64,000 bases of DNA from Schizochytrium sp. TIO01 (Eukaryota; Sar; Bigyra; Thraustochytrida; Thraustochytriidae). Below, one piece after another: positions 1 to 64,000 of this stretch. Both the position numbers and the translations under genes were made by a program. The number at the start of each line of letters is the position of its first letter. Within the stretch, counting starts at the first letter, position 1. Location: the NCBI GenBank assembly GCA_004764695.1, contig SMSO01000014.1:5880029-5944028 (forward strand). The letters are read 5' to 3'. Under the pieces are notes generated by a model. That model was not told the DNA's origin. It saw only the letters and a program-made list of their open reading frames with translations, and did no database searches.

Positions 1-890
1 ATCTGCATGCCGTCGAGGCAGCACATGTAAAGTGCTGTGGTGAGGACTAGCATGAGGGAGACAAGAAGACCAGCCATAATGTGAGGGGTGTTGCGAACCT
101 GGGTGTCGCTAATGTCCGGGAAGGCATCGAGGCGGCGGCGGCTTGTGCTGAGCTCAACGAGGTTGTTAGTCATTGGATGAGAAGGTGCCTTCTTGGCATT
201 GTCGCCGGTGAAGACGGCAACATAGCGATCAGCAACGTGCTTCTTCAAGGTCTCAAGGGTGTTGCCGATGGCAACATTCCAGCTCGCGATATCCTCGGGC
301 AACATAACCACAACCTTGAGCTTTCCAGCAGCAATCTTGGCACCAAGCTCACTGTCGAGAACCTTGGCATCCTGAGTAGGGTCCTGGACGGTGATGAGTG
401 TCTCCGGGTTCTTTCCGAAGGCCCAGCGGCTCCAGGCGGACTGAGTGCCGGGGCGAGAGGAGTCCACTACAAAGGGAAGAACCAGAGAGGATTTAGCAGC
501 ATTAAATGCGCTTCTGAGTGTCTTAACAACAGCCTTGGATCCCGGGATCTGCTCAAAAGATCCAAGAGCCTCGGAGACTTCCTTGGCACTCAGTTCAGGG
601 GCCAAAAAGAGCACTGTGGCCTGGGATTTTCCATGGTCTGCATCATACTTCACAGCATCCAGAAGGGGCTCGCTGGAGTCAGATTCGAAGCCAGAGATTT
701 GATCCACAAGGGTAGCGGCATCAGTTTCGTCAAGACCCTCGAGACCAGCGTACACATTCTGGCCACTAAAAGTGGCCTGCGGTGCCCAGATCAGCACAGG
801 CACGGGGAGCTTCGAGGAAGTAGTGCAAGCAGCTGAGGTGGTCTCCACGGATCCTGCCAGAGCCAGAACGAGCACCGCAATCGAACGCAT
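1..890 (-). CDS. ATP6AP1-like: V-ATPase accessory subunit ATP6AP1/Ac45-like protein, C-terminus cut by window edge
   Basis: The frame is open from an ATG at 888-890 to the window edge, about 296 codons with no stop. It begins with a hydrophobic signal peptide (MRSIAVLVLALAG...) that would end near residue 20. The luminal part matches animal Ac45: VPVLIW near the N-terminus, then ATVLFLAPELS and, after a helical stretch, SSLVLPFV, which correspond to VPLVLW, NVLLFLQDKLS and SSLVLPAV of the human protein. An RRR triplet precedes the last segment and may be a processing site. Near the edge comes one membrane segment (MAGLLVSLMLVLTTALYMCC), like the single C-terminal helix of Ac45/Voa1. In animals this subunit sits in the Vo rotor ring and helps V-ATPase assembly and targeting. 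The luminal domain is shorter than in animals. It is divergent from the ATP6AP2-like gene at 3130. The family call rests on motifs read by eye. Confidence 0.75.
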   Translation of the reverse strand, partial: MRSIAVLVLALAGSVETTSAACTTSSKLPVPVLIWAPQATFSGQNVYAGLEGLDETDAATLVDQISGFESDSSEPLLDAVKYDADHGKSQATVLFLAPELSAKEVSEALGSFEQIPGSKAVVKTLRSAFNAAKSSLVLPFVVDSSRPGTQSAWSRWAFGKNPETLITVQDPTQDAKVLDSELGAKIAAGKLKVVVMLPEDIASWNVAIGNTLETLKKHVADRYVAVFTGDNAKKAPSHPMTNNLVELSTSRRRLDAFPDISDTQVRNTPHIMAGLLVSLMLVLTTALYMCCLDGMQ

Positions 891-3129
891 GATAGTTTGC
901 ATTTTGATATTAAGATTGATACTGATTGGATCGATCTTTATGAATAGTCGATAATGTTTATATTGTGTATCTGCTCGCAGCAACGTCAGGGTTTCCTGAG
1001 CCGTCCAGCGAGACCTCAGAAAGAGCACTATCCACAGTCCACGGGTTCTCCACAGATGCTACAGAAGCTGGGACGAGCGGCGTCAACGACGGCGGAGACA
1101 AAGAGACAAAGTTGTACGAGCTAGCTGATAGCTACAGCACCAGCGATGACGACCTCGACGAAGGCCTCTCCTCAGTGTTCGGGAGGGCTGGGTTGAGAGG
1201 CTGAGTGAAGGGTTGTCCTACTAGCTTCTCTGCCTCCTGCTCGGTGTCTTCGTGCCTCCCAGAGAGAGGCGCGCGCTGCTTCGTGTCTGCCGCGGCTTCG
1301 CCGCTGCTTTCTCTGCTTCTCTTCTCCCTCTTTATAACTCTAGAGAAGCATAACATAATGTTATTATTTGCTATTCTTTTATGTATGATGACTTACTTAT
1401 TCCATTTTACTTTCATTAAAATTAATTTGAATGAAATAACTACTAAAAATCATCATGAATTTACACCATAACCTGAAACAAAACAGAAGAGATATTCCAT
1501 CGCCAAAGTAGACTCTCGAATCCATCTGTTCATAAGGGTACAGATACAAAGCGTTCAGGTCTTTAAGGGCGTAAGAACCGACGTCAATGTAGACGACGGA
1601 CGATTATTTTTAATTAACATTATCTCATCGAAGTGATAACCATCGATGTTCTTGGGCCAGATCTTCATTCTAGGTGTGGTTTGCACAACTATTATTCATG
1701 GCATTCCGCAACGTTGAGGGGTATTTTGGAGAGCTTGTTATCATTCGTCTGCACCGCAAGACATGAATCTCGTGGCGTCGTATTTGGTCTTTGCTTTGGA
1801 TGTTGATTGCCTTCGCGTTTTGCCAAGCTGCAAACGGCAATATTGTTAGTTTTTTAGCAATCCGCCGGCTACTTATTATTTAATTACTTATCGAAGGCTG
1901 AAAATAAAGTAAAGTTTCTGTTTTCTATTAACAACGATTCTGAAAGAACAACCACTGTGCGACTATTATCGAGCGTATTTAAAGCTCTTCAGGGCGATGG
2001 GGGCGCTTGAAACTAGTGCAGTTTTGTGTCGCTTGTGCGCCTTTCCCTTCTCAGAGGTTGCATACATATTATTGATGAAAAGCATCCATTTGGCAGAGCT
2101 TCTTTATCATCAAGCAAGATACGTGCTTTTTCCTCTTGGTAGAGTTTATCCGACACTGGAGCTAAATTATACGTACACCTCCCAGAAGAGAATCTTAGAT
2201 TCCCCTCACCTCCTCTATGTCAAAATCCTAACTATCCTTGTATTTTAATAGTTTACACTAAAATATACCCTCATGATACACTGCAACAATAGCACTTTAT
2301 ATTCAACAGTGTGGTACCTCCAACTTCTACTGTATGTTTTTTTTCTTTATGCATCGACTCCCTCGGCCTAATATCCTCTCTGCTTGTTAGCTTAGCTTCC
2401 TGTATCCTTATTTATCCGATACCTCCGCCTCGTAAACAGAAATCCTAAAGTATCAAAAAGTAGGTCGTGCCTTGCCAATTTTCACCTCAAGCAAATGAAT
2501 AACCATGTGGACAAGTTGGTACAGATATTATAAAGTCAGCAACGAAACGATATAAATGTTTCTCGTGCCACACCAATGATATGTGCGATTTCAATGTGAA
2601 GAAGTTGCAGGCATCCTGAAAAGACATATTTCGTTATACTGGTCACGATCAATTATAAAGAAATCAAAAAATAGACTATAAAACACAGAGGATGATACAT
2701 CATAACACAATACATCGTGCGGAAACAGACACCAACTGCAGGACCCAATGAGAACCAAAAAGCAAGGAAATCAGTGAAGGAGCTGGAATGCAAAACACTG
2801 CTGCATGCAACCTCGAAAGGGTGATGAAGTGTCTGAGCATTCACTTCAATTCACGCCAAATGCAGCGACGAATTTATGACAATGACAATCATGATAATGA
2901 ATGATTTGTAAATAAACAATAATATGAAATGAAAAGAAATATTGTTTCTCATAGATAGATAGATAGATAGCGAGGAGGAGAAGAAGCAAACCAAACCAAG
3001 CTCTCCAGTCGGCGTGAGCACGCGAGGACGCGAGGACGCGCGCACGCAGGCCCGCAGACAGGAGCTCACACCTCCCTCACCTCCCCGTTACCCGCGCCGC
3101 TATCCCCTTATCGGCCGCCTTTCCTCATC
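891..3129. other. Intergenic region between the divergent V-ATPase accessory genes
   Basis: About 2.2 kb without a convincing gene. The short open frames here lack recognisable domains. A small GATA tetranucleotide array lies at 2951-2970, roughly 160 bp before the ATP6AP2-like start, and a GC-rich stretch at 3005-3125 just upstream of that ATG probably holds its 5' leader. The promoters of both flanking genes must lie here, but I see no clear TATA box for either. Confidence 0.5.
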
Positions 3130-4149
3130 ATGGCGGGCATCTCTATCTCGCAGTTTCTTCTGCCTCTGGCCGTTCTTGCCGTCGCGTCTTCGACGGTTTC
3201 CGCGCAGGATGCTGCTCTCTCTGTAAGTGGTTTCGGAGTGCACCAAAGCTCCTCCTCCAGCGCTTCATCTGCCCCTCTTCAGGACGTATCCGCCGTGGCT
3301 GCTCGCCTCTTGGGTCTTGACGTGCCTCTGGACCGCTCTATCTCCTTCGCTGGCGACCTTTTTGCGCGGCCTACTGCGTGTGTGGTCCTTGCCATCGAGA
3401 ATGTTGGCCTTGGAGACCTCTCCGGCGCAGCAGACCTTCCCAACTTGCGCTCTAGCTTCGCAGAGGCCTCTGCTGTAGCTCTCGAGCAGCCTCGCAAATG
3501 GTCTCTGGCCGCTGACGCTGCTGACGTTAAGCTCGCCCACGCGCTGTCTTATGGTCGCGCTCGCTTCGCGAACATCCTTCGCGCACAGTTTCCCGACAGC
3601 TTGGTAGTGACTGCTGGGTCTGACGAGGCCATGATGTCTGCTGTGGGACCTGCAGAGGCGTTTTATGGTGCCGGCGAGGAGGTTGAGACCTTCCTGCAGG
3701 CCGCTGAGATGCTGGACAGCGCCAAGGCTGTTGACGAGGCCCCGGACTTTGTTGTGCTCCCTGTTGGACAGTTCAAGGAGGAAAATGGTGAAGCAGAACG
3801 CATTAAGAAACTGGAGGCATTTGATAAGAGGGTTCCTGAGGTGGTGAAGGCATTCCAAGATAAGTTTGGACAACGCGCAGCTGTGCAAATTGTGCTGCTC
3901 GGAAAGTCCATGCCGGCATGCGACCATGGGCGTCTGCTGCTGGAGTCTAACTCAAGCTCGTCGAACTCAACTTCTTCGGAACTCACGTACACCACCAACC
4001 AGATTGCCGACTACTTGCTCATGAGTTGGACATCGGTTGTGCTCTTTCTGTTCTTGCTCATGTTCTTCCTTTGTGTGCCCTGGTCTGACGAGCTCGACCC
4101 CATCTTGTACTCTGGCCTCCAGCAGGACGATGCCAAGAAGGAGATGTAA
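3130..4149 (+). CDS. ATP6AP2-like: V-ATPase accessory subunit ATP6AP2 / (pro)renin receptor-like protein
   Basis: A single-exon ORF of 339 residues. Residues 1-25 form a signal peptide ending in SA|Q. The luminal domain follows the renin-receptor family pattern: QDVSAVAARLLGL...DRSISFAGDLFARPTACVVLAI aligns with the human stretch around PDVAALSMGF...LFHRPRATVMVMV, and VVKAFQDKFGQRAAVQIVLL matches the segment before the membrane. An Asn/Ser-rich linker with possible N-glycosylation sites comes before one membrane helix at about 296-316. A 23-residue tail (DELDPILYSG...KKEM) resembles the human tail, including the acidic-DP-x-x-Y pattern and a KKxx-like ER-retrieval end. In animals the protein packs with ATP6AP1 inside the V-ATPase rotor ring and is needed for Vo assembly. 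The ATG at 3130 is the first in frame and opens directly into the signal peptide. Length is close to the human protein (350). Confidence 0.85.
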   Translation: MAGISISQFLLPLAVLAVASSTVSAQDAALSVSGFGVHQSSSSSASSAPLQDVSAVAARLLGLDVPLDRSISFAGDLFARPTACVVLAIENVGLGDLSGAADLPNLRSSFAEASAVALEQPRKWSLAADAADVKLAHALSYGRARFANILRAQFPDSLVVTAGSDEAMMSAVGPAEAFYGAGEEVETFLQAAEMLDSAKAVDEAPDFVVLPVGQFKEENGEAERIKKLEAFDKRVPEVVKAFQDKFGQRAAVQIVLLGKSMPACDHGRLLLESNSSSSNSTSSELTYTTNQIADYLLMSWTSVVLFLFLLMFFLCVPWSDELDPILYSGLQQDDAKKEM

Positions 4150-5115
4150 GGTATTTGATAATTCTAGTAGAGTACGCGCGTGCCGCGAAGCTCTGTTGTT
4201 GTTTTTTTGACGGTGGAGGCTATCAACTCTAAATTGCCACAACTACGCATGCTACAGCTGCATACCTCAGCCCTAAACCTTCTTATAACCCGCTTACTCA
4301 CGGCCACTTCTGTGCGGCCAGTTCACTGCCGCTTGGGCCTTCCCCGCCGTGTAGACAAATAAGGCCGAACTTGGTTTATAAGGCCGAGTTTCGCTCTCAA
4401 GCCCGCACAACCTTGCCTCGCCTACGATGACCTTCATTTGGTACGTACGTAGATCGCCAGTAAGGGGGGAGTTTAGGCGAACTCAATGGGAGAGAGATTT
4501 CCTTAAATGATTGAACACAAGTAAACACAAAACAAGAGCATTCACACATTTGCCCACTTTGAAACCTCTTTTGAGGTCTGTTTTGTTTTTTGTTCTTTGT
4601 TTTTTCCCTTGTTACATGCACCACATTTGCAGTCAGCCTTGGCCCTTTCATCATTCAAAGCTCCAGCTTCGTCTCTTGCAGGTATAGTTCTACACTGGTA
4701 GAAACATAGAGAAAAGAGCATAGCTGTCCAGGAGGTTAGATTATAATTCACAGGTATCAAGAGAGAAGTATTAATTGCTTTTTAACTGACAATATTTTGG
4801 ATGATTTCGTGGTGTGGTTTCTACTTTTTGTCTTTACACTGCATTTAAGCAGTTGATAACTGTTGGAGATTACAGTACGAACGTATGACATGTATGTTTC
4901 TTACTTTAAAAAGGAAACCAAGGGAGCGGCATCCTAATGATACCATGCTACTCACTTTCCTTGCTCCCCAAAATAACATTATTTCCGTAACCTTCGTTCG
5001 ATAATGAAGATGTGTCACGAGGTATCCACCCAAACTTTACGTCAAACTTGATGGGCGCGATTATGGAGGGGATCACAGAGCTGCCACTTAGAAGAGCATT
5101 TGGTCCTGTTTTATA

Positions 5116-5233
5116 GCGCCACCACCACCACCACCACTATCATCATCATCATCAGCAGCAGCAGCAGCAACAACAACAACAACAACAACAAGAACAACAA
5201 CAACAACAACAGCAGCAGCAGCAACAGCAAGAA
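5116..5233. repeat. Compound trinucleotide tract (CAC/ATC/CAG/CAA)
   Basis: About 118 bp in which successive runs of CAC, ATC, CAG, CAA, CAG and CAA follow one another with a common period of three. The phase is kept while the triplet changes. Read as protein it gives only a Ser/Asn homopolymer, and no gene surrounds it. Confidence 0.9.
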
Positions 5234-5432
5234 CGATGAAAATAACACTTCCGAATTAAAAAGCATATTGGAATCAAGAGGTCATGCACAATCGTGATTA
5301 GACTTTGATAGGAGAGATGAAGAATCAGGCTAATTCATATTAAAAGGAATAAAACTACAACGAAACAATTTAACTCTGATGATACTATCTTGCTCATCCA
5401 AGTACCGTCAGAATTGAATCATATAAATAAAA

Positions 5433-5438
5433 TTTATT
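5433..5438 (-). terminator. Polyadenylation signal AATAAA of the cysteine protease gene
   Basis: TTTATT on the plus strand reads AATAAA on the coding strand, 26 bp after the TAA stop. It is the only canonical hexamer close to the stop. Such hexamers are common by chance in AT-rich DNA. Confidence 0.35.
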
Positions 5439-5463
5439 CTTGACGGTCTATTGTAAGATGGGG

Positions 5464-6828
5464 TTACTGAATCTCAGAAAACCCAAAACTTTGCTGTGAC
5501 ACTTTGACACTGTGCACAATATCATTAATACCGCAGACCCCTTCGCGAATTCTAAAAAAACCATTTTCGCCCCACTTTGGGCCCCATGAATTCTTCACCC
5601 GAAACCAGCCCGGACCGTGTCCAGTGATCAGAACAGCATGATTCTTTGCGCTAGAGCTGCAAAACCATGGGTTTGCTACGCCTCGGTGATAAAACTGAAG
5701 CATTGTTGCGTCCATCACAGCTGTAGAAGGCCCCTCTTCAGCAATTTGTTGGATTTGTTCCTCAATATCAGTCGAAAGTAATTTATAAGATGTTGTAGTA
5801 CCCAAACGCTTCTCATGAAGCCAAGACTTGTTTGTACAAAAATCTTTCCCAGACTGACCTTGAGTGCTGGTCTTATTGCAGTACAAGTCACTATGGTCAC
5901 CGCATCCTGCCTCAGAATAACCCTTGGCCATGCAGGGAAAGCAAGCGGGCATTAGTGTCTTCGGATCAACTTCTCCTGCACAGTAGCTAAAGTCCTTCTC
6001 AGCCACGAAGCCGCCTTGATTTCTCCAAAATTCAAAGACAAGGTGCGGCCAGCCACCAAATTCGCCACAGTCCGCAATAGTTTGGTCCTTGATGGTTTCG
6101 TGCTCAGTGTCGCACTCCAATGGGTGCTCTACACTAACGGTGACGTTCTTCACCCCGTAATGGATTGCAAGTTGGCTTTCCACAGCGCCTGCCGCTGCAA
6201 ATGCGTAGCATGTGCCAATGCTCCCTTGCTCACGCACGGCCGAAACAGCACCTTTGTCGCCCCAATCGAAATCTATCTCTTCGCTGTAGTGCTTTGATTG
6301 GCCTTCAACAGGACGAAAGCCTAGATCTCTAGAATCTACTTCCCGCATGAGAACCTTTTGTGTGAACTCTAGAGGCGACATATCCCCAAACGGGCTATGG
6401 TCTGCAGAGTACTCGGCGTCGCCATGCATATTGAGGCCTTCTACGATTCCAAGATTGTTGGCAAATGTATGAATCTGCTCGCATGAGATTGGTTCGTCTT
6501 CGCGGTCATGACGGAGTCTAAATTCGGCATACCTCGTAGACAGCCAGTCCTGGCCGGGTACGCACAACCTTGCTGCATCAAGCAGCTTCACTCTCGCTCC
6601 TTCTTCGAGCAGCCAGTTTTCTCGCAGCTCTTGTTGCTGTCTCTTCCCTAGGAGATCGCCTTGCTTGAAGTTCTGCTTTTCACGGTTCCAAGCGGCGCCA
6701 TCAAGAATTTCATCTAACCGTCCAGAGACTTGTGGTAGAAAGCCTTCGCGTTCCGCAACTATGAGTAGTGCCAGCAGTACCACCAGCGCCACCAGCACAT
6801 AGATGACTCTCTGCTCTCTGTCCTTCAT
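5464..6828 (-). CDS. Membrane-anchored papain-family (C1A) cysteine protease
   Basis: A single-exon protein of 454 residues. Residues 8-25 form one hydrophobic segment right after a charged start, so it is a signal anchor or signal peptide, which suggests an endomembrane or lysosome-like location. A shortened I29-type inhibitory propeptide ends near residue 160 (SPFGDMSPLEF, matching the family's N-x-F-G-D-M-x-x-E-E-F). The mature domain holds the whole catalytic set: Gln201 (EQGSIGTCYAF), nucleophile Cys207, His397 (KNHAVLITGHG) and Asn413 (VKNSWGPKWGENGFF). The papain Cys22-Cys63 disulfide pair is absent: Ile stands in GSIGTC and Glu in the DC-GEFGG loop. Possible N-glycosylation sites are NVT, NKT and NKS. 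The ATG at 6826-6828 is chosen because the codon three positions upstream is TTG and a stop precedes it in frame. Confidence 0.9.
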   Translation of the reverse strand: MKDREQRVIYVLVALVVLLALLIVAEREGFLPQVSGRLDEILDGAAWNREKQNFKQGDLLGKRQQQELRENWLLEEGARVKLLDAARLCVPGQDWLSTRYAEFRLRHDREDEPISCEQIHTFANNLGIVEGLNMHGDAEYSADHSPFGDMSPLEFTQKVLMREVDSRDLGFRPVEGQSKHYSEEIDFDWGDKGAVSAVREQGSIGTCYAFAAAGAVESQLAIHYGVKNVTVSVEHPLECDTEHETIKDQTIADCGEFGGWPHLVFEFWRNQGGFVAEKDFSYCAGEVDPKTLMPACFPCMAKGYSEAGCGDHSDLYCNKTSTQGQSGKDFCTNKSWLHEKRLGTTTSYKLLSTDIEEQIQQIAEEGPSTAVMDATMLQFYHRGVANPWFCSSSAKNHAVLITGHGPGWFRVKNSWGPKWGENGFFRIREGVCGINDIVHSVKVSQQSFGFSEIQ

Positions 6829-6892
6829 GATGCCCAACTCGGTTCATGAGATTGTCATCCCTGATCGAGGTTTGCTTCCGTGCCATCGCCTT

Positions 6893-6900
6893 CTTATAAA
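6893..6900 (-). promoter_or_regulatory. Possible TATA box of the cysteine protease gene
   Basis: The coding strand reads TTTATAAG about 65 bp upstream of the ATG, a plausible distance for a TATA box with a short leader. The upstream DNA is AT-rich, so chance occurrence is possible. Confidence 0.25.
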
Positions 6901-8141
6901 TTTCTCTGCTCACGGATTATTCCTTTTCCTCATTTTTGTGCTTCCATTTTTTAATTAAAAACTTTTCCCGCCCTTTTTTCCCCTTCAAGTTAAGTTTCTT
7001 CTTCCGTTTTCTTTTATTTTTCATAAATCAACCTACCAGCTCATAATAAAACTTGATAGCTCCTACTCCTTAGTGCAAATTCGTGAAAAATACGCGATTC
7101 CGACCTGCACGACTGGGAATCCACAACACGTTTCAGAGGACAGCAAGCCCCGCCAACAAGTTCTAGGGAGCAAGAGAACAACGAGTTTTAGAAAACCACA
7201 AGTTTCATTACGCATATTACATTGTTTTATTCATTTTTTATTAAAAACGCGTAAGAGGAACTCCGGTGAGTTTCCTTTCGAGCGCTGAGTATATAATATT
7301 ATATGTATGAAAAAGTGCGATGAAATCATGTGCGTGGCATAATATCATAGATACAGCAGCAGAATGTACCAGCGATGAGAGATAGCGATGAGAAGAAGCA
7401 AAGCAAAGCAAAGCAAAGCAAAGAAACAACAAGATTTGAGAGTAATTAGGTATTCGGAAATAGGGATGTGTGGCAACAATGTTCAATTCTGGAGCAGTGA
7501 GGTTGGATGGCAATCTGGACAAAATGACTGGACTTAAGCTTTCACCAAGTGAGCGAAAGGGTTGACTGAACGCCTGTCTGAGTGATTGAGAGAAGTGAGT
7601 ACCTTCGACTGGTGAGAGTGGACTTGTACGTGATTAGTAAAAACTCGAACAAGAGCATAGGTACCTACCTATCTCGGTATGATTTGGTGTCTCTCTCACA
7701 TAGCTCTTTTTTGAGCTACGGGCGCCATTTGAAAGGCATCGTAAAATAGTCTGCTTGGCTTTGCAATCATTTTGCGGTGCATAAGAACCTACTTACTAGG
7801 TAGGAGGCACCAACCAACCTATGAAAGTTTCGGTTTCATAGGTGAACGTATTAGGGATCATCAGCGCAATTGCTTTACAAAAAGCAGTAAAAGGAAAATG
7901 GAGACGCAGGAGATAGCCAGCTTGGTGTGGGCCAGGAGGATACAGCGAGAGGCAGGAGCAAATACAAGAGTAACAACACATGACTTGGGATTGCTCTTCT
8001 GAAAATAGTGTTCAGCACAAGCAAATACAAAGCGAACGTAAAAGCTTCTAAGTGCAAACTTTCCGAAAACCCGGCCTGGCCACCCACCTGTTCAATCATT
8101 AAGAGGTACGTCCATTCGTTTGTTCGATAAATGGGCTTATC
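6901..8141. other. Intergenic region upstream of the cysteine protease
   Basis: No gene recognised. It contains a pentanucleotide array (AAAGC, about five copies) near 7397-7423. The short open frames on both strands show no domain and have ordinary AT-rich composition. Confidence 0.45.
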
Positions 8142-11100
8142 TTATCCTTCAATAGCTTCCTTCTCACGATCATCATCTACAAATGAGACTGATCCGTCAC
8201 TCTTGAGTGAACGACGCGAGGAGCTTTTCGCAGACAAAAGGCTTCTAGGTTTCATGCTCAACATACTCTTTATTGAGGCACGGCGAATGCAGCGGCGCAA
8301 GTTGCTGCGCATCTCGTCTGTGGAGCGGTGTACGCCGTGGAGATCCATGCCAGTAGCCTCCCAATGCCTGAGCAAGTCGCTCATACTCCACACAGGTCGT
8401 TTGCCTGGGTGGTCGGGATCAAGCAAGCGGATCGGGTCCTCCACGGGGTCACCAAACAAGTTGGTGAGACTATCGCGCAAGCTGTTGCGCGACATCTCTT
8501 CCTTTTCGAGGTCAGACCATTTCGTCTCCTCTACAAATTCTCTGCGCTCTTCTCGAACCCATTCAGGCCAAGTCTGCAGCCAAGCCTCAAAACCCTCATC
8601 GTCAACTCCGAGGGCCTCCTGACGCGCGGCATCGAGATCAGCAGGGTCTACATTCACATATGCACTGTAGATCATGTCTTCTGCAGACACCGGTAGGTCC
8701 AGGTCCTTGCGGAGATCAATCTCGAAGCGAAGGTATACACAAACATCATCAACACCGCCTTGAGTCTTGACAAACTTTTGGATTACACGTCGAGCATGCT
8801 GATGCACAATGTCAAGATTCATGACTCCACGTCCAACCTCACGGAGTTTCTCTTTATCTCCGCGGGCATGAGCCACTCGACTCACAAGTGAGATCTGGTT
8901 GAGAGCCCAGATTGGTTTATCACCGCAGGTATCAACAGAGTCCACCATACGCGTGATAATTTCTTCACGAGCATACTCATCAGTGGCCAAGGTCTCCAGC
9001 GCCTCCATGACACGACGTGCAAGGCCACTTTGCATACTTGTATTTTGGAACTCTTGGGAGATGCGCAACTTTGACAGAAACACAAGAACACCGCGCAAGT
9101 TGTCAGGAGAGATGAAAGAATCAACTTTGACCGGTTCGATCCGCTTTTCGTCATTTTCTTCGAGTCCTTCGTTAGCGGTATCAGTCCAAAATTGTACAGC
9201 CTCGCTAAGCGAAGAAAATGTAGCACTCATAGAAAAGCCTCCAAAGTTAAGCATGTTATTCTGACGGTCAAGATCGACCCACTCGTCGCTAGACATGTTA
9301 AAGTGACCGCGAAGAATATCTTGAGCAATTTGAGTAACATCGCCGCTGTACTCACCGCCACGTGCGCAACGATCAAGTATGTCAACACCTTCTCCATCAC
9401 GAAGCTGGTTCTTGATATCTTCATAAGAGTCAGGATCCGGGTGCTCGTGTTCTACATCAGGCTCAGTGCTGGCATCACGTAGACTACGTAGTGTCTCGCT
9501 GATCGACTCTACAGCTAACATACTATCTTGAACCTGGCTCGGGCGATCGCGCAACGTCTCCACAAATGCATCAATGCAACCGGCATCTAAAACTGCATGA
9601 ACCTGGCTGATAGACCCTCCTGCAAGTGCATTGCGTAGGCACCACAATGCTTCCGTCTTGAGGCTGTGAAAGGTATCAGGAGTAGTAACAACCGTAGCAA
9701 TTTTTGGAATCGCGCCAAGCTCGATGACAGTAGAAATTTGGTGGCGAGGACCAGCAAGCACATTTGAAATCATCCACAAGGCTTCTCTATATAGTGCAGT
9801 ATTTCCGACAGCCGATGGAGCATCATCCAGGAAATTAATAACTATGGGCATAGCCCCAACGTCAATAACAGTCTGAGTGAGGTCGTCATTGCCCGTAACA
9901 ACATTGCCGATCAACCGGAGTGCCGGCATGTAGACTCGGAATTCAGAGTGGGAGAGACAGTCTTTAGCGTAATTGAGCAACTGTGGCTGTTGTACAACCA
10001 ATTCGATGTCCTCATCCGAGCCATCCCCCACTAAGGGCTGACAAGATGGACATTGCATGTATCAGACCTCGAACAACGGACGGGAGGTGGGGTGCATCAG
10101 GATCAGGTGTTGGAGTGGTAAACCCAAGGGTGTGCTGCTGAAAGTAGTCACAGCGGTAAATGTCGTCCTCGTCGCTCTGGGTGGTTCTACATTGATCTAG
10201 AGTGTACAGTGTGGGTAGCATCTTTGCGACCACTGGTACAAATTTTTTGGTAGAATCCCGCGCTGGGTACGGACGCTGGGTACAGATAAAGTCAAGCAGG
10301 TGAAGGCAGGGAACAACCGTGGCTCGGCGTGTTTCTTGGTCTTCAACATCAAGTTTCTCCATCAATTTCTCGAGTGGATCCAACACTTTAAACTCCAATA
10401 GCAGTTTGTCACGTATCTCACGAGGGTCAGAGGCGCGCTGCATAACCTGAACGAGGGCACTCACTGCAACACCGCAGGCTACCGAGCCACCACCACGCGA
10501 CTTAGTCTTTGCTTTGGAGTGGTGTTGCTCAGTTGACTTGAGTGCCCCGCAAAGCGGCGCAATGATGGAAACCGCGTCGTTGATATCTAGTGGGCCCTCA
10601 AGGCCACACTTAAGGCGGATAAAGAGCATGGCGGCCGCCACGATCATTTGGAGGTTGGCATCTGATGATGCACGACGATGTTTGAGTAAAGATTCCAATG
10701 CGTCTACCAGCACAGCGTGGTGCTGTTCATTGTCATCAATGGCACCCTTTGGAGCACTCACAACGCCGAGCAGCCAGCTGGCAACGTGCTGTGGTTTGAG
10801 GTAGGATTGTTCATTAACTGCATGGGCGAGCTTGCTGAGATCGCCGCGGTAGGTTTCGATCATTTCCTCTTGGCTACTCGAGGTACTCACAGTGTTGATC
10901 CATCCTGAGAGTCTGCTCTGACGACGTTTAATGCCTGCACCATGGATGAGTTCTTTTTCTCTACGGAAACTACGTCGCCCACGTAGAGATAAGCCGGATG
11001 TTGAGGATCTGTCACTAGAGGATTCATTACGCTGTGAGGCCTCGTCGTTTCCGTTTCCGTCATCATTGTCGTCGAGCGCTAGCTCTTCGGCATGGTCCCC

Positions 11101-11439
11101 CGAAAATGCTTTTGGGACCCATGACGAAATGAAAGCCGTCAAAGATGTGCTCAGCATTCCAGCATCGGAGCCTCTTTTCACTCCCGACGATCTCCTCGCT
11201 GCTGACGATCGCTCAGAATCGCCTTCTCTGTTGTCATCCTCAAGGTCAACCGAAACATCATCCCCTCCAGAGAGAGGTTCTTGAGTATGAACGACGGCCC
11301 CGAAGGCTTCAAGCCGCCTCATCGTTGCCGTCGCGTGGTCGCCGGACTCTTCACCCTCATCAGACCTGTGGGTTGTGCACCTTCGAATCAGCCGCATCGC
11401 AAGACTTTCGTCGGCCTCGACGACCTCACGACTGCTCAT
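8142..11439 (-). CDS. Importin-alpha-like armadillo-repeat protein, apparent single-base frameshift
   Basis: Two overlapping minus-strand frames (ATG at 11439; second frame ending at 8142) together encode one protein of about 1,098 residues if one base is removed from the C5 run at 10025-10029 (G5 on the coding strand). The span is 3,298 bp, which is 3n+1 as one inserted base predicts. Homology runs across the join: upstream CTQRPYPARDSTKKFVPVV...MLPTL and SILSALSG, downstream SDEDIELVV, PALRLIGNVVTGNDDLTQTVID, EALWMISNVLAGPRHQI and EALWCLRNALAGGSISQV, matching armadillo repeats about 4-8 of importin alpha. The N-terminal ~150 residues are acidic and Ser-rich; a basic patch (RRSFRREK...KRR) could be a divergent importin-beta-binding region. 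About 400 residues follow the ARM core, ending in a basic Ser-rich tail, which normal importin alpha (~530 residues) lacks. It may be a transport receptor or an ARM scaffold. Confidence 0.7.
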
Positions 11440-11712
11440 CGAGATGCCAATCGTGATTTGCCTGCGTCTAGTTTTGCGCGTGCTGTAAACAAATTTGTCT
11501 TCCTCAATTTACTTTCGCTTTCGACGTTCACTCTTTCACTCTTTCACGCACGTGCAGCAACAACAACAACTATAAAGAAGAACTTTTAAAAACATGAGAC
11601 TTTCGAGCCCTTCTTTTTAAACAACGACAAAAAGAACGCTTAAGGGCTCATCGCTGTAACTTTGAACAAACATCCACCAAAAAAGAACACTTTTACTTTT
11701 CACAGTGTGGCG

Positions 11713-12042
11713 ATGGTAGACATATCTACTGCTATTCAAAAGGCTAGCATCACTGGTAGGGGTAGTGCCTCCAGTGAAGAGCAAACACTTTCACTTTATA
11801 CTTCGCCTCTCCTTCGCCCCAAGCGACCTCTTCTTTCTTATGCGTCTGGTGTTACTTCCCCCTCGGAACTTCTCATTCGGATGAACACCTAGGCTGCCTT
11901 GCCGGAGGCTTTCCAAAACCAGCTCACGCCCAGCTTGCGTGAATCATGGGCTTTCTCCAAGGTTTTCGAGCTCATTCACTTTACTCACTTTATTCAGTTT
12001 CCTTTGCATTTTTTACTTTTACTACTTTTTTCTATTTTATAA
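11713..12042 (+). pseudogene. Possible coding relic interrupted by one in-frame TAG
   Basis: Starting at the ATG at 11713, the frame reads 59 codons to a TAG at 11890-11892 and then continues for another 49 codons with protein-like content (ALPEAFQNQLTPSLRESWAFSKVFELI) before a hydrophobic AT-rich end. No family is recognised. It could be a decayed gene or element fragment, or chance. Confidence 0.2.
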
Positions 12043-12324
12043 TATTATAACAATAGAAATAATTAGTAACAGGTAGATAGGTAGTAGTAGTAGCAGTAGC
12101 AGTAGAAGTAGTTGTCATAATTTTTATTTAAAGTTTATACAACAATGGTCAATGAAGTTAACTTTAATTAAATTCTATTATGCGATATCTCTTTCGCGTG
12201 GTATCCTGCAAGAAATACTAACCAAAACAAGGCCAAGCGCGAGCTGCAAGTTATGCCCTGCACCAACTATCTAGGTACTTTATTCTGTGCAATTCTTTCA
12301 AAGTCCTCTATCCGTCATGATGAG

Positions 12325-13018
12325 TTATGATGAAATCTCCTCCAGCCTCTTCACAGTATAGGCACCTGAGGTACCATGTAGGCTCTGGTAGCCAGCCGCT
12401 TTAGCCGCATGAGGCGCCCGGCTCTTCTCTTTCTCCACGAGATTGGGTGCTTCAGAGAAGTCAATACGCTGACGAAGGAGGATGTCAACGCTGATTTCAA
12501 CGAACATGGGGCAGCCGGCCATTCATGAAATGCTTCAAGAAGAACAAATATATGTTCAAGATTGAAATTTGCGTGCTTGAGCAGTTCGCTGGCTGACCAG
12601 TTGCACAAACTCGGCCCACTTCTACCAGCAACGGAGAGGAAACTGGCCTGGCATCAGCTCTAGAGCTACCATTTTTCTGCAAGCAGCGAAGGGGGAAGAA
12701 GCAGAGGTGTTTTCATTCATGACACGGCTTGCATCAGGTAAGCTAGAGGACAGATGTGGCGAAAATAGAAGGTACCATCTAAGTAGTAGCTCTGGCAAGT
12801 GTAACCATTCATGATGACGATCTTCAAGTTCTGCGTCAAAGCCATTGTTTAACATCGAAGGCATGAACCTTCACTTCTGCCAGTTGGAAAAACGCAAGAT
12901 TACCTTGTAGCCGAGCACACTGCCTCCGTTGATATTGCAAGCGCACTAGGTTCAACCTAACAGAAGGATGATGAAAACACCCGCCATGTATCCAAGGATA
13001 GTGCATCAGAGAGATCAA
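12325..13018 (-). pseudogene. Possible decayed coding sequence in shifting frames
   Basis: Four consecutive minus-strand frames of 60-85 codons overlap head to tail in different phases, beginning with MISLMHYPWIHGG, MLNNGFDAELEDRHHEW and MAGCPMFVEISVDILL. Composition is less AT-rich than in the surroundings. This is what a decayed gene would look like, but no homology is recognised and a spliced gene or chance remain possible. Confidence 0.15.
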
Positions 13019-14552
13019 AGCTGCAAGATCACAGTTGTCCAGAGCCAGGTTTCATTTCTAAAAGCTAGAAGAGCCTTTGTCGAACGCGCATCGTAGTTAT
13101 CGCAAGAATATAAAAGAAAAGAAGAATGCCGAGACGAGCTGAAAGGACTCGGACCACATTTACTTTCTCTATGAATACCATCATGGTAGGTACAGGTATG
13201 TATGTGTAAATAGTATATCAGGCACTTCTGGGACTATGTTGAAGCAATACTTTGCAACTTTGAAAATTCGCCCTTTCTGCAGTGGGATGCAAAAGAAATA
13301 GTAGGTCTACAACCTTTTTTAAACAAAAAGAACAGCTCGTAGGTACCTAGGTATCACGTGGACCATCGTTCAGATTTGTCCAGAGACAGACGCGCTGGCA
13401 AAGGCATCATTGCTGGCCAGAGATATTAGAGTGAGTAGATACCCACCACCTCGAGTAGGTCTCATACATGCACTTGTCGCGGTGTGCACCTTTTGTGCTG
13501 CAGACCATGATACAAGTCCTGAGGAAGAAACTCGCTCTGCACGTGCACACCACCAAATAATAAATTCGTATTAAAATGTATATCACAACTAATCGGAAGA
13601 CGCACTGCTACTGCTCTTTTACTACAAACTTTATAAGAGTAGTGTTGTTACTGATGTGCACGTGCTGGAAGCGGAGGCGACCGTTCCTAACTGCTTATAA
13701 GAACGGTTAAGTAAACTATGGGATGTTCCACACCTTGGATACTCTAGGAGCATGTAGAAAGCACGAGGGTCCGTGCGCATGAGGGCAGCGGAGTCGTTTT
13801 GTGTGCGTGTGCCAAGACTCAACAAGCAGCTTGATCTTGAAGCATGAATCGGAAGCTTGAGACTTCTTTTTATATAAAATAATGTATATATATATATATT
13901 TATTGATTTAATAACCAAGTAAGCGCAGTAGCGTGAAGAGACAAAACAAAGACATGGGAAGCGTTGGCCAAGTTCGATCATCTGGGCGGACCACAAGCAA
14001 CTTGCACGAACCTTGTAGGCATATGCTCCCACTATAACGCGAAGCTCTATTCCTCACTTCCTTACCTTTACAATTGAATAGAGACTCGTCAAAAAGTGCG
14101 GGCGGAGCGAGACACCTGGACATGAGCTCTCTCGTGCACTGTCATTTTGGATGAGCACGGGAACTATAGGAAGTTCCCATCACAATAAACAACAGAAGCA
14201 ATGAAATGAGAAGGTGCAATGGTGGTGGTAGTAAACCTAATTAAAATCCAAATGATTCTGAGTACATTGTTTCATTCATTTAAATCTGGGCCAATTAAAT
14301 CTTCTTCTGTTTTTGTAGTTTTGCTTTAAAACTAAACACAAAGAGGATTGAGTCCTCCTCGTCTTGAGGCCCTTGAGAGACTGGCATCCAAGCCTTGCCT
14401 CACTCCTCTGAAATGGTATAGGAAATTAGGTTACTGCTAGAAAAGATAGCGGTTGCGAGCAACAATAGAATTAAAATGCCCTGGGAGGAAATGCAAAATT
14501 GTGTTGATCAGTTAACTGAGTCTAATATATGTATGCGCTTGCTAGTGAACTG

Positions 14553-14669
14553 GACATTCGTCTTGACGTAAGAAATACCATGCTATTCGTTTTGACGCAA
14601 GATATAACATGCCATTCGTCTTGACGCAAATTAAATCATGCCATTCGTCTTGACGCAAGAAATACCATG
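14553..14669. repeat. 29-bp minisatellite, four copies
   Basis: Four tandem units built on CCATTCGTCTTGACGCAAGA followed by AATACCATG, with 1-5 differences between copies. It lies about 190 bp downstream of the LRR gene's stop codon. Confidence 0.85.
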
Positions 14670-14856
14670 TGTAGTGAAATTCAAAGGATACTCATTTATT
14701 TGTGTTTGTTATCATATTGCCAGGTGACTAAGTCTAGCAAGCAAGCGAGTCAATATGGCTGGTTGCGAAGTATTCATACAAAGGTTAGTGCCGATACAAC
14801 TGTGCATGGTATTTGCTTGGTAAATTGCTGTTTTGAGCAAATTCGGTGATTCGCAA

Positions 14857-17800
14857 TCACTCAAATTCGACGCTTACACGATCACTTTGAAAGAAATCGA
14901 CTCGGCGCGCGTGGAAGATCTTGGTCGCGCAAAACTCTTCACTATTGGTCCTACCTGGTGTGGCTAACGCTGCAAGCTGACAAGGACGTAGCAGCAGCGG
15001 TCCAAGCATAGGAATCTTCTTAGCGAGTCTTTCAATATTCTCTCGTAACTCAAAAAGTTCTTGTTGCTTGTTATAGAGCTGCGGAATCTTGATTTTGTCA
15101 AAGCTGGTGTCATTCTCGACAGGCTCGACTGCAACGTCGGTATTAGTGGTAGAAGAGAAATGGCGCGTGGGGGTCATGACAGCTAGACCACGAGCCTCGC
15201 AGACCTTGAATGCATATTTCAGCTCGTTCCACAACTGCCGTGCTCCTGCAAGAAGCTCATCTGTATCAGCAAGCTGAGCGTTAAGACGTGTAGCTCCAAA
15301 TTTTACGTATCCATACTCGTAACGAAGTCTGTAAAGTCAAGTAAATGACAGTTAGCTCAATATGCTTACATGCCGCCAAAAGTTTCTATGTAGGGTATAA
15401 TTCAAAATAAAGCAACTTACCGCAAATCAACGAGGGTAGAATTGGATTCAAGGCTCTTGCTCATACTCTTCAAGGAAGGTAAGGATGGGTTGCAGAAGAA
15501 TAGCCTGTGATTTTTCGTTTTTGTTTTCCAAAAATATTACTGTGAGAACTTCGATGTGGCGAGCAATTTTGCTATGCAAACGTACGAAAGATGCTGCAGA
15601 GTTCGGTTGTGCATTAGAGCATTGGCCATGGCCAGAACTCCCACGTCACCGATCTTTGAGCTGTCAAGACTGTTGAGGCAAGTGCAACACATCATTCATA
15701 TTAATGTTAGTTGTTTGTTCCATACTTTTCTTCCACAATATTTTGGAATAAATAACATACTGAAGAGACTGGATTGATCGATGACGGCGAAGGACTGTCG
15801 CAAAGGCTTGGGCGCCTTCATCGCCAATTTGACAACAGTACATACTGAAGAATGCGACAACACTCAGGTTTTGGTTGTTAGTCCGTGAACAATCAATTCA
15901 TCACCCACTCTAGAAGGTGATAGTAGAACTTACTTGAGTACACGTAGATTTTGATTTTTCTCCAAAGCGGCGGCGAGTGCGATAGAGCCACGATCGCCAA
16001 ATTCATTCTCGTCAAGGCTGTGAAGAGTATGCACAACAGTTAGCTCTGTTCTATTAACACTGTAGATTCGATAGGAGCTAGGTCTAACTTACTGAAGGAC
16101 CTCGAGCGAAGGGTGGAGGCCTACCGCATAAGCAAGAGCAATTGCACTCTCATGAAAGAAGATGTTGCGCCCAAGACTGGATACGTTTTGTTTCATACAT
16201 TCAACATTGTTCAACATAACACCAGTTAGAGCTGAGCGAGTGATGAGGGGCGTCAATCCCTTCATAGAAATCGTTATGGTACGGCTTCATAAATTCAACT
16301 TACTCAAGAGAACGCAGCGATAGATTTTCCAGTAGGCCCTCAGCCAAGGCCCGCACGCCATCGTCCTGGATCTGGTTGCGGCTAAGACTGTTTAGATGTA
16401 CGTCATTGCATCAGGAGATGTTTAGGTGAGCAATCATTGTCAGACAGGTTTCGAGTCTGTACACTATTGAGTGAACACTTTAAAGAAGTATCTACTTACG
16501 AAAGGCTCTGAAGAACGGGGTTCTGCCTAAGAACACTCGACATTGCGATTGCGCCCTGATCATTGATGCCGTTAAAGGACAAGTCCAAGGAAACTATAGA
16601 ACGGTTGATGCACATTGCACGGGCTATTTGTTCAGCACCAAGGTCTCCAATATTGTTCATAGCGAGTCTGCGGTGTTATCGAAGTAGGGTAACGTTAGAG
16701 GTCGTTTTGTAAGGTAATAAATACCCGCAATGTTTGATTGTTTGGAAACTTACACCAAATGTTCAAGCGAATCATTGTATGCAAGCGCTGTTGCAATAGC
16801 ATCTGCACCGTATCGATCAATCATCATTTTTCGAAGTCTATTTGATTGAACGTCAATGTTGTTTTCGCAGAGGATAAAAGTTAGACTACTTCCGGGAAAA
16901 TTATTCGACTTCGTAGAAATGACTTACTTGAGAACTCGAAGATGGCAGCTACGAAGAGAGCTGGCAAGTGCAGTTATTCCGTGAAGGTCAAACAGGTTGT
17001 AGGAAAGACTGATATATTCAAATAAAATACCGGCAAGTCAGTACCTCTGCTTCGACTTTGTGCGTGCGACTACAAATCAGAATTTAGAATGATAGAACTT
17101 ACTTGATTTCTTGCAACGTTTGGTTGCAAGACAGCGCCGATGCAATAGCGAAGGTTCCTTCGTGTCCCATCCGAGTGTGCTCAAGGCTGTTGTCCCGATG
17201 ATTGTCGTGGAAGTTGCAGGCGTTGTAAAACTAGTTAGGTACATTTTCAAGTTCCGAGAAGAGGCAACATGGCATTTGATATTTGGCAAGGTCCGAATGG
17301 AACTTACTCCAGAGTTTGCAGTGTTGTGTTGCCAACGAGGACGCTAGCAAGGACCTGCGCGCCTTGGTCACCAAGGTTGTTACCAGAGATGCTGAGTTTG
17401 TATAAACATGCCGAGATACATTATACCCCCAAACGCAACAAGAGCGAAAAGCAAAGAAATAGAGTCAGCAAATTGGAAGATTTGAGCAACAAAAAATGCC
17501 AGCATCTAAGTGCGGTAAACTTGGTGTGTACACTTACTTGAGCTTGCACAATGTTTGATTTTCCGCAAGCGCTGGCATGAGAAGCAGCAGGGCTTCTTCT
17601 TGGATGCCATTGCTCGATAAACTTTATTTCGTTGAAATGATGCATCATGTATATGATTAGGTCAGTCCTCGTCGGTCCTTAAAGTTCTTTTGGTTGTTCT
17701 CCCCGTTGGTGCCTGCTGAAGGTTTTCGAGGTATGAAACGTTAGAAGAAGGATTGCCTTACTCAAGTTCCCGGAGGGTGTTAGATTGTTTGAGACCAAAC

Positions 17801-19500
17801 GAAATACCTGCTATGACTGAATCGTGGAGCAAGTTGTTGCTCAGGCTACGTACACTTAGAAGAGTCAGTAACTACACTATTTACTCTCATCAGGCATCCT
17901 CAGAAAATGATCCGCGAAATGTCACTTCTCACTTTTTATAATTTCCTTAATATCTAACTTACCTTAAGGAGCGAAGGTTCATGGTCTCGATCACAAGCCG
18001 TGCAAGGTCTTCACTGGCATGCTCATCAAAGGAGTTCTCGCCAAGGCTGATCACTCATCGCGTTGGATCCAAAACAAACATGTATTACAATCCAGCACAC
18101 GAGGAGTTTGGGTCATTGTTGCGGAATCGGGCATTTGCAGTTACTCAGTTAGTAAAGTTTCCCCTATTCATTCATTCATTCATTCATTCATTCATTCATT
18201 CATTCATTCATTCATTCATTCATTCATTCATTGTTTGATTGAATGAATGATCGATCGATCGTGTTGTAGTCCGCAGATACCGCGAAACAAGATTCGCAGG
18301 CACTCCTCCGTGCATTAAACCTACTCTATTTCCCGTATCTCCTTGCCTGCCTGTGCAATGCATGCCAATACAAGTGCTTTGGCGCCAGCATTTCCAATGT
18401 TATTTTTCCTCAAGCTGTGCAACCAACACCAAGAGCACGAGAAAAACATTGCAAAAAAAGTAATTGGAAAGAAAAAAAGTAAAACCAAAGAAAGGAAAGA
18501 TTGTCAGCGACCCAGCCATTCTCATAGACGTCGCCTCATTGACTCCTTGGTCTATCGACCACTCTCTGTAGCCCTGATCACTTTCTCACAGCCCGCAAAG
18601 CCTCTTATCGCTGCTGATGACGCCTTCCACCGCGTCGCTGTAATGCATGTGCAATCCCAGCAGCTCCCGCGCTACCGCCACATAGCATAAACTCCTATAC
18701 CGCCCATGATAATAATGAATGATGAGACTTTTCTTCGCGCGTGCACCGGTCCTGTGATAAGCGCGCCACCGCCACTACATTGCTCGCCGCCTTTTCTTCA
18801 ACTTACTCGAGCTTGCGCAGGTGCCTGCTTTGAGACACTGCCGCTGCCAGGGTCTTCGCATCTGCATCTGTGAGGAGACCTCCATTGAGTCTGTGTCACC
18901 CATTATCGTCAGTACCTCTTCCTCGGAGACTGAGCAATCCTTCATCCAATTGCTCCAGCAAATCATTCGTTCTTGGCACATTTTGTTTGGCTGCTTGCTT
19001 GCTAGCGCAGTGCTATTGGCCTCATAAGGTAAAGCCTAGTAGTCCATCGACCGCAGGAGCCTCCGGAGAGGGACTGACTAGGCTTGCATGGATTTTGTTG
19101 ATGGAGTTCTGGCTGCCTGATGCTGCGCTGCGGAAACTTACGCGAGCTCCACGATGGCCTCTCCGGCCTGCAGGGCCTCGGCGACGGCCTCCACGTGTCC
19201 TGTTTCTCGTGTCCTGTGCCGGTTCGGCTCGCCAGCGCTGCTCCGTTAGTCCTTCTTGGCGACAGTTCTTCTTCGTTGCGCATTACATTCATTCATTCAT
19301 TCCACCACCGCCATGTTCGTTCTCAGGCTAACGAACTGCCTGGCTCCCCGAACTTACCCAAGCAGCCTCGCGAGGCCCACGTCGCCGATGGCTGTCGCCC
19401 ACGACCCCTGCACGCTCACGCTCATTGCTGCAACCCTCCCGAGTCCAGGCTCAAGCTTGGCAAGCCTCCAACCTCGTTTGAGAACTACATCGATCGTCAT
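14857..19500 (-). CDS. Ribonuclease-inhibitor-type leucine-rich-repeat protein encoded by 19 exons
   Basis: Minus-strand exons: 19500-19358, 19237-19142, 18890-18807, 18414-18325, 18046-17963, 17845-17762, 17621-17538, 17391-17308, 17186-17103, 17008-16928, 16837-16754, 16667-16500, 16387-16304, 16176-16093, 16017-15934, 15844-15761, 15669-15586, 15504-15421, 15328-14857. Every intron is GT-AG (mostly GTAAGT) and falls after the second base of a codon. Most internal exons are 84 bp and encode one 28-residue repeat, for example LSRNQIQDDGVRALAEGLLE followed by NLSLRSLE. The spliced length is 2,142 bp, giving 713 residues with about 17 full repeats, a short N-terminal cap and a non-repeat C-terminal ~155 residues with a possible coiled coil (LYNKQQELFELRENIERLAKK). 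Such repeats form a curved protein-binding surface, as in NLR proteins, RanGAP and RNase inhibitor; no NACHT or other catalytic domain is present. The start is uncertain: an in-frame ATG at 19425 is an alternative. Confidence 0.85.
18165..18230. repeat. ATTC tetranucleotide array inside an intron of the LRR gene
   Basis: About 16 copies of ATTC in the 278-bp intron between the exons at 18414-18325 and 18046-17963. It accounts for this intron being longer than most others in the gene. Confidence 0.9.
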
Positions 19501-20801
19501 CGCATTTGATTCATTCTTTCTGATTGATTGATGCTTTTTTAGTTATTATAATTCTTCTTTACCAAAAACAAAACTACAAGGGCTACCTCGAATAGGACTT
19601 ATATACCGTTCACTAGCAGTAGATCGGCAACATTTTACATTTTTCAAGAACTCTAGAGGTCCTCGAGCTCGCTAGAAAGTACTGTGTTTGAGGTTCATGG
19701 ATCAATCATCCATCAAAGCCTTTGCTTTGCTGGCACCGTCGTTCGATTGTCGCTGGTCTCTGCTAGGTCCTTGGGCCCCTTGCTCCACGTGGGTGATCTG
19801 TCCGTGAAGTTGAAAGACTTTGAAGTTGAGTAGTTCGTTGCGTCGTTAGTCAGTTTGTTATTCATTCAGTTGGTTGGTCCTCCTATTGCTGCGTAGCTAA
19901 CTACTATGCAATAAGTACTACAGCTTTTGTCCTTCTTCTTCTTTTCTTTCTTCACAAATCGATAATGAATTACAAAGAAAAGACAAATTATAAATAAATA
20001 GATAAAAAGAGTTTGCCGAAGCGGCTCAGTAGTTGCGCAAAGTTGCACTACCCTGCGCGATTACATATTCATCATCACGCTTGCTCGCTCTAGCCTAGAG
20101 TATGCTTCGTGCAGCCTGCTCCTGCGTCAATGTATCGCGATCCTTTTGCATTGCACCGCATTTCTTCTCGCATTGCATTCCTTCGCATTACATTTGGCAC
20201 CCCATAGTCTGTGGACTTCCACGAGCTTTGCGACAGATGAATCGATCAAGAGCATGCATCCTGCTGCCAAATTCGCCTCCCAGTTTCTGCCAGCCCATGC
20301 TTCTGAGCACCTACCTTGAATCCGCAAACCTTTCTGCAGGAACTCTTCACGGTTCTGCTCAGAGTTCTTCTTCTTTGTTTGTCTGTTGTTTGTTGCTAAA
20401 GTACATTGCGCCGTTGCTCTCGCGTGCGCACACGTGGAAAGGGGCTCCGACCAGGACCAGCACGGGGACCTGAGCAGCGAGCAGACTTGCCTCAGGCCCA
20501 AGTTGCAGTCGCCGCCGAGGCCAACTCGCAGCGCCTGGAGCAGCTCAACTGCCCTGGGTGGCCGTCGAGGTCTACTTCGGGGTGGCCGTTCTTGTTCGGA
20601 TGACGCTGCGTGAGCACACTGTCCATATGTCGATTCTCCGCGAGTTGAGCTGAGACCGATTTCAAGAGTGTGCGCAGGAAGTCACTTCGTGCGATGAGGG
20701 AGGTGCTCCTCTGCTGCCTCAGCAGGGTCGAAGCGAGCGAGATTGCCAGCATCGTGCTGGTGGAAGTCGACTGTGGTCCCAGTGCAGCGATGCAATGAGC
20801 A

Positions 20802-20848
20802 AATGGGAGAATGAGCAAATGGGAGAATGAGCAAATGGGAGAATGAGT
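20802..20848. repeat. 16-bp tandem repeat, about three copies
   Basis: GAGCAAATGGGAGAAT is repeated three times without a mismatch, between 20802 and 20848. Confidence 0.85.
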
Positions 20849-21237
20849 GAGAGAACTCCTCCAAAGCCTCGGCGCTTTGGCGACACCGAGAGAAGCTGGC
20901 TTGTGGGCAAAATGGGCGCGACGCACAGCGAAGGGGTCTTTACGCAAAGGCTATTTTCGCATACGTCCTCGTCTCGAACGGCCTTTGTGGAGGCTTGTTC
21001 GATAGTTCGGTAGGAATTGGCCAACTTTGGAGTAAGTGCTAACGCAGCACCAGCACACTCGAAGGGAGGGCGTATTGGGGTGGATGATCAGTCGCAGATA
21101 ACATTGCCCTTCCCCTTGAAGCACAAGTTCTTCTTCGAGGCTTCGGGGTTCTTTGTAAATGCTATCATCTCGCATGTTCTCTAGCGGTCCACTTCATGCG
21201 TTTCATCCCAGCAATGATGCATCGCCGCCGCTGATGG

Positions 21238-21241
21238 AGAG

Positions 21242-21273
<32 letters not shown>

Positions 21274-21275
21274 GA
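21238..21275. repeat. AAG trinucleotide run
   Basis: About 11 AAG units, purine only on the plus strand, in otherwise non-repetitive DNA. Confidence 0.85.
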
Positions 21276-22180
21276 AGTGGAAAAGGGCGCAATGATAGCG
21301 ATGATGCTGCTGTCTTGAATCAACCTTGAAGTTCTCATTCGTATTCGCAGGTCCTCGCTGGCTAGCGTCCGCGTCATGGTCACAAGTGGCCTGTAGGAAG
21401 AAGTGTTGCTTCCTTGTAGGCCGGTGGCTGCTAGTGTGGAGTATGCCACTCCTATAGCGACACGGCCGCGGTGACGCTTTCCTGTGAAGTGAAGAAGTTT
21501 ATTCACCAACTTGAAGTCACCGAATGCCACTGCTCTTTCACGAATGGATCATCGAACATGGTTTATTGCTGACTGCCCAGAGGAAAGCGCAAAAGCACAC
21601 TTCGCGGCTTCTCCATCGGGGCCTTTGTAAGCGGTGTCAACACAATGTCTGCTTCCGGCTTGGCGAATTTGACAAGGGTTGCCGCCCTTTCCTTAATCAG
21701 AGGTGAAGATCTACTGCTTCGCTTTCAGGCTTTGGGGTTTGCACAATCGAGCGAAGATGTACGCCATGGCTCGTCACATTGGGTCTTTATCGCATTCGGG
21801 GTTTTGCTTTGTTTTGCGCAATACCCTTCGTTTCTCCTTTCTCCAGAGGATCAGTTCCGACAGGAAATCGCGCTCGACCAATTCTCGGGGCTGGCAGACG
21901 TGGTTACTTTAGAAGAATAGGGGGGAAAGTCGATTGTGCTGACTATAGTTTGTTTGGCCTCTTCGCGCGCACAAAGTCCTCACACGTAACGACATGCGTC
22001 GTTTTCTGTGTGGGGCGCAAAACAATTAGGAATAGTTGGGACCCTCTATCTCTAGTCTAGCAGAGGGAAAGTAGATTAAAGGGCTAGCGTCTACTGTGGA
22101 TTTTCTCTCTTTTTCGTGGTTTATTTCGGCATTTTGTAACGAAGAGCGGCCAACTAGCTAGCTGATATATGAAGCAATTT

Positions 22181-22284
22181 CATAAAAATAGCTTTTTTTG
22201 TTTTTCGTTGAGTGTCCATTAACTAGATGTATCATAAAAATAGCTTTTTTTGTTTTTCGTTGAGTGTCCATCAACTAGATGTAT
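22181..22284. repeat. 52-bp tandem duplication
   Basis: The block 22181-22232 (begins CATAAAAATAGC, ends AACTAGATGTAT) is repeated at 22233-22284 with one difference (ATTAAC versus ATCAAC). The near identity suggests a recent local duplication. Confidence 0.95.
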
Positions 22285-23545
22285 CTCTCAAGAAGACTTT
22301 GTATTTAGAGCAGTAACCTACAGGTAAGATTTCACCAATGGGTTTTGGATACAATCTCCCTTCTTCGTTGTTTATCATCGATGAGTCATGAGAAAATACA
22401 AGAAAGATCTTCTTGTAAAAGAGGAAATGCTTTTTTTAGAACCTTTCTCGCTAGTCGTGTACTCTTGCAGAACTAAAGGTGTAAGTCCTATAATCGGGCT
22501 TCAATTTGGGGCCATATTCAGTATAGATTCGATCTTACGTTTGACGTTTGACTGACATCAAATCATCTAACTTAGATTCCGCTACGTGCGTAAAAATTAC
22601 ACACCAGAACCATCTGACGAAGTCTACTGTTTATTCTCTGAAGTCTTATTGGGGAGGAATGCAGTCATTTCTGTTCGCATTTTTCTAACATGAAGCGAAG
22701 AAAATGCTCGGCATAGTTTAAGAAATCACTGGAAACGCGTATGTGCAGTAACATCGTTTTGGACCCCTGCTTCTTTCAAACGAAAGAGAGGGCGATACTA
22801 CAGATATTCAAAAGTTTTGAACAAATTCTCGCACGAAGAGATGGGTCATTTGCAATAACTTGGTGATCAGGCTGACCATAGCAGCATGTTTAGGGGATCG
22901 GGGACTCGTATTGGTGTATGAGACGTCGCTAGTAGGGACGCAGTAATTGATTCAAAGTGTTTTATGGCACATACTCATTGTTTGCCGATTTACTACGAAC
23001 TTTTCTCATTTGCTCGATCAGCATGGGTTTATAAGTGGAGTAGGAATGGATTTGTTCAGAAAGATGTGATTTATGAGATTTCGTTTGCAGAACATCAATC
23101 CGCTGGTCAAAGCAAAGGTGCTGCCTCATCTGTACTAAATATCACTATGGAAGGGCAAACTAAACAAAAGCAAAAAGGATGGAGTGTGGCACGAGAGACA
23201 CAGTTTGTATGTCAAGTGTATTCAAGAAAGTGAAGAATAGTTGTTGTTGATATAGTTATGAGAAGATAATTAATTCTCAAATTTTAATCATGCTCATCGT
23301 GATCATCATCTATGGTTCAGGAAGGTTTTCAAAAAGCAAAAGAACTTGTCGAAGTAGTAGTCGAAGAGTGGCAGCAGCAACCCACAAGAGAGAGAAAAGT
23401 ATACAAAAGAGGAATAGCTGGCAAACCTATGCTAGCTATTGCTGCTGTAGTAAAGGAAAAATGTGCAGTGTGGCAATGTGTTGGGCAAAGCAATAAGTCC
23501 GTCTTACAAAAAGACAGAATGGCAAACATGCAAGCAAGCAAGGGC

Positions 23546-25180
23546 TTACGCAGAAAAGCGGGTGTCCTTGTTGAGTGCGCGCTGGATAGACTTGAAACGA
23601 GACTTGACACCGTTCTCAGTGCGTCCAGGCAAACTGCGCTTAATCTCAGCCCACTTGTTGCCAATCTTGGCGTGGAGGCCGAGGAGGATGTCATCTTCCT
23701 GCTTAGTCCAAGGTCCACGGTTGATGGAGGGGTCGAGGTTCAGGTGCCAACGTTCTCTGCACTGTTTTGCAGTGCGGCCCGGGATGTGTTCTGCAATCTT
23801 GGTCCAAGACTTCTCCTTGCCCTGCGCCTCGAGGAGCATAAGCAACTTGTCGTCTTCCTCCTGAGACCACATACCCTTGATGAGACCGGGCTGGAGCACC
23901 TTCTTCCACCTCTGGAGGCACTGCACATGGTTGCGTCCTTCAACGCATTGTGCGATGGCCTTCCAGTTCGAGCTCTTGTACTTGTTTACAGCCTTGCGGA
24001 GCTGCTCGTCCTGCTTGGGAGTCCATCTCTTGCCTGCAACTTTGGAGCTACCGGCACGCAGAGCAGCGAGCGGGTCGCGGAGGGAGCCTGGGGCAGGAGC
24101 GTAGGGCAAACGCGTGCCAAGTCGAGCAGCGGCGGCTGCCACTGCAGGGGGTGCTTGGACAAGGCCAGGAGGCAAGGATGACACGCAGGAAGAAGTTTCT
24201 GAGGCCGCATCTTGCTCGTGTTGGATCGCACGCGCACTTGTTGGTGAGATGCTGTTTTTGGCAACGAGGCTGCGGTTTTTGGCGTGAGAGAGGCTCGGGG
24301 TTGCAAAGCCAGGGGTGGCGTGGTGGCCGAGGTTGCTGCTGATGGCTCCAAGACGAGCGTGCTTGAGCACAGGGTTAAGAGCGACGCCGTGGGCAATACC
24401 GTCTTCAAAGATATCGTCGTGAATGGCCTTACGTTTGAGCGGCTTGTTCTCGTGAGCGAGGTCTGCGATGATGGACTGGAAGCCATCGTCAAACGCCTCA
24501 AGTCCGTGGGCGCCGAGGGTCTCGGCGTCAACGAGAGGAGCTGCGTCAGTGTAGTATGTGTTCTGGTTGGAGTGCTCAAGGCCAATGGAGACGGCGTTGG
24601 AATCATTGTGATCGAGTTGGATTGCGTTGAGGTTCCACAGCTCGTCATCGAAATCGAGCGAGTTGTTTTGCTGGTGGTGGACTCCGGCGGGGGCCTGAGC
24701 ACGGAACTCGTGGGCAAAGATATCCGGGTGGATCTCGACGCCATCGTTGTGGTGCTGATGAAGGAGCGGCTGCTGCTGCTGATGTGCGTGCTTCAGCGGG
24801 AGCGGCGCGATAGTGTTGTGAAATGCAACGTCGGTGTTGCGCTCGTAGTATGTGGGCATGTCTGCCGCGAAGTATGAGTCATCAAAATCGAGGGGAACCT
24901 CCTGGCCGTCTGAGATTGGGAGACCTTCGTGCTGGTGGTGCTCCATCATAGAGGGCAATGGTGAGATGTGAGCGTCGTCGAAGAAGCGTGTGTCATCGAG
25001 GTTATGGTTTGCGATTTTCAAGGCAGGTGGGCGGTGCTTGGAGAGGTTGCTGGTGTTGGTGCCAGCGGCAGCTCTCCTCCTGGTCACCATACCTTGCTGC
25101 TCGCTCAAGAGCTGCTTCTCTTTGTCTGTCATCACCACGGCTTGTGGCGCAATGGCCATTTGTTCTGTGATGAGCTGCAT
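23546..25180 (-). CDS. Three-repeat (3R) MYB transcription factor
   Basis: A single-exon protein of 544 residues. The last 160 residues carry three MYB repeats: R1 at about 385-434 (RWTPKQDEQL...NWKAIAQCVEGR...RWKKVL), R2 at about 435-486 (KGMWSQEEDDKL...SWTKIAEHIPGRTAKQCRERW) and R3 at about 487-538 (RGPWTKQEDDILL...KWAEIKRSLPGRTENGVKSRF). The Trp-spaced helix-turn-helix pattern and IPGRTAKQCRERW recognition helix are those of c-Myb and plant/protist MYB3R proteins, which bind MYB sites and often control cell-cycle genes. The ~380 residues before it are rich in His, Gln, Asp and Asn and look disordered, as in an activation region. In R3 the last Trp is Phe (SRF), a common variant. The ATG at 25178-25180 is the first in frame after an upstream TAG. 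Confidence 0.93.
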   Translation of the reverse strand: MQLITEQMAIAPQAVVMTDKEKQLLSEQQGMVTRRRAAAGTNTSNLSKHRPPALKIANHNLDDTRFFDDAHISPLPSMMEHHQHEGLPISDGQEVPLDFDDSYFAADMPTYYERNTDVAFHNTIAPLPLKHAHQQQQPLLHQHHNDGVEIHPDIFAHEFRAQAPAGVHHQQNNSLDFDDELWNLNAIQLDHNDSNAVSIGLEHSNQNTYYTDAAPLVDAETLGAHGLEAFDDGFQSIIADLAHENKPLKRKAIHDDIFEDGIAHGVALNPVLKHARLGAISSNLGHHATPGFATPSLSHAKNRSLVAKNSISPTSARAIQHEQDAASETSSCVSSLPPGLVQAPPAVAAAAARLGTRLPYAPAPGSLRDPLAALRAGSSKVAGKRWTPKQDEQLRKAVNKYKSSNWKAIAQCVEGRNHVQCLQRWKKVLQPGLIKGMWSQEEDDKLLMLLEAQGKEKSWTKIAEHIPGRTAKQCRERWHLNLDPSINRGPWTKQEDDILLGLHAKIGNKWAEIKRSLPGRTENGVKSRFKSIQRALNKDTRFSA

Positions 25181-26650
25181 CTTAGTTGCTTGTGCCCTTG
25201 GTGTGATTTGCTTCTGCTTCTGCTGCACTAGTAGCTGTAGCTGTTCTTGTTGTTGTTTTGTCTTCGTCGAGGTCACGCACGCTGTCTCGAGTTCTTGTTT
25301 TGCTCGAGGCTAATGGATGACCAAGTAGAGTTTGTGTTTTGGTTTCTTAGTTTCTTGCTTTCTTTTGTTTGCTCTTGCTGATTTCTTTCTGCACTTGGTG
25401 GCGGGAGCGCTGCTCGAGTTGCGGGTTTGCTGGAGTCTGATTGGGTGTTTGTTTATTTGTTTGTTTGTTTGATTGTTTGTTTGTTTGTTTGGCAGAGGTC
25501 GCTGTCTCCTCGATTTGCTTTTGGTGCTTTCTTTCTTTCAAGTCCTTTTTTCCTTTTACTTCCTTTTATACTCTTTTTTGTTTTTATGAGTCGCGGTTTG
25601 CGAGCGTTCTCCTCTCTACAGGAATCGCAGGATTCTTTTAACTTTCTCCCTCTCAAGTCAATTAGGTAATTGACTCGCTCTTCCAATTATTCTCTTGAAA
25701 CTTCCCGCTCCAGGAAAGAAATGTTTTCTAAATAAATCAGTTTCCTTTTTGCTTTTCCTTTTAATCTCACATCAAGGCGCTTATGCAGAACATTAAACTA
25801 GAAAACCAGTTTTTTTAATCTTAAAAGTAGAATGAACTAGTGAATATATTTTTGTTTGGAGCGTGTAACTTGAGCTATGCTGTTATTGTTCAAGTCAAGT
25901 TCACGTCATAAAAACTAAAGCGTTTCAATTTCTCTTTCAATGTCTCCAGCTGTTTTTCTTTTTAAATTAAAACAAATATATACTCAAGTTATTATTATTA
26001 TTTTATTTTAAAATAAAAAGTAAAGAACATAGATAGTTTCGAATTGATATGATGATGTATGTATTCGGGACACTCAAGAAAAGAGAATTATTCTTTTCAC
26101 CTGCCAGAACTTTAAAGAAAAAGAAAAGAAAAAAAAACAGCACGCTGCTTTAAGTTTCGGACTTCTTTCGTCTGTTGTACTTCATAATAGGCATTATGGC
26201 GGCTCAAAGTTGATTTTCAGCTGAATGGAATGATGAAAAGCTCAGTAGTACTTCTTCTTTATTCTTCGCAGACTCCATTCGACGATCAATCAAACCTGAA
26301 AGCTCAATGGTTATAAAAGCCTATGTCTCAAGTTGTTTCTTCGCTGTGCGTGCAGCACAGGCCTCGACGTGACTCGGGTACCAAGTTGGTTGGCATGATA
26401 GCTTTATTAATACTTGCTGCTTGAGAAAAACGCTCCATGTTCCAAGCAAACCGCGGCTCAGCAGAAGGAAACGGGGGCGTCTCCGTTTCTTCAGGCTTGC
26501 TCCCGCGAGTTTGTTTCTCCAACACGAATGCAAGTTCTCCTGTCTTCGGGAGCAAAGAAACCACCAAAAGCCAATAAAACATCAAAAAACAAATCACCTC
26601 TCATTCACTACTGCGTATTTTTTATGTCCGTGGCTTTCCAAACGAAACCA

Positions 26651-26816
<166 letters not shown>

Positions 26817-27363
26817 CTCCTGCGGGTCCAAAGAAAAGCTTGCAGAAACTTTAAGAAAAAGAAAAAAGGTTTCTTCTCCTTTTCTTCTCTGCTTCTTCAA
26901 ACCATCTCCAAGTCTTTGAAACAGAAACAGTTAATTTTTTTTCAATCTTTAAAAATCAATTTAGTTATTATTATTAATATATATTTTTTAATTAAAAAAT
27001 TAGCAATATTTTAAGGCTTTAGTTATCACTTAAGAACCGATTGTTGTTGCGAAAATGTTCAATCATGCCATGTCACAGATAGGAAAGAATCGCGAAGGAT
27101 TCATTGATGGTGGCGCTTCTGCAGGACTCCACCCTCTTCTCCACCCCGTGGAATCCCCATCGTAACTCTTTCTTCTCCAGTCTTCACAACAACTCCACTC
27201 CGCTCCACCTCTCACACTCAGCGCAGTTCACAAACACGCCATGAGCGGCAGACGTCTGATCGCCGATTGGCGTTGAAATGAGCGACGCCCATTACATTTA
27301 CCAATGCGGTCCGTCGCGCTTATTGGTGCAACGAAGATGGCGCCCTTTTCCTGTTTCGCTCTA

Positions 27364-27480
27364 TGATTGACATTGATTGATTTACTTATTGATTTATTTA
27401 TTGATTGATTTGTGGATTGATTTATTGATTTATTGATTGATTTGTTGATTGATTCATTGATTTATTGATTTATTGATTGG
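27364..27480. repeat. Degenerate GATT/TATT tetranucleotide array
   Basis: Interspersed GATT, TATT and CATT units keep a period of four over about 115 bp, consistent with an older array that has accumulated substitutions. Confidence 0.85.
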
Positions 27481-30300
27481 CTAATTATAGAGCGACATGT
27501 ATAAATCACCCCTCAAATCGCTCTTCTCGTCGAGTTTCGCCTCAAACTTCGGCGGCGACGCTGCGATTCCTCGTGAACCAGAGCCAATCAGGCACAGGCG
27601 GCGCCTATATCGCGAGTGCCTTCGATGGCGGGCGGTGGAGACGCGGAGAAAGGCCGCTGATGCTGCAGAGTTTAATTTATTCTCTTCGGGAACGATTCGG
27701 CAGAAAGAATGCCAAAAGAAGTAGAAAATGCAAAAAAACAGACAGAAATACAGAAAGAATGAATGCATGAATGAATGATTGAATGATGAAACGACGAAAT
27801 CGTGAAACTACGAACCAAAGTGGACGATTCCTATGTCTGTCATTCGCTGCTGAGGCCGTGGAAGCGAATGGTGAGCAGACGTGTGGCCTTGGGGAGCAGT
27901 GGCTGAGAGCTCTCGTTTTCAGCCAAACTGCATCGAAATTCAAGAACACCTCTTCGATTGTGTTTGATTGAAGAAGAAGCCAAAGAGAAGAAGACAAGAG
28001 CTGCTTATTAATTACAGGTGAAACCAAAAAAGGAGCGCCATGCTATTTCTTTCTCAATTCAACTTCTTTCGTTTCATTTTCCTTTTTCCTTTTTCAACGT
28101 TCTTGCTTTTCTTTTTTGACTAATTATGACATAAAAAGGAGAGAGAATCAGGGCTGGCGAAGAAGAGACAGAAGACACTGAGTGGGTACATCATGTTTCA
28201 ACGAGAAACGATCAATCAAAAGAACTCTGTTGTATGGTGTCGCTGTTTTTAGTTTTTCTGTTTCATCTCCCTTTTCATGAAACAAATGTAGAATCGCCAC
28301 TTCAATTAAATAAAGAAATAAATCTCATAAGCAGTACCAGAAGGTACTCTGCTTCTCTATTTCAATCTTTTAAAAAAAGAAGAAGAAGAATAAAAGAAAG
28401 AGATAGAAGAATAAAAGAGTGAAAATTGAAAAAAATAAAGAAAGAAAGAAAAAAAAAAGGAAGAGAGACTAAGCAAATCTTTCAGTTTTTCTTTATAACC
28501 ATAAAATAAAACATAGTAAAAATAAAGCAAGTTGAACTTGGTTTATACTTGACATAAAAGTGAACCAAAGAAAACAGCACTTTATGCATGCATATGAGAT
28601 CAGAAGGCGTAATTTGTGTATCCATGTCCACGATGAAGAGTGTAATGAGCTTTCTTCCTCCTTTTCCAGAGGCTCGAAGTGATGAAATAGTAAACTTTTT
28701 ATGTATTTTAGATCCCTCGCCCGAGGAGGTTTCAAAGAGTGCCGCTCGTTTTGCTTTGTACGGGATAAAAGGGAATGGAAATAGGGCCACAGTAGCTGTC
28801 TGCGGGAAACAACGAAGTCGGTTCCCACTGCAACTCATAAGGGAATTCACCTCTCAACCTTTCCCAGTGGTTCTGTGAGGAAGGCGCGCTTGTTGCAGGC
28901 AGTTCCTTGCCACCATCAAGTTGATTGAGAGGGCGAAATGTTGTGCGGCTCACGCCGCCCACAGTGCCAGCTGCGGGCCCCCTTCAGATCGAGTGCTATT
29001 CAACCCCTTAATCGATTGTTTTGAATATCACTCTCTCATCTTCGCTTGAAACTTGCTTATTGTTCTTGTGAATGAGGGTTCTTCTGTTTAAAGCGGCACT
29101 CCACAAACTTGATTCAAGCAGCCGCTTGACAAGAAGAATAGAGTCCTTGATCTCCTCTGAGTCTCTCCAATTAACAAAGCAGATCTTCACAGCCACCTAA
29201 CCCAAATAATCTATCGTTTCATCTTTCTTTTCTTCTCTTCTCTCTTCTTTTCTGCTTATAAAAAAAGATGAACAAGAAGAAGGAAGAACTTCTTCCCATC
29301 TACCAGTCACTTATTGGCGTCTAGTACTTTTTCGGACAATCCACTTACCACTATACTTAAGCTATCCTACCGATGCTCGCTGGAAGCCGAACGGTTGCTT
29401 CTAGCCACTTGCGGAAGCACCCCGCAGCCAACTTGCCAGCCCCTCTCAACCCCACTGCCTCTCCTGCATTCCAGTGTTTCTCAGAGGAGACCGAGGCCTA
29501 AGCCTGCCCCACCAGGAAAAAGAGCGAAGCGGGAACCGCGGCTCCCGGGAGGAGACTTCATCGCGCGGTCCCCATCCGCAGTCTCACAAGGTAATGAAGA
29601 GAGAAGGGCGACTAGAACACGCTTTCAAGAGAACAGAACAATGGGCTATGCCTGCATACTTAGTTATTAGTTAGTTAGTTAGTTAGTTAATGAGTGAATA
29701 GTTAACTAACTAATTAATTCGCAAAGAGAAGTGAAGGAAGAAAGAAAGCAAGCAAGCTAAGGGAGACCTCTTTGAACAACGCGTAATTCGCTGTTGGTGA
29801 GTGATGATAGCTTTGCCTAAGAAGGGCAAGGAGAGAGGAGGAGGCAGGGAGGGAGGGCTTATTATGCAGAAGCCACTTCTCCACAACCGCAAAGCCGTCT
29901 CTCCCTCCCAAGAAATCCATGATTCCTTCGCTGTCTCTTTGGGCTCTCTTTGTTTTTTTCTCTTTGTTTTTTCCTTTCTTTCTTTCTTCGCGTTCGATTT
30001 CTGCGCTCGCCTGCTTGCTTGCGAACTGCGCTGTGATTTGCAGTCTGCGGCTTCGATGGCTTCTGAGCAAAAGGCGAGTTCGCTCGAAGGATGGACCAAA
30101 CAAACCGATGAGTGAACAGCTTCTTTCACGCGATTATCTTTGTTGGCTTATTCATTCATTCGCTGCTTTGATTTCTGCATTGCTCCGTTTTATGATTAAT
30201 TACTTACTTTGTACTTAATGAAACACACGAATGAATGAATGAATGAATGAATACATAGACAGATAGAATCTGCTGATCTAGATTTTTTAAGCTGTAAAAA

Positions 30301-30423
30301 GAACACCCCTACTGGCGACCAGTGTTTACGTCTAGGACTTGCTGGGGGGGAGCTGCGTCGGAGAACACAGGTTCTAAGTTACCTTGTAGCCTAAACTGCA
30401 GGAGTGGCGTCAGAGGGGTGTTC
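30301..30423. repeat. Foldback sequence with perfect 10-bp closing stem
   Basis: GAACACCCCT at 30301-30310 is matched by its exact reverse complement AGGGGTGTTC at 30414-30423. Within the 103-bp interior there are two more short hairpins, ACTGG-CGA-CCAGT and AGAAC-ACAG-GTTCT. It is GC-rich against AT-rich flanks. It could be a structured RNA, a small foldback element or chance. Confidence 0.4.
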
Positions 30424-31899
30424 CCTCCCTTGTCCAGCAGAAGGCGCGTCAAGCGACCATGCTGCAAATCGAACAAACCCCTTGAAACAGACAGACAATC
30501 CAATCAAAGAACAGTGATGAAGAAGAGCTGAGCGTGACAAGACGTCGCGTCGAAGACAGAAATTACAAACTCTTCTTCTTCTAAGGCCCCGTGCTGCGCG
30601 AGAGATCTTCTTGGGCGACAGCGGCAACGGCGGTCTTCCTCTCCAACAAGTGCCTCCTTTTTCAAGATTCCTCCCTCTCTTCGAAGCCAATCTCATACAT
30701 ACATACATACATAAATAAACAAATAACTTGAAATATATAAATATATAATTAATTAATAGACCATGCAAAGGCAGCAGAGCCAAAGATCATTGTGGAGAAT
30801 AGTATGTAATGAATAAACAAACATGCATGCGCAATAAAAAGAGAATCAAAGATCATTCATTCACTGTGTTCTGTCCTGTCACATTAGTCCTTCGGGCAAT
30901 AAAAGCGCCCAACGAATCATCATTCATTCATTCATTCATTCATTCATTCATTCATGCATTGATGAGTCAACTCGCGAACTTGACGGCGTAAGCTCGAGAG
31001 GCCGTGGCCTCCGAACGAGGGCCTTCTTCGCACAATCTTCTTCGATGGGTATGGGCGTCTGGCTGCTCCAGTCCTTGCTCAGCGTCCCAGTCCGTCAAGT
31101 TCTTCTTCTTCTTTCTCCAACACGGAGAGAGAAACAGAGACTGAGCTGAGAGAGCGCGAGGAATGGAAATATCTGTCCTGAAAATATCCTCAAAACAGCC
31201 ATCCTTCGTCGCGGTCCTAACCTTCCTTTCACAGAGCGCGTTGATTGATTGATTGCTGTTTATATATTCATAACGTACTTTGCGCCTGTGTTTACGCAAT
31301 TATTCGTTTCTGCTTCCTTCTTCTCGCCTCATTAAATCCACAACGTGCGAATGGAAAGAAAGAAAGAAAGATAGAGAGATAGATAGATAGAGAGAGATAG
31401 AAGATAAGTAAGATTTGGGTCCTCTTCGAGTTCTCTCATCAACTCATAGAAAGAACGCAGGAAAGAAGAACCAAACAAAGAGAGGACGTGACTTGAAGCC
31501 GTGTTTTTATCCGTCGCTTCAGGTACGCGACGGTTCACCTCGCGAAGAGATGGGCGGAGGACCTCCTTTCTTATGCCTTCCTGCAGTAGCAGAGACTCAA
31601 GATTGGCACCATCGAAGTCCATCGTCGAAGAAGCGACGATGAATCCGCGGTCTTTCTTTGTTGTCTTAGTTTCGTTTCCTTCTCTCCATTTCTTTACCCT
31701 TCCTTTTGGGTCTTATCAATAGCGTAACTAGTGCTACCCGGGTACCTCTTAGAGGTAGCTAGCTATAACTAGGTACCCTCGAAACTTCAAGCATCGCCCC
31801 ATTCAACAAAAAGAGTCTCTTCGCGTCTTACTAGCGAATAAGCTACCACCTCGCTACCACCTCCTTCCTTCCTTCCTTCCTTCCTCCTCAGGTCCCGAA

Positions 31900-31961
31900 T
31901 AATGAATGAATGAATGAATGAATGAATGAATGAATGAATGAATGAATGAATGAATGAATGC
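31900..31961. repeat. GAAT tetranucleotide array
   Basis: About 15 perfect copies directly after a CCTT array at 31859-31884. Confidence 0.95.
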
Positions 31962-32104
31962 AGGTTTACTTACTTATTTATTGAATATAGCTTTCTCTTT
32001 CTCTCGCAAGCGCATGATTCTTTCTCTCGAAACATTTGGTTTGAAAGTTTATGCGCAAGAGAAAAGGCCAAGTTATTATTTTAGTTCAATTTATAACAAA
32101 GAAT

Positions 32105-32106
<2 letters not shown>

Positions 32107-32160
<54 letters not shown>

Positions 32161-32161
32161 A
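32107..32161. repeat. GAAA tetranucleotide array
   Basis: About 13 perfect copies. Confidence 0.95.
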
Positions 32162-33240
32162 GGGCGGAGGACAGAAACTGCACGGGGGACAGGCTCCGTA
32201 TGTCGAAGAGGCGATACAAGGAAAGAGCGGTCTGGGTTCCGGGTTCACGTAGCAGTGCGCTATGTACTTAGTAGGCCCCTGGGTGCCTAGGCAGGAGCTA
32301 GGTATCTGGCTAGTATGGGGCCACGACGCAAGAAAGAGCGAGAGGAAGAAAGAGATAGGATAGAGAAGGGCTCTCTCTGTAAACGACTGAGATTTGACCT
32401 GTTTATGAATAAATAGATTGGTTTTTTAATTTATTTGTTTATTCACTGATGTATTTTGTGATTTTTTGGCTTTTGGCCATTTTTGTTGCGTAACACGATT
32501 GCCGTTCGCTATTTCCTTGCGAGCTGTCGTCATGCAAGGCAGAGCAGGACATTGCGTGCATTGCGTTTGGACCGATCGATGGGAAGGCTCGCAGTTTCAG
32601 AGATTCGCGTCACGTGAGCACCACATTGGCCAAGGAGGAGGAGGAGGAGAAGAAGAAGAAGAAGCAGCTGAAGACGCTTCTCTTCACCCATGAGTTCTGT
32701 TTCTCCTCATAAACAGAAAGAAAGGTAAGTTCCATCGCTATCCTTTCAACTTAAAATTTAAAAAATGACTAGATTCTCCACTCCCTAATTATTTATTACT
32801 TTATTTTATTTATTTTATTTTATTTCAAATCTTCCGCCATCAGCAGCTGTTTCCATTATCCTAAAACTAAACTAAAATAAAAACAATCGCTTACTGGTTT
32901 ATAAATAATAATAATAAACAAGGCTCTTTTCTTCTCCTTCCCCTTTGGACTCAGCGGTCGCTGATTTCCCTCCCACTTAACTCATCGATGGATTGTTTAT
33001 TAGCCCCTCACCTGCCACGTCAGTCATGCATGCATCCATGCATGTGTGAGTAGTGGGTGAGTGAGTGAGTGAGTGAGTGAGTGAGTGCATCAAACAGTAG
33101 AAAAATAGAAGAAAGCAAATGCATCGCTCGTTCGCAGACCTCCCGGCCGTGGCTGGGGCATGGCTCAGCTCAGCTCAGCTCAGCTCAGGCTTACTTAGGC
33201 TTACTTAGGCAGCATATTTCACTCACGCACTTGGTTTTCT

Positions 33241-33305
33241 TTGTTTGATTGTTTGTTTGATTGTTTGTTTGATTGTTTGTTTGTTGATTGTTGTTTGTTT
33301 GTTTG

Positions 33306-33352
<47 letters not shown>
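33241..33352. repeat. TTTG/GATT compound tetranucleotide array
   Basis: A TTTG-rich half passes into a pure GATT half (about 12 copies) without loss of the four-base period. Confidence 0.9.
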
Positions 33353-33354
<2 letters not shown>

Positions 33355-34078
33355 GCTTCAAGCTGTAGGCCATTCAGAACTCCATTGAAGGAGAGCCCCT
33401 TATTCTTCTATCTTCAGAAAGACTTGAAGGGGAAAGGTGGTTTTAGTAAAGATTGTTTTTACTTTGAAACTTACATAGGAAAGTGGCTCTATCTTTTGTG
33501 GTGTCTGTGTGTCAGAGCCCATTGGGGCTTTTTTAGTCACGTTTTAATTAGTTTGTTTTAAACCGGGGTAATTTTTAATATGATGTAACAGAGGAAGTCA
33601 TTTTCATTTTCATGGGGACTTTTGAGTGTTTGTTTGTTTTGTTTGTTTTGTTTGTTTGTTAATTTGTTTATCTCTTTTCGCTTTTCTCTTTTGTTTCTCT
33701 TTTGTTTGTCTGTCTGTCTGTCTGTCTTTCAAACGAACGAATGGATTCATGTTCGCTGATCGATTGATTAATTGGTTGATTGATTGATTGATTATTGACG
33801 TATTGATTGACTATTGATGTATTGTTTGATGCATTAATTGATTAATTGGTTGATTGGCTGATGTATTGATTGCGCTGTCTTCTGCCTTCGGTGCCATCTC
33901 GGCGTGCACAGAGCGGTGGCTCCGACGTGGGGAAGTGGTCGCTGCGAGATTTGCTCTGGCGCTGCGGAGTCTCAGTCAGTCAGCACTTGGAGACAGCGAG
34001 CGCTCTGAGAGGCGAGCCAAAGGGCCTTTCTTCTGAGCCAAGTCAAACAAACATACACTTTAGACTTCGAAATAGATA

Positions 34079-34084
34079 GATACA

Positions 34085-34118
<34 letters not shown>

Positions 34119-34140
34119 CATAGTATAGATAGATAGATAG
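34079..34140. repeat. CATA and GATA tetranucleotide array
   Basis: About nine CATA units followed by a short linker and four GATA units. Confidence 0.9.
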
Positions 34141-36185
34141 GCAGATCCATGACCTCTTTCGTTCATCCCAGTTGCGCCTAAGTAACGCCTATCAGGCAGA
34201 CCTCAGGTGCCAAGCAGATAAAACGTCTGCTTTCCTTCTCAAAGAAGCCAATACGTCGTTCATCACAAGAAAGAATGTGATTCGTAGTCAATACCTTCAA
34301 TTTATTGCGCATTGCTTCCGTTTGGACTCTCCTCACGGGGCACTAGCGGGGCCGGTAGGTATTCTTACCCTTAGGGACAGGGATATCCGTAATCCTAGCA
34401 ACGGAGGGCCTCGCTGTCCCCTCGGCTGTCTGTGGAATTTGCGATGCGATGCGAGCACCGCCGTTTGAAACCGGAAAGCGGCGACAGGCGCAGTCGGCGG
34501 CGCGGGTTTGCGATGGGAGGGAGCCGGAGAGCTCGTGGCTTGCGTTTAACTTGGGCTTGGAAGATAAACTGGTGTGTGTATGCAGATAGCTGTACCTAGC
34601 TAGAAAAGCAAGCAAGAATCTTGAAGATGGACGAGATGATCCACGGCTGTCCTCTGAAAGACCGACGAACAAACCGACAGACGGCAAGTCAGAAAAACAA
34701 ACACTCTCCCTTTTTTAGCTTTTCTGCGAAAGTGGCCCAGGGTTAGGAGAATCTATTAGGTATGTATAGCACTCAGGTGCAAAGAAAGGAGAGAGAAAAG
34801 GGCGATAAAGAGCGAGGCCCTCATGACAGAAAAGGTTTTCTTCGAGTTCTTTTCCTTTAACACAGCCAGAACTCAGCCGAGAGGGCCACGCACGAGCACC
34901 GGAAGAAGCATCAAGGAACGAGTGCAGCTCTCCTGTGGCCGCGTTATGCACTGTAGGTTTCTTGCAGTGTTGTTGCCTCCGGACACCTACTCGTACTCGA
35001 ATTCGCGCCACGAGCTCGTTAATTAGTGTCTGAAAATAATAAATATAACAACAACATTAACTCAGCGCTAAACTAGCGAGCTGTTTCCAGTAGCTGCCGT
35101 AGGCCCCCCTATACGAGTTTGTCTCCTTTGCTTCGCTGTAAACGCGGGACTTTAGAGTAGCGAGCGAATCAGAGAAAGCCTGTTTCTAGCGCGCGCTGTC
35201 TACTGACACCTGCACACTCGCAGAGTCCTCCCCTTTGCACTCGTGCGTATGCGCGGCTTGGAGAACTCCGAGGAGCACACCAGAAGTTTGCGAGGGACTC
35301 GTGTCCTCGCGCAGAAGAAAGAAAGCCCTCGCGCTTTATTTTTTAAACTTCATTTTTTAATTTTTTTTAATTTTATTATTGCTATTATTAAATAATAATA
35401 ATAAATAGATAAACAAATTACTTTTAATTTTAAAAAAAATAAAAAATATTCTGATTCTGGCGAAAGTAAGTTCTATGTCGTAGTAGTGCATAGCTAGGGC
35501 TAGGACTTTGATTCATTTTTGTGAATACACAACATCGTCATGAAAAGTAAATCTAAGGACTTGCAGAGTGTTTCTCTGTCACTTTCGAGACCCTCGCTTC
35601 GAGCTTATTTGCCAAAGACTCGGGTTAGATTGTTTACCAATCTCCTCTTCCAAGCCTTCCCCATAGATGTCTCAGGAAGAATGCTGCTCTCATTTCAAGC
35701 AATGAGCTCCTAATAAGTACGAGGTAGCCAGGCTTTTGTAGATTTGGGAGGGTGTCTGCTTCGGTGGCGGAAGCGGCCAATGAAGATGACGACAGGGGCG
35801 ACCCAAGGAAGCGAAAGGCTCGCAAAAGAGCAGATTAACTTTCAACCTCAAGTTCAATGCTATGCTTACTTCCAGCCTCAGCAGTGAGGACAGCATATCA
35901 TCCGCTCCCTTTTCTTCACAAAGTTCGCATCTATCTGCAGTAGCAGCATTTGCAGCATTAGCAGCAGCAGCGCTTCTTCTTCTTCTTCTTCAAGTTGGAC
36001 TCGAGGTTGGACTTCTTCGATGGTCCCGGCAAAAGTAAGGAAAGGACAATAAAGAGCGAGCGAGAGAATTAGTAGCGAGATCTCGAGACGCGAATCTTGC
36101 GCATGCATAACGGGAGTCCCGGCGCGTCTCGGCTCATGCCACGACCTGCCAAGGCTGGTGGCGCCCACGAAGGCTCCTGCATGAA

Positions 36186-36864
36186 TCAATGAATCATGAA
36201 TGAATCAGTGAATGAATGCCGCATGAACGCTGCCTGCATGCTTGGGGCGGTTCGATGGGTGAGATCAAAGGCTCTAGCTCCTCGCAGTTTTCCTTTAGAG
36301 CGCCGCCACCGCTGCGGCGGGAGAGGGTTCGCCATGGAGAACCCAAATTCCGAAAGATCAAAGGGCGACGAGAGGGAGCGAACGAGAAAACTGCGACGCT
36401 GCTTCAGCTCGTATCTGCGGTTGCTCAGCAAAGAACCGCACGTTTCCCATCTCAGACCAATCAGCCAGGTACTCCAGGGAAACCAAAGGCGCCCGAAGCA
36501 AGTCCCGCGGCCGCACGCAGTCCGGGAGGAGGCGCGTGATGCGGCCAGTGGAGAGTCCCGCCACCCGCATTCGCCCGCAATCCTCACCGCACACAGCCTG
36601 CGCAGGGCCTGGACACCACCGGGGACATCTCTCAGCTCCCGCCCTTTGCCAGCGCGCGCTTGCAATTCCTCGCTTTCTGCTTCCCGTCCAATCGTTCTTT
36701 CGTTCCTTTCCCGTTCTATATGCTCCAGATGCGCCGCACAGCACCCCATTTTACCCTCGAGTTCGCTGGCCTGTTTATTCTTCTTGCTTGTTGTCATTGA
36801 GCTTGATTGTTATGGTGCATGGTTGTCATTGAGCTTGATTGTCATTGAGCTTGATTGTCATTGA
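36186..36864. other. GC-rich patch with long overlapping ORFs on both strands
   Basis: A minus-strand frame of 203 codons (36186-36797, begins MTTSKKNKQASELEGK) and a plus-strand frame of 222 codons (36196-36864) cover the same DNA. The patch is GC-richer than the surrounding desert, which could mean a real gene or could merely explain the lack of stops. No domain is recognised in either frame, so I cannot choose a coding strand. Confidence 0.2.
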
Positions 36865-36935
36865 GTTTGATTGTCATTGAGTTTGATTGTCATTGAGTTT
36901 GATTGTCATCGAGTTTGATTGTTATTGAGCTTGCT
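36796..36935. repeat. 16-bp minisatellite (CATTGAGTTTGATTGT type)
   Basis: About eight units with single-base variants (GAGC/GAGT, CATT/CATC/TATT). The first two units are separated by a short irregular segment. Confidence 0.9.
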
Positions 36936-39900
36936 TTGTACGGGCAACACACATGCTTGCTATTGTGCTTGCTTGGACAAGCACCAAGAACCTGCCTACA
37001 GAAATCAAATCAATGCTGGGAGAAGATGATGGCTCGGGCTCGGGGTTGGTCCCCGTGAGCAGCTTGGAAACTTACGAACGGGCAAATCTGCGATGAGCCA
37101 AAACTGGCAGCTTGAGAGGCTCTTGAGGCTGGATTGAAGAACTTGAGAACTTGGGTCGATTATCAGAGATCTTGGCAGCAAAGTTTAACAAGGAAGCAAT
37201 TATTAGAAGCCTGATGGATCGATTTTATCAGCCGCCTTCCAATGGGACATTGGTGTGCGTCTCCTGAAGTTGCTGCAGTCTCTGCGTTAAAGATGTGCAA
37301 AGTCTAAACTGCAGAGTGCTTATGGTGGCGGCCGAGCGAACGAGCGGGTGAGATTGACCCGAGACTCGAAGTTCTTCTTGAGATGCTGTACCTGCTTACT
37401 CTATGAGTTTCCTTTCCACAACAGAGCTAAGAAGTATTTCCTACCTCTGACTAGTTATAGCTGTAGATGGATAATAGTTACATGCATATCAAGAAAAGCC
37501 TGAGGGTGTAAGAGGGAAAACAAGGAAGAGGCTGTTTGTACTCAACCGAACGAAGTAAATTGGGTAAGTAGGTAGGTACTGCTTACTATTTGTAAGAGAG
37601 TTTGCGATTCAGTTAGAACTAGGTACTTGAGATATCCGCCAATTGAGCATTCCGAATATCCGCTGTTGTTGCAATTGGCTAACTATTTTATGATTTTGTG
37701 GTTTGTAATCTTTCATTTTTAATTTTAATTGATTCAGTTTAAAATAAAAATGATTTTTTATTTTTGTTGGCTAAAACAAAAACCCTTTATTTTACTATTT
37801 AATGGGCAAACGAGAAATGCCATTTGCCTCAAGTCAGTACTTCATATAAAAATAAATAAATAGAATTATTAGCTTTAAAAAAAATGTTCTCCCAGAGAAA
37901 AAGACTCGCTGGTCAGAACACATATCGCAGTTTTCTTCTTCTCAAGAACATTTAAAAATAGCCCACTCATTTTCTCGAGCCCACTGTCAATGCGTTCTGC
38001 AAGTTAGCTCTCCTCACAGTAGCGCAATCTTCGCTTCTGTCGCCATCAACTCATCTCTCTGCTGAATATCAACAATGCTTATCTATCCAAATCCTGAAGA
38101 GTGGCGGCGACTCCGTCTTTGGCTCTCTCTCAGTCATTCTCTTCGAAGTGCACTTCGCTGGCTTCTCTCCTCTCTTTCATCGTAATGATGCGAGGAGAAC
38201 CCAAAAGATAGCATATGCTAAGTAGGTACATAGAACCTCCTGGGCACCACTATGTAACTCCTATCGTTTATGGTAGTTGGCTGTTTGGCTTCTGTTTTGT
38301 GGTTGTCTGGAAGTATTAGTTGGCTGGCTTGTTGGTTTTTCCGGTTCTTCCGCTTTCCATGTTCATCTAGGAACTATTATGATTAGGGGTCCTGTAGGCC
38401 ACTCAGGGAAGAGTTTACTGTGATGAGGAGAAAGCCGGAATTCCCGATAGACCCGATGATGCCACACCTTTGCTGCTATATTTCGTCATTCCCTTCTTCA
38501 TCTTTGTTTTTTATGGTTTCTGTTTAATTTTAAACATTTAAGTTTTAAAGAATATATACATACATCCTCTAATTAAAGTGCGTTTATGATCCTTTAGTGA
38601 ATATCGATTTGTGGCTACTACACCTCCCCTCAGAACGAATTTGAAAAGAAGAAAAAATATATATACACAAAACAATTATTTTTTTCTTAGTGTTTGATTT
38701 TTATAAAAAAAAATGAATCTTCATTGACACAGAGTTTCTTGTTTTTCGTTGATTTTAATTTCCTTTTTATTTATTCTTTAAATATAAATTAAATGTAACT
38801 TTTAGGGATGCTATTCTTCAAACGACTTTAGGCTACTTTAGAGTATACTAAGAAGTAAAAGATTAAAAAAATATCTTATCTTCAAAAACAAACAAAACAT
38901 GTTTGTTCCTTCAGCTCTTGGTACTAAGGAATGTCCTAACAGTGCGGAAAGGAAGAAAGCCACAACAAAAGTGACCGCTCGCTACCGAAGGTTTCACTGT
39001 GATCGGCTGTTACTCCTGCGCTGTCCTCAGCAGCATCCAACCATGTGCTAAACCAAAGCTGTACTGTGAAGCAGCAGCGCCAGCAGCTGTGAAGCTCCGC
39101 AGACGCTGCCTGCGAGCGTTTCTTGCAACTGACGACAGCCGCTGCCGTTTCGATGGAGTGTTCGCGTGCCGCCCGTCGCGGATTAATGGAGTAACGAAGA
39201 TCTTTCGCCTCTCACCACTTCGGTGACGAAGGCTCTGAAATCTTGCCAACTCCAGCTTCATCTGAAATCTTTAGCAGGGCTTCGCAAAGTAATCGATGAT
39301 CTTGTGACGTCCATGACGGTGAGCTTTGCTACGACACCATCAACGGCCCGCCCGTTCCGAGGAAATGGTTGATATAATTAATAAATAATGGCAGGTTGAT
39401 TAAGTTTGTTTATAGATTTCAATACCTTTTGGACATTGGATCGTCAACTCCACTGTGAATTGTCCAGCACAAGAGACTTCGTGGAAACTTCATTGGCCAT
39501 CTCTTCTAAGGCACGGGATTATAGAAATCCATCTTCGAAGTTCGGAAACGATTAGCAAACGAGCATACAAATCAGGCTTGCAACGTACTGTTGTGCTCTC
39601 CCTGGGCGGCTACTAGAGAACCTTGAGCACATTAATGATTATATACAATTTGAAGATCAAAACCCCTCCCGATGAGGAAGATTTCTTCGTGGTTCAATTG
39701 AGCAGAGCGTTATGTCGGCCCTTCATCAGACTCTCCTCGGCTGTTTCAAAGAGATGGAGGTGAGTCTTGACGCACGCCTTTTTGAGCTTCGTGCATGTGT
39801 ATGTATTCCTCTACCACGAAAACACGAAACGAAGTTCTATCAGGTTATGCGTGGCCCGCTCACCCGCCATCCGCTACTGCCACGCTTGCAATCGAGCAGC

Positions 39901-42900
39901 GTGTCTGTGCCCAAGCCAAGCAACCCAACAAAGGAAAGACTTCGACAGTTTCGTGAGCAAAGCCGTGAAGGCCGCCCGCATTCGTGGTCTCGAAGACGCT
40001 CGCTTGAGTTGCAAAACTGTTGTAAGAAACCGCAAAGACATTTATTATATAAGCTAGCAAAGTGAGGAAACGGGCGAACTCATCAAGCAAGTGGGATTAC
40101 CATCATCCTATCATGATCACATGATCTCAATCTCAACGTTCGTGGCATGGATATTATCGCTCATCTTGATTGAGGGGCAGGCACGTTTTTGGTGGTAGTT
40201 CTCAGAGTCTACAGCCATAACTGAAAGACCAGCCTCACAGTTGAAAGCACCAGAACATATAAACAATAACCACAGAACACAACCATCGATGCTACTGTGG
40301 GTAGGCGTCCTATTTTGTTGGGCCCTTCAAAGGAGCAGTACAGCAAGCAGACAGCAATGGACTGTGGGAGGTCTCATCATTTTAGGTGCGTCAATCAAAT
40401 ATGTGAATGAGTGCTCTCGATGGGTGCGCTTCTCTGCAATCGCCTCAACTTTCATCACTCACTGCGAAGCGTGGAGCGTTTCTTCGTTTCTTCGTTTCAA
40501 GTTCACTCAAGTTTCGTTTCATCTGACTTTTGAGTCCGCAATGAATGTATTTGCTGTGGACGCCATGGAGGTGTGCATAATGTTATTATCTATAAAGGTT
40601 TCTACCTAACCTAGCCACTAGCTACCAAGATGGAACTTGAGCATGAAGGTTTCATTTGCCAGTCTCTTTTCTTGGCAGTAAATGCTCCAAAACCGTCAGC
40701 CGTTGCTCTTCGCGACAGCCCTGCGTAGCGTCCGCAAGATTTTCGGGTTGAGTTGTTTCTCGTGCCAAGCAATAACGAGAGCCACCATTTCAGTTTCCCA
40801 TCTTTCACTTGTGCAGGCTTTTTCATTTCTTAATCTTGCCCGCCTTTTGGTACTCTTTCGCTCTCAAGTTAAAAATGAGTGATCCTCTTGCTAGTTAGTT
40901 CCTTATGAACGTGCGATGAATACCCTCCACAAACGTGCAAGAAGAAGGCGAACAAGACAACCCGAAGATGGTTCAAACTTCTTGTTTGCTAGCTGGCCAC
41001 AACTTAGTCAGCTTTCCATGTGTCTTTCGAGTACTCGCATGAAGTTTGAGCACACCCCAAACTAAACATCTGCTCCGGTGTGCGTGTGTACGCGAGTACT
41101 GTACGCGTGTGCGCACAAATGAGTATACAGCTTCATCAACCCTCGCGAAGATCCGCTCCCTCGCTCGCCGCTTTCGTACGGCAAGCAAACGTAGCTTGAG
41201 CGCTTGAGGTGAGTGGAGTGAATCTTGCGGAGTCACGCGCCTCTCTTCGACTGCTCAGAGCCGTGTCGCTCCTGCTTTCACCCGCCTCAGGCCGCCTTGA
41301 GTCGAGGTAATTGATTGATTGATCGATTGATTGAAGATCCTTACTTAGCAGCCACTACTTCTACTTTCATTCTTTGATTTAATCGCGAAGAATAATAAAA
41401 GAGTTCACAGAAAATGACAGATATTAATTAAGCTCAAGCTCAAGATGAAGACTACAGTACTCACATACGAAGCAGCGTTACTCTAGGGCGCTAAAGAGCG
41501 TCAGTTGGACGAAGGATGCTCCACCAATCATCGCAGTCTCTATCTTTGATCTCAAGAGAGAAAGTTTCGGCCGTTAGCAAAGAGCTTGCAAGGGAAGGAA
41601 AGAGGAGCTTTCTCCTCACACGCTACTTTTTAATCCTCCCTCGTCTGGGGATCTTTTTTCTTCTGGATGCCACAATAATTCCGAAAAGATTAAAGCAACG
41701 CTAGTTTTGATTCTTTTTTCTTTTTCTTTTTCTTTTTCTTTTTCCTGTTTCCAATGAATAGAATATTATTAATGTTGTTATTCTTTTATATAGTTTCATG
41801 CTAAAGTTTATTTGGTTCTATTAATTATCATTATTACTTTAAAACCTTCTCCTTCCCCCCTCCCCTCCTTAAAAAAAACTAAAACTAAAACTTGCTGCAT
41901 TTATTTTAAACAGCAAAATGCCCCAAAACCAATTAAAGTGAAGCCGAGCCTTTTTGGAGTTCCATTTTAAATAAAACATTTTGTTTTTCTAAAGTGATAT
42001 ATTTTTTTAAAGTAAGAAACAATTACTATAAAGAGTTTTACCTTCTTTCTTTCTTTCTTTCTATGTACTTTTCAAAAATCATAATTTAAAAAAAAAATCA
42101 AGATTGGCCTGAGGAACACACCTACCTACCGAGGTATTCTGAAGTTAGTGCTGCATTGATGATTTTATCTTTGCACAAGATGAGTCTGAGGGCCATGCCA
42201 AGGTTAGAGGGCCATGCCAAGGAAGACTTTCAATCCATTTCCTGACTCGCTTTTGGTGCCTCGCCGTTTGCATCGGTCCCTAGCACCTCTATTTCTACTT
42301 TTGGTTTTTAATACTTTCTCGCAGCAAAAGAGGCCTTGTTTTCTTATTCTTATTCTTGTTCCTGTTCTTGCTCTTTCCTCCAGAGGCTATTTGGCCAAAT
42401 TGGCAAAAGGAAGGGCGAGAGATAGCTGGAGTAACTAAATAATGCAGTATTGAAGATGTGAACAAATGAACTAGCAATCAATCGACACGTCGACTGTGAT
42501 GAGTCCAAGAGAAGTCCAATTTTATTTCATCACTATTATGTAAAATCAGCATTTCTTCATGGCAGACAGATGCAGCTTATCATCATTGGGGGAAACAATA
42601 AAGAGCGATGGAACGGCGGAAAGTACACCACGAAGAAGGAAGGAAGGAAAAGAGAGAGCTCGAGGAGAAATACCACAATCCTCGCAACGAGCGTTCGCTT
42701 ATGGGAGCTATTGCGAGGCCGTCGTGATAGCGGGCGCTTCTATGTGATGTCAATGCTCATCATGTCCAAATACCGGGCGCTGAAAACGACAGATGTCAGG
42801 AATGCCAAGGCAGTGAGTGTTTGGGCTGCTTGAGACTTCTTGGCCGCGTTGCTCTTCAAGAACCTGTCTGTCGTCATCGCTCTTTTTGGCTCTAGTTCAG

Positions 42901-44567
42901 CGCGTTTCTATCTCGCGCTGTCTCCTCGGTGAAACCAGCTCGCTCTTTGCAGCTTGATTCCCTTATGACTACTACGTCGCAGTTTTTGGGGAACTGGAAA
43001 ACTATTTTCTCCGTTAGGCGGTCGGAGTTGGGTAGTTTTCCCGCCGCAACTCCCTATTCTAAGGTTTATGCTATTTGTACATTACTCTAAAATCAACTCG
43101 AAGGTGTCGCACTTTTCAAGGCTGGGGGCTTTCACTGCGCGAGGAATCCCCTGCAAGCTGAACGGAGGCCAGAAAGAAAGTCCGAGGAATTGTTATTCTA
43201 TATCTATTTTTTTTAATTAAATAGGTTTTGATACAAATAAAAAGATTTTTTTTTTTAAATTACTATATGCATACTAAAAGTTTCGTCTCTGAATTTATTT
43301 AGCTCCCTCTGTTTATTTTACTTTATCTTCAAATGTTCATGAAAATAAATTTTAAACACTTAAAGTTATTAAAATATTGTTGATTTGTAATAGATTTTTT
43401 TAATACTGCTTCAAAAAAATGCGATGCAAAAATACATATGAGAATCCCATTCTCTCTTTTCTTTCAATTAGAAGAGGGGAACTTTCCTTTCTCCTTTTCT
43501 TTTCCAGTTTCTTTCCTTCCGTGAAAAGTTCTTTCTCCCTGTTCGTCATGAAAAGTTTTTACTCGCATTGACATAGAATGTAACCAAGAAGTCAAATGTT
43601 TCCCTCAAAGAAATAGCTTCAAAGCGCAGGAAGAGCCACAAAATAATGGACATGTGAACCGAAAAGCGAGGAAAGAAGGGAGAATTGGGCAAGAAGGAAA
43701 CAAGCAGGAAGTTGGAGCCTCCCTCCCATTAATTCCACTAATAATCGAATCGGTGTCTCTCGAGTTCATTTTATTCGTCATCATCTCTTTCAGGAAACCC
43801 ATTCTTCTTCGGGTGGACTCGTAGGAAGGAAGGAGGCCATAACTCCAGAATTAACGAGGACCAAACAAAGGCGGCACCAGAAAACTGCGAATCCTGAAAC
43901 TCGCAGAGCTTCAGAGAGCGCGAGCGATGGTAGTATGTTCCTAACTCATTGGTACCTGCTAGCCGTCCTCTTAGGTCTCCGCCTAGGCCTCGTAGAAGGT
44001 AGTCACCACTGAGGAGTTTCATGTTTTTTGTTTTATTTTTGAAATGAATTCATAATCGTAAAATAAATAGTTCAACTCTCAAGTTAGTCTGCAATGCAAA
44101 TAGAATCAATGTTCTTTAAAGTTTAGAGTTTTCTTTGAAAGCTCTGGGCTACCTATCGCTTTCTCATAGGACTCGATAGGCCTCGCAGGATCATGCGAAC
44201 TGACTGACTGAAAAATGAAACTCTGGATTAAACAGACGATGAAATGGATGGAGACGTGACAAGCACTCTGCTGCAGCAACAGAGTCCGCTTCTGATGCAT
44301 GGCGTGGCCCAAGGCACAGGCTGACAGACAGACAGACAGACATACCTACCGCAGCGGAGCAGCGCGTAAGAAGCTTGGATCCGCAGAGCCTCAAGGTTTC
44401 CATGACGGCATGTCGATGAAAGGCGAAGAAGATAGATCACTCGTTCCGTTCGCAGCCTCTGGAAAAGAGCGATGAGAGAACGGAAGAAAGAAAGGAACAA
44501 AAGGAAGAAAGGGAGAAAATGGCGACAGGATCCATTATGATTTGAATTCAAGTTCACACGACGATCC
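36936..44567. other. Gene-poor AT-rich region
   Basis: About 7.6 kb without a gene I can defend. GC-richer islands at about 39000-39270 and 39700-40070 have short overlapping frames, including one ending in VSKAVKAARIRGLEDARLSC, but no family is recognised. A TTTTTC run lies near 41710-41745 and GACA units near 44325-44342. Confidence 0.45.
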
Positions 44568-44576
44568 ATGGAGCAA

Positions 44577-44662
44577 GGAATTGACAATCAATCAACGACA
44601 ATCAATCAATGGCAATCAATCAATGACAGACAATCAATGACAAACAATCAATCAATCAATGA
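44577..44662. repeat. CAAT-based tetranucleotide repeat cluster
   Basis: Runs of two to four CAAT units separated by GACA or GGCAAT variants over about 85 bp. Confidence 0.85.
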
Positions 44663-44805
44663 TGACAATGGATCAATCAGACTTGCAGGAGGACCCGCAG
44701 CCAGGGCATGGCGAGAAGCCCGCGATCATCCTGGTATCGCAGGAGCTTACCGAGCCGAGTCCACTTTCAAATTGATTCCAGCACCTCCTTCGTCCAAGAA
44801 GATAT

Positions 44806-44893
44806 ACGAAGAACTTCAAGAAGAACTTCAAGAAGAACTTCAAGAAGAACTTCAAGAAGAACTTCAAGAAGAACCTCAAGAAGAACTTCAAGA
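44806..44893. repeat. 15-bp in-frame minisatellite (AAGAAGAACTTC type)
   Basis: About six tandem 15-bp units, one of them with a C variant. The period of 15 keeps all frames open: one plus-strand frame reads (EELQE)n and runs on into an Arg-rich segment, while the minus strand reads (LLEVL)n. A gene here is possible but no domain supports one. Confidence 0.85.
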
Positions 44894-45138
44894 CCGCCGC
44901 CCTCGTCGCTGCAGAGGGCGCTGGAGGAGGAGGACGATTGCGCGGTGGATTCGCCGGCCGTCATGCGTGCAGGCGTTCCCTTCGAAGTTCGTCGAGGGCT
45001 GAAAACGAGGATCATCAAGCCAACCAACTCCAAAGGAGGCCTGCTTGACGCGACCCTGACTGCCTCCCTCCCTCCTCGAGGCCTCCGCGACGGTGCCACG
45101 CGTGAGCGGGCGAAGCGAACGCCAGGCAGGCTCGAGTG

Positions 45139-45145
45139 AAGCTGC

Positions 45146-45178
<33 letters not shown>

Positions 45179-45180
45179 TT
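45139..45180. repeat. CTG trinucleotide run
   Basis: About 13 CTG units with a single CTT interruption, in a GC-rich patch. Confidence 0.9.
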
Positions 45181-47817
45181 GAGCGGCGCAGAGCGTTCAA
45201 GAAAGAAGTCCCGAGTTGGAGCCACGTTTGCATGCGAAAGGAGGAAATGACCGCGGCTGCGACGATGACAGCGACGACGAGGACCGCGACGAGGACCGCG
45301 AGACTATACACAAGAGCGGCGGGAACTAGCTCATCTTCAGGCAGCAGGCAGATATCAAATTATCAAATACACGCGTGGAAAAGAGCCCAAGAAGCTCGAG
45401 CTGCAGGGCGCTACGATTCCGTGAAGCGATGGAGGCAGACGAAGAAGAGAAGAGCATCTCGAAAGGGAGCTTATTTATTGGAGCTCTCTGATCGCAGCAG
45501 AAGAGACACAATTCAAGCCCAATCCATTCTTGCGAAGAGTCAATCGCACATTGCGATGCACCGCAGTGCGAATCGAAATGCGCTGCCAAATATCATGAAT
45601 ATCCATCCAACCATTCATGAATTCACTCGCTCATTCGTTCATTCATTTATCCGTTAATTCCTTTATTCGTCACAAAGCTGCGCAAAGCAAAGCTTCGAGA
45701 CGTCGAGATCGCACAGATCGAAGCGCGGCTTGGTCGGCACTCGATGTACTCGCTTCGCAGCCTTAAGGAGTATAGACCGCTCGCTCGAGTGAGTGAGTTG
45801 AGTCCTCGTAAGCAGTGACCTTCGTGGATCGTCGATGAGTCGGAGCGTCTTTCATGGCTTCTTTCATTCATTCCTGTGACATACTTCATTAGTTTAGTTG
45901 CTGTAGTTGCGTGAGTTTGTTAGTGAGTTTTAGTTAGCGAATCATGATTTCGCCGCAAAGCAAAGAAAGCCTGATCTTGGCTTCCTTCGACCTGCAGCAG
46001 CTTGCAGCTGGGACTTGGTCCGGATACCGCCGCGATGCTCCGGAGACAATCAAGATACAGGCAACGCGTGGGTTGGCTGGATTGGACGCCTATCTGCTAC
46101 AGCGAGACGAGCTCTGGAAACGGTGGTCTCTGCAATCGATCCATTCGCGTTCTCGTGAGCTTCCTGGTACTAACAGTGAAATAAAAGAAAATCGTCGCAG
46201 TTCTCTATTGTAGAGGAGTCGTAGGTACTTGGCTAGTTAGTTTTCCTCTTGCTTTTGCTTTTTCTTTCTTTATGTAAAGTATCCTTTTCTCTGGCAGTCA
46301 TAACTTATTTGTCGTTTTAAGTTTTTAATTCAATTTTTTTTATTTAGAAAAAGTTTGTTTTTAACAAAAATGAAAAACTAACTACCATGAAGTATATACT
46401 CATCACTGAAAAAGTAAAAAATGATTAATATATATATATTTTTTTTTTTCCTTAGATGAAAAACAAAAAATGAAGAACAAAAAAACAGAAAATCAAGGCC
46501 AATCTGAAACCATCCACACCGCTCGGCTTGAACAAGCTCATTCTCTAGCTCGCGGCGAAAGGGTTCGAGCCGTTTTTTTTGAAAAGTGCTCTTCAGTCCA
46601 AATGCGTTGACGACCTATTCTCAGAAGCAGCCACAAAGGAGCTGATCTTTTATCCTCAGGCAATTCGCACGCTATTATCTATCTACATAGCGCCAACCAG
46701 CAACCAGTAGCAGTTTACCTACTTCTCACGCGTAGCGGTACGTACGTACGTACAAGTCGCACACTGTTTTATGAGCTCTATGAGCTCAATCGCTCTTTCA
46801 TAAGTTGGCCAAGGTGAAACATTGACTCCCAAGTGTGCCTGCCTGCCTGCTGTTGTGAGCTCGTGCAATTTGGCCCGGGCTTCATTCTTACGAGCTCGCC
46901 TCGAATTGACTCCTTTACGCTCACTTCTCTCGCCCATTCGCCATTTCAGAAGCGAAGAAGTGGATCCATTCAACAGATCAACAGAGAGCGACAACGATAA
47001 CTTATCCATAGCTCCTTCGTTGTGCACACCGCGCTCTATCGATGGATGGGCCGGGACATTTATGCAGCTAATCTGCTAAGTAGTTTCACTGGCAGGCGGG
47101 GTCCCGAACTTGCCAACTCGCCCAGAACAAGTCCTTCAAGCGAGCGTGCCTTGGACTGTTGAGTCTATAAATGCGGCGAAGACGCCGCACGTTGGACGGA
47201 GCCTGGCGGCATCGAAGTTTGCAGAGTCCCGTCGAAGCTTGAGATTTATGGCTTCACCTGCTGGCGTGCGTCCAAGGTCAGGTAGTCGTCCCTCGCGGTA
47301 CGAAGAGTTTCGGAGCCAATCCCGCGTTGCCGAGGTTTTCAATGCACAGCTTGGATGACGCGAGTCAATCAAAAGTGCTGCTCTACCGACGAAGCCACTC
47401 TCGTTTCAGCACCTCGAAATAGCGTCGGAGCCACAGCTTTGATGCCGCAATACTTTGTTGCCGTCGCGGTGTTTTGGGCTCCTCTGCAAGCACATTGCAC
47501 GTTCATGATTGCACTCGGTACACACCCCTCTACTGCTTTCCGAGATTCCGATGCTTTTGCTTTGAGCTAATTAGGTACCTACATAAACAACAACATAGCT
47601 GAGCGAGCGAGCGAGTACTCATGAAGACTGATTGATATCTACTTCTTGTGCAAGCCTCAATGCCAGGCGGACGTCTTGGAGGCCTTGAAAGTATCATGGT
47701 GGACGTCTTCTACAGATTGTACTGCCACGGTGGCAGAGCAATCTTGCGGCATTTGGGCTAGATCTCCGCATGCTGCAGCCCTAAGCTAAGCAATGCTAAG
47801 CAATGCTATGCTCCATA
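45181..47817. other. Gene-poor region before the transposon
   Basis: About 2.6 kb. Short plus-strand frames at 45944-46213 and 47110-47358 are GC-richer than the flanks but unrecognised. TACG units occur near 46739-46752. Nothing else stands out. Confidence 0.45.
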
Positions 47818-47825
47818 TATGTGTG
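47818..47825. repeat. Left 8-bp target-site duplication (TATGTGTG)
   Basis: TATGTGTG lies immediately outside the left terminal inverted repeat and is identical to the 8 bp immediately outside the right one. Confidence 0.85.
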
Positions 47826-47845
47826 GGCTCGTCTGCCATGCTGAC
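47826..47845. repeat. Left terminal inverted repeat
   Basis: GGCTCGTCTGCCATGCTGAC; it matches the reverse complement of the right end at 19 of 20 positions. Confidence 0.9.
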
Positions 47846-47916
47846 AAAAGTCTCTCTTCCAAAAGAGCAAAAAACTCGCGCTTAGAACGCCTATGAATTA
47901 ATATGGGAGACTCATT

Positions 47917-47966
47917 GGTGTTCTAGAACAGTGTTCTCAAGGGTGTTCTGGAACGGTGTTCTGTTC
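47917..47966. repeat. Subterminal GTGTTCT repeats with a 12-bp palindrome
   Basis: Four GTGTTCT copies occur within about 50 bp between the left end and the ORF's stop. One is part of the perfect palindrome TGTTCTAGAACA (47919-47930) and another of a near-copy TGTTCTGGAACG. Related TGTTCTCTC and ATGTTCTCTC occur near the right end (about 53991-54010). These could be transposase-binding sites; that is inference. Confidence 0.5.
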
Positions 47967-47990
47967 TTAGTTCTTATATATTATATGAGT

Positions 47991-50900
47991 CTAGCTAACA
48001 GTAACGGCGACTTGACTTGAAAACTCAGTCGCTGAAATCTGAGGCGCTTGAGCTTGACTTTGACTTGACATTGCTTGGTTGGGATTTTTGATCGCAGCTA
48101 AGATTAAATTTAAATGCGTAGACCCCCTTGCGTCAGATCTGGCTGCCCAATAGACCTGTAAATATGAAATATTGTAAACCCTCCAGATTCCACGAACAAT
48201 GTCCATCGCAAATGCCCTACGATAAACTTCATTCATATGTTCATCTTGAATTTCCTGGTGAGCAACTTCTTCAGCTACATCTCCACGCCATAAAGTATAC
48301 ATTAGAGTAGATACGTGATATCCGCAATCCACACCGTTTTTTTGGTTGCCTCGCCTAATCTCGATCTCCCAGTCTTCAGCTCCAAAAAGACGGATGGCAT
48401 CGCCAAATACTTTCATCACGTGGCTCGGTTCATGCAAGGTACTTAATGGGTCGTAAAAGACAACACGCGCTTGCCTTTGGTTAAAATAAAGAAGCTGCCA
48501 ATGACTTCCTGTACAAAACGGTAGCATAACATATTCAATGACATCTGGAATATAGATTGACCTCGTTGAGGAGCTGTCCTTTTGAAAATGGCCTCTTGGT
48601 GTGGCATTTGCAATCGCATTGCATACAGACGATATAAACAAATCGTGTCGGTCATCTACCGAACTTGTGAGGAATTGAAGTGCGGTGCTAGGTACAAATG
48701 CGGTTCCGTGACACTTCTTTCTTTCTGCAGGCTTCATAACGCGATTTTCTTCGCAGCAGGTAGCACACCATGCATCCATTGCATCCCCTTGCATCCATGA
48801 TAAAGGTTCCCCGAAAGATTCGGGGTTAGTTGATTCGGAGCATGGCAAGTTCCCATGAGAGTCTAAGAACAGCCTTTGACACATGCCAAACTCTAGAAAC
48901 GTATGATTCATAGTGATGTTGTTTGAATGAACAAAGTGTTTTCCACTTGTAAAAACAGAGTGCTTGGGAGAAATGGAGCTCTTCAGAAGACTGAACACCT
49001 TTGCTGAAGCTTTCCAGAACGCTGTGCATTTTGAGTTAAACGTTCGCACAGGTCCTCCTTGTCTTGGTTGCATTTTGACACCGCGTACATTTCCAACCTT
49101 GGGGACATCTACAGTATGTTCTTTAGGGGCTATCGCTTGAGCCCTTCTTTTTTCAGACCCGAAAAAGTCTGTGGGTGGTAAACTGTCCAGGGCAGAAATT
49201 GTTGCTTCGCAGGTCTGAAGTTTGCACTCAGCGCCAAATGGCGTGGGGTGCCCTTCTCTTGGTGCATAGCAAGACTGACAGTACTTGCACTTGCTCAGAT
49301 TTTCAGGAGCTCGCCAGATGCTCTTTCGTTTACTTTTCAAATGCTTGAATTGGAAAAAGGTTTGTTGAGGTGCAAGGGGGAAGTTCTTCGTCATAATTGA
49401 CCTCAACTCTGCTGTGTCAAATCGTTCCAGAGAGGGATGCCGAGAGAGGAGTTCTTCGTTTATGATGTTCGCTTCCAGATTGCAACGTGTTGAATAGTCC
49501 AGCTCTCTGATACTTTCCAATAGATGCAAGGGATGCACCAAAGCACCATCTGCAGTAACAGGTACGTCGACCAATGGCTCAGTCATGTGCTCTAACTTGG
49601 ACGCTAGCATTAGTTTTCGATTTTTGGCAGAAATGCTATCTCTCTGATTCAGAAAATCTGCATATTGCCTGAGTAGGAACGCCGTCTTTGGTTTCAGATA
49701 TTCCCTCAAGTCGCCCGGATGAGAGATCTGCACGGAATCAAGCTTCGGAAGGAAAAGACCGTCAAGATCCCCTGCAGGACAAGCGTATCGATTCCACAAC
49801 TGTGCAAAGCTTTCGAAGCTGTTAGACAGAATGGGCGCAGCTTTTCGATTGAAGTTTTTGGTTTTAAGAAGATATAAATAAAAGTCTTGCTCCACTTTGT
49901 CCTGCTGTTCGGGCTTACCTTTCATTTTGAATGGGCAAGGCGTGCTAGCTCCTATGAGGTCCTTGGGGCGAGGTCTGGCCCAACCAGAGCCTTTTATGCC
50001 GCAAGTTGTATAAGATGCCGACAGTACTTGCTGCTGCTTCTTCCTACATTCCACCGTTTGCTCGGCATCATCCCCACTATTTTCGCTGAGAACTCTCTCC
50101 CACGAGACGTCATCAGTCAGAGAGGTTCCAGATCGATTTGGCAAAGGATCTTCACAGAATGCAATCCAACGGGTACGGTCAGGCCTTGCCTCTTCGGCAG
50201 GGAACAAGCCTTTTTTTACCCTTGGCGCAGAAGCAAGCTGCGCTTTTGGAAGATTTGTAATATTTTTTCGAACAGAACATCCAATGTGCAGATGAATATC
50301 AGCGTTTGAGCTACCAACCACTAATTCTGATATTGGGTCATCCTCGTGTTCAGGCGGTTCTAACTGTACGCACGATATTTTGATCCTTTCTTTAAATTCC
50401 TCAGAATCAGAGTCTGTACTTATACAATCTTCAAGAATTTCTACACAAGTTGAAAGGACTCTCTGAACACCAATATCACCTTGAGGTTCAGGCTTGTCAC
50501 CGTTCTCTCCTTTAGTGAAAAGGCTGCCGTTTACTAGTATATTCATTGCTATCAGGCGCAAGCTGATGTGGTCTTTCAATTTTTTATCGATGCCAGCCTC
50601 GTCGAGGACTGATCGATCTGTTTCGGTGGGTACCCCTCCTCCCGTTAGTTTTCGAAGAACTTTCTGGAGGTAACTTATGGCTTTTCTTTTATGTTCTGGT
50701 CGTGCGAGAGCTTTTGCAAAGGCAAATATCACAGCAATGGCTTGCTCTACGGCATGCGCCAGTGTTGAGTTCTCCGTGCTGTCGAAGAAAATCGGCACCA
50801 CAGTGGCTCGCGTCCTCATTATATGATTAGACTCCAAAACAGAACCAACACTTGGCATCATGCTGAATCCCATATGTAAGTCATGAGAAACGCACAAAGG

Positions 50901-53525
50901 CAGTCGTGCATCTGGATAAGGGAGCTCATTATGCTCGATTTTACCATTGAACGCATCATTGACGAGGGAGTTTATCGTGAGGTGGTGGCTGAATGGTTGG
51001 TGAATTAAATACGAAGGTAAACCTTTTATCTCAATCATTCTGGAACGATTGTATTTAGCAACCACTTTGGTGAGTAGCGCGTCAGCACGAACAATACCAA
51101 TGGTAGCACTTGCAACAGCCTGGTTCAACATACGATGGAACACCTCATTTGCATTAGTACCTCTATTTCCCACAAGATGATTTTTGCCATTGATTTTAGT
51201 CTGTAGAACGAGACCTGGAGGGTCGCTCAAGCAGCCCTTATGAACATGTTCAAAAAGGCCTGCAATATACTTGTCTAGGCCAACCCCTGTGGCGGTCTTA
51301 GATAAAAATAATCCATGCCGAAACCCATTTGGATAGGGTCCGAAATGTTCTACACAAGCGTTACCAGATCTTGGTTTGCAACGCTCTCGTACGCGATGAA
51401 GCAGGTCAGCACTGAGATCCATCTTCGAGTTCATAATATAGTGAGTCTTAAAAACTTCCATGATGCGCTTATATAGAACCTCTGGTTGTGGGATTCGGGT
51501 TTCAACAGCTTGATTGATAAGCCGATCTTTTGTGAAGTTGCTCTTACTCTTATGTTCCTGTTGAACCTGCTTCACTCGCTTGTGGTCGCGCTGAAGAACA
51601 GCGTTTGCTAATGCAGTCATGAATGCAGTACGAGGTGCTCGGCTTTCGTTGCTGCTTTTCACCATTATTTGCTCCCAACGCTTGAGCCAGTGAAACAAAT
51701 CGAGCTTGATGGGGACTCCCTTGAAAATTTGTGATAGGCATTTATTTAATTTTCCACAACATGTATCTGTCCAAATACATTCAGGCCGGTAATCCCGACC
51801 ATGCATTTCCTGGCGTAGCTTGACGAATCGTCCTAAAGCTTCTCTTATTTCCCTCTCGTTCTCACTGTTCGCCAACCCACAATAGAATATAATCTGGTTG
51901 TGTTCGTTACTGATTGTGAGTAGGGCTTGATATGGCTGGTATATCCTAAAGGATTTGTCTTGGTCTTGGAATCGAAGTTTACAGCGCTCGGGAAACCGGA
52001 ACGTGCAATCGATAGCGATATACCTGGCGCTGTATGACGCAATTTCGCGAAGCAAAGGTCTTGCCTCTCCTTTAAACTGGTCAATACATAATTCGTCGAG
52101 AAATTTGGAGCTTAATCGATATCCGTTGTACTCCATGTCGAAGTTGCCAAAATTTTCAGGAGCCGTGATTGATTTCTCTTGCGTTTCTTCTTCATTTGAG
52201 CACGATGCTGATTGATTTGTCTGGTCGACCTGTTTGCTCGCTTGCTCAGCTGCTTGCTCGGCAGATTCTTTATTGATCTTGTCTCGGGCAAGTCGCTCGT
52301 TGCGCTGCTGGATAACCATTCGAGCATACTCCACGCTCAGTAAGTCCTTTTCTCGGAGTATCTGGTTGATTGTAGTCTCCAAAAGTTCTTTCCAACCCTC
52401 TATAACCCTCGTTCGGTCCCTCTCACGTCGAGCAGTGCTGAGTTGCTTGATTTTCTCGCCGTTTTTTGTATCTAGGATGTTCTTAAGCTCATGGAAGACA
52501 TCAACAACTGTAGAGATATTGAGAGCAGACTTTAGGATTTTAATCTTTTTTTCTCCCAAACTCTTGATTTGCTTTAAATCAAATTCCAGTAATTCACGAG
52601 CAGCCGTCTCCTTTCTCAAAACCTCAGCAGAACATTTTTCGGGCTGGAATTGAATCTTAGATTTGAGCGTATTTGTCGAGTTCACTGCTTGCTTTTGAAA
52701 AAAACTTGGGATTGTATTGGGGCCAGCTTCATCGAAGCGCCGAGTGTGTTCTCCTAAGCTTGATGCATAGTAAAAGTACTCTAGACGATTATGGTTCCGT
52801 ACCTGAGCCTCATTGAAAGCATCTGCAGCCCACGCGGGACTTTTCAACCACAATTGGCTGAGACGTTGGCTAACCTCTGTTTCAATCCCGTGGCGTGGGG
52901 TTAAGGTCAGGCCAAAGCGTATCCGTACGTCAGCAGGGCACAAACGAAGAACATCCTCACTTGTATTGCGAAACTCTTTATTGCACTTTTTACATTTATA
53001 CTTTCGAGCCACGAGAAACCAATTTGCAGTCGCACCAGCAATCTCTCGGTAATTTGGTGCCCAGAAGCCATCGTCACCAGAGACGCTGACAAGAGGTTCA
53101 CCCAAATGCGCTTTTTGGTTGCAGTATGGACATGGCATGCGATTGTTCATCGACGCATACATTTTTGCTGGATGCCATAACCCAACGCTGCGCTGGTGAA
53201 AGTACTCTGGTGCAATTTGTTGACCTCTTTTTACTTTCGGCAGTTTGGGTTTCTGGAGCCAAGTGATTGTCCCATCAGGAACAATGTCGTACAGGGACTG
53301 GCATGTTTTGATATCCATTTTATCAAGTGTGTCTTTGCAGCTGTCGATAAATTTTTGTTGGATTAAGGTGATCGTAGTCTCGCGCTTCTCCTCATCTACA
53401 TTAGCGCTTTCATTTAAGCCTTCCAGATCCTTTCTGATATCCTCATGACTCAAGGATTCCTGATCATTGTCCCCGGGAGTGGCTGTCGCCTGGCGAAGCT
53501 TGCAACGTGATGAAAATTGCATCAT
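47991..53525 (-). CDS. Transposase with zinc knuckles, DDE-like core and C-terminal Ulp1-type cysteine protease
   Basis: One exon, 1,844 residues, opening at ATG 53523-53525. Order of parts: paired CxxC motifs at Cys132/135 (CPYCNQKAH) and Cys178/181 (KCKKCNKEF), a likely zinc-binding DNA-recognition module; a Lys/Glu/Gln-rich helical region at about 300-450; an RNase H-like core with Asp506 (YIAIDCTFRF), Asp587 (CIWTDTCCGKLNKCL), the following KLDLFHWLKRW and a candidate Glu794 (NRGTNANEVFHRMLN); another Cys cluster (CKYCQSCYAP) in the last third; and a C48/Ulp1-like domain with His1675 (GSHWQLLYFN), Asp1692 (VVFYDPLS), Gln1728 and Cys1734 (NQKNGVDCGYHV), in the order and spacing of SUMO proteases. 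The xLDxFHxxxR pattern after the second Asp recalls ISL3/MULE-like transposases. No stops or frameshifts are seen. Confidence 0.85.
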   Translation of the reverse strand: MMQFSSRCKLRQATATPGDNDQESLSHEDIRKDLEGLNESANVDEEKRETTITLIQQKFIDSCKDTLDKMDIKTCQSLYDIVPDGTITWLQKPKLPKVKRGQQIAPEYFHQRSVGLWHPAKMYASMNNRMPCPYCNQKAHLGEPLVSVSGDDGFWAPNYREIAGATANWFLVARKYKCKKCNKEFRNTSEDVLRLCPADVRIRFGLTLTPRHGIETEVSQRLSQLWLKSPAWAADAFNEAQVRNHNRLEYFYYASSLGEHTRRFDEAGPNTIPSFFQKQAVNSTNTLKSKIQFQPEKCSAEVLRKETAARELLEFDLKQIKSLGEKKIKILKSALNISTVVDVFHELKNILDTKNGEKIKQLSTARRERDRTRVIEGWKELLETTINQILREKDLLSVEYARMVIQQRNERLARDKINKESAEQAAEQASKQVDQTNQSASCSNEEETQEKSITAPENFGNFDMEYNGYRLSSKFLDELCIDQFKGEARPLLREIASYSARYIAIDCTFRFPERCKLRFQDQDKSFRIYQPYQALLTISNEHNQIIFYCGLANSENEREIREALGRFVKLRQEMHGRDYRPECIWTDTCCGKLNKCLSQIFKGVPIKLDLFHWLKRWEQIMVKSSNESRAPRTAFMTALANAVLQRDHKRVKQVQQEHKSKSNFTKDRLINQAVETRIPQPEVLYKRIMEVFKTHYIMNSKMDLSADLLHRVRERCKPRSGNACVEHFGPYPNGFRHGLFLSKTATGVGLDKYIAGLFEHVHKGCLSDPPGLVLQTKINGKNHLVGNRGTNANEVFHRMLNQAVASATIGIVRADALLTKVVAKYNRSRMIEIKGLPSYLIHQPFSHHLTINSLVNDAFNGKIEHNELPYPDARLPLCVSHDLHMGFSMMPSVGSVLESNHIMRTRATVVPIFFDSTENSTLAHAVEQAIAVIFAFAKALARPEHKRKAISYLQKVLRKLTGGGVPTETDRSVLDEAGIDKKLKDHISLRLIAMNILVNGSLFTKGENGDKPEPQGDIGVQRVLSTCVEILEDCISTDSDSEEFKERIKISCVQLEPPEHEDDPISELVVGSSNADIHLHIGCSVRKNITNLPKAQLASAPRVKKGLFPAEEARPDRTRWIAFCEDPLPNRSGTSLTDDVSWERVLSENSGDDAEQTVECRKKQQQVLSASYTTCGIKGSGWARPRPKDLIGASTPCPFKMKGKPEQQDKVEQDFYLYLLKTKNFNRKAAPILSNSFESFAQLWNRYACPAGDLDGLFLPKLDSVQISHPGDLREYLKPKTAFLLRQYADFLNQRDSISAKNRKLMLASKLEHMTEPLVDVPVTADGALVHPLHLLESIRELDYSTRCNLEANIINEELLSRHPSLERFDTAELRSIMTKNFPLAPQQTFFQFKHLKSKRKSIWRAPENLSKCKYCQSCYAPREGHPTPFGAECKLQTCEATISALDSLPPTDFFGSEKRRAQAIAPKEHTVDVPKVGNVRGVKMQPRQGGPVRTFNSKCTAFWKASAKVFSLLKSSISPKHSVFTSGKHFVHSNNITMNHTFLEFGMCQRLFLDSHGNLPCSESTNPESFGEPLSWMQGDAMDAWCATCCEENRVMKPAERKKCHGTAFVPSTALQFLTSSVDDRHDLFISSVCNAIANATPRGHFQKDSSSTRSIYIPDVIEYVMLPFCTGSHWQLLYFNQRQARVVFYDPLSTLHEPSHVMKVFGDAIRLFGAEDWEIEIRRGNQKNGVDCGYHVSTLMYTLWRGDVAEEVAHQEIQDEHMNEVYRRAFAMDIVRGIWRVYNISYLQVYWAARSDARGSTHLNLILAAIKNPNQAMSSQSQAQAPQISATEFSSQVAVTVS

Positions 53526-54041
53526 TTTCGTGTTTGATGTTTACCTCGTTGTTGAGTTTCGCTACCTCAAAGTATCATTTAATATGCCCTGATCATCCAG
53601 TGAATATTTCCAAGTCTCTTTGCACATGTATTCGAGCCCAAGGAATACGAGCTTAACCACCATCAAAGTCCAGTATTAAATTGCATCAGTGAAACGTCGG
53701 CGTAGTATTCGTTGAGGTGGATGTGCCAGTTTACCAGAAATATGTAACATCCTTGTGAGGAGACCCAGTGGTGATACACTTAATTATTTTCAGTGGAATT
53801 AGAGGAAGATTATCACTGAGTGTTCTTGCTAAAACCAGTAACAAAATTCATAAAGAGTTTTAAATTAAAAGCTAAATGTCATGCCGCGTCCCACAGTTAA
53901 AGCCATATATCTTATAAAATGCATATCAAAAAACTCGCCAACACAATGATTTTGTGAGGAAAAGTAGAATTTCCCCCCAGATTTTCGCCTGTTCTCTCCT
54001 ATGTTCTCTCCCCCCCCCGCGAGTTTTTTTTTTGAGCTCAC

Positions 54042-54061
54042 GTCAGCATGGCAGATGAGCC
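54042..54061. repeat. Right terminal inverted repeat
   Basis: GTCAGCATGGCAGATGAGCC; inverted copy of the left end with one mismatch. Confidence 0.9.
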
Positions 54062-54069
54062 TATGTGTG
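54062..54069. repeat. Right 8-bp target-site duplication (TATGTGTG)
   Basis: Identical to 47818-47825. The flank continues as TGTGCGC, so the target was a TG-rich stretch. Confidence 0.85.
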
Positions 54070-54777
54070 TGTGCGCAGTTGGAAAAACTGCGATACTCAT
54101 TCGCGATAGGTATAATTGATTACCTGTTCTGAGCTGCTGGAAACAAAGTAGACTTGGAGGCGCCTTTCGGCATCGAGTGGAGGCTGGCTTGGCTTAATTT
54201 ATCTAGGGCCGATTGGCATTGGACTGATCGCTAACTCATGCACTCTCGGGAACGCTGGCAAAAAAGAAAAAAGAAAAAAAGCGAACCCGGCAGCAGCCCA
54301 TGATCTCTGCTCAACTGATCGCAGTTTTCAAACAAGTTATCTATCTAAACAAAGTTTACTCATCATTTTTAATATATTGAAAAAATAAAAACAAAAACCT
54401 TACCTAATCGAATTGAAGTTTTCCAGGTAGAGCCAACCAACCGCTTTCAGCACTGCCTCCACACGCGCCATGCCTTACACGTAATGTGCAGGTCTCAGCC
54501 AAGCCAGAAAACCAAAACAGGGCGCCTTGCCACGGCGACGGCTTCATTTCGGAATTTCACGAAAAGAAATGAGGTCCGGAAGGCAGACAGACTTCTGTGG
54601 GCTTCAGAAAAAATACCTTCTACTGAGTCCTGATCCTCCTACAACCGACTTGCCTTCTTTTCTTTTCATCGACTGTGCGAATACAGGCAAGCAAACAGAT
54701 GCATAGCTAGACAGAAAACATTGACTCAAGATCGATCAAAACGGCAAACCAGCAGGTACTCGTGGCACGAGCCGGAG

Positions 54778-54838
54778 GTATGTATGTATGTATGTATGTA
54801 TGTATGTATGTATGTATGTATGTATGTATGTATGTATG

Positions 54839-54868
<30 letters not shown>
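54778..54868. repeat. ATGT tetranucleotide array (about 22 copies)
   Basis: Perfect array of about 90 bp. Confidence 0.97.
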
Positions 54869-54869
<1 letters not shown>

Positions 54870-55301
54870 GCTCTTTCGTCTTTTCTCCACAGAAGGTCAA
54901 CTCAAGCAACGCCCGAAAAGAGCGATGAGACCGCTACTAACTAAGACGCTCGCACAAACACACACCCTCACCACCTCAGTGGCTGTGGAGCTCGTAGCGT
55001 GGGACTAGAGAACGCGGTGGTGGCTGCGGCGCACCCTCGCGGCAAGACAGTCAGCGATCATTTGGCCGCATTCAGGCCACGCTTAGACCTGCGGTGCGGA
55101 TCTGGGTAGTTTCTGTCCTGCTCGACTCGAACGCAAATGAGCGAGTTAGGTAGTTTGTTTATTTAGTTGAAAGTTGGGCTGTTGTTTTAGCTGATTGGTG
55201 AGAAGGTGCTTTTTATTTTAGTAGATTAGAAGAACTCTTGTTCATAAATTATGGATTGATTGATTTGGAAATGGAGCCAAGAGTAAACAGGATTCGAAGG
55301 T

Positions 55302-55462
55302 AGCTTGTTTGGTTTTGTTTGTTTGGTTTTGTTTGGTTTTGTTTGTTTGTTTGTTTGTTTGTTTGTTTGTTTGTTTGTTTGTTTGTTTGTTTGTTTGTTT
55401 GTTTGTTTGTTTGTTTGTTTGTTTGTTTGTTTGTTTGTTTGTTTGTTTGTTTGTTTGTTTGT

Positions 55463-55509
<47 letters not shown>
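55302..55509. repeat. TTTG array passing into a CTTG array
   Basis: About 40 TTTG units (slightly irregular at the left) change at about 55465 to about 11 CTTG units, with no break in the four-base period. This is the longest microsatellite in the window, at over 200 bp. Confidence 0.97.
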
Positions 55510-55510
<1 letters not shown>

Positions 55511-57970
55511 TTGAATGTGAATGAATGAATGAATGTGAATGAGTGAAAACCATCGTCGAACGTGGACCACTGACAGTTTGCAAAGAAAAAAGAATAGCAA
55601 CTCTTTTTTTCTTTTTCGTTTTAAAAGTTTAATTTAAAACAAAAAACAAAAAAAAACTTTAAGATTGGAAAATAGCAAACAAACAAAAAGAGAACCAGTA
55701 CTTCTGACAAAGTTTGTTTCCATGAATTATGAACCATGAATTGCAAAACAATCCGAATAGGCCTACACGACTTATTTAACTTAAGTTAAAACAGAGCCGC
55801 GTTGTCATCGCAAGATTGCGCTTCATTTGTCCAAAAGTAAAACTAACAAGAGTAAACCGACATCCCCGGTTCTAAAAGTATGGTTTTCCGCAGCAATATA
55901 TCTTGAAAATAAAAGAGCAAAGCACAACCCATCACAGAATGGGGCCTCGCAAGTTAGATAGACATAAATATTCATTACTTTATTCTTTACAATATACTCA
56001 CTCTCATTTCCGAATCACCGGAAGCAGGCAAACGAGGCCCGCAACAAATGGTTGGCCGCGCCTTTTGACGTTGCCTTGGACCCCGAAACAAAGAACGGCG
56101 GGGTGTCGAACAATGCGCTCCCGAGTCTCCCATCGTACCTTTCGCAGACCTCTTCTCAAGATCTTCTTTCTACAACGTCACAAGTACCACGCCCGCCTGT
56201 GTCGGCCTTTATTTATTGCCCATTCGCCAGGTCCTTTTGCGCCTACAGTGAGCGAACGAATGCTGTTTCAAGGTTATAACTACACTCCAGTACAACAAAA
56301 AACATAAACTCGCAAATCGATACCAGAAAACGCGACAACTGAGGCGGCTTCTGAGCCTTGCAAATGATGAACAAATAAATAAATACAAAGTAAGTAAATA
56401 AATAAATAAATAAATAAATGGCGGCGACCTCCCTCCCACTCTGGTGGAGATGGATTTCAACGAATGCGTGCGTGGGTATACATACATACATAAATACATA
56501 CCTATCGAGCTTCGCTGTCTGACTGAATGACTGACTGAACGTGAATGACTGACCTGAGTTTGTGGACTGCCAAACAAAGCAAAAGCAGCACAAGTGCCGA
56601 AAGGAAGGAAGTCAGAGTGGTAGTAGAAACTGGAAACGCTGGTGCTTTGGAGGCGCATTAGGCAGTGAGTGAGTGAGATAGTGAGTGCGTGAGTGCGTGG
56701 CTCCTGGAAGTGGCGCCTGGTTCGCAAAAGTTGGTGGCATCGCAGCTTAAGTAATTGTTTCTTTCCCCAGTTGCCGACCACGAGACCCTCTGAAGCGGCA
56801 CTGCCTCGCATCACAGCTTGCTTGTCACAGAGAGCGAGCGAATGAATGAGTGAGTGATTGCAGGGTTGTGCGAGTTGAGACCTACAGTAATGCACTTGGT
56901 TTGCTGCTTGCTTGCTTGGTTGCTTGGTTGCTTGGACAGCTGATTGCGGCCTTGAAAACGTGGGAACTGAAGCTGCTCTGTACACGCATGAAATGCTTAA
57001 TGCATAAATGCAATTCTACGACTACGCAGCAAGATATGCTGGCTGTGACATGATTTGCAATGACGGCTGTGTCTTTTGCTGTGCTGTGCTTTGCTCTGCT
57101 TCGCTCCTCCGCGTTGAGCTTAAGTAGTGCGTGGTTGCAACAATGCAGGTGCAATCAAGCACACGATGGCATACACCTGTGGCGGCGTCTCATTGCAGTC
57201 GCAGGTCTGATGCCAGCAAGCCTAGCTGCTCGAGACTGAGGGCAGATATACCCGGAGAGCGCCGTTTTCGAGCAACAATTTGTGAGTTCCTCTTGAGCTT
57301 GAGGGTTCAGCACTCGGCACAATATGCCGCGAGCAACCAACAGCCGGACAACGCAGCACTGCTGCTACGAGCACGGCGTCCTCTGAGCCGGAGCGATCGT
57401 CGTCCACGCGAGCCCTGCAACAGGTAGGAGACCTAGGTACCTACTGCCCCGGCGACGTGGTCAAGGTGGAAGCAGCAGCGGTGTCTATTGCGTAGTTTGG
57501 CTTGAAGGTCTCCAGGCAGGATTTGTGAGGACCTCGCCTCCATCGCATCGCACGAGAGTGCGCACGCATTGCATTACAGGTGAGTGGACTCCAACAGAAC
57601 CAACCGAAACAAACTCAGGATCTTCGCACAATATGATCTTGAAAGGAGAGGCCGTGGCTCTGATCCGTCTGACCTTTGATTGAGCTTGCCAAAGAGATCG
57701 CAATGGGCTGCATCCTGCTGCTACTTTCTGGAGATCGACTCCCAGTCCACGTTGAATTTGAGAAGAAGAGGACCTTGGACTGTCAAGGTCTTCTTCACAT
57801 TGAAACAACAAAGCGAACATTGATTCATTGGCAGATCGCCAAAAATATGGTATCGCTACTACGCCAGACCATTCTCAGGCTTGGAATAGCTGATGATGGC
57901 AGTTTTGACCAGGGAAGCCCTGTAAGCAGTGGCGCTGCCACGCTCGGGAGGGCCTTCTTACGGCTCTGAT

Positions 57971-57974
57971 TGGT

Positions 57975-58006
<32 letters not shown>
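57971..58006. repeat. GGCT tetranucleotide array
   Basis: About eight perfect copies. Confidence 0.9.
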
Positions 58007-61000
58007 GCAGCTTGCGAGCTAGCTAGACAGCTGGACAGCTGCAAGAAGAAGTCCATGCGTCCATCCAACATGCTTCGAGTTAGCTCCCTTCCCTTAGCAG
58101 GCAGGCCTGGTTGAAAAGGGTCGTCGTCAATCAGCCACTGCGCTTGAGATCTTGATCGAGCACGCAGTAGCAGCCGTGGGCCGCAAGATGTCGAGATCCT
58201 TGGCCGATTCGTGCGGTTTCTTTGTCGTGCAAGTTGTTTCTTGCTCAGGAAGGTACCTAAGTACAAGATGGAAATTGATTGGCGAATTCCTCTCTCTGAC
58301 GGTCATTCCTTTGGACACCTCAATTTTGTTTCTCAAAGCTAAAGCTCGAGAGCCGTGGGCGTGAACCTATGAATGGACGAATGGATGATCGAGTGAATAA
58401 TGAGTGATGAGTGATGAGTGCTGAGTGAACTCGAGGACGACGGCGTGGACCTCCACAACGTCAGGCATGCATGTTTTAGCGGGCACAAACTCCTCGAAGA
58501 AGAAGAAGAAGAAGAAGAAGAAGAACTTTGTTGCGAGATTCTTCGGCCGACTGTTCAGACGTAGAGAATTGAGGCCTTCACTTGGAAGCGCGAATTCCTT
58601 CCTTCATTCCTTCACTCATTGATTCATTGATTGATTGACTGATTGACTGATTTAATTATTTTTATTTTTATTTCAATTAGTTGATTAGTTAATTAGTTAA
58701 TTATTTGTTCTTTCATTCAATGATTCATGCATCAAATATTCGCAGTTTATTCATATTTATTCATTTATTTGATTATTCACTCATTCATCCATCCATTCCA
58801 AGTAATTCAATCTCATTCAATCAATCAATGTATTATTAAGTTTTTATTCTTTTATTCTATTCTACTACGCCCACATCGTTTTATTTCAAGTTATTCATGG
58901 ATACCTTCAATGCGACGTAGTGTCAAAAACAAACATGCTTTTCTCCCCGTTCAAGTTGGGACAGTGTCCCTGCTGAGTCTTCGGTCGGTCTCCATTACTT
59001 TCAACCTCTCAAAACACAACAACCTCAGAAGAAGAAGGCTGTCGATGGGTTCTAAACTTGTACAAACATTCTATCGCAGAGGATTCATCCGTTTGTTAAT
59101 CAATCCCCATCACTCTACTGATCCGCCTTTGGGCCGCCGCTTTCTTTCTTTTCAATTGAGAGCACTTAGAGCCTTTTCATTATCTACTCTAACTTATCCA
59201 CCAGGCTCTGCAGAAGATCGAAACGCACATCGAAACAACCTAAACTCAAGGCAGCCTGCGTTGTTCTATACAGGGGCTCCTGCTTGATTTGCTACCATCC
59301 TATGCAAACGAAACTTCTCAAAGCTGACGGTTGAATGAATGAATGAATGAATGAATGAGTGAATGAATGAATGAATGACTCCGAATATATCATGATGGAT
59401 ACAATAGGTACCGAGGTTCATTTGGTACTGGTTTATGGGACAGTTACCCTTTAGCTGAGGTCCCTTTTATTTGCTTCTCTCCGTCAGTTAACTTCCGTTC
59501 AGGTCGAAGTTTCGTGTCATACGGGGTGAGATTGCGAAAGAGGGACTGCGCCAATCAACATCAGTCAGTCAGTCAGTCAGTCAGTCATTCAAACAGTCAA
59601 TCGGTTTATCTATCGATCGATCGTCGATAGTGCCTACCAAATTAATGAATTCATGCATCCACTGCTGACGCCTTCGAAGCAAAGCAATCGCTCCGTCGAT
59701 CCATCATCGATTCGCAACAGACTTCAAAGAGAAGTTTGCTTCTCCTACTTTGCCCCCCAAAAGACCACTCACCGCTAGCGAACTAGCTATCTACCCCCCT
59801 AGTGGTAGCAGCTGCATACTGCCCGCTAGCGCTCGGTGCGCACTCCTTGAGTTACTTTTAATTTCAAAATTATGAAAATTAATGAGAATTGGAAAGAATT
59901 GGAAAGAATTGAGAATAATTAGAAAGAATTGAGAATCATTGTAAAGGGAAAGCAAAAGAGAGAGAGCAAAGCATGAAAAGAGAAAGTATTGGAGCTCTCC
60001 GCAGCGGCGATCGATCTCTGTGTTGATCGATCCATTGGCTCTTGTTTGAAGAGTCTCTCACCGGTTGGCTATGCGGGAAGAGGCCTTCAGAGGCGGCGAC
60101 TCGGACAAAATGGTTTTCACCTTTAGAAGACGTGTAGAGCTAATTAATAAAAGGCAGCGGCGGGAAGACACGGCAAAGAGCCGTGGTTCTGCTCTCTTCT
60201 CTTCTTCATCAACCCTTCGAGATATCTATCCCCACTCGCGGTGATAAGTAAGTATGAATAAATACTTTAATTAATTAAAATGTGAATATGAATGAACCAA
60301 TCAATAAATCAATAAATTATTGATTGATGGACTCACATTTAATGCCGCTGTCCATAAAACCTTCTGTTGTTATTTGGCTCTCTTTTTTCAGTTTAATTAT
60401 TTTTATTTAAAAAATGTTCTTTTTTGTTTCTAAATAAATGTAGTTTGGGGATACCAAAAGTTATTTATGGAAATTGTTTGTTCAAGGTGGTTTTCAGGAA
60501 AACTGAAATGTAGAGAGCTTGCAGAGCTACCTACCTTCATGAGCTTGATTCAAGTTGATTTGTAGAATTGGTAAATACACGCTCACCAGTGCGTGCTTTT
60601 CGGTTTTTTAGCGCCCCTTTCATCTGGGATGATCCTAGTTTACTTTAATTCGAACTTACGTTTTGTTTTAATAAGATTTTTCCTGGTTTTTGTGCCGCTC
60701 TTCTCTTATTATCTTTCCCTTTCGCTCTCTTTTTTCAAGTCAAGCCGCCCAGCGCTTTCCACAAATAAGAAAAGAAACCAGAAGAAACCAATCGCCAAAG
60801 TGACCTGAATAATGAATACAAGTGAAAACAAACCGAAATGCAAAACTACCCCACCTATATGGTTCTTATTTTATGTATTTCTCTGTCTATGTATCCCCCT
60901 TTTGCTTTCCCTTTGAGTATATTTCCTTACATCAACAACAAGGGTATCCCTTCTGCAGCTATTTCATAAAACTCACCATTCTCTTTCTAATGCTTTTTCT

Positions 61001-61456
61001 TCGTTTTCTAACTTGAATGCTTTTTCTTCGTTTGTTCTTTCGTTTTTCCACGGACCGCCATGATGCCGAGGGGACAGCGCGAATCCGCTGTGCTCTCAAG
61101 TTTTCTCAATGGATCAATGGAATCAGCAGCGACAGACAGCGAAGAACCGTCGATCGATCGGCCAATGCATCGAACGAGCTCTGGCGGTCTTCTGGCCACG
61201 AGTTGCTTGCTTGCTTGCTTGCTTTCACAATGATGATAAGAACAACAAAGCCAACGCCCGGAGATGGTATGATGGAATGGCAAGCGGGCTCTAAGAACGC
61301 CGCCCCGATCGATCAATAGTCGCCGTGGCGATGAGCCATATCCATTCAGTTGTTAGAATGGTGATCCCCGTTCGGTTGATGGGATGGTCAGCGCCCAAAT
61401 CCTGCAAGCAAGACACACAGCCAATAAATCAATCCTCGATCAATTACCCACGGCAT

Positions 61457-61507
61457 ACATACATACGTACATACATACATACATACATACATACATACAT
61501 ACATACA
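61457..61507. repeat. ACAT tetranucleotide array
   Basis: About 12 copies with one G substitution near the left end. Confidence 0.95.
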
Positions 61508-61736
61508 TGACACCATGGTCCATTCAGGTTACAGACATAACAGCAAACAAATGCAGAGCTGAAGATGTGAGCGAGCTTCCGCAAGTAAGTCGCTGCTCTT
61601 GCTGTTATGTTACTCTTGTTGCTGCTGCTGAGAAACTGGGAAACACTCTTAAAATGTAATGTCTCTGGGTCGCGATTTAGCAGTGAGGATGAACGCGGGA
61701 CTCTCGGCACAGTGCTGGCTGCCTGCAAGCAACCCC

Positions 61737-61768
61737 GGTGAGCTTTGAAGACGACGCCAAAGCTCACC
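61737..61768. repeat. Perfect 11-bp hairpin
   Basis: GGTGAGCTTTG (61737-61747) and CAAAGCTCACC (61758-61768) are exact reverse complements around a 10-base loop. No U tract follows on either strand, so it does not look like a terminator. It may be a structured RNA element or chance. Confidence 0.4.
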
Positions 61769-64000
61769 ATGCCAAAATGGCGGCTGCTGACATTGCACGA
61801 TTGTCACGGTAGTAGTAGTAGGAGGAGGAGCGTCTATTGTTGAGGAGACACCATCGTATCTATCTTCTTGATCAAAATACTCATTCACATTCAATGCTGT
61901 TCCTAGCACTACAGAGCAAACTACAGAGCAAACTACAGAGTACCTACCTACCTGAGGCTATCTCCAGAATGTGTGATTGTTTTGGCTTGAGTGAGTTTTG
62001 GCCCAAGTTGCTAGAAGATCTTAGCGTATTACCTCTGACCAGAAAGAGCGAAAAGGAAGGTGGTGCCACAAGACCAATTCGCCACGCTGTCCCCTGGAAG
62101 TTCGGAAATTATCTTCGTCGTAGCTATACAACTTTGGGTGTAGCATTTTATCATTTCATCAATGGCCAAGCCAAAGAACCAGCGAATAGGAATGATGAGA
62201 TTATCTCCTAAGCATGGTTTTGCCAGCATCAGAACCGTCTGCCAGACAAGGCTAATAATAAGAAGCAATCGGTGACTGGGGCAAATATTGTGGACTGGAA
62301 GATAGGCATCATCACGATCGCCTTGAGATGAATGAATGAGGGAAAATATGATTAGAGCGTACCTGAGGAACTTCGAACGCTGCAACGTGTCACGATGAGC
62401 CACTTTAAGCAACTTTCTGCCAAGAGAGGAACTTATCTAGCTAACCGTATACTACAAATTGAATAGTTAGAAAAAAGCTAAAGCGTACTTCGAGAGGTAG
62501 AGATAGATTCATATATTTTAGAGAGCGAGCTAGTGTTTACTAGCGCTTTGGGTCGTGCCAATCTTCTGACAAATGCTCAGAGTTCGGCGGTATAAGAGCC
62601 CCAATTAGAGCCAGGACTCTGGTAATACATTTTATCATGCAGCAGCTTTAAGTTAAGATGCTCATCCGCTCATGCATTCCTCTTGATTTCGGCCGAGAAG
62701 AGGCGAGACTTCTATTTTCAATCCAAACAGTCTTGTAAATGGACGAAACTTCCAAAGTATGAGTATGCCCCCTCCCCCATGTAACGGAGTTAGGTCATGC
62801 AAAGCCGAGCAAAGAGGAACTTCACGATATGAATAGCATCTGTCTTGCAAAGGGTGCCAGGGGATGGGGATATGTATATATAGCCCCATAGTCCTTTATC
62901 TCTGTCTATTTCCAACAAAAAAAAAAAAATCGAAACTGAAGCATCAACCTTGTCAGAAGAATTATATTTTCGCTATAGAGTTTGAATTATCCTTTAATCG
63001 TATAATAAAGAATTGCTCATATCAGGATTTGCCTACTTCACAATTATGGGCTTTGCTTGCTTGTTAACAAAGTAACATACTGACGTCTTGAAGTTATGAA
63101 AGCCACGCTCAAAACAGAGTGTCTAGCCGCTTTATGCCCAATGCTTCGAGCAATGCCTACTAGGATTTTCAAAATAAAGTGGCTTCTCTACTTCTGCTGT
63201 TAACTGGCCTTTTTTATAAAGAATCAACAACATGAACAAGTTAAGTCTGAGATACTCTGCTTCGCTACGGACCAATGATAGACATATATTCCAACCTTCT
63301 TTGCGATTATTGGGTAGAACTCAAGCTAGCAAAGCGCAAATTCTCTCAAGAATGCAAACGGGTTCATTTAAGATGATGAAAATTCGTATCCCTCAATCGA
63401 GCAACAATATAGTTAGTAATTACGCATGTAGCGCTAATAATGATTCGATCAGGAGAGCTGCAATAATCAAACTTTGAAAACTGAAGCATCTTCATTCTGG
63501 ACGAATCATATGAATTCAGATCTAGACTACTAGTTAAAAAGAAGAACAAGACTAATATTCCTTGTGAAATTGTGAAAAATGTTTATATCGCAGTTCGCTT
63601 TCCGAGGCTACAAATTGATTACAAGGACCTACAATGCAAACTACTACATCGTACAGAAGAAGCTTCGCCCACTAATACGCCTTATAAAAACTTTTCAAAA
63701 ACAAATTCGTCTGTTTCACAGCTTCAACACCTGCACTTTCTCGCACAAGCAAGAAATTACTTCTTTTCCCATTTTTCATTTAATTTAGTCGTGACATTGT
63801 CAGCCCGTCAATCAAATTGTTTAAACTTCTTATACTGACTATTTACTTTTGTGCTTCAACGTGTTTGTCGTTGAGTCTAATGAGGTATCACCATTACAGG
63901 TTCAGACCTGATGCTGGACTATCTTGTGCATAGCCATTACGAAAAAAGTACTTATGAAATGTCCAGGATTGTCATAATATCAAGGAGCACACTAAGCAAA

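Follow-up and report, generated by a model that had tools for sequence, protein, structure and literature searches.

By anatomy, Dada appears to be the described superfamily nearest to the element analyzed here, the comparison being made with its description rather than with Dada sequences. In the available part of that description (PMC3706591), Dada elements measure 4.7 to 11 kb and encode large proteins in which a CCCC finger, a DDE core with a DxxH motif after the second D, and a CCHC finger follow one another. They insert in U6, U1 or tRNA genes, produce 6- to 7-bp target duplications, lack terminal inverted repeats (TIRs) and, except for the Perkinsus elements, contain introns. The present transposon, with 6236 bp, shares these parts and their order, including the DxxH motif after the second D, the N-terminal CCCC and the C-terminal CCHC, and internally deleted derivatives are common to both. 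In contrast to Dada, it carries 20-bp TIRs, is flanked by 8-bp duplications, has an uninterrupted open reading frame (ORF) and an added Ulp1 domain, and no RNA gene was found at its sites. Lengths and spacings differ as well (PMC3706591): the protein has 1844 amino acids (aa) against 1402 in Dada-U6_DR, the N-terminal finger lies 325 residues from the first D against 135, the D-D and D-E spacings are 81 and 207 residues against 68 and 176, and the C-terminal finger reads C-x2-C-x6-H-x7-C against C-x2-C-x9-H-x8-C.

Ginger1 resembles the transposon in its TIRs and, in many members, in a C-terminal Ulp1 domain after the DDE transposase. As far as the available part of the source goes (PMC2836005), it differs in its 4-bp CCGG or CCGT duplications and its Gypsy-type integrase with GPY/F.

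Structure of the element and its protein

The window (the whole 64-kb stretch of DNA analyzed) contains the transposon with the following boundaries and terminal features.

47826-54061, minus strand: complete element of 6236 bp encoding its transposase on this strand, five identical copies in its own genome
47818-47825, no strand: left 8-bp target duplication TATGTGTG
54062-54069, no strand: right 8-bp target duplication TATGTGTG
47826-47845, plus strand: left TIR, 20 bp
54042-54061, minus strand: right TIR, 20 bp, one mismatch
47870-47879, plus strand: left subterminal motif AAAAACTCGC, beginning at element position 45
54019-54028, minus strand: right subterminal copy of AAAAACTCGC, in inverted orientation relative to the left one, 33 bp from the right end
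53929-53938, plus strand: third copy of AAAAACTCGC, in the right subterminal region

The 20-nt TIR arms are 95% complementary and the two flanking copies of TATGTGTG are identical, in agreement with the preliminary description, which had reported 20-bp TIRs with one mismatch, perfect flanking duplications and a shared subterminal block. This block is real: AAAAACTCGC occurs three times in the 64-kb window (0.31 expected), always inside the element near its ends, and only 1 of 100 shuffles reached three occurrences. The repeats are possible binding sites for the transposase. A seeded scan of the window for TIRs and duplications, requiring an exact 8-mer at one of three TIR offsets, ends 0.5 to 20 kb apart, a TIR match of at least 17/20 and a flanking direct repeat of at least 7/8, recovered this transposon alone, together with its one-base-shifted image.

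The encoded protein is organized as follows.

47991-53525, minus strand: ORF of the transposase, 1844 aa, without interruption, no intron required
52863-53264, minus strand: DUF6729, residues 88-221, with C132, C135, C178 and C181
52008-52010, minus strand: putative catalytic D506 (IDCTF), invariant in the 5-row and 4-row alignments
51765-51767, minus strand: putative catalytic D587 (WTDTCC), invariant in the 5-row and 4-row alignments
51690-51701, minus strand: DxxH motif D609-H612 (LDLFHW), H612 invariant in both alignments
51144-51146, minus strand: putative catalytic E794 (RGTNANE), invariant in 4/4 rows
49224-49280, minus strand: CCHC zinc motif C1416, C1419, H1426, C1434, invariant in 5/5 rows
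48207-48539, minus strand: cysteine protease domain of Ulp1/C48 type (residues 1663-1773) containing H1675, D1692, Q1728 and C1734

The 1844-codon ORF had been described before as uninterrupted, which holds (minus strand, 53525-47991), as does the earlier failure to name a superfamily: the only Pfam matches of the window protein above cut-off are DUF6729 (E 9e-9; 35.7 bits, cut-off 27) and Peptidase_C48 (E 8.2e-9). Matches to Peptidase_C57 and zf-C2H2_DHX34 fell under the cut-off and were set aside. NCBIfam yielded no family, and a sequence search of the PDB with the whole window protein yielded no match. Pfam assigns no function to DUF6729, and our literature search found no paper naming it. 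Its residues C135, C178 and C181 are invariant in all five alignment rows, where C132 is not listed as invariant. DUF6729, the Ulp1 domain, the CCHC motif and the Dada-like anatomy were absent from the preliminary description.

The C-terminal domain is predicted to be SUMO-protease-like (Ulp1/C48). Its H-D-Q-C residues are all intact, as in Peptidase C48, and the protease part gave 14 weak PDB matches by sequence (E 0.048 to 0.65), 12 of them to cysteine proteases of Ulp1/SENP or I7 type and two judged to be chance.

The transposase core is likely a DDE core with DxxH (D506, D587, D609/H612 and E794), as judged from the aligned sequences. Together with R788, these residues are invariant in four rows, at 21 to 24% identity to the window row. 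In the in-genome relative L040, D609 is replaced by N (hence NxxH there), and the position of E794 holds K in L039 and L041 and, by eye, L in the broken relative C36. Relative to 300 shuffles, the core alignment scored 40.5 SD above for P0001, 7.6 SD for P0002 and 6.9 SD for L070; that of P0003, taken alone, reached 1.5 SD and was not above the shuffles. AlphaFold2 modeling from an alignment of only four rows returned a mean pLDDT of 36.7, too low to support an RNase H fold.

Genomic copies, insertion sites and age

All five full-length copies in the host genome are 100% identical over 6236 bp, and no two share an insertion site: each is bounded, flush with the TIRs, by a perfect 8-bp duplication that differs from the others. 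TIRs accompanied by target duplications of constant length at several sites are one mark of a cut-and-paste DDE transposon. A deletion derivative of 2073 bp (C34), without element positions 814-4962, also has a perfect 8-bp duplication, and four further copies or fragments diverge by 0.4, 1.7 to 2.2, 2.6 and 6.7%. Among the copies more than 90% identical that hold both ends, six of seven (the five intact ones and C34) have perfect 8-bp duplications; the degraded copy C6 has none in register. The ends of the element have additional relatives elsewhere in the genome, mostly at about 80% identity. The lineage has gone through several waves plus a recent burst.

These other copies bear out the earlier view that the DNA transposon is intact, is recent and makes 8-bp duplications. 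It had also been proposed that the genome be searched for further copies and for an empty target site. The former were found, five of five identical and with their own duplications, but a search of the assembly with the joined flanks of the window site hit nothing other than the two flanks, and thus revealed no empty allele.

Five identical copies with uninterrupted ORFs could also be read as a non-mobile repeated gene spread by segmental duplication, or as an assembly artefact. However, the flanks of the five copies (up to 900 bases) are dissimilar between copies at E 1e-3, and an exact 8-bp duplication of its own sits flush with the TIRs at every copy. Segmental duplication is thereby refuted unless the assembly itself is false, and we regard this alternative as vanishingly improbable.

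Eleven loci, six of which are insertion sites of this transposon family, were checked for RNA genes. None of the 11 held a tRNA (ARAGORN), and none had an Rfam match at gathering score.

Relatives and placement among described groups

L039 and L040, the two in-genome relatives that are uninterrupted, both have DUF6729 and C48 matches, the DUF6729 of L039 being below the cut-off in one Pfam search and above it (28 bits) in another. No TIRs or duplications were recognized for L039, L040 or L041. Compared with one shuffled sequence each, the best end candidates were one point better for L040, where 213 bases left of the ORF were covered, and one point worse for L039; L041 was searched without a shuffle control. 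Querying proteins with the window protein returned one relative, P0001 (~8000 candidates scored), and querying with L070, a distant in-genome family, returned two. The alignment A2 retrieved no relatives (~8000 scored) and missed P0001, itself in the query, so this result is no evidence of absence. An IMG/VR scan gave 31 pattern matches, none of them confirmed, and two PDB matches of profile A3 (E 0.34 and 1) were judged to be chance.

Several described groups share traits with the transposon. KDZ (Kyakuja-Dileera-Zisupton) elements are likewise large and have zinc-binding domains, and 8-bp duplications are described for Zisupton and a Dileera element (PMC12730594) as well as for KDZ1, of ~11 kb (PMC12810828). 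A KDZ identity is nevertheless unlikely, on a comparison made by profiles and descriptions rather than with KDZ sequences. Neither Pfam KDZ (PF18758) nor CxC matched the whole protein to E 1 or the core to E 10. In the parts of the sources available, KDZ1-3 have TIRs of 139 to 241 bp against 20 bp here (PMC12810828), and Kyakuja lacks TIRs and makes duplications of 7 bp (PMC12730594). The host genome search found no KDZ element, but its control was empty too, which makes this a weak absence. Mutator-like elements (MULEs) come close in the C/DxxH motif and the 8-bp class of duplications, a likeness extending to IS256; duplications of 8 to 11 bp are given as characteristic of MULEs in the available part of PMC6446971, and that of PMC2836005 reports Ulp1 domains in some Mutator elements. 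A weak profile match at residues 537-615 points the same way, yet its 15.9 bits lie far below the PF10551 cut-off of 27.6, and it was seen in one of the six proteins given. The sole MULE identified in the host genome reaches 35 bits and is dissimilar to this family both pairwise (-0.3 SD) and by profile (a weak test of one sequence against four rows). With no SWIM match in Pfam either, we consider a divergent MULE quite improbable.

That the transposon is a far-diverged hAT or P element is highly improbable, despite its 8-bp duplications, short TIRs and DxxH motif: Pfam gave no hAT dimerisation, BED, THAP or P-element match at E<=1, or at E<=10 for the core. For hAT-type target duplications a consensus exists; it is not seen here, since no position is the same in all six duplications, few as these sites are. 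Novosib is a further Repbase superfamily that makes 8-bp duplications.

We consider it probable that the element is an autonomous, recently moved DNA transposon with an architecture closest to Dada; it would then be a lineage of Dada that does not target RNA genes, or else a superfamily sister to Dada. Its predicted combination of zinc parts, DNA-cutting core and SUMO-protease-like part would fit none of the described groups compared here, namely Dada, KDZ, MULE/IS256, hAT, P and Ginger1. Literature searches turned up, among the papers listed, no element described like this transposon, and the architecture is called undescribed on these searches and on those of Pfam, NCBIfam, PDB and IMG/VR. 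More tentatively, and at somewhat less than even odds, DUF6729 may mark an undescribed eukaryotic DDE superfamily, or a free-ranging sister group ancestral to the site-specific Dada, with this element as its recently mobile founding member. Such a member would combine TIRs and 8-bp duplications with the lack of a target gene, and its transposase would carry a SUMO protease of its own.

Proposed mechanism and significance

In the mechanism that we propose, the zinc-binding protein parts would bind both the TIRs and the subterminal copies of AAAAACTCGC, and the DDE core would excise the element, its DxxH histidine lying close to the scissile phosphate by analogy with Hermes. The core would then join the element to target strands with an 8-bp stagger, and host repair of the gaps would leave the 8-bp duplications. 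Cut and paste is the most likely mode, copy-out a less probable one. ISCth4, which belongs to IS256 and has both CxxH and 8-bp duplications, moves by copy-out/paste-in according to the available part of PMC7780238, a precedent that slightly lowered our confidence in the reading as a whole. The Ulp1 domain may strip SUMO or ubiquitin-like tags off the transposase or host proteins, or may mature the long protein.

These results place DUF6729 in a mobile element and give it a probable role as part of a DDE transposase. The host is a eukaryote, probably a thraustochytrid of Aurantiochytrium/Schizochytrium type, hence of a protist group with uses in biotechnology, and the element, which is intact and seems young, is a candidate for a gene tool. 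Should it be related to Dada, the gain or loss of strict small-RNA-gene targeting becomes directly comparable. The built-in Ulp1 domain may offer a way into what such proteases do during transposition, a question that extends to Mutator, CACTA and Ginger1 elements.

Structure of the element and its copies in the host genome

The preliminary description of an intact transposon with 20-bp terminal inverted repeats (TIRs), flanking duplications, a shared subterminal block and an uninterrupted open reading frame (ORF) was borne out. A repeat search recovered the 20-bp TIRs with one mismatch, the sequence read at 47500-54400 has TATGTGTG on both the left and right of the element, and the ORF list gives a single minus-strand ORF of 1844 codons. 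The subterminal motif AAAAACTCGC is present near both ends; its three occurrences in the 64-kb window all lie close to the element ends and are possible transposase binding sites. No other paired ends with flanking direct repeats turned up in a seeded scan covering the entire window.

Features of the element (window coordinates unless stated)
47826-54061, transposase ORF on minus strand: transposon, 6236 bp
Element position 45 (start): AAAAACTCGC, copy 1
33 bp from the right tip: AAAAACTCGC, copy 2, opposite in orientation to copy 1
53929: AAAAACTCGC, copy 3
Residues 88-221 of the protein: DUF6729 (Pfam E 9e-9, over cut-off)
Residues 1663-1773 of the protein: Peptidase_C48/Ulp1 (Pfam E 8e-9, over cut-off)

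The window has a GC content of 45.2%; 45.0% is given for Aurantiochytrium sp. TWZ-97 (PMC12258536). Long tetranucleotide arrays occur at 26651-26816 (CTTT) and, about 1.5 kb or less from the insertion, at 54778-54868 (GTAT) and 55314-55513 (TTTG).

The insertion had been considered recent, and a search of the host assembly (64.06 Mb, 37 contigs) agrees with this, returning five full-length copies identical over 6236 of 6236 bp. Each is flanked by a different, perfect 8-bp duplication, and no similarity was found between their flanks. Among the seven copies that are >90% identical and retain both ends, six have perfect duplications.

Copies of the element by host contig
C4: full-length; duplication CACTTGGT (orientation of locus L009)
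C13: full-length, window copy; duplication TATGTGTG
C24: two full-length; duplications TGATTCAC and CTTTGCTC
C33: full-length; duplication ATAAGTCT
C34: 2073-bp derivative without element positions 814-4962; duplication CTTCAATA; 2.6% divergence from window copy
C6: degraded, 5958 bp, both ends present, no duplication in register; 1.7-2.2% divergence
C25: fragment, 0.4% divergence
C13: fragment, 6.7% divergence

The element has thus moved more than once and in the recent past, and the identical copies suggest that it is active. Searching with 108 nt of the left end returned 18 matches of full or partial length, 5 at 100% and 13 at 78-96% identity. Some of these loci carry pieces of both ends at approximately 80% identity and look like older nonautonomous relatives; no clear duplications were seen by eye at the eight left-end relative loci inspected. 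An empty target site had also been proposed as a check, but the joined flanks of the window copy match the occupied site only, so this search revealed no empty allele in the assembly.

Genomes of Aurantiochytrium/Schizochytrium are reported at 60.9-64 Mb, with others of these genera at 39-43 Mb (PMC12258536). The host genome also has a gene for a polyunsaturated fatty acid synthase of the PfaA type (one-frame matches summing to 1157.4 bits; model cut-off, 1010.1). Synthases of this type are an indication of thraustochytrids, and together with the genome size and the GC content of the window they make a thraustochytrid the probable host.

The transposase and its relatives

DUF6729 and Peptidase_C48/Ulp1 are the only Pfam matches over cut-off in the window protein, and no transposase family was matched by Pfam up to an E value of 1. 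The protease part contains H1675, D1692, Q1728 and C1734. An alignment of the protein with those of host loci L039, L040 and L041 and with P0001, a protein from a metagenome, has among its invariant columns D506, D587, C589, C590, H612, a CLSDP block and R788, as well as C1416, C1419, H1426 and C1434. A second alignment, of residues 70-860 with P0001, P0002 and P0003 (21-24% identity; the latter two found using the distant in-genome family L070), left D506, D587, D609, H612, R788 and E794 invariant. Core scores exceeded shuffles by 40.5 SD for P0001, 7.6 for P0002 and 6.9 for L070, and by 1.5 for P0003 alone, which supports core homology for the first three, not for P0003 by itself. An AlphaFold2 model from four rows had a mean pLDDT of 36.7 and was set aside.

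We take D506, D587 and E794 as a putative catalytic triad and D609-H612 as a putative DxxH motif. Against the triad, the E794 position is K in L039 and L041 and, by eye, L in a broken relative on C36; against the DxxH motif, L040 has N at the D609 position. Because E794 is replaced in L039, L041 and the C36 relative, these copies are suggested to be dead or to serve another role.

The host genome contains 34 protein matches to the window protein, with six loci approximately 30-38% identical. DUF6729 itself has 16 matches, of which 15 exceed the cut-off, and those at C6:1108864 and C24:5370472 belong to a more distant family. This second family (L070 on C6, L063 on C24) comprises two copies with 99.46% identity across 3142 nt, and upstream of the ORF lie arrayed tandem repeats of 102 bp, more numerous in L070 than in L063, with the palindrome-like block GTAGTACTTTTGAAAAGTACTAC in every repeat. 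The two copies of a third family (L039 1512-7646 and L041 1253-7340) are 94.8% identical with a dN/dS of ~0.45; neither TIR nor duplication was recognized at their homology borders, and the protein could be kept for another role. L040 carries an uninterrupted minus-strand relative at 214-5727 (1837 amino acids [aa], DUF6729 plus Ulp1), which retains the DDE residues and H612 with D609 replaced by N; the ends of its element were looked for and not found. A broken relative at C24:1189k matches L040 in pieces at ~71-83%.

Proposed mechanism and relationship to described superfamilies

KDZ elements share the 8-bp duplication, but a KDZ profile match is absent. A MULE profile reached a weak 15.9 bits (cut-off, 27.6) over the second D and the DxxH motif in one of the six proteins given. 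The one host MULE found (35 bits) is not similar to the element's family. This ORF, L073 (C4:671000-673000), is the sole MULE-domain ORF above cut-off found in the host, and its C terminus has a SWIM-like motif by eye.

In Hermes, the histidine of the C/DxxH motif contacts the scissile phosphate, and the IS256 element ISCth4 combines this motif with 8-bp duplications and moves by copy-out/paste-in (PMC7780238). The simplest reading of a DDE triad, a DxxH motif and 8-bp duplications is that the window protein would be a DDE strand transferase belonging to the broad Hermes/ISCth4 group. Its zinc-binding parts would bind the element ends, where the enzyme would cut before joining the element to the target at strand positions staggered by 8 bp. 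We favour cut and paste, but the sequence evidence does not distinguish it from copy-out/paste-in. The Ulp1 domain may remove SUMO-like tags or process the long protein; it is a recurring accessory, since the same kind is present in Ginger1, Mutator and CACTA elements (PMC2836005, PMC2528002).

Dada elements, as described in PMC3706591, are 4.7-11 kb long and encode a protein (1402 aa for Dada-U6_DR) with an N-terminal CCCC finger, catalytic residues D567, D635 and E811 with DxxH, and a C-terminal CCHC finger. The window protein has the identical set of parts in identical order, with near spacings (D-D, 81 versus 68 in Dada; D-E, 207 versus 176). In contrast, 325 residues separate its first finger from the first D, versus 135, and the element has 8-bp duplications and 20-bp TIRs, whereas Dada is described with 6-7-bp duplications, no TIRs and insertion within small RNA genes. 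No tRNA or Rfam family was found at the 11 loci scanned out of 73 (L009-L013, L017, L039, L040, L041, L063 and L070). Because the element departs from two defining Dada features and the comparison is by description only, we do not file it as Dada. Judged from that description, the transposase appears to be built like Dada's, and our best guess is that the element represents a sister or ancestral-type lineage relative to Dada.
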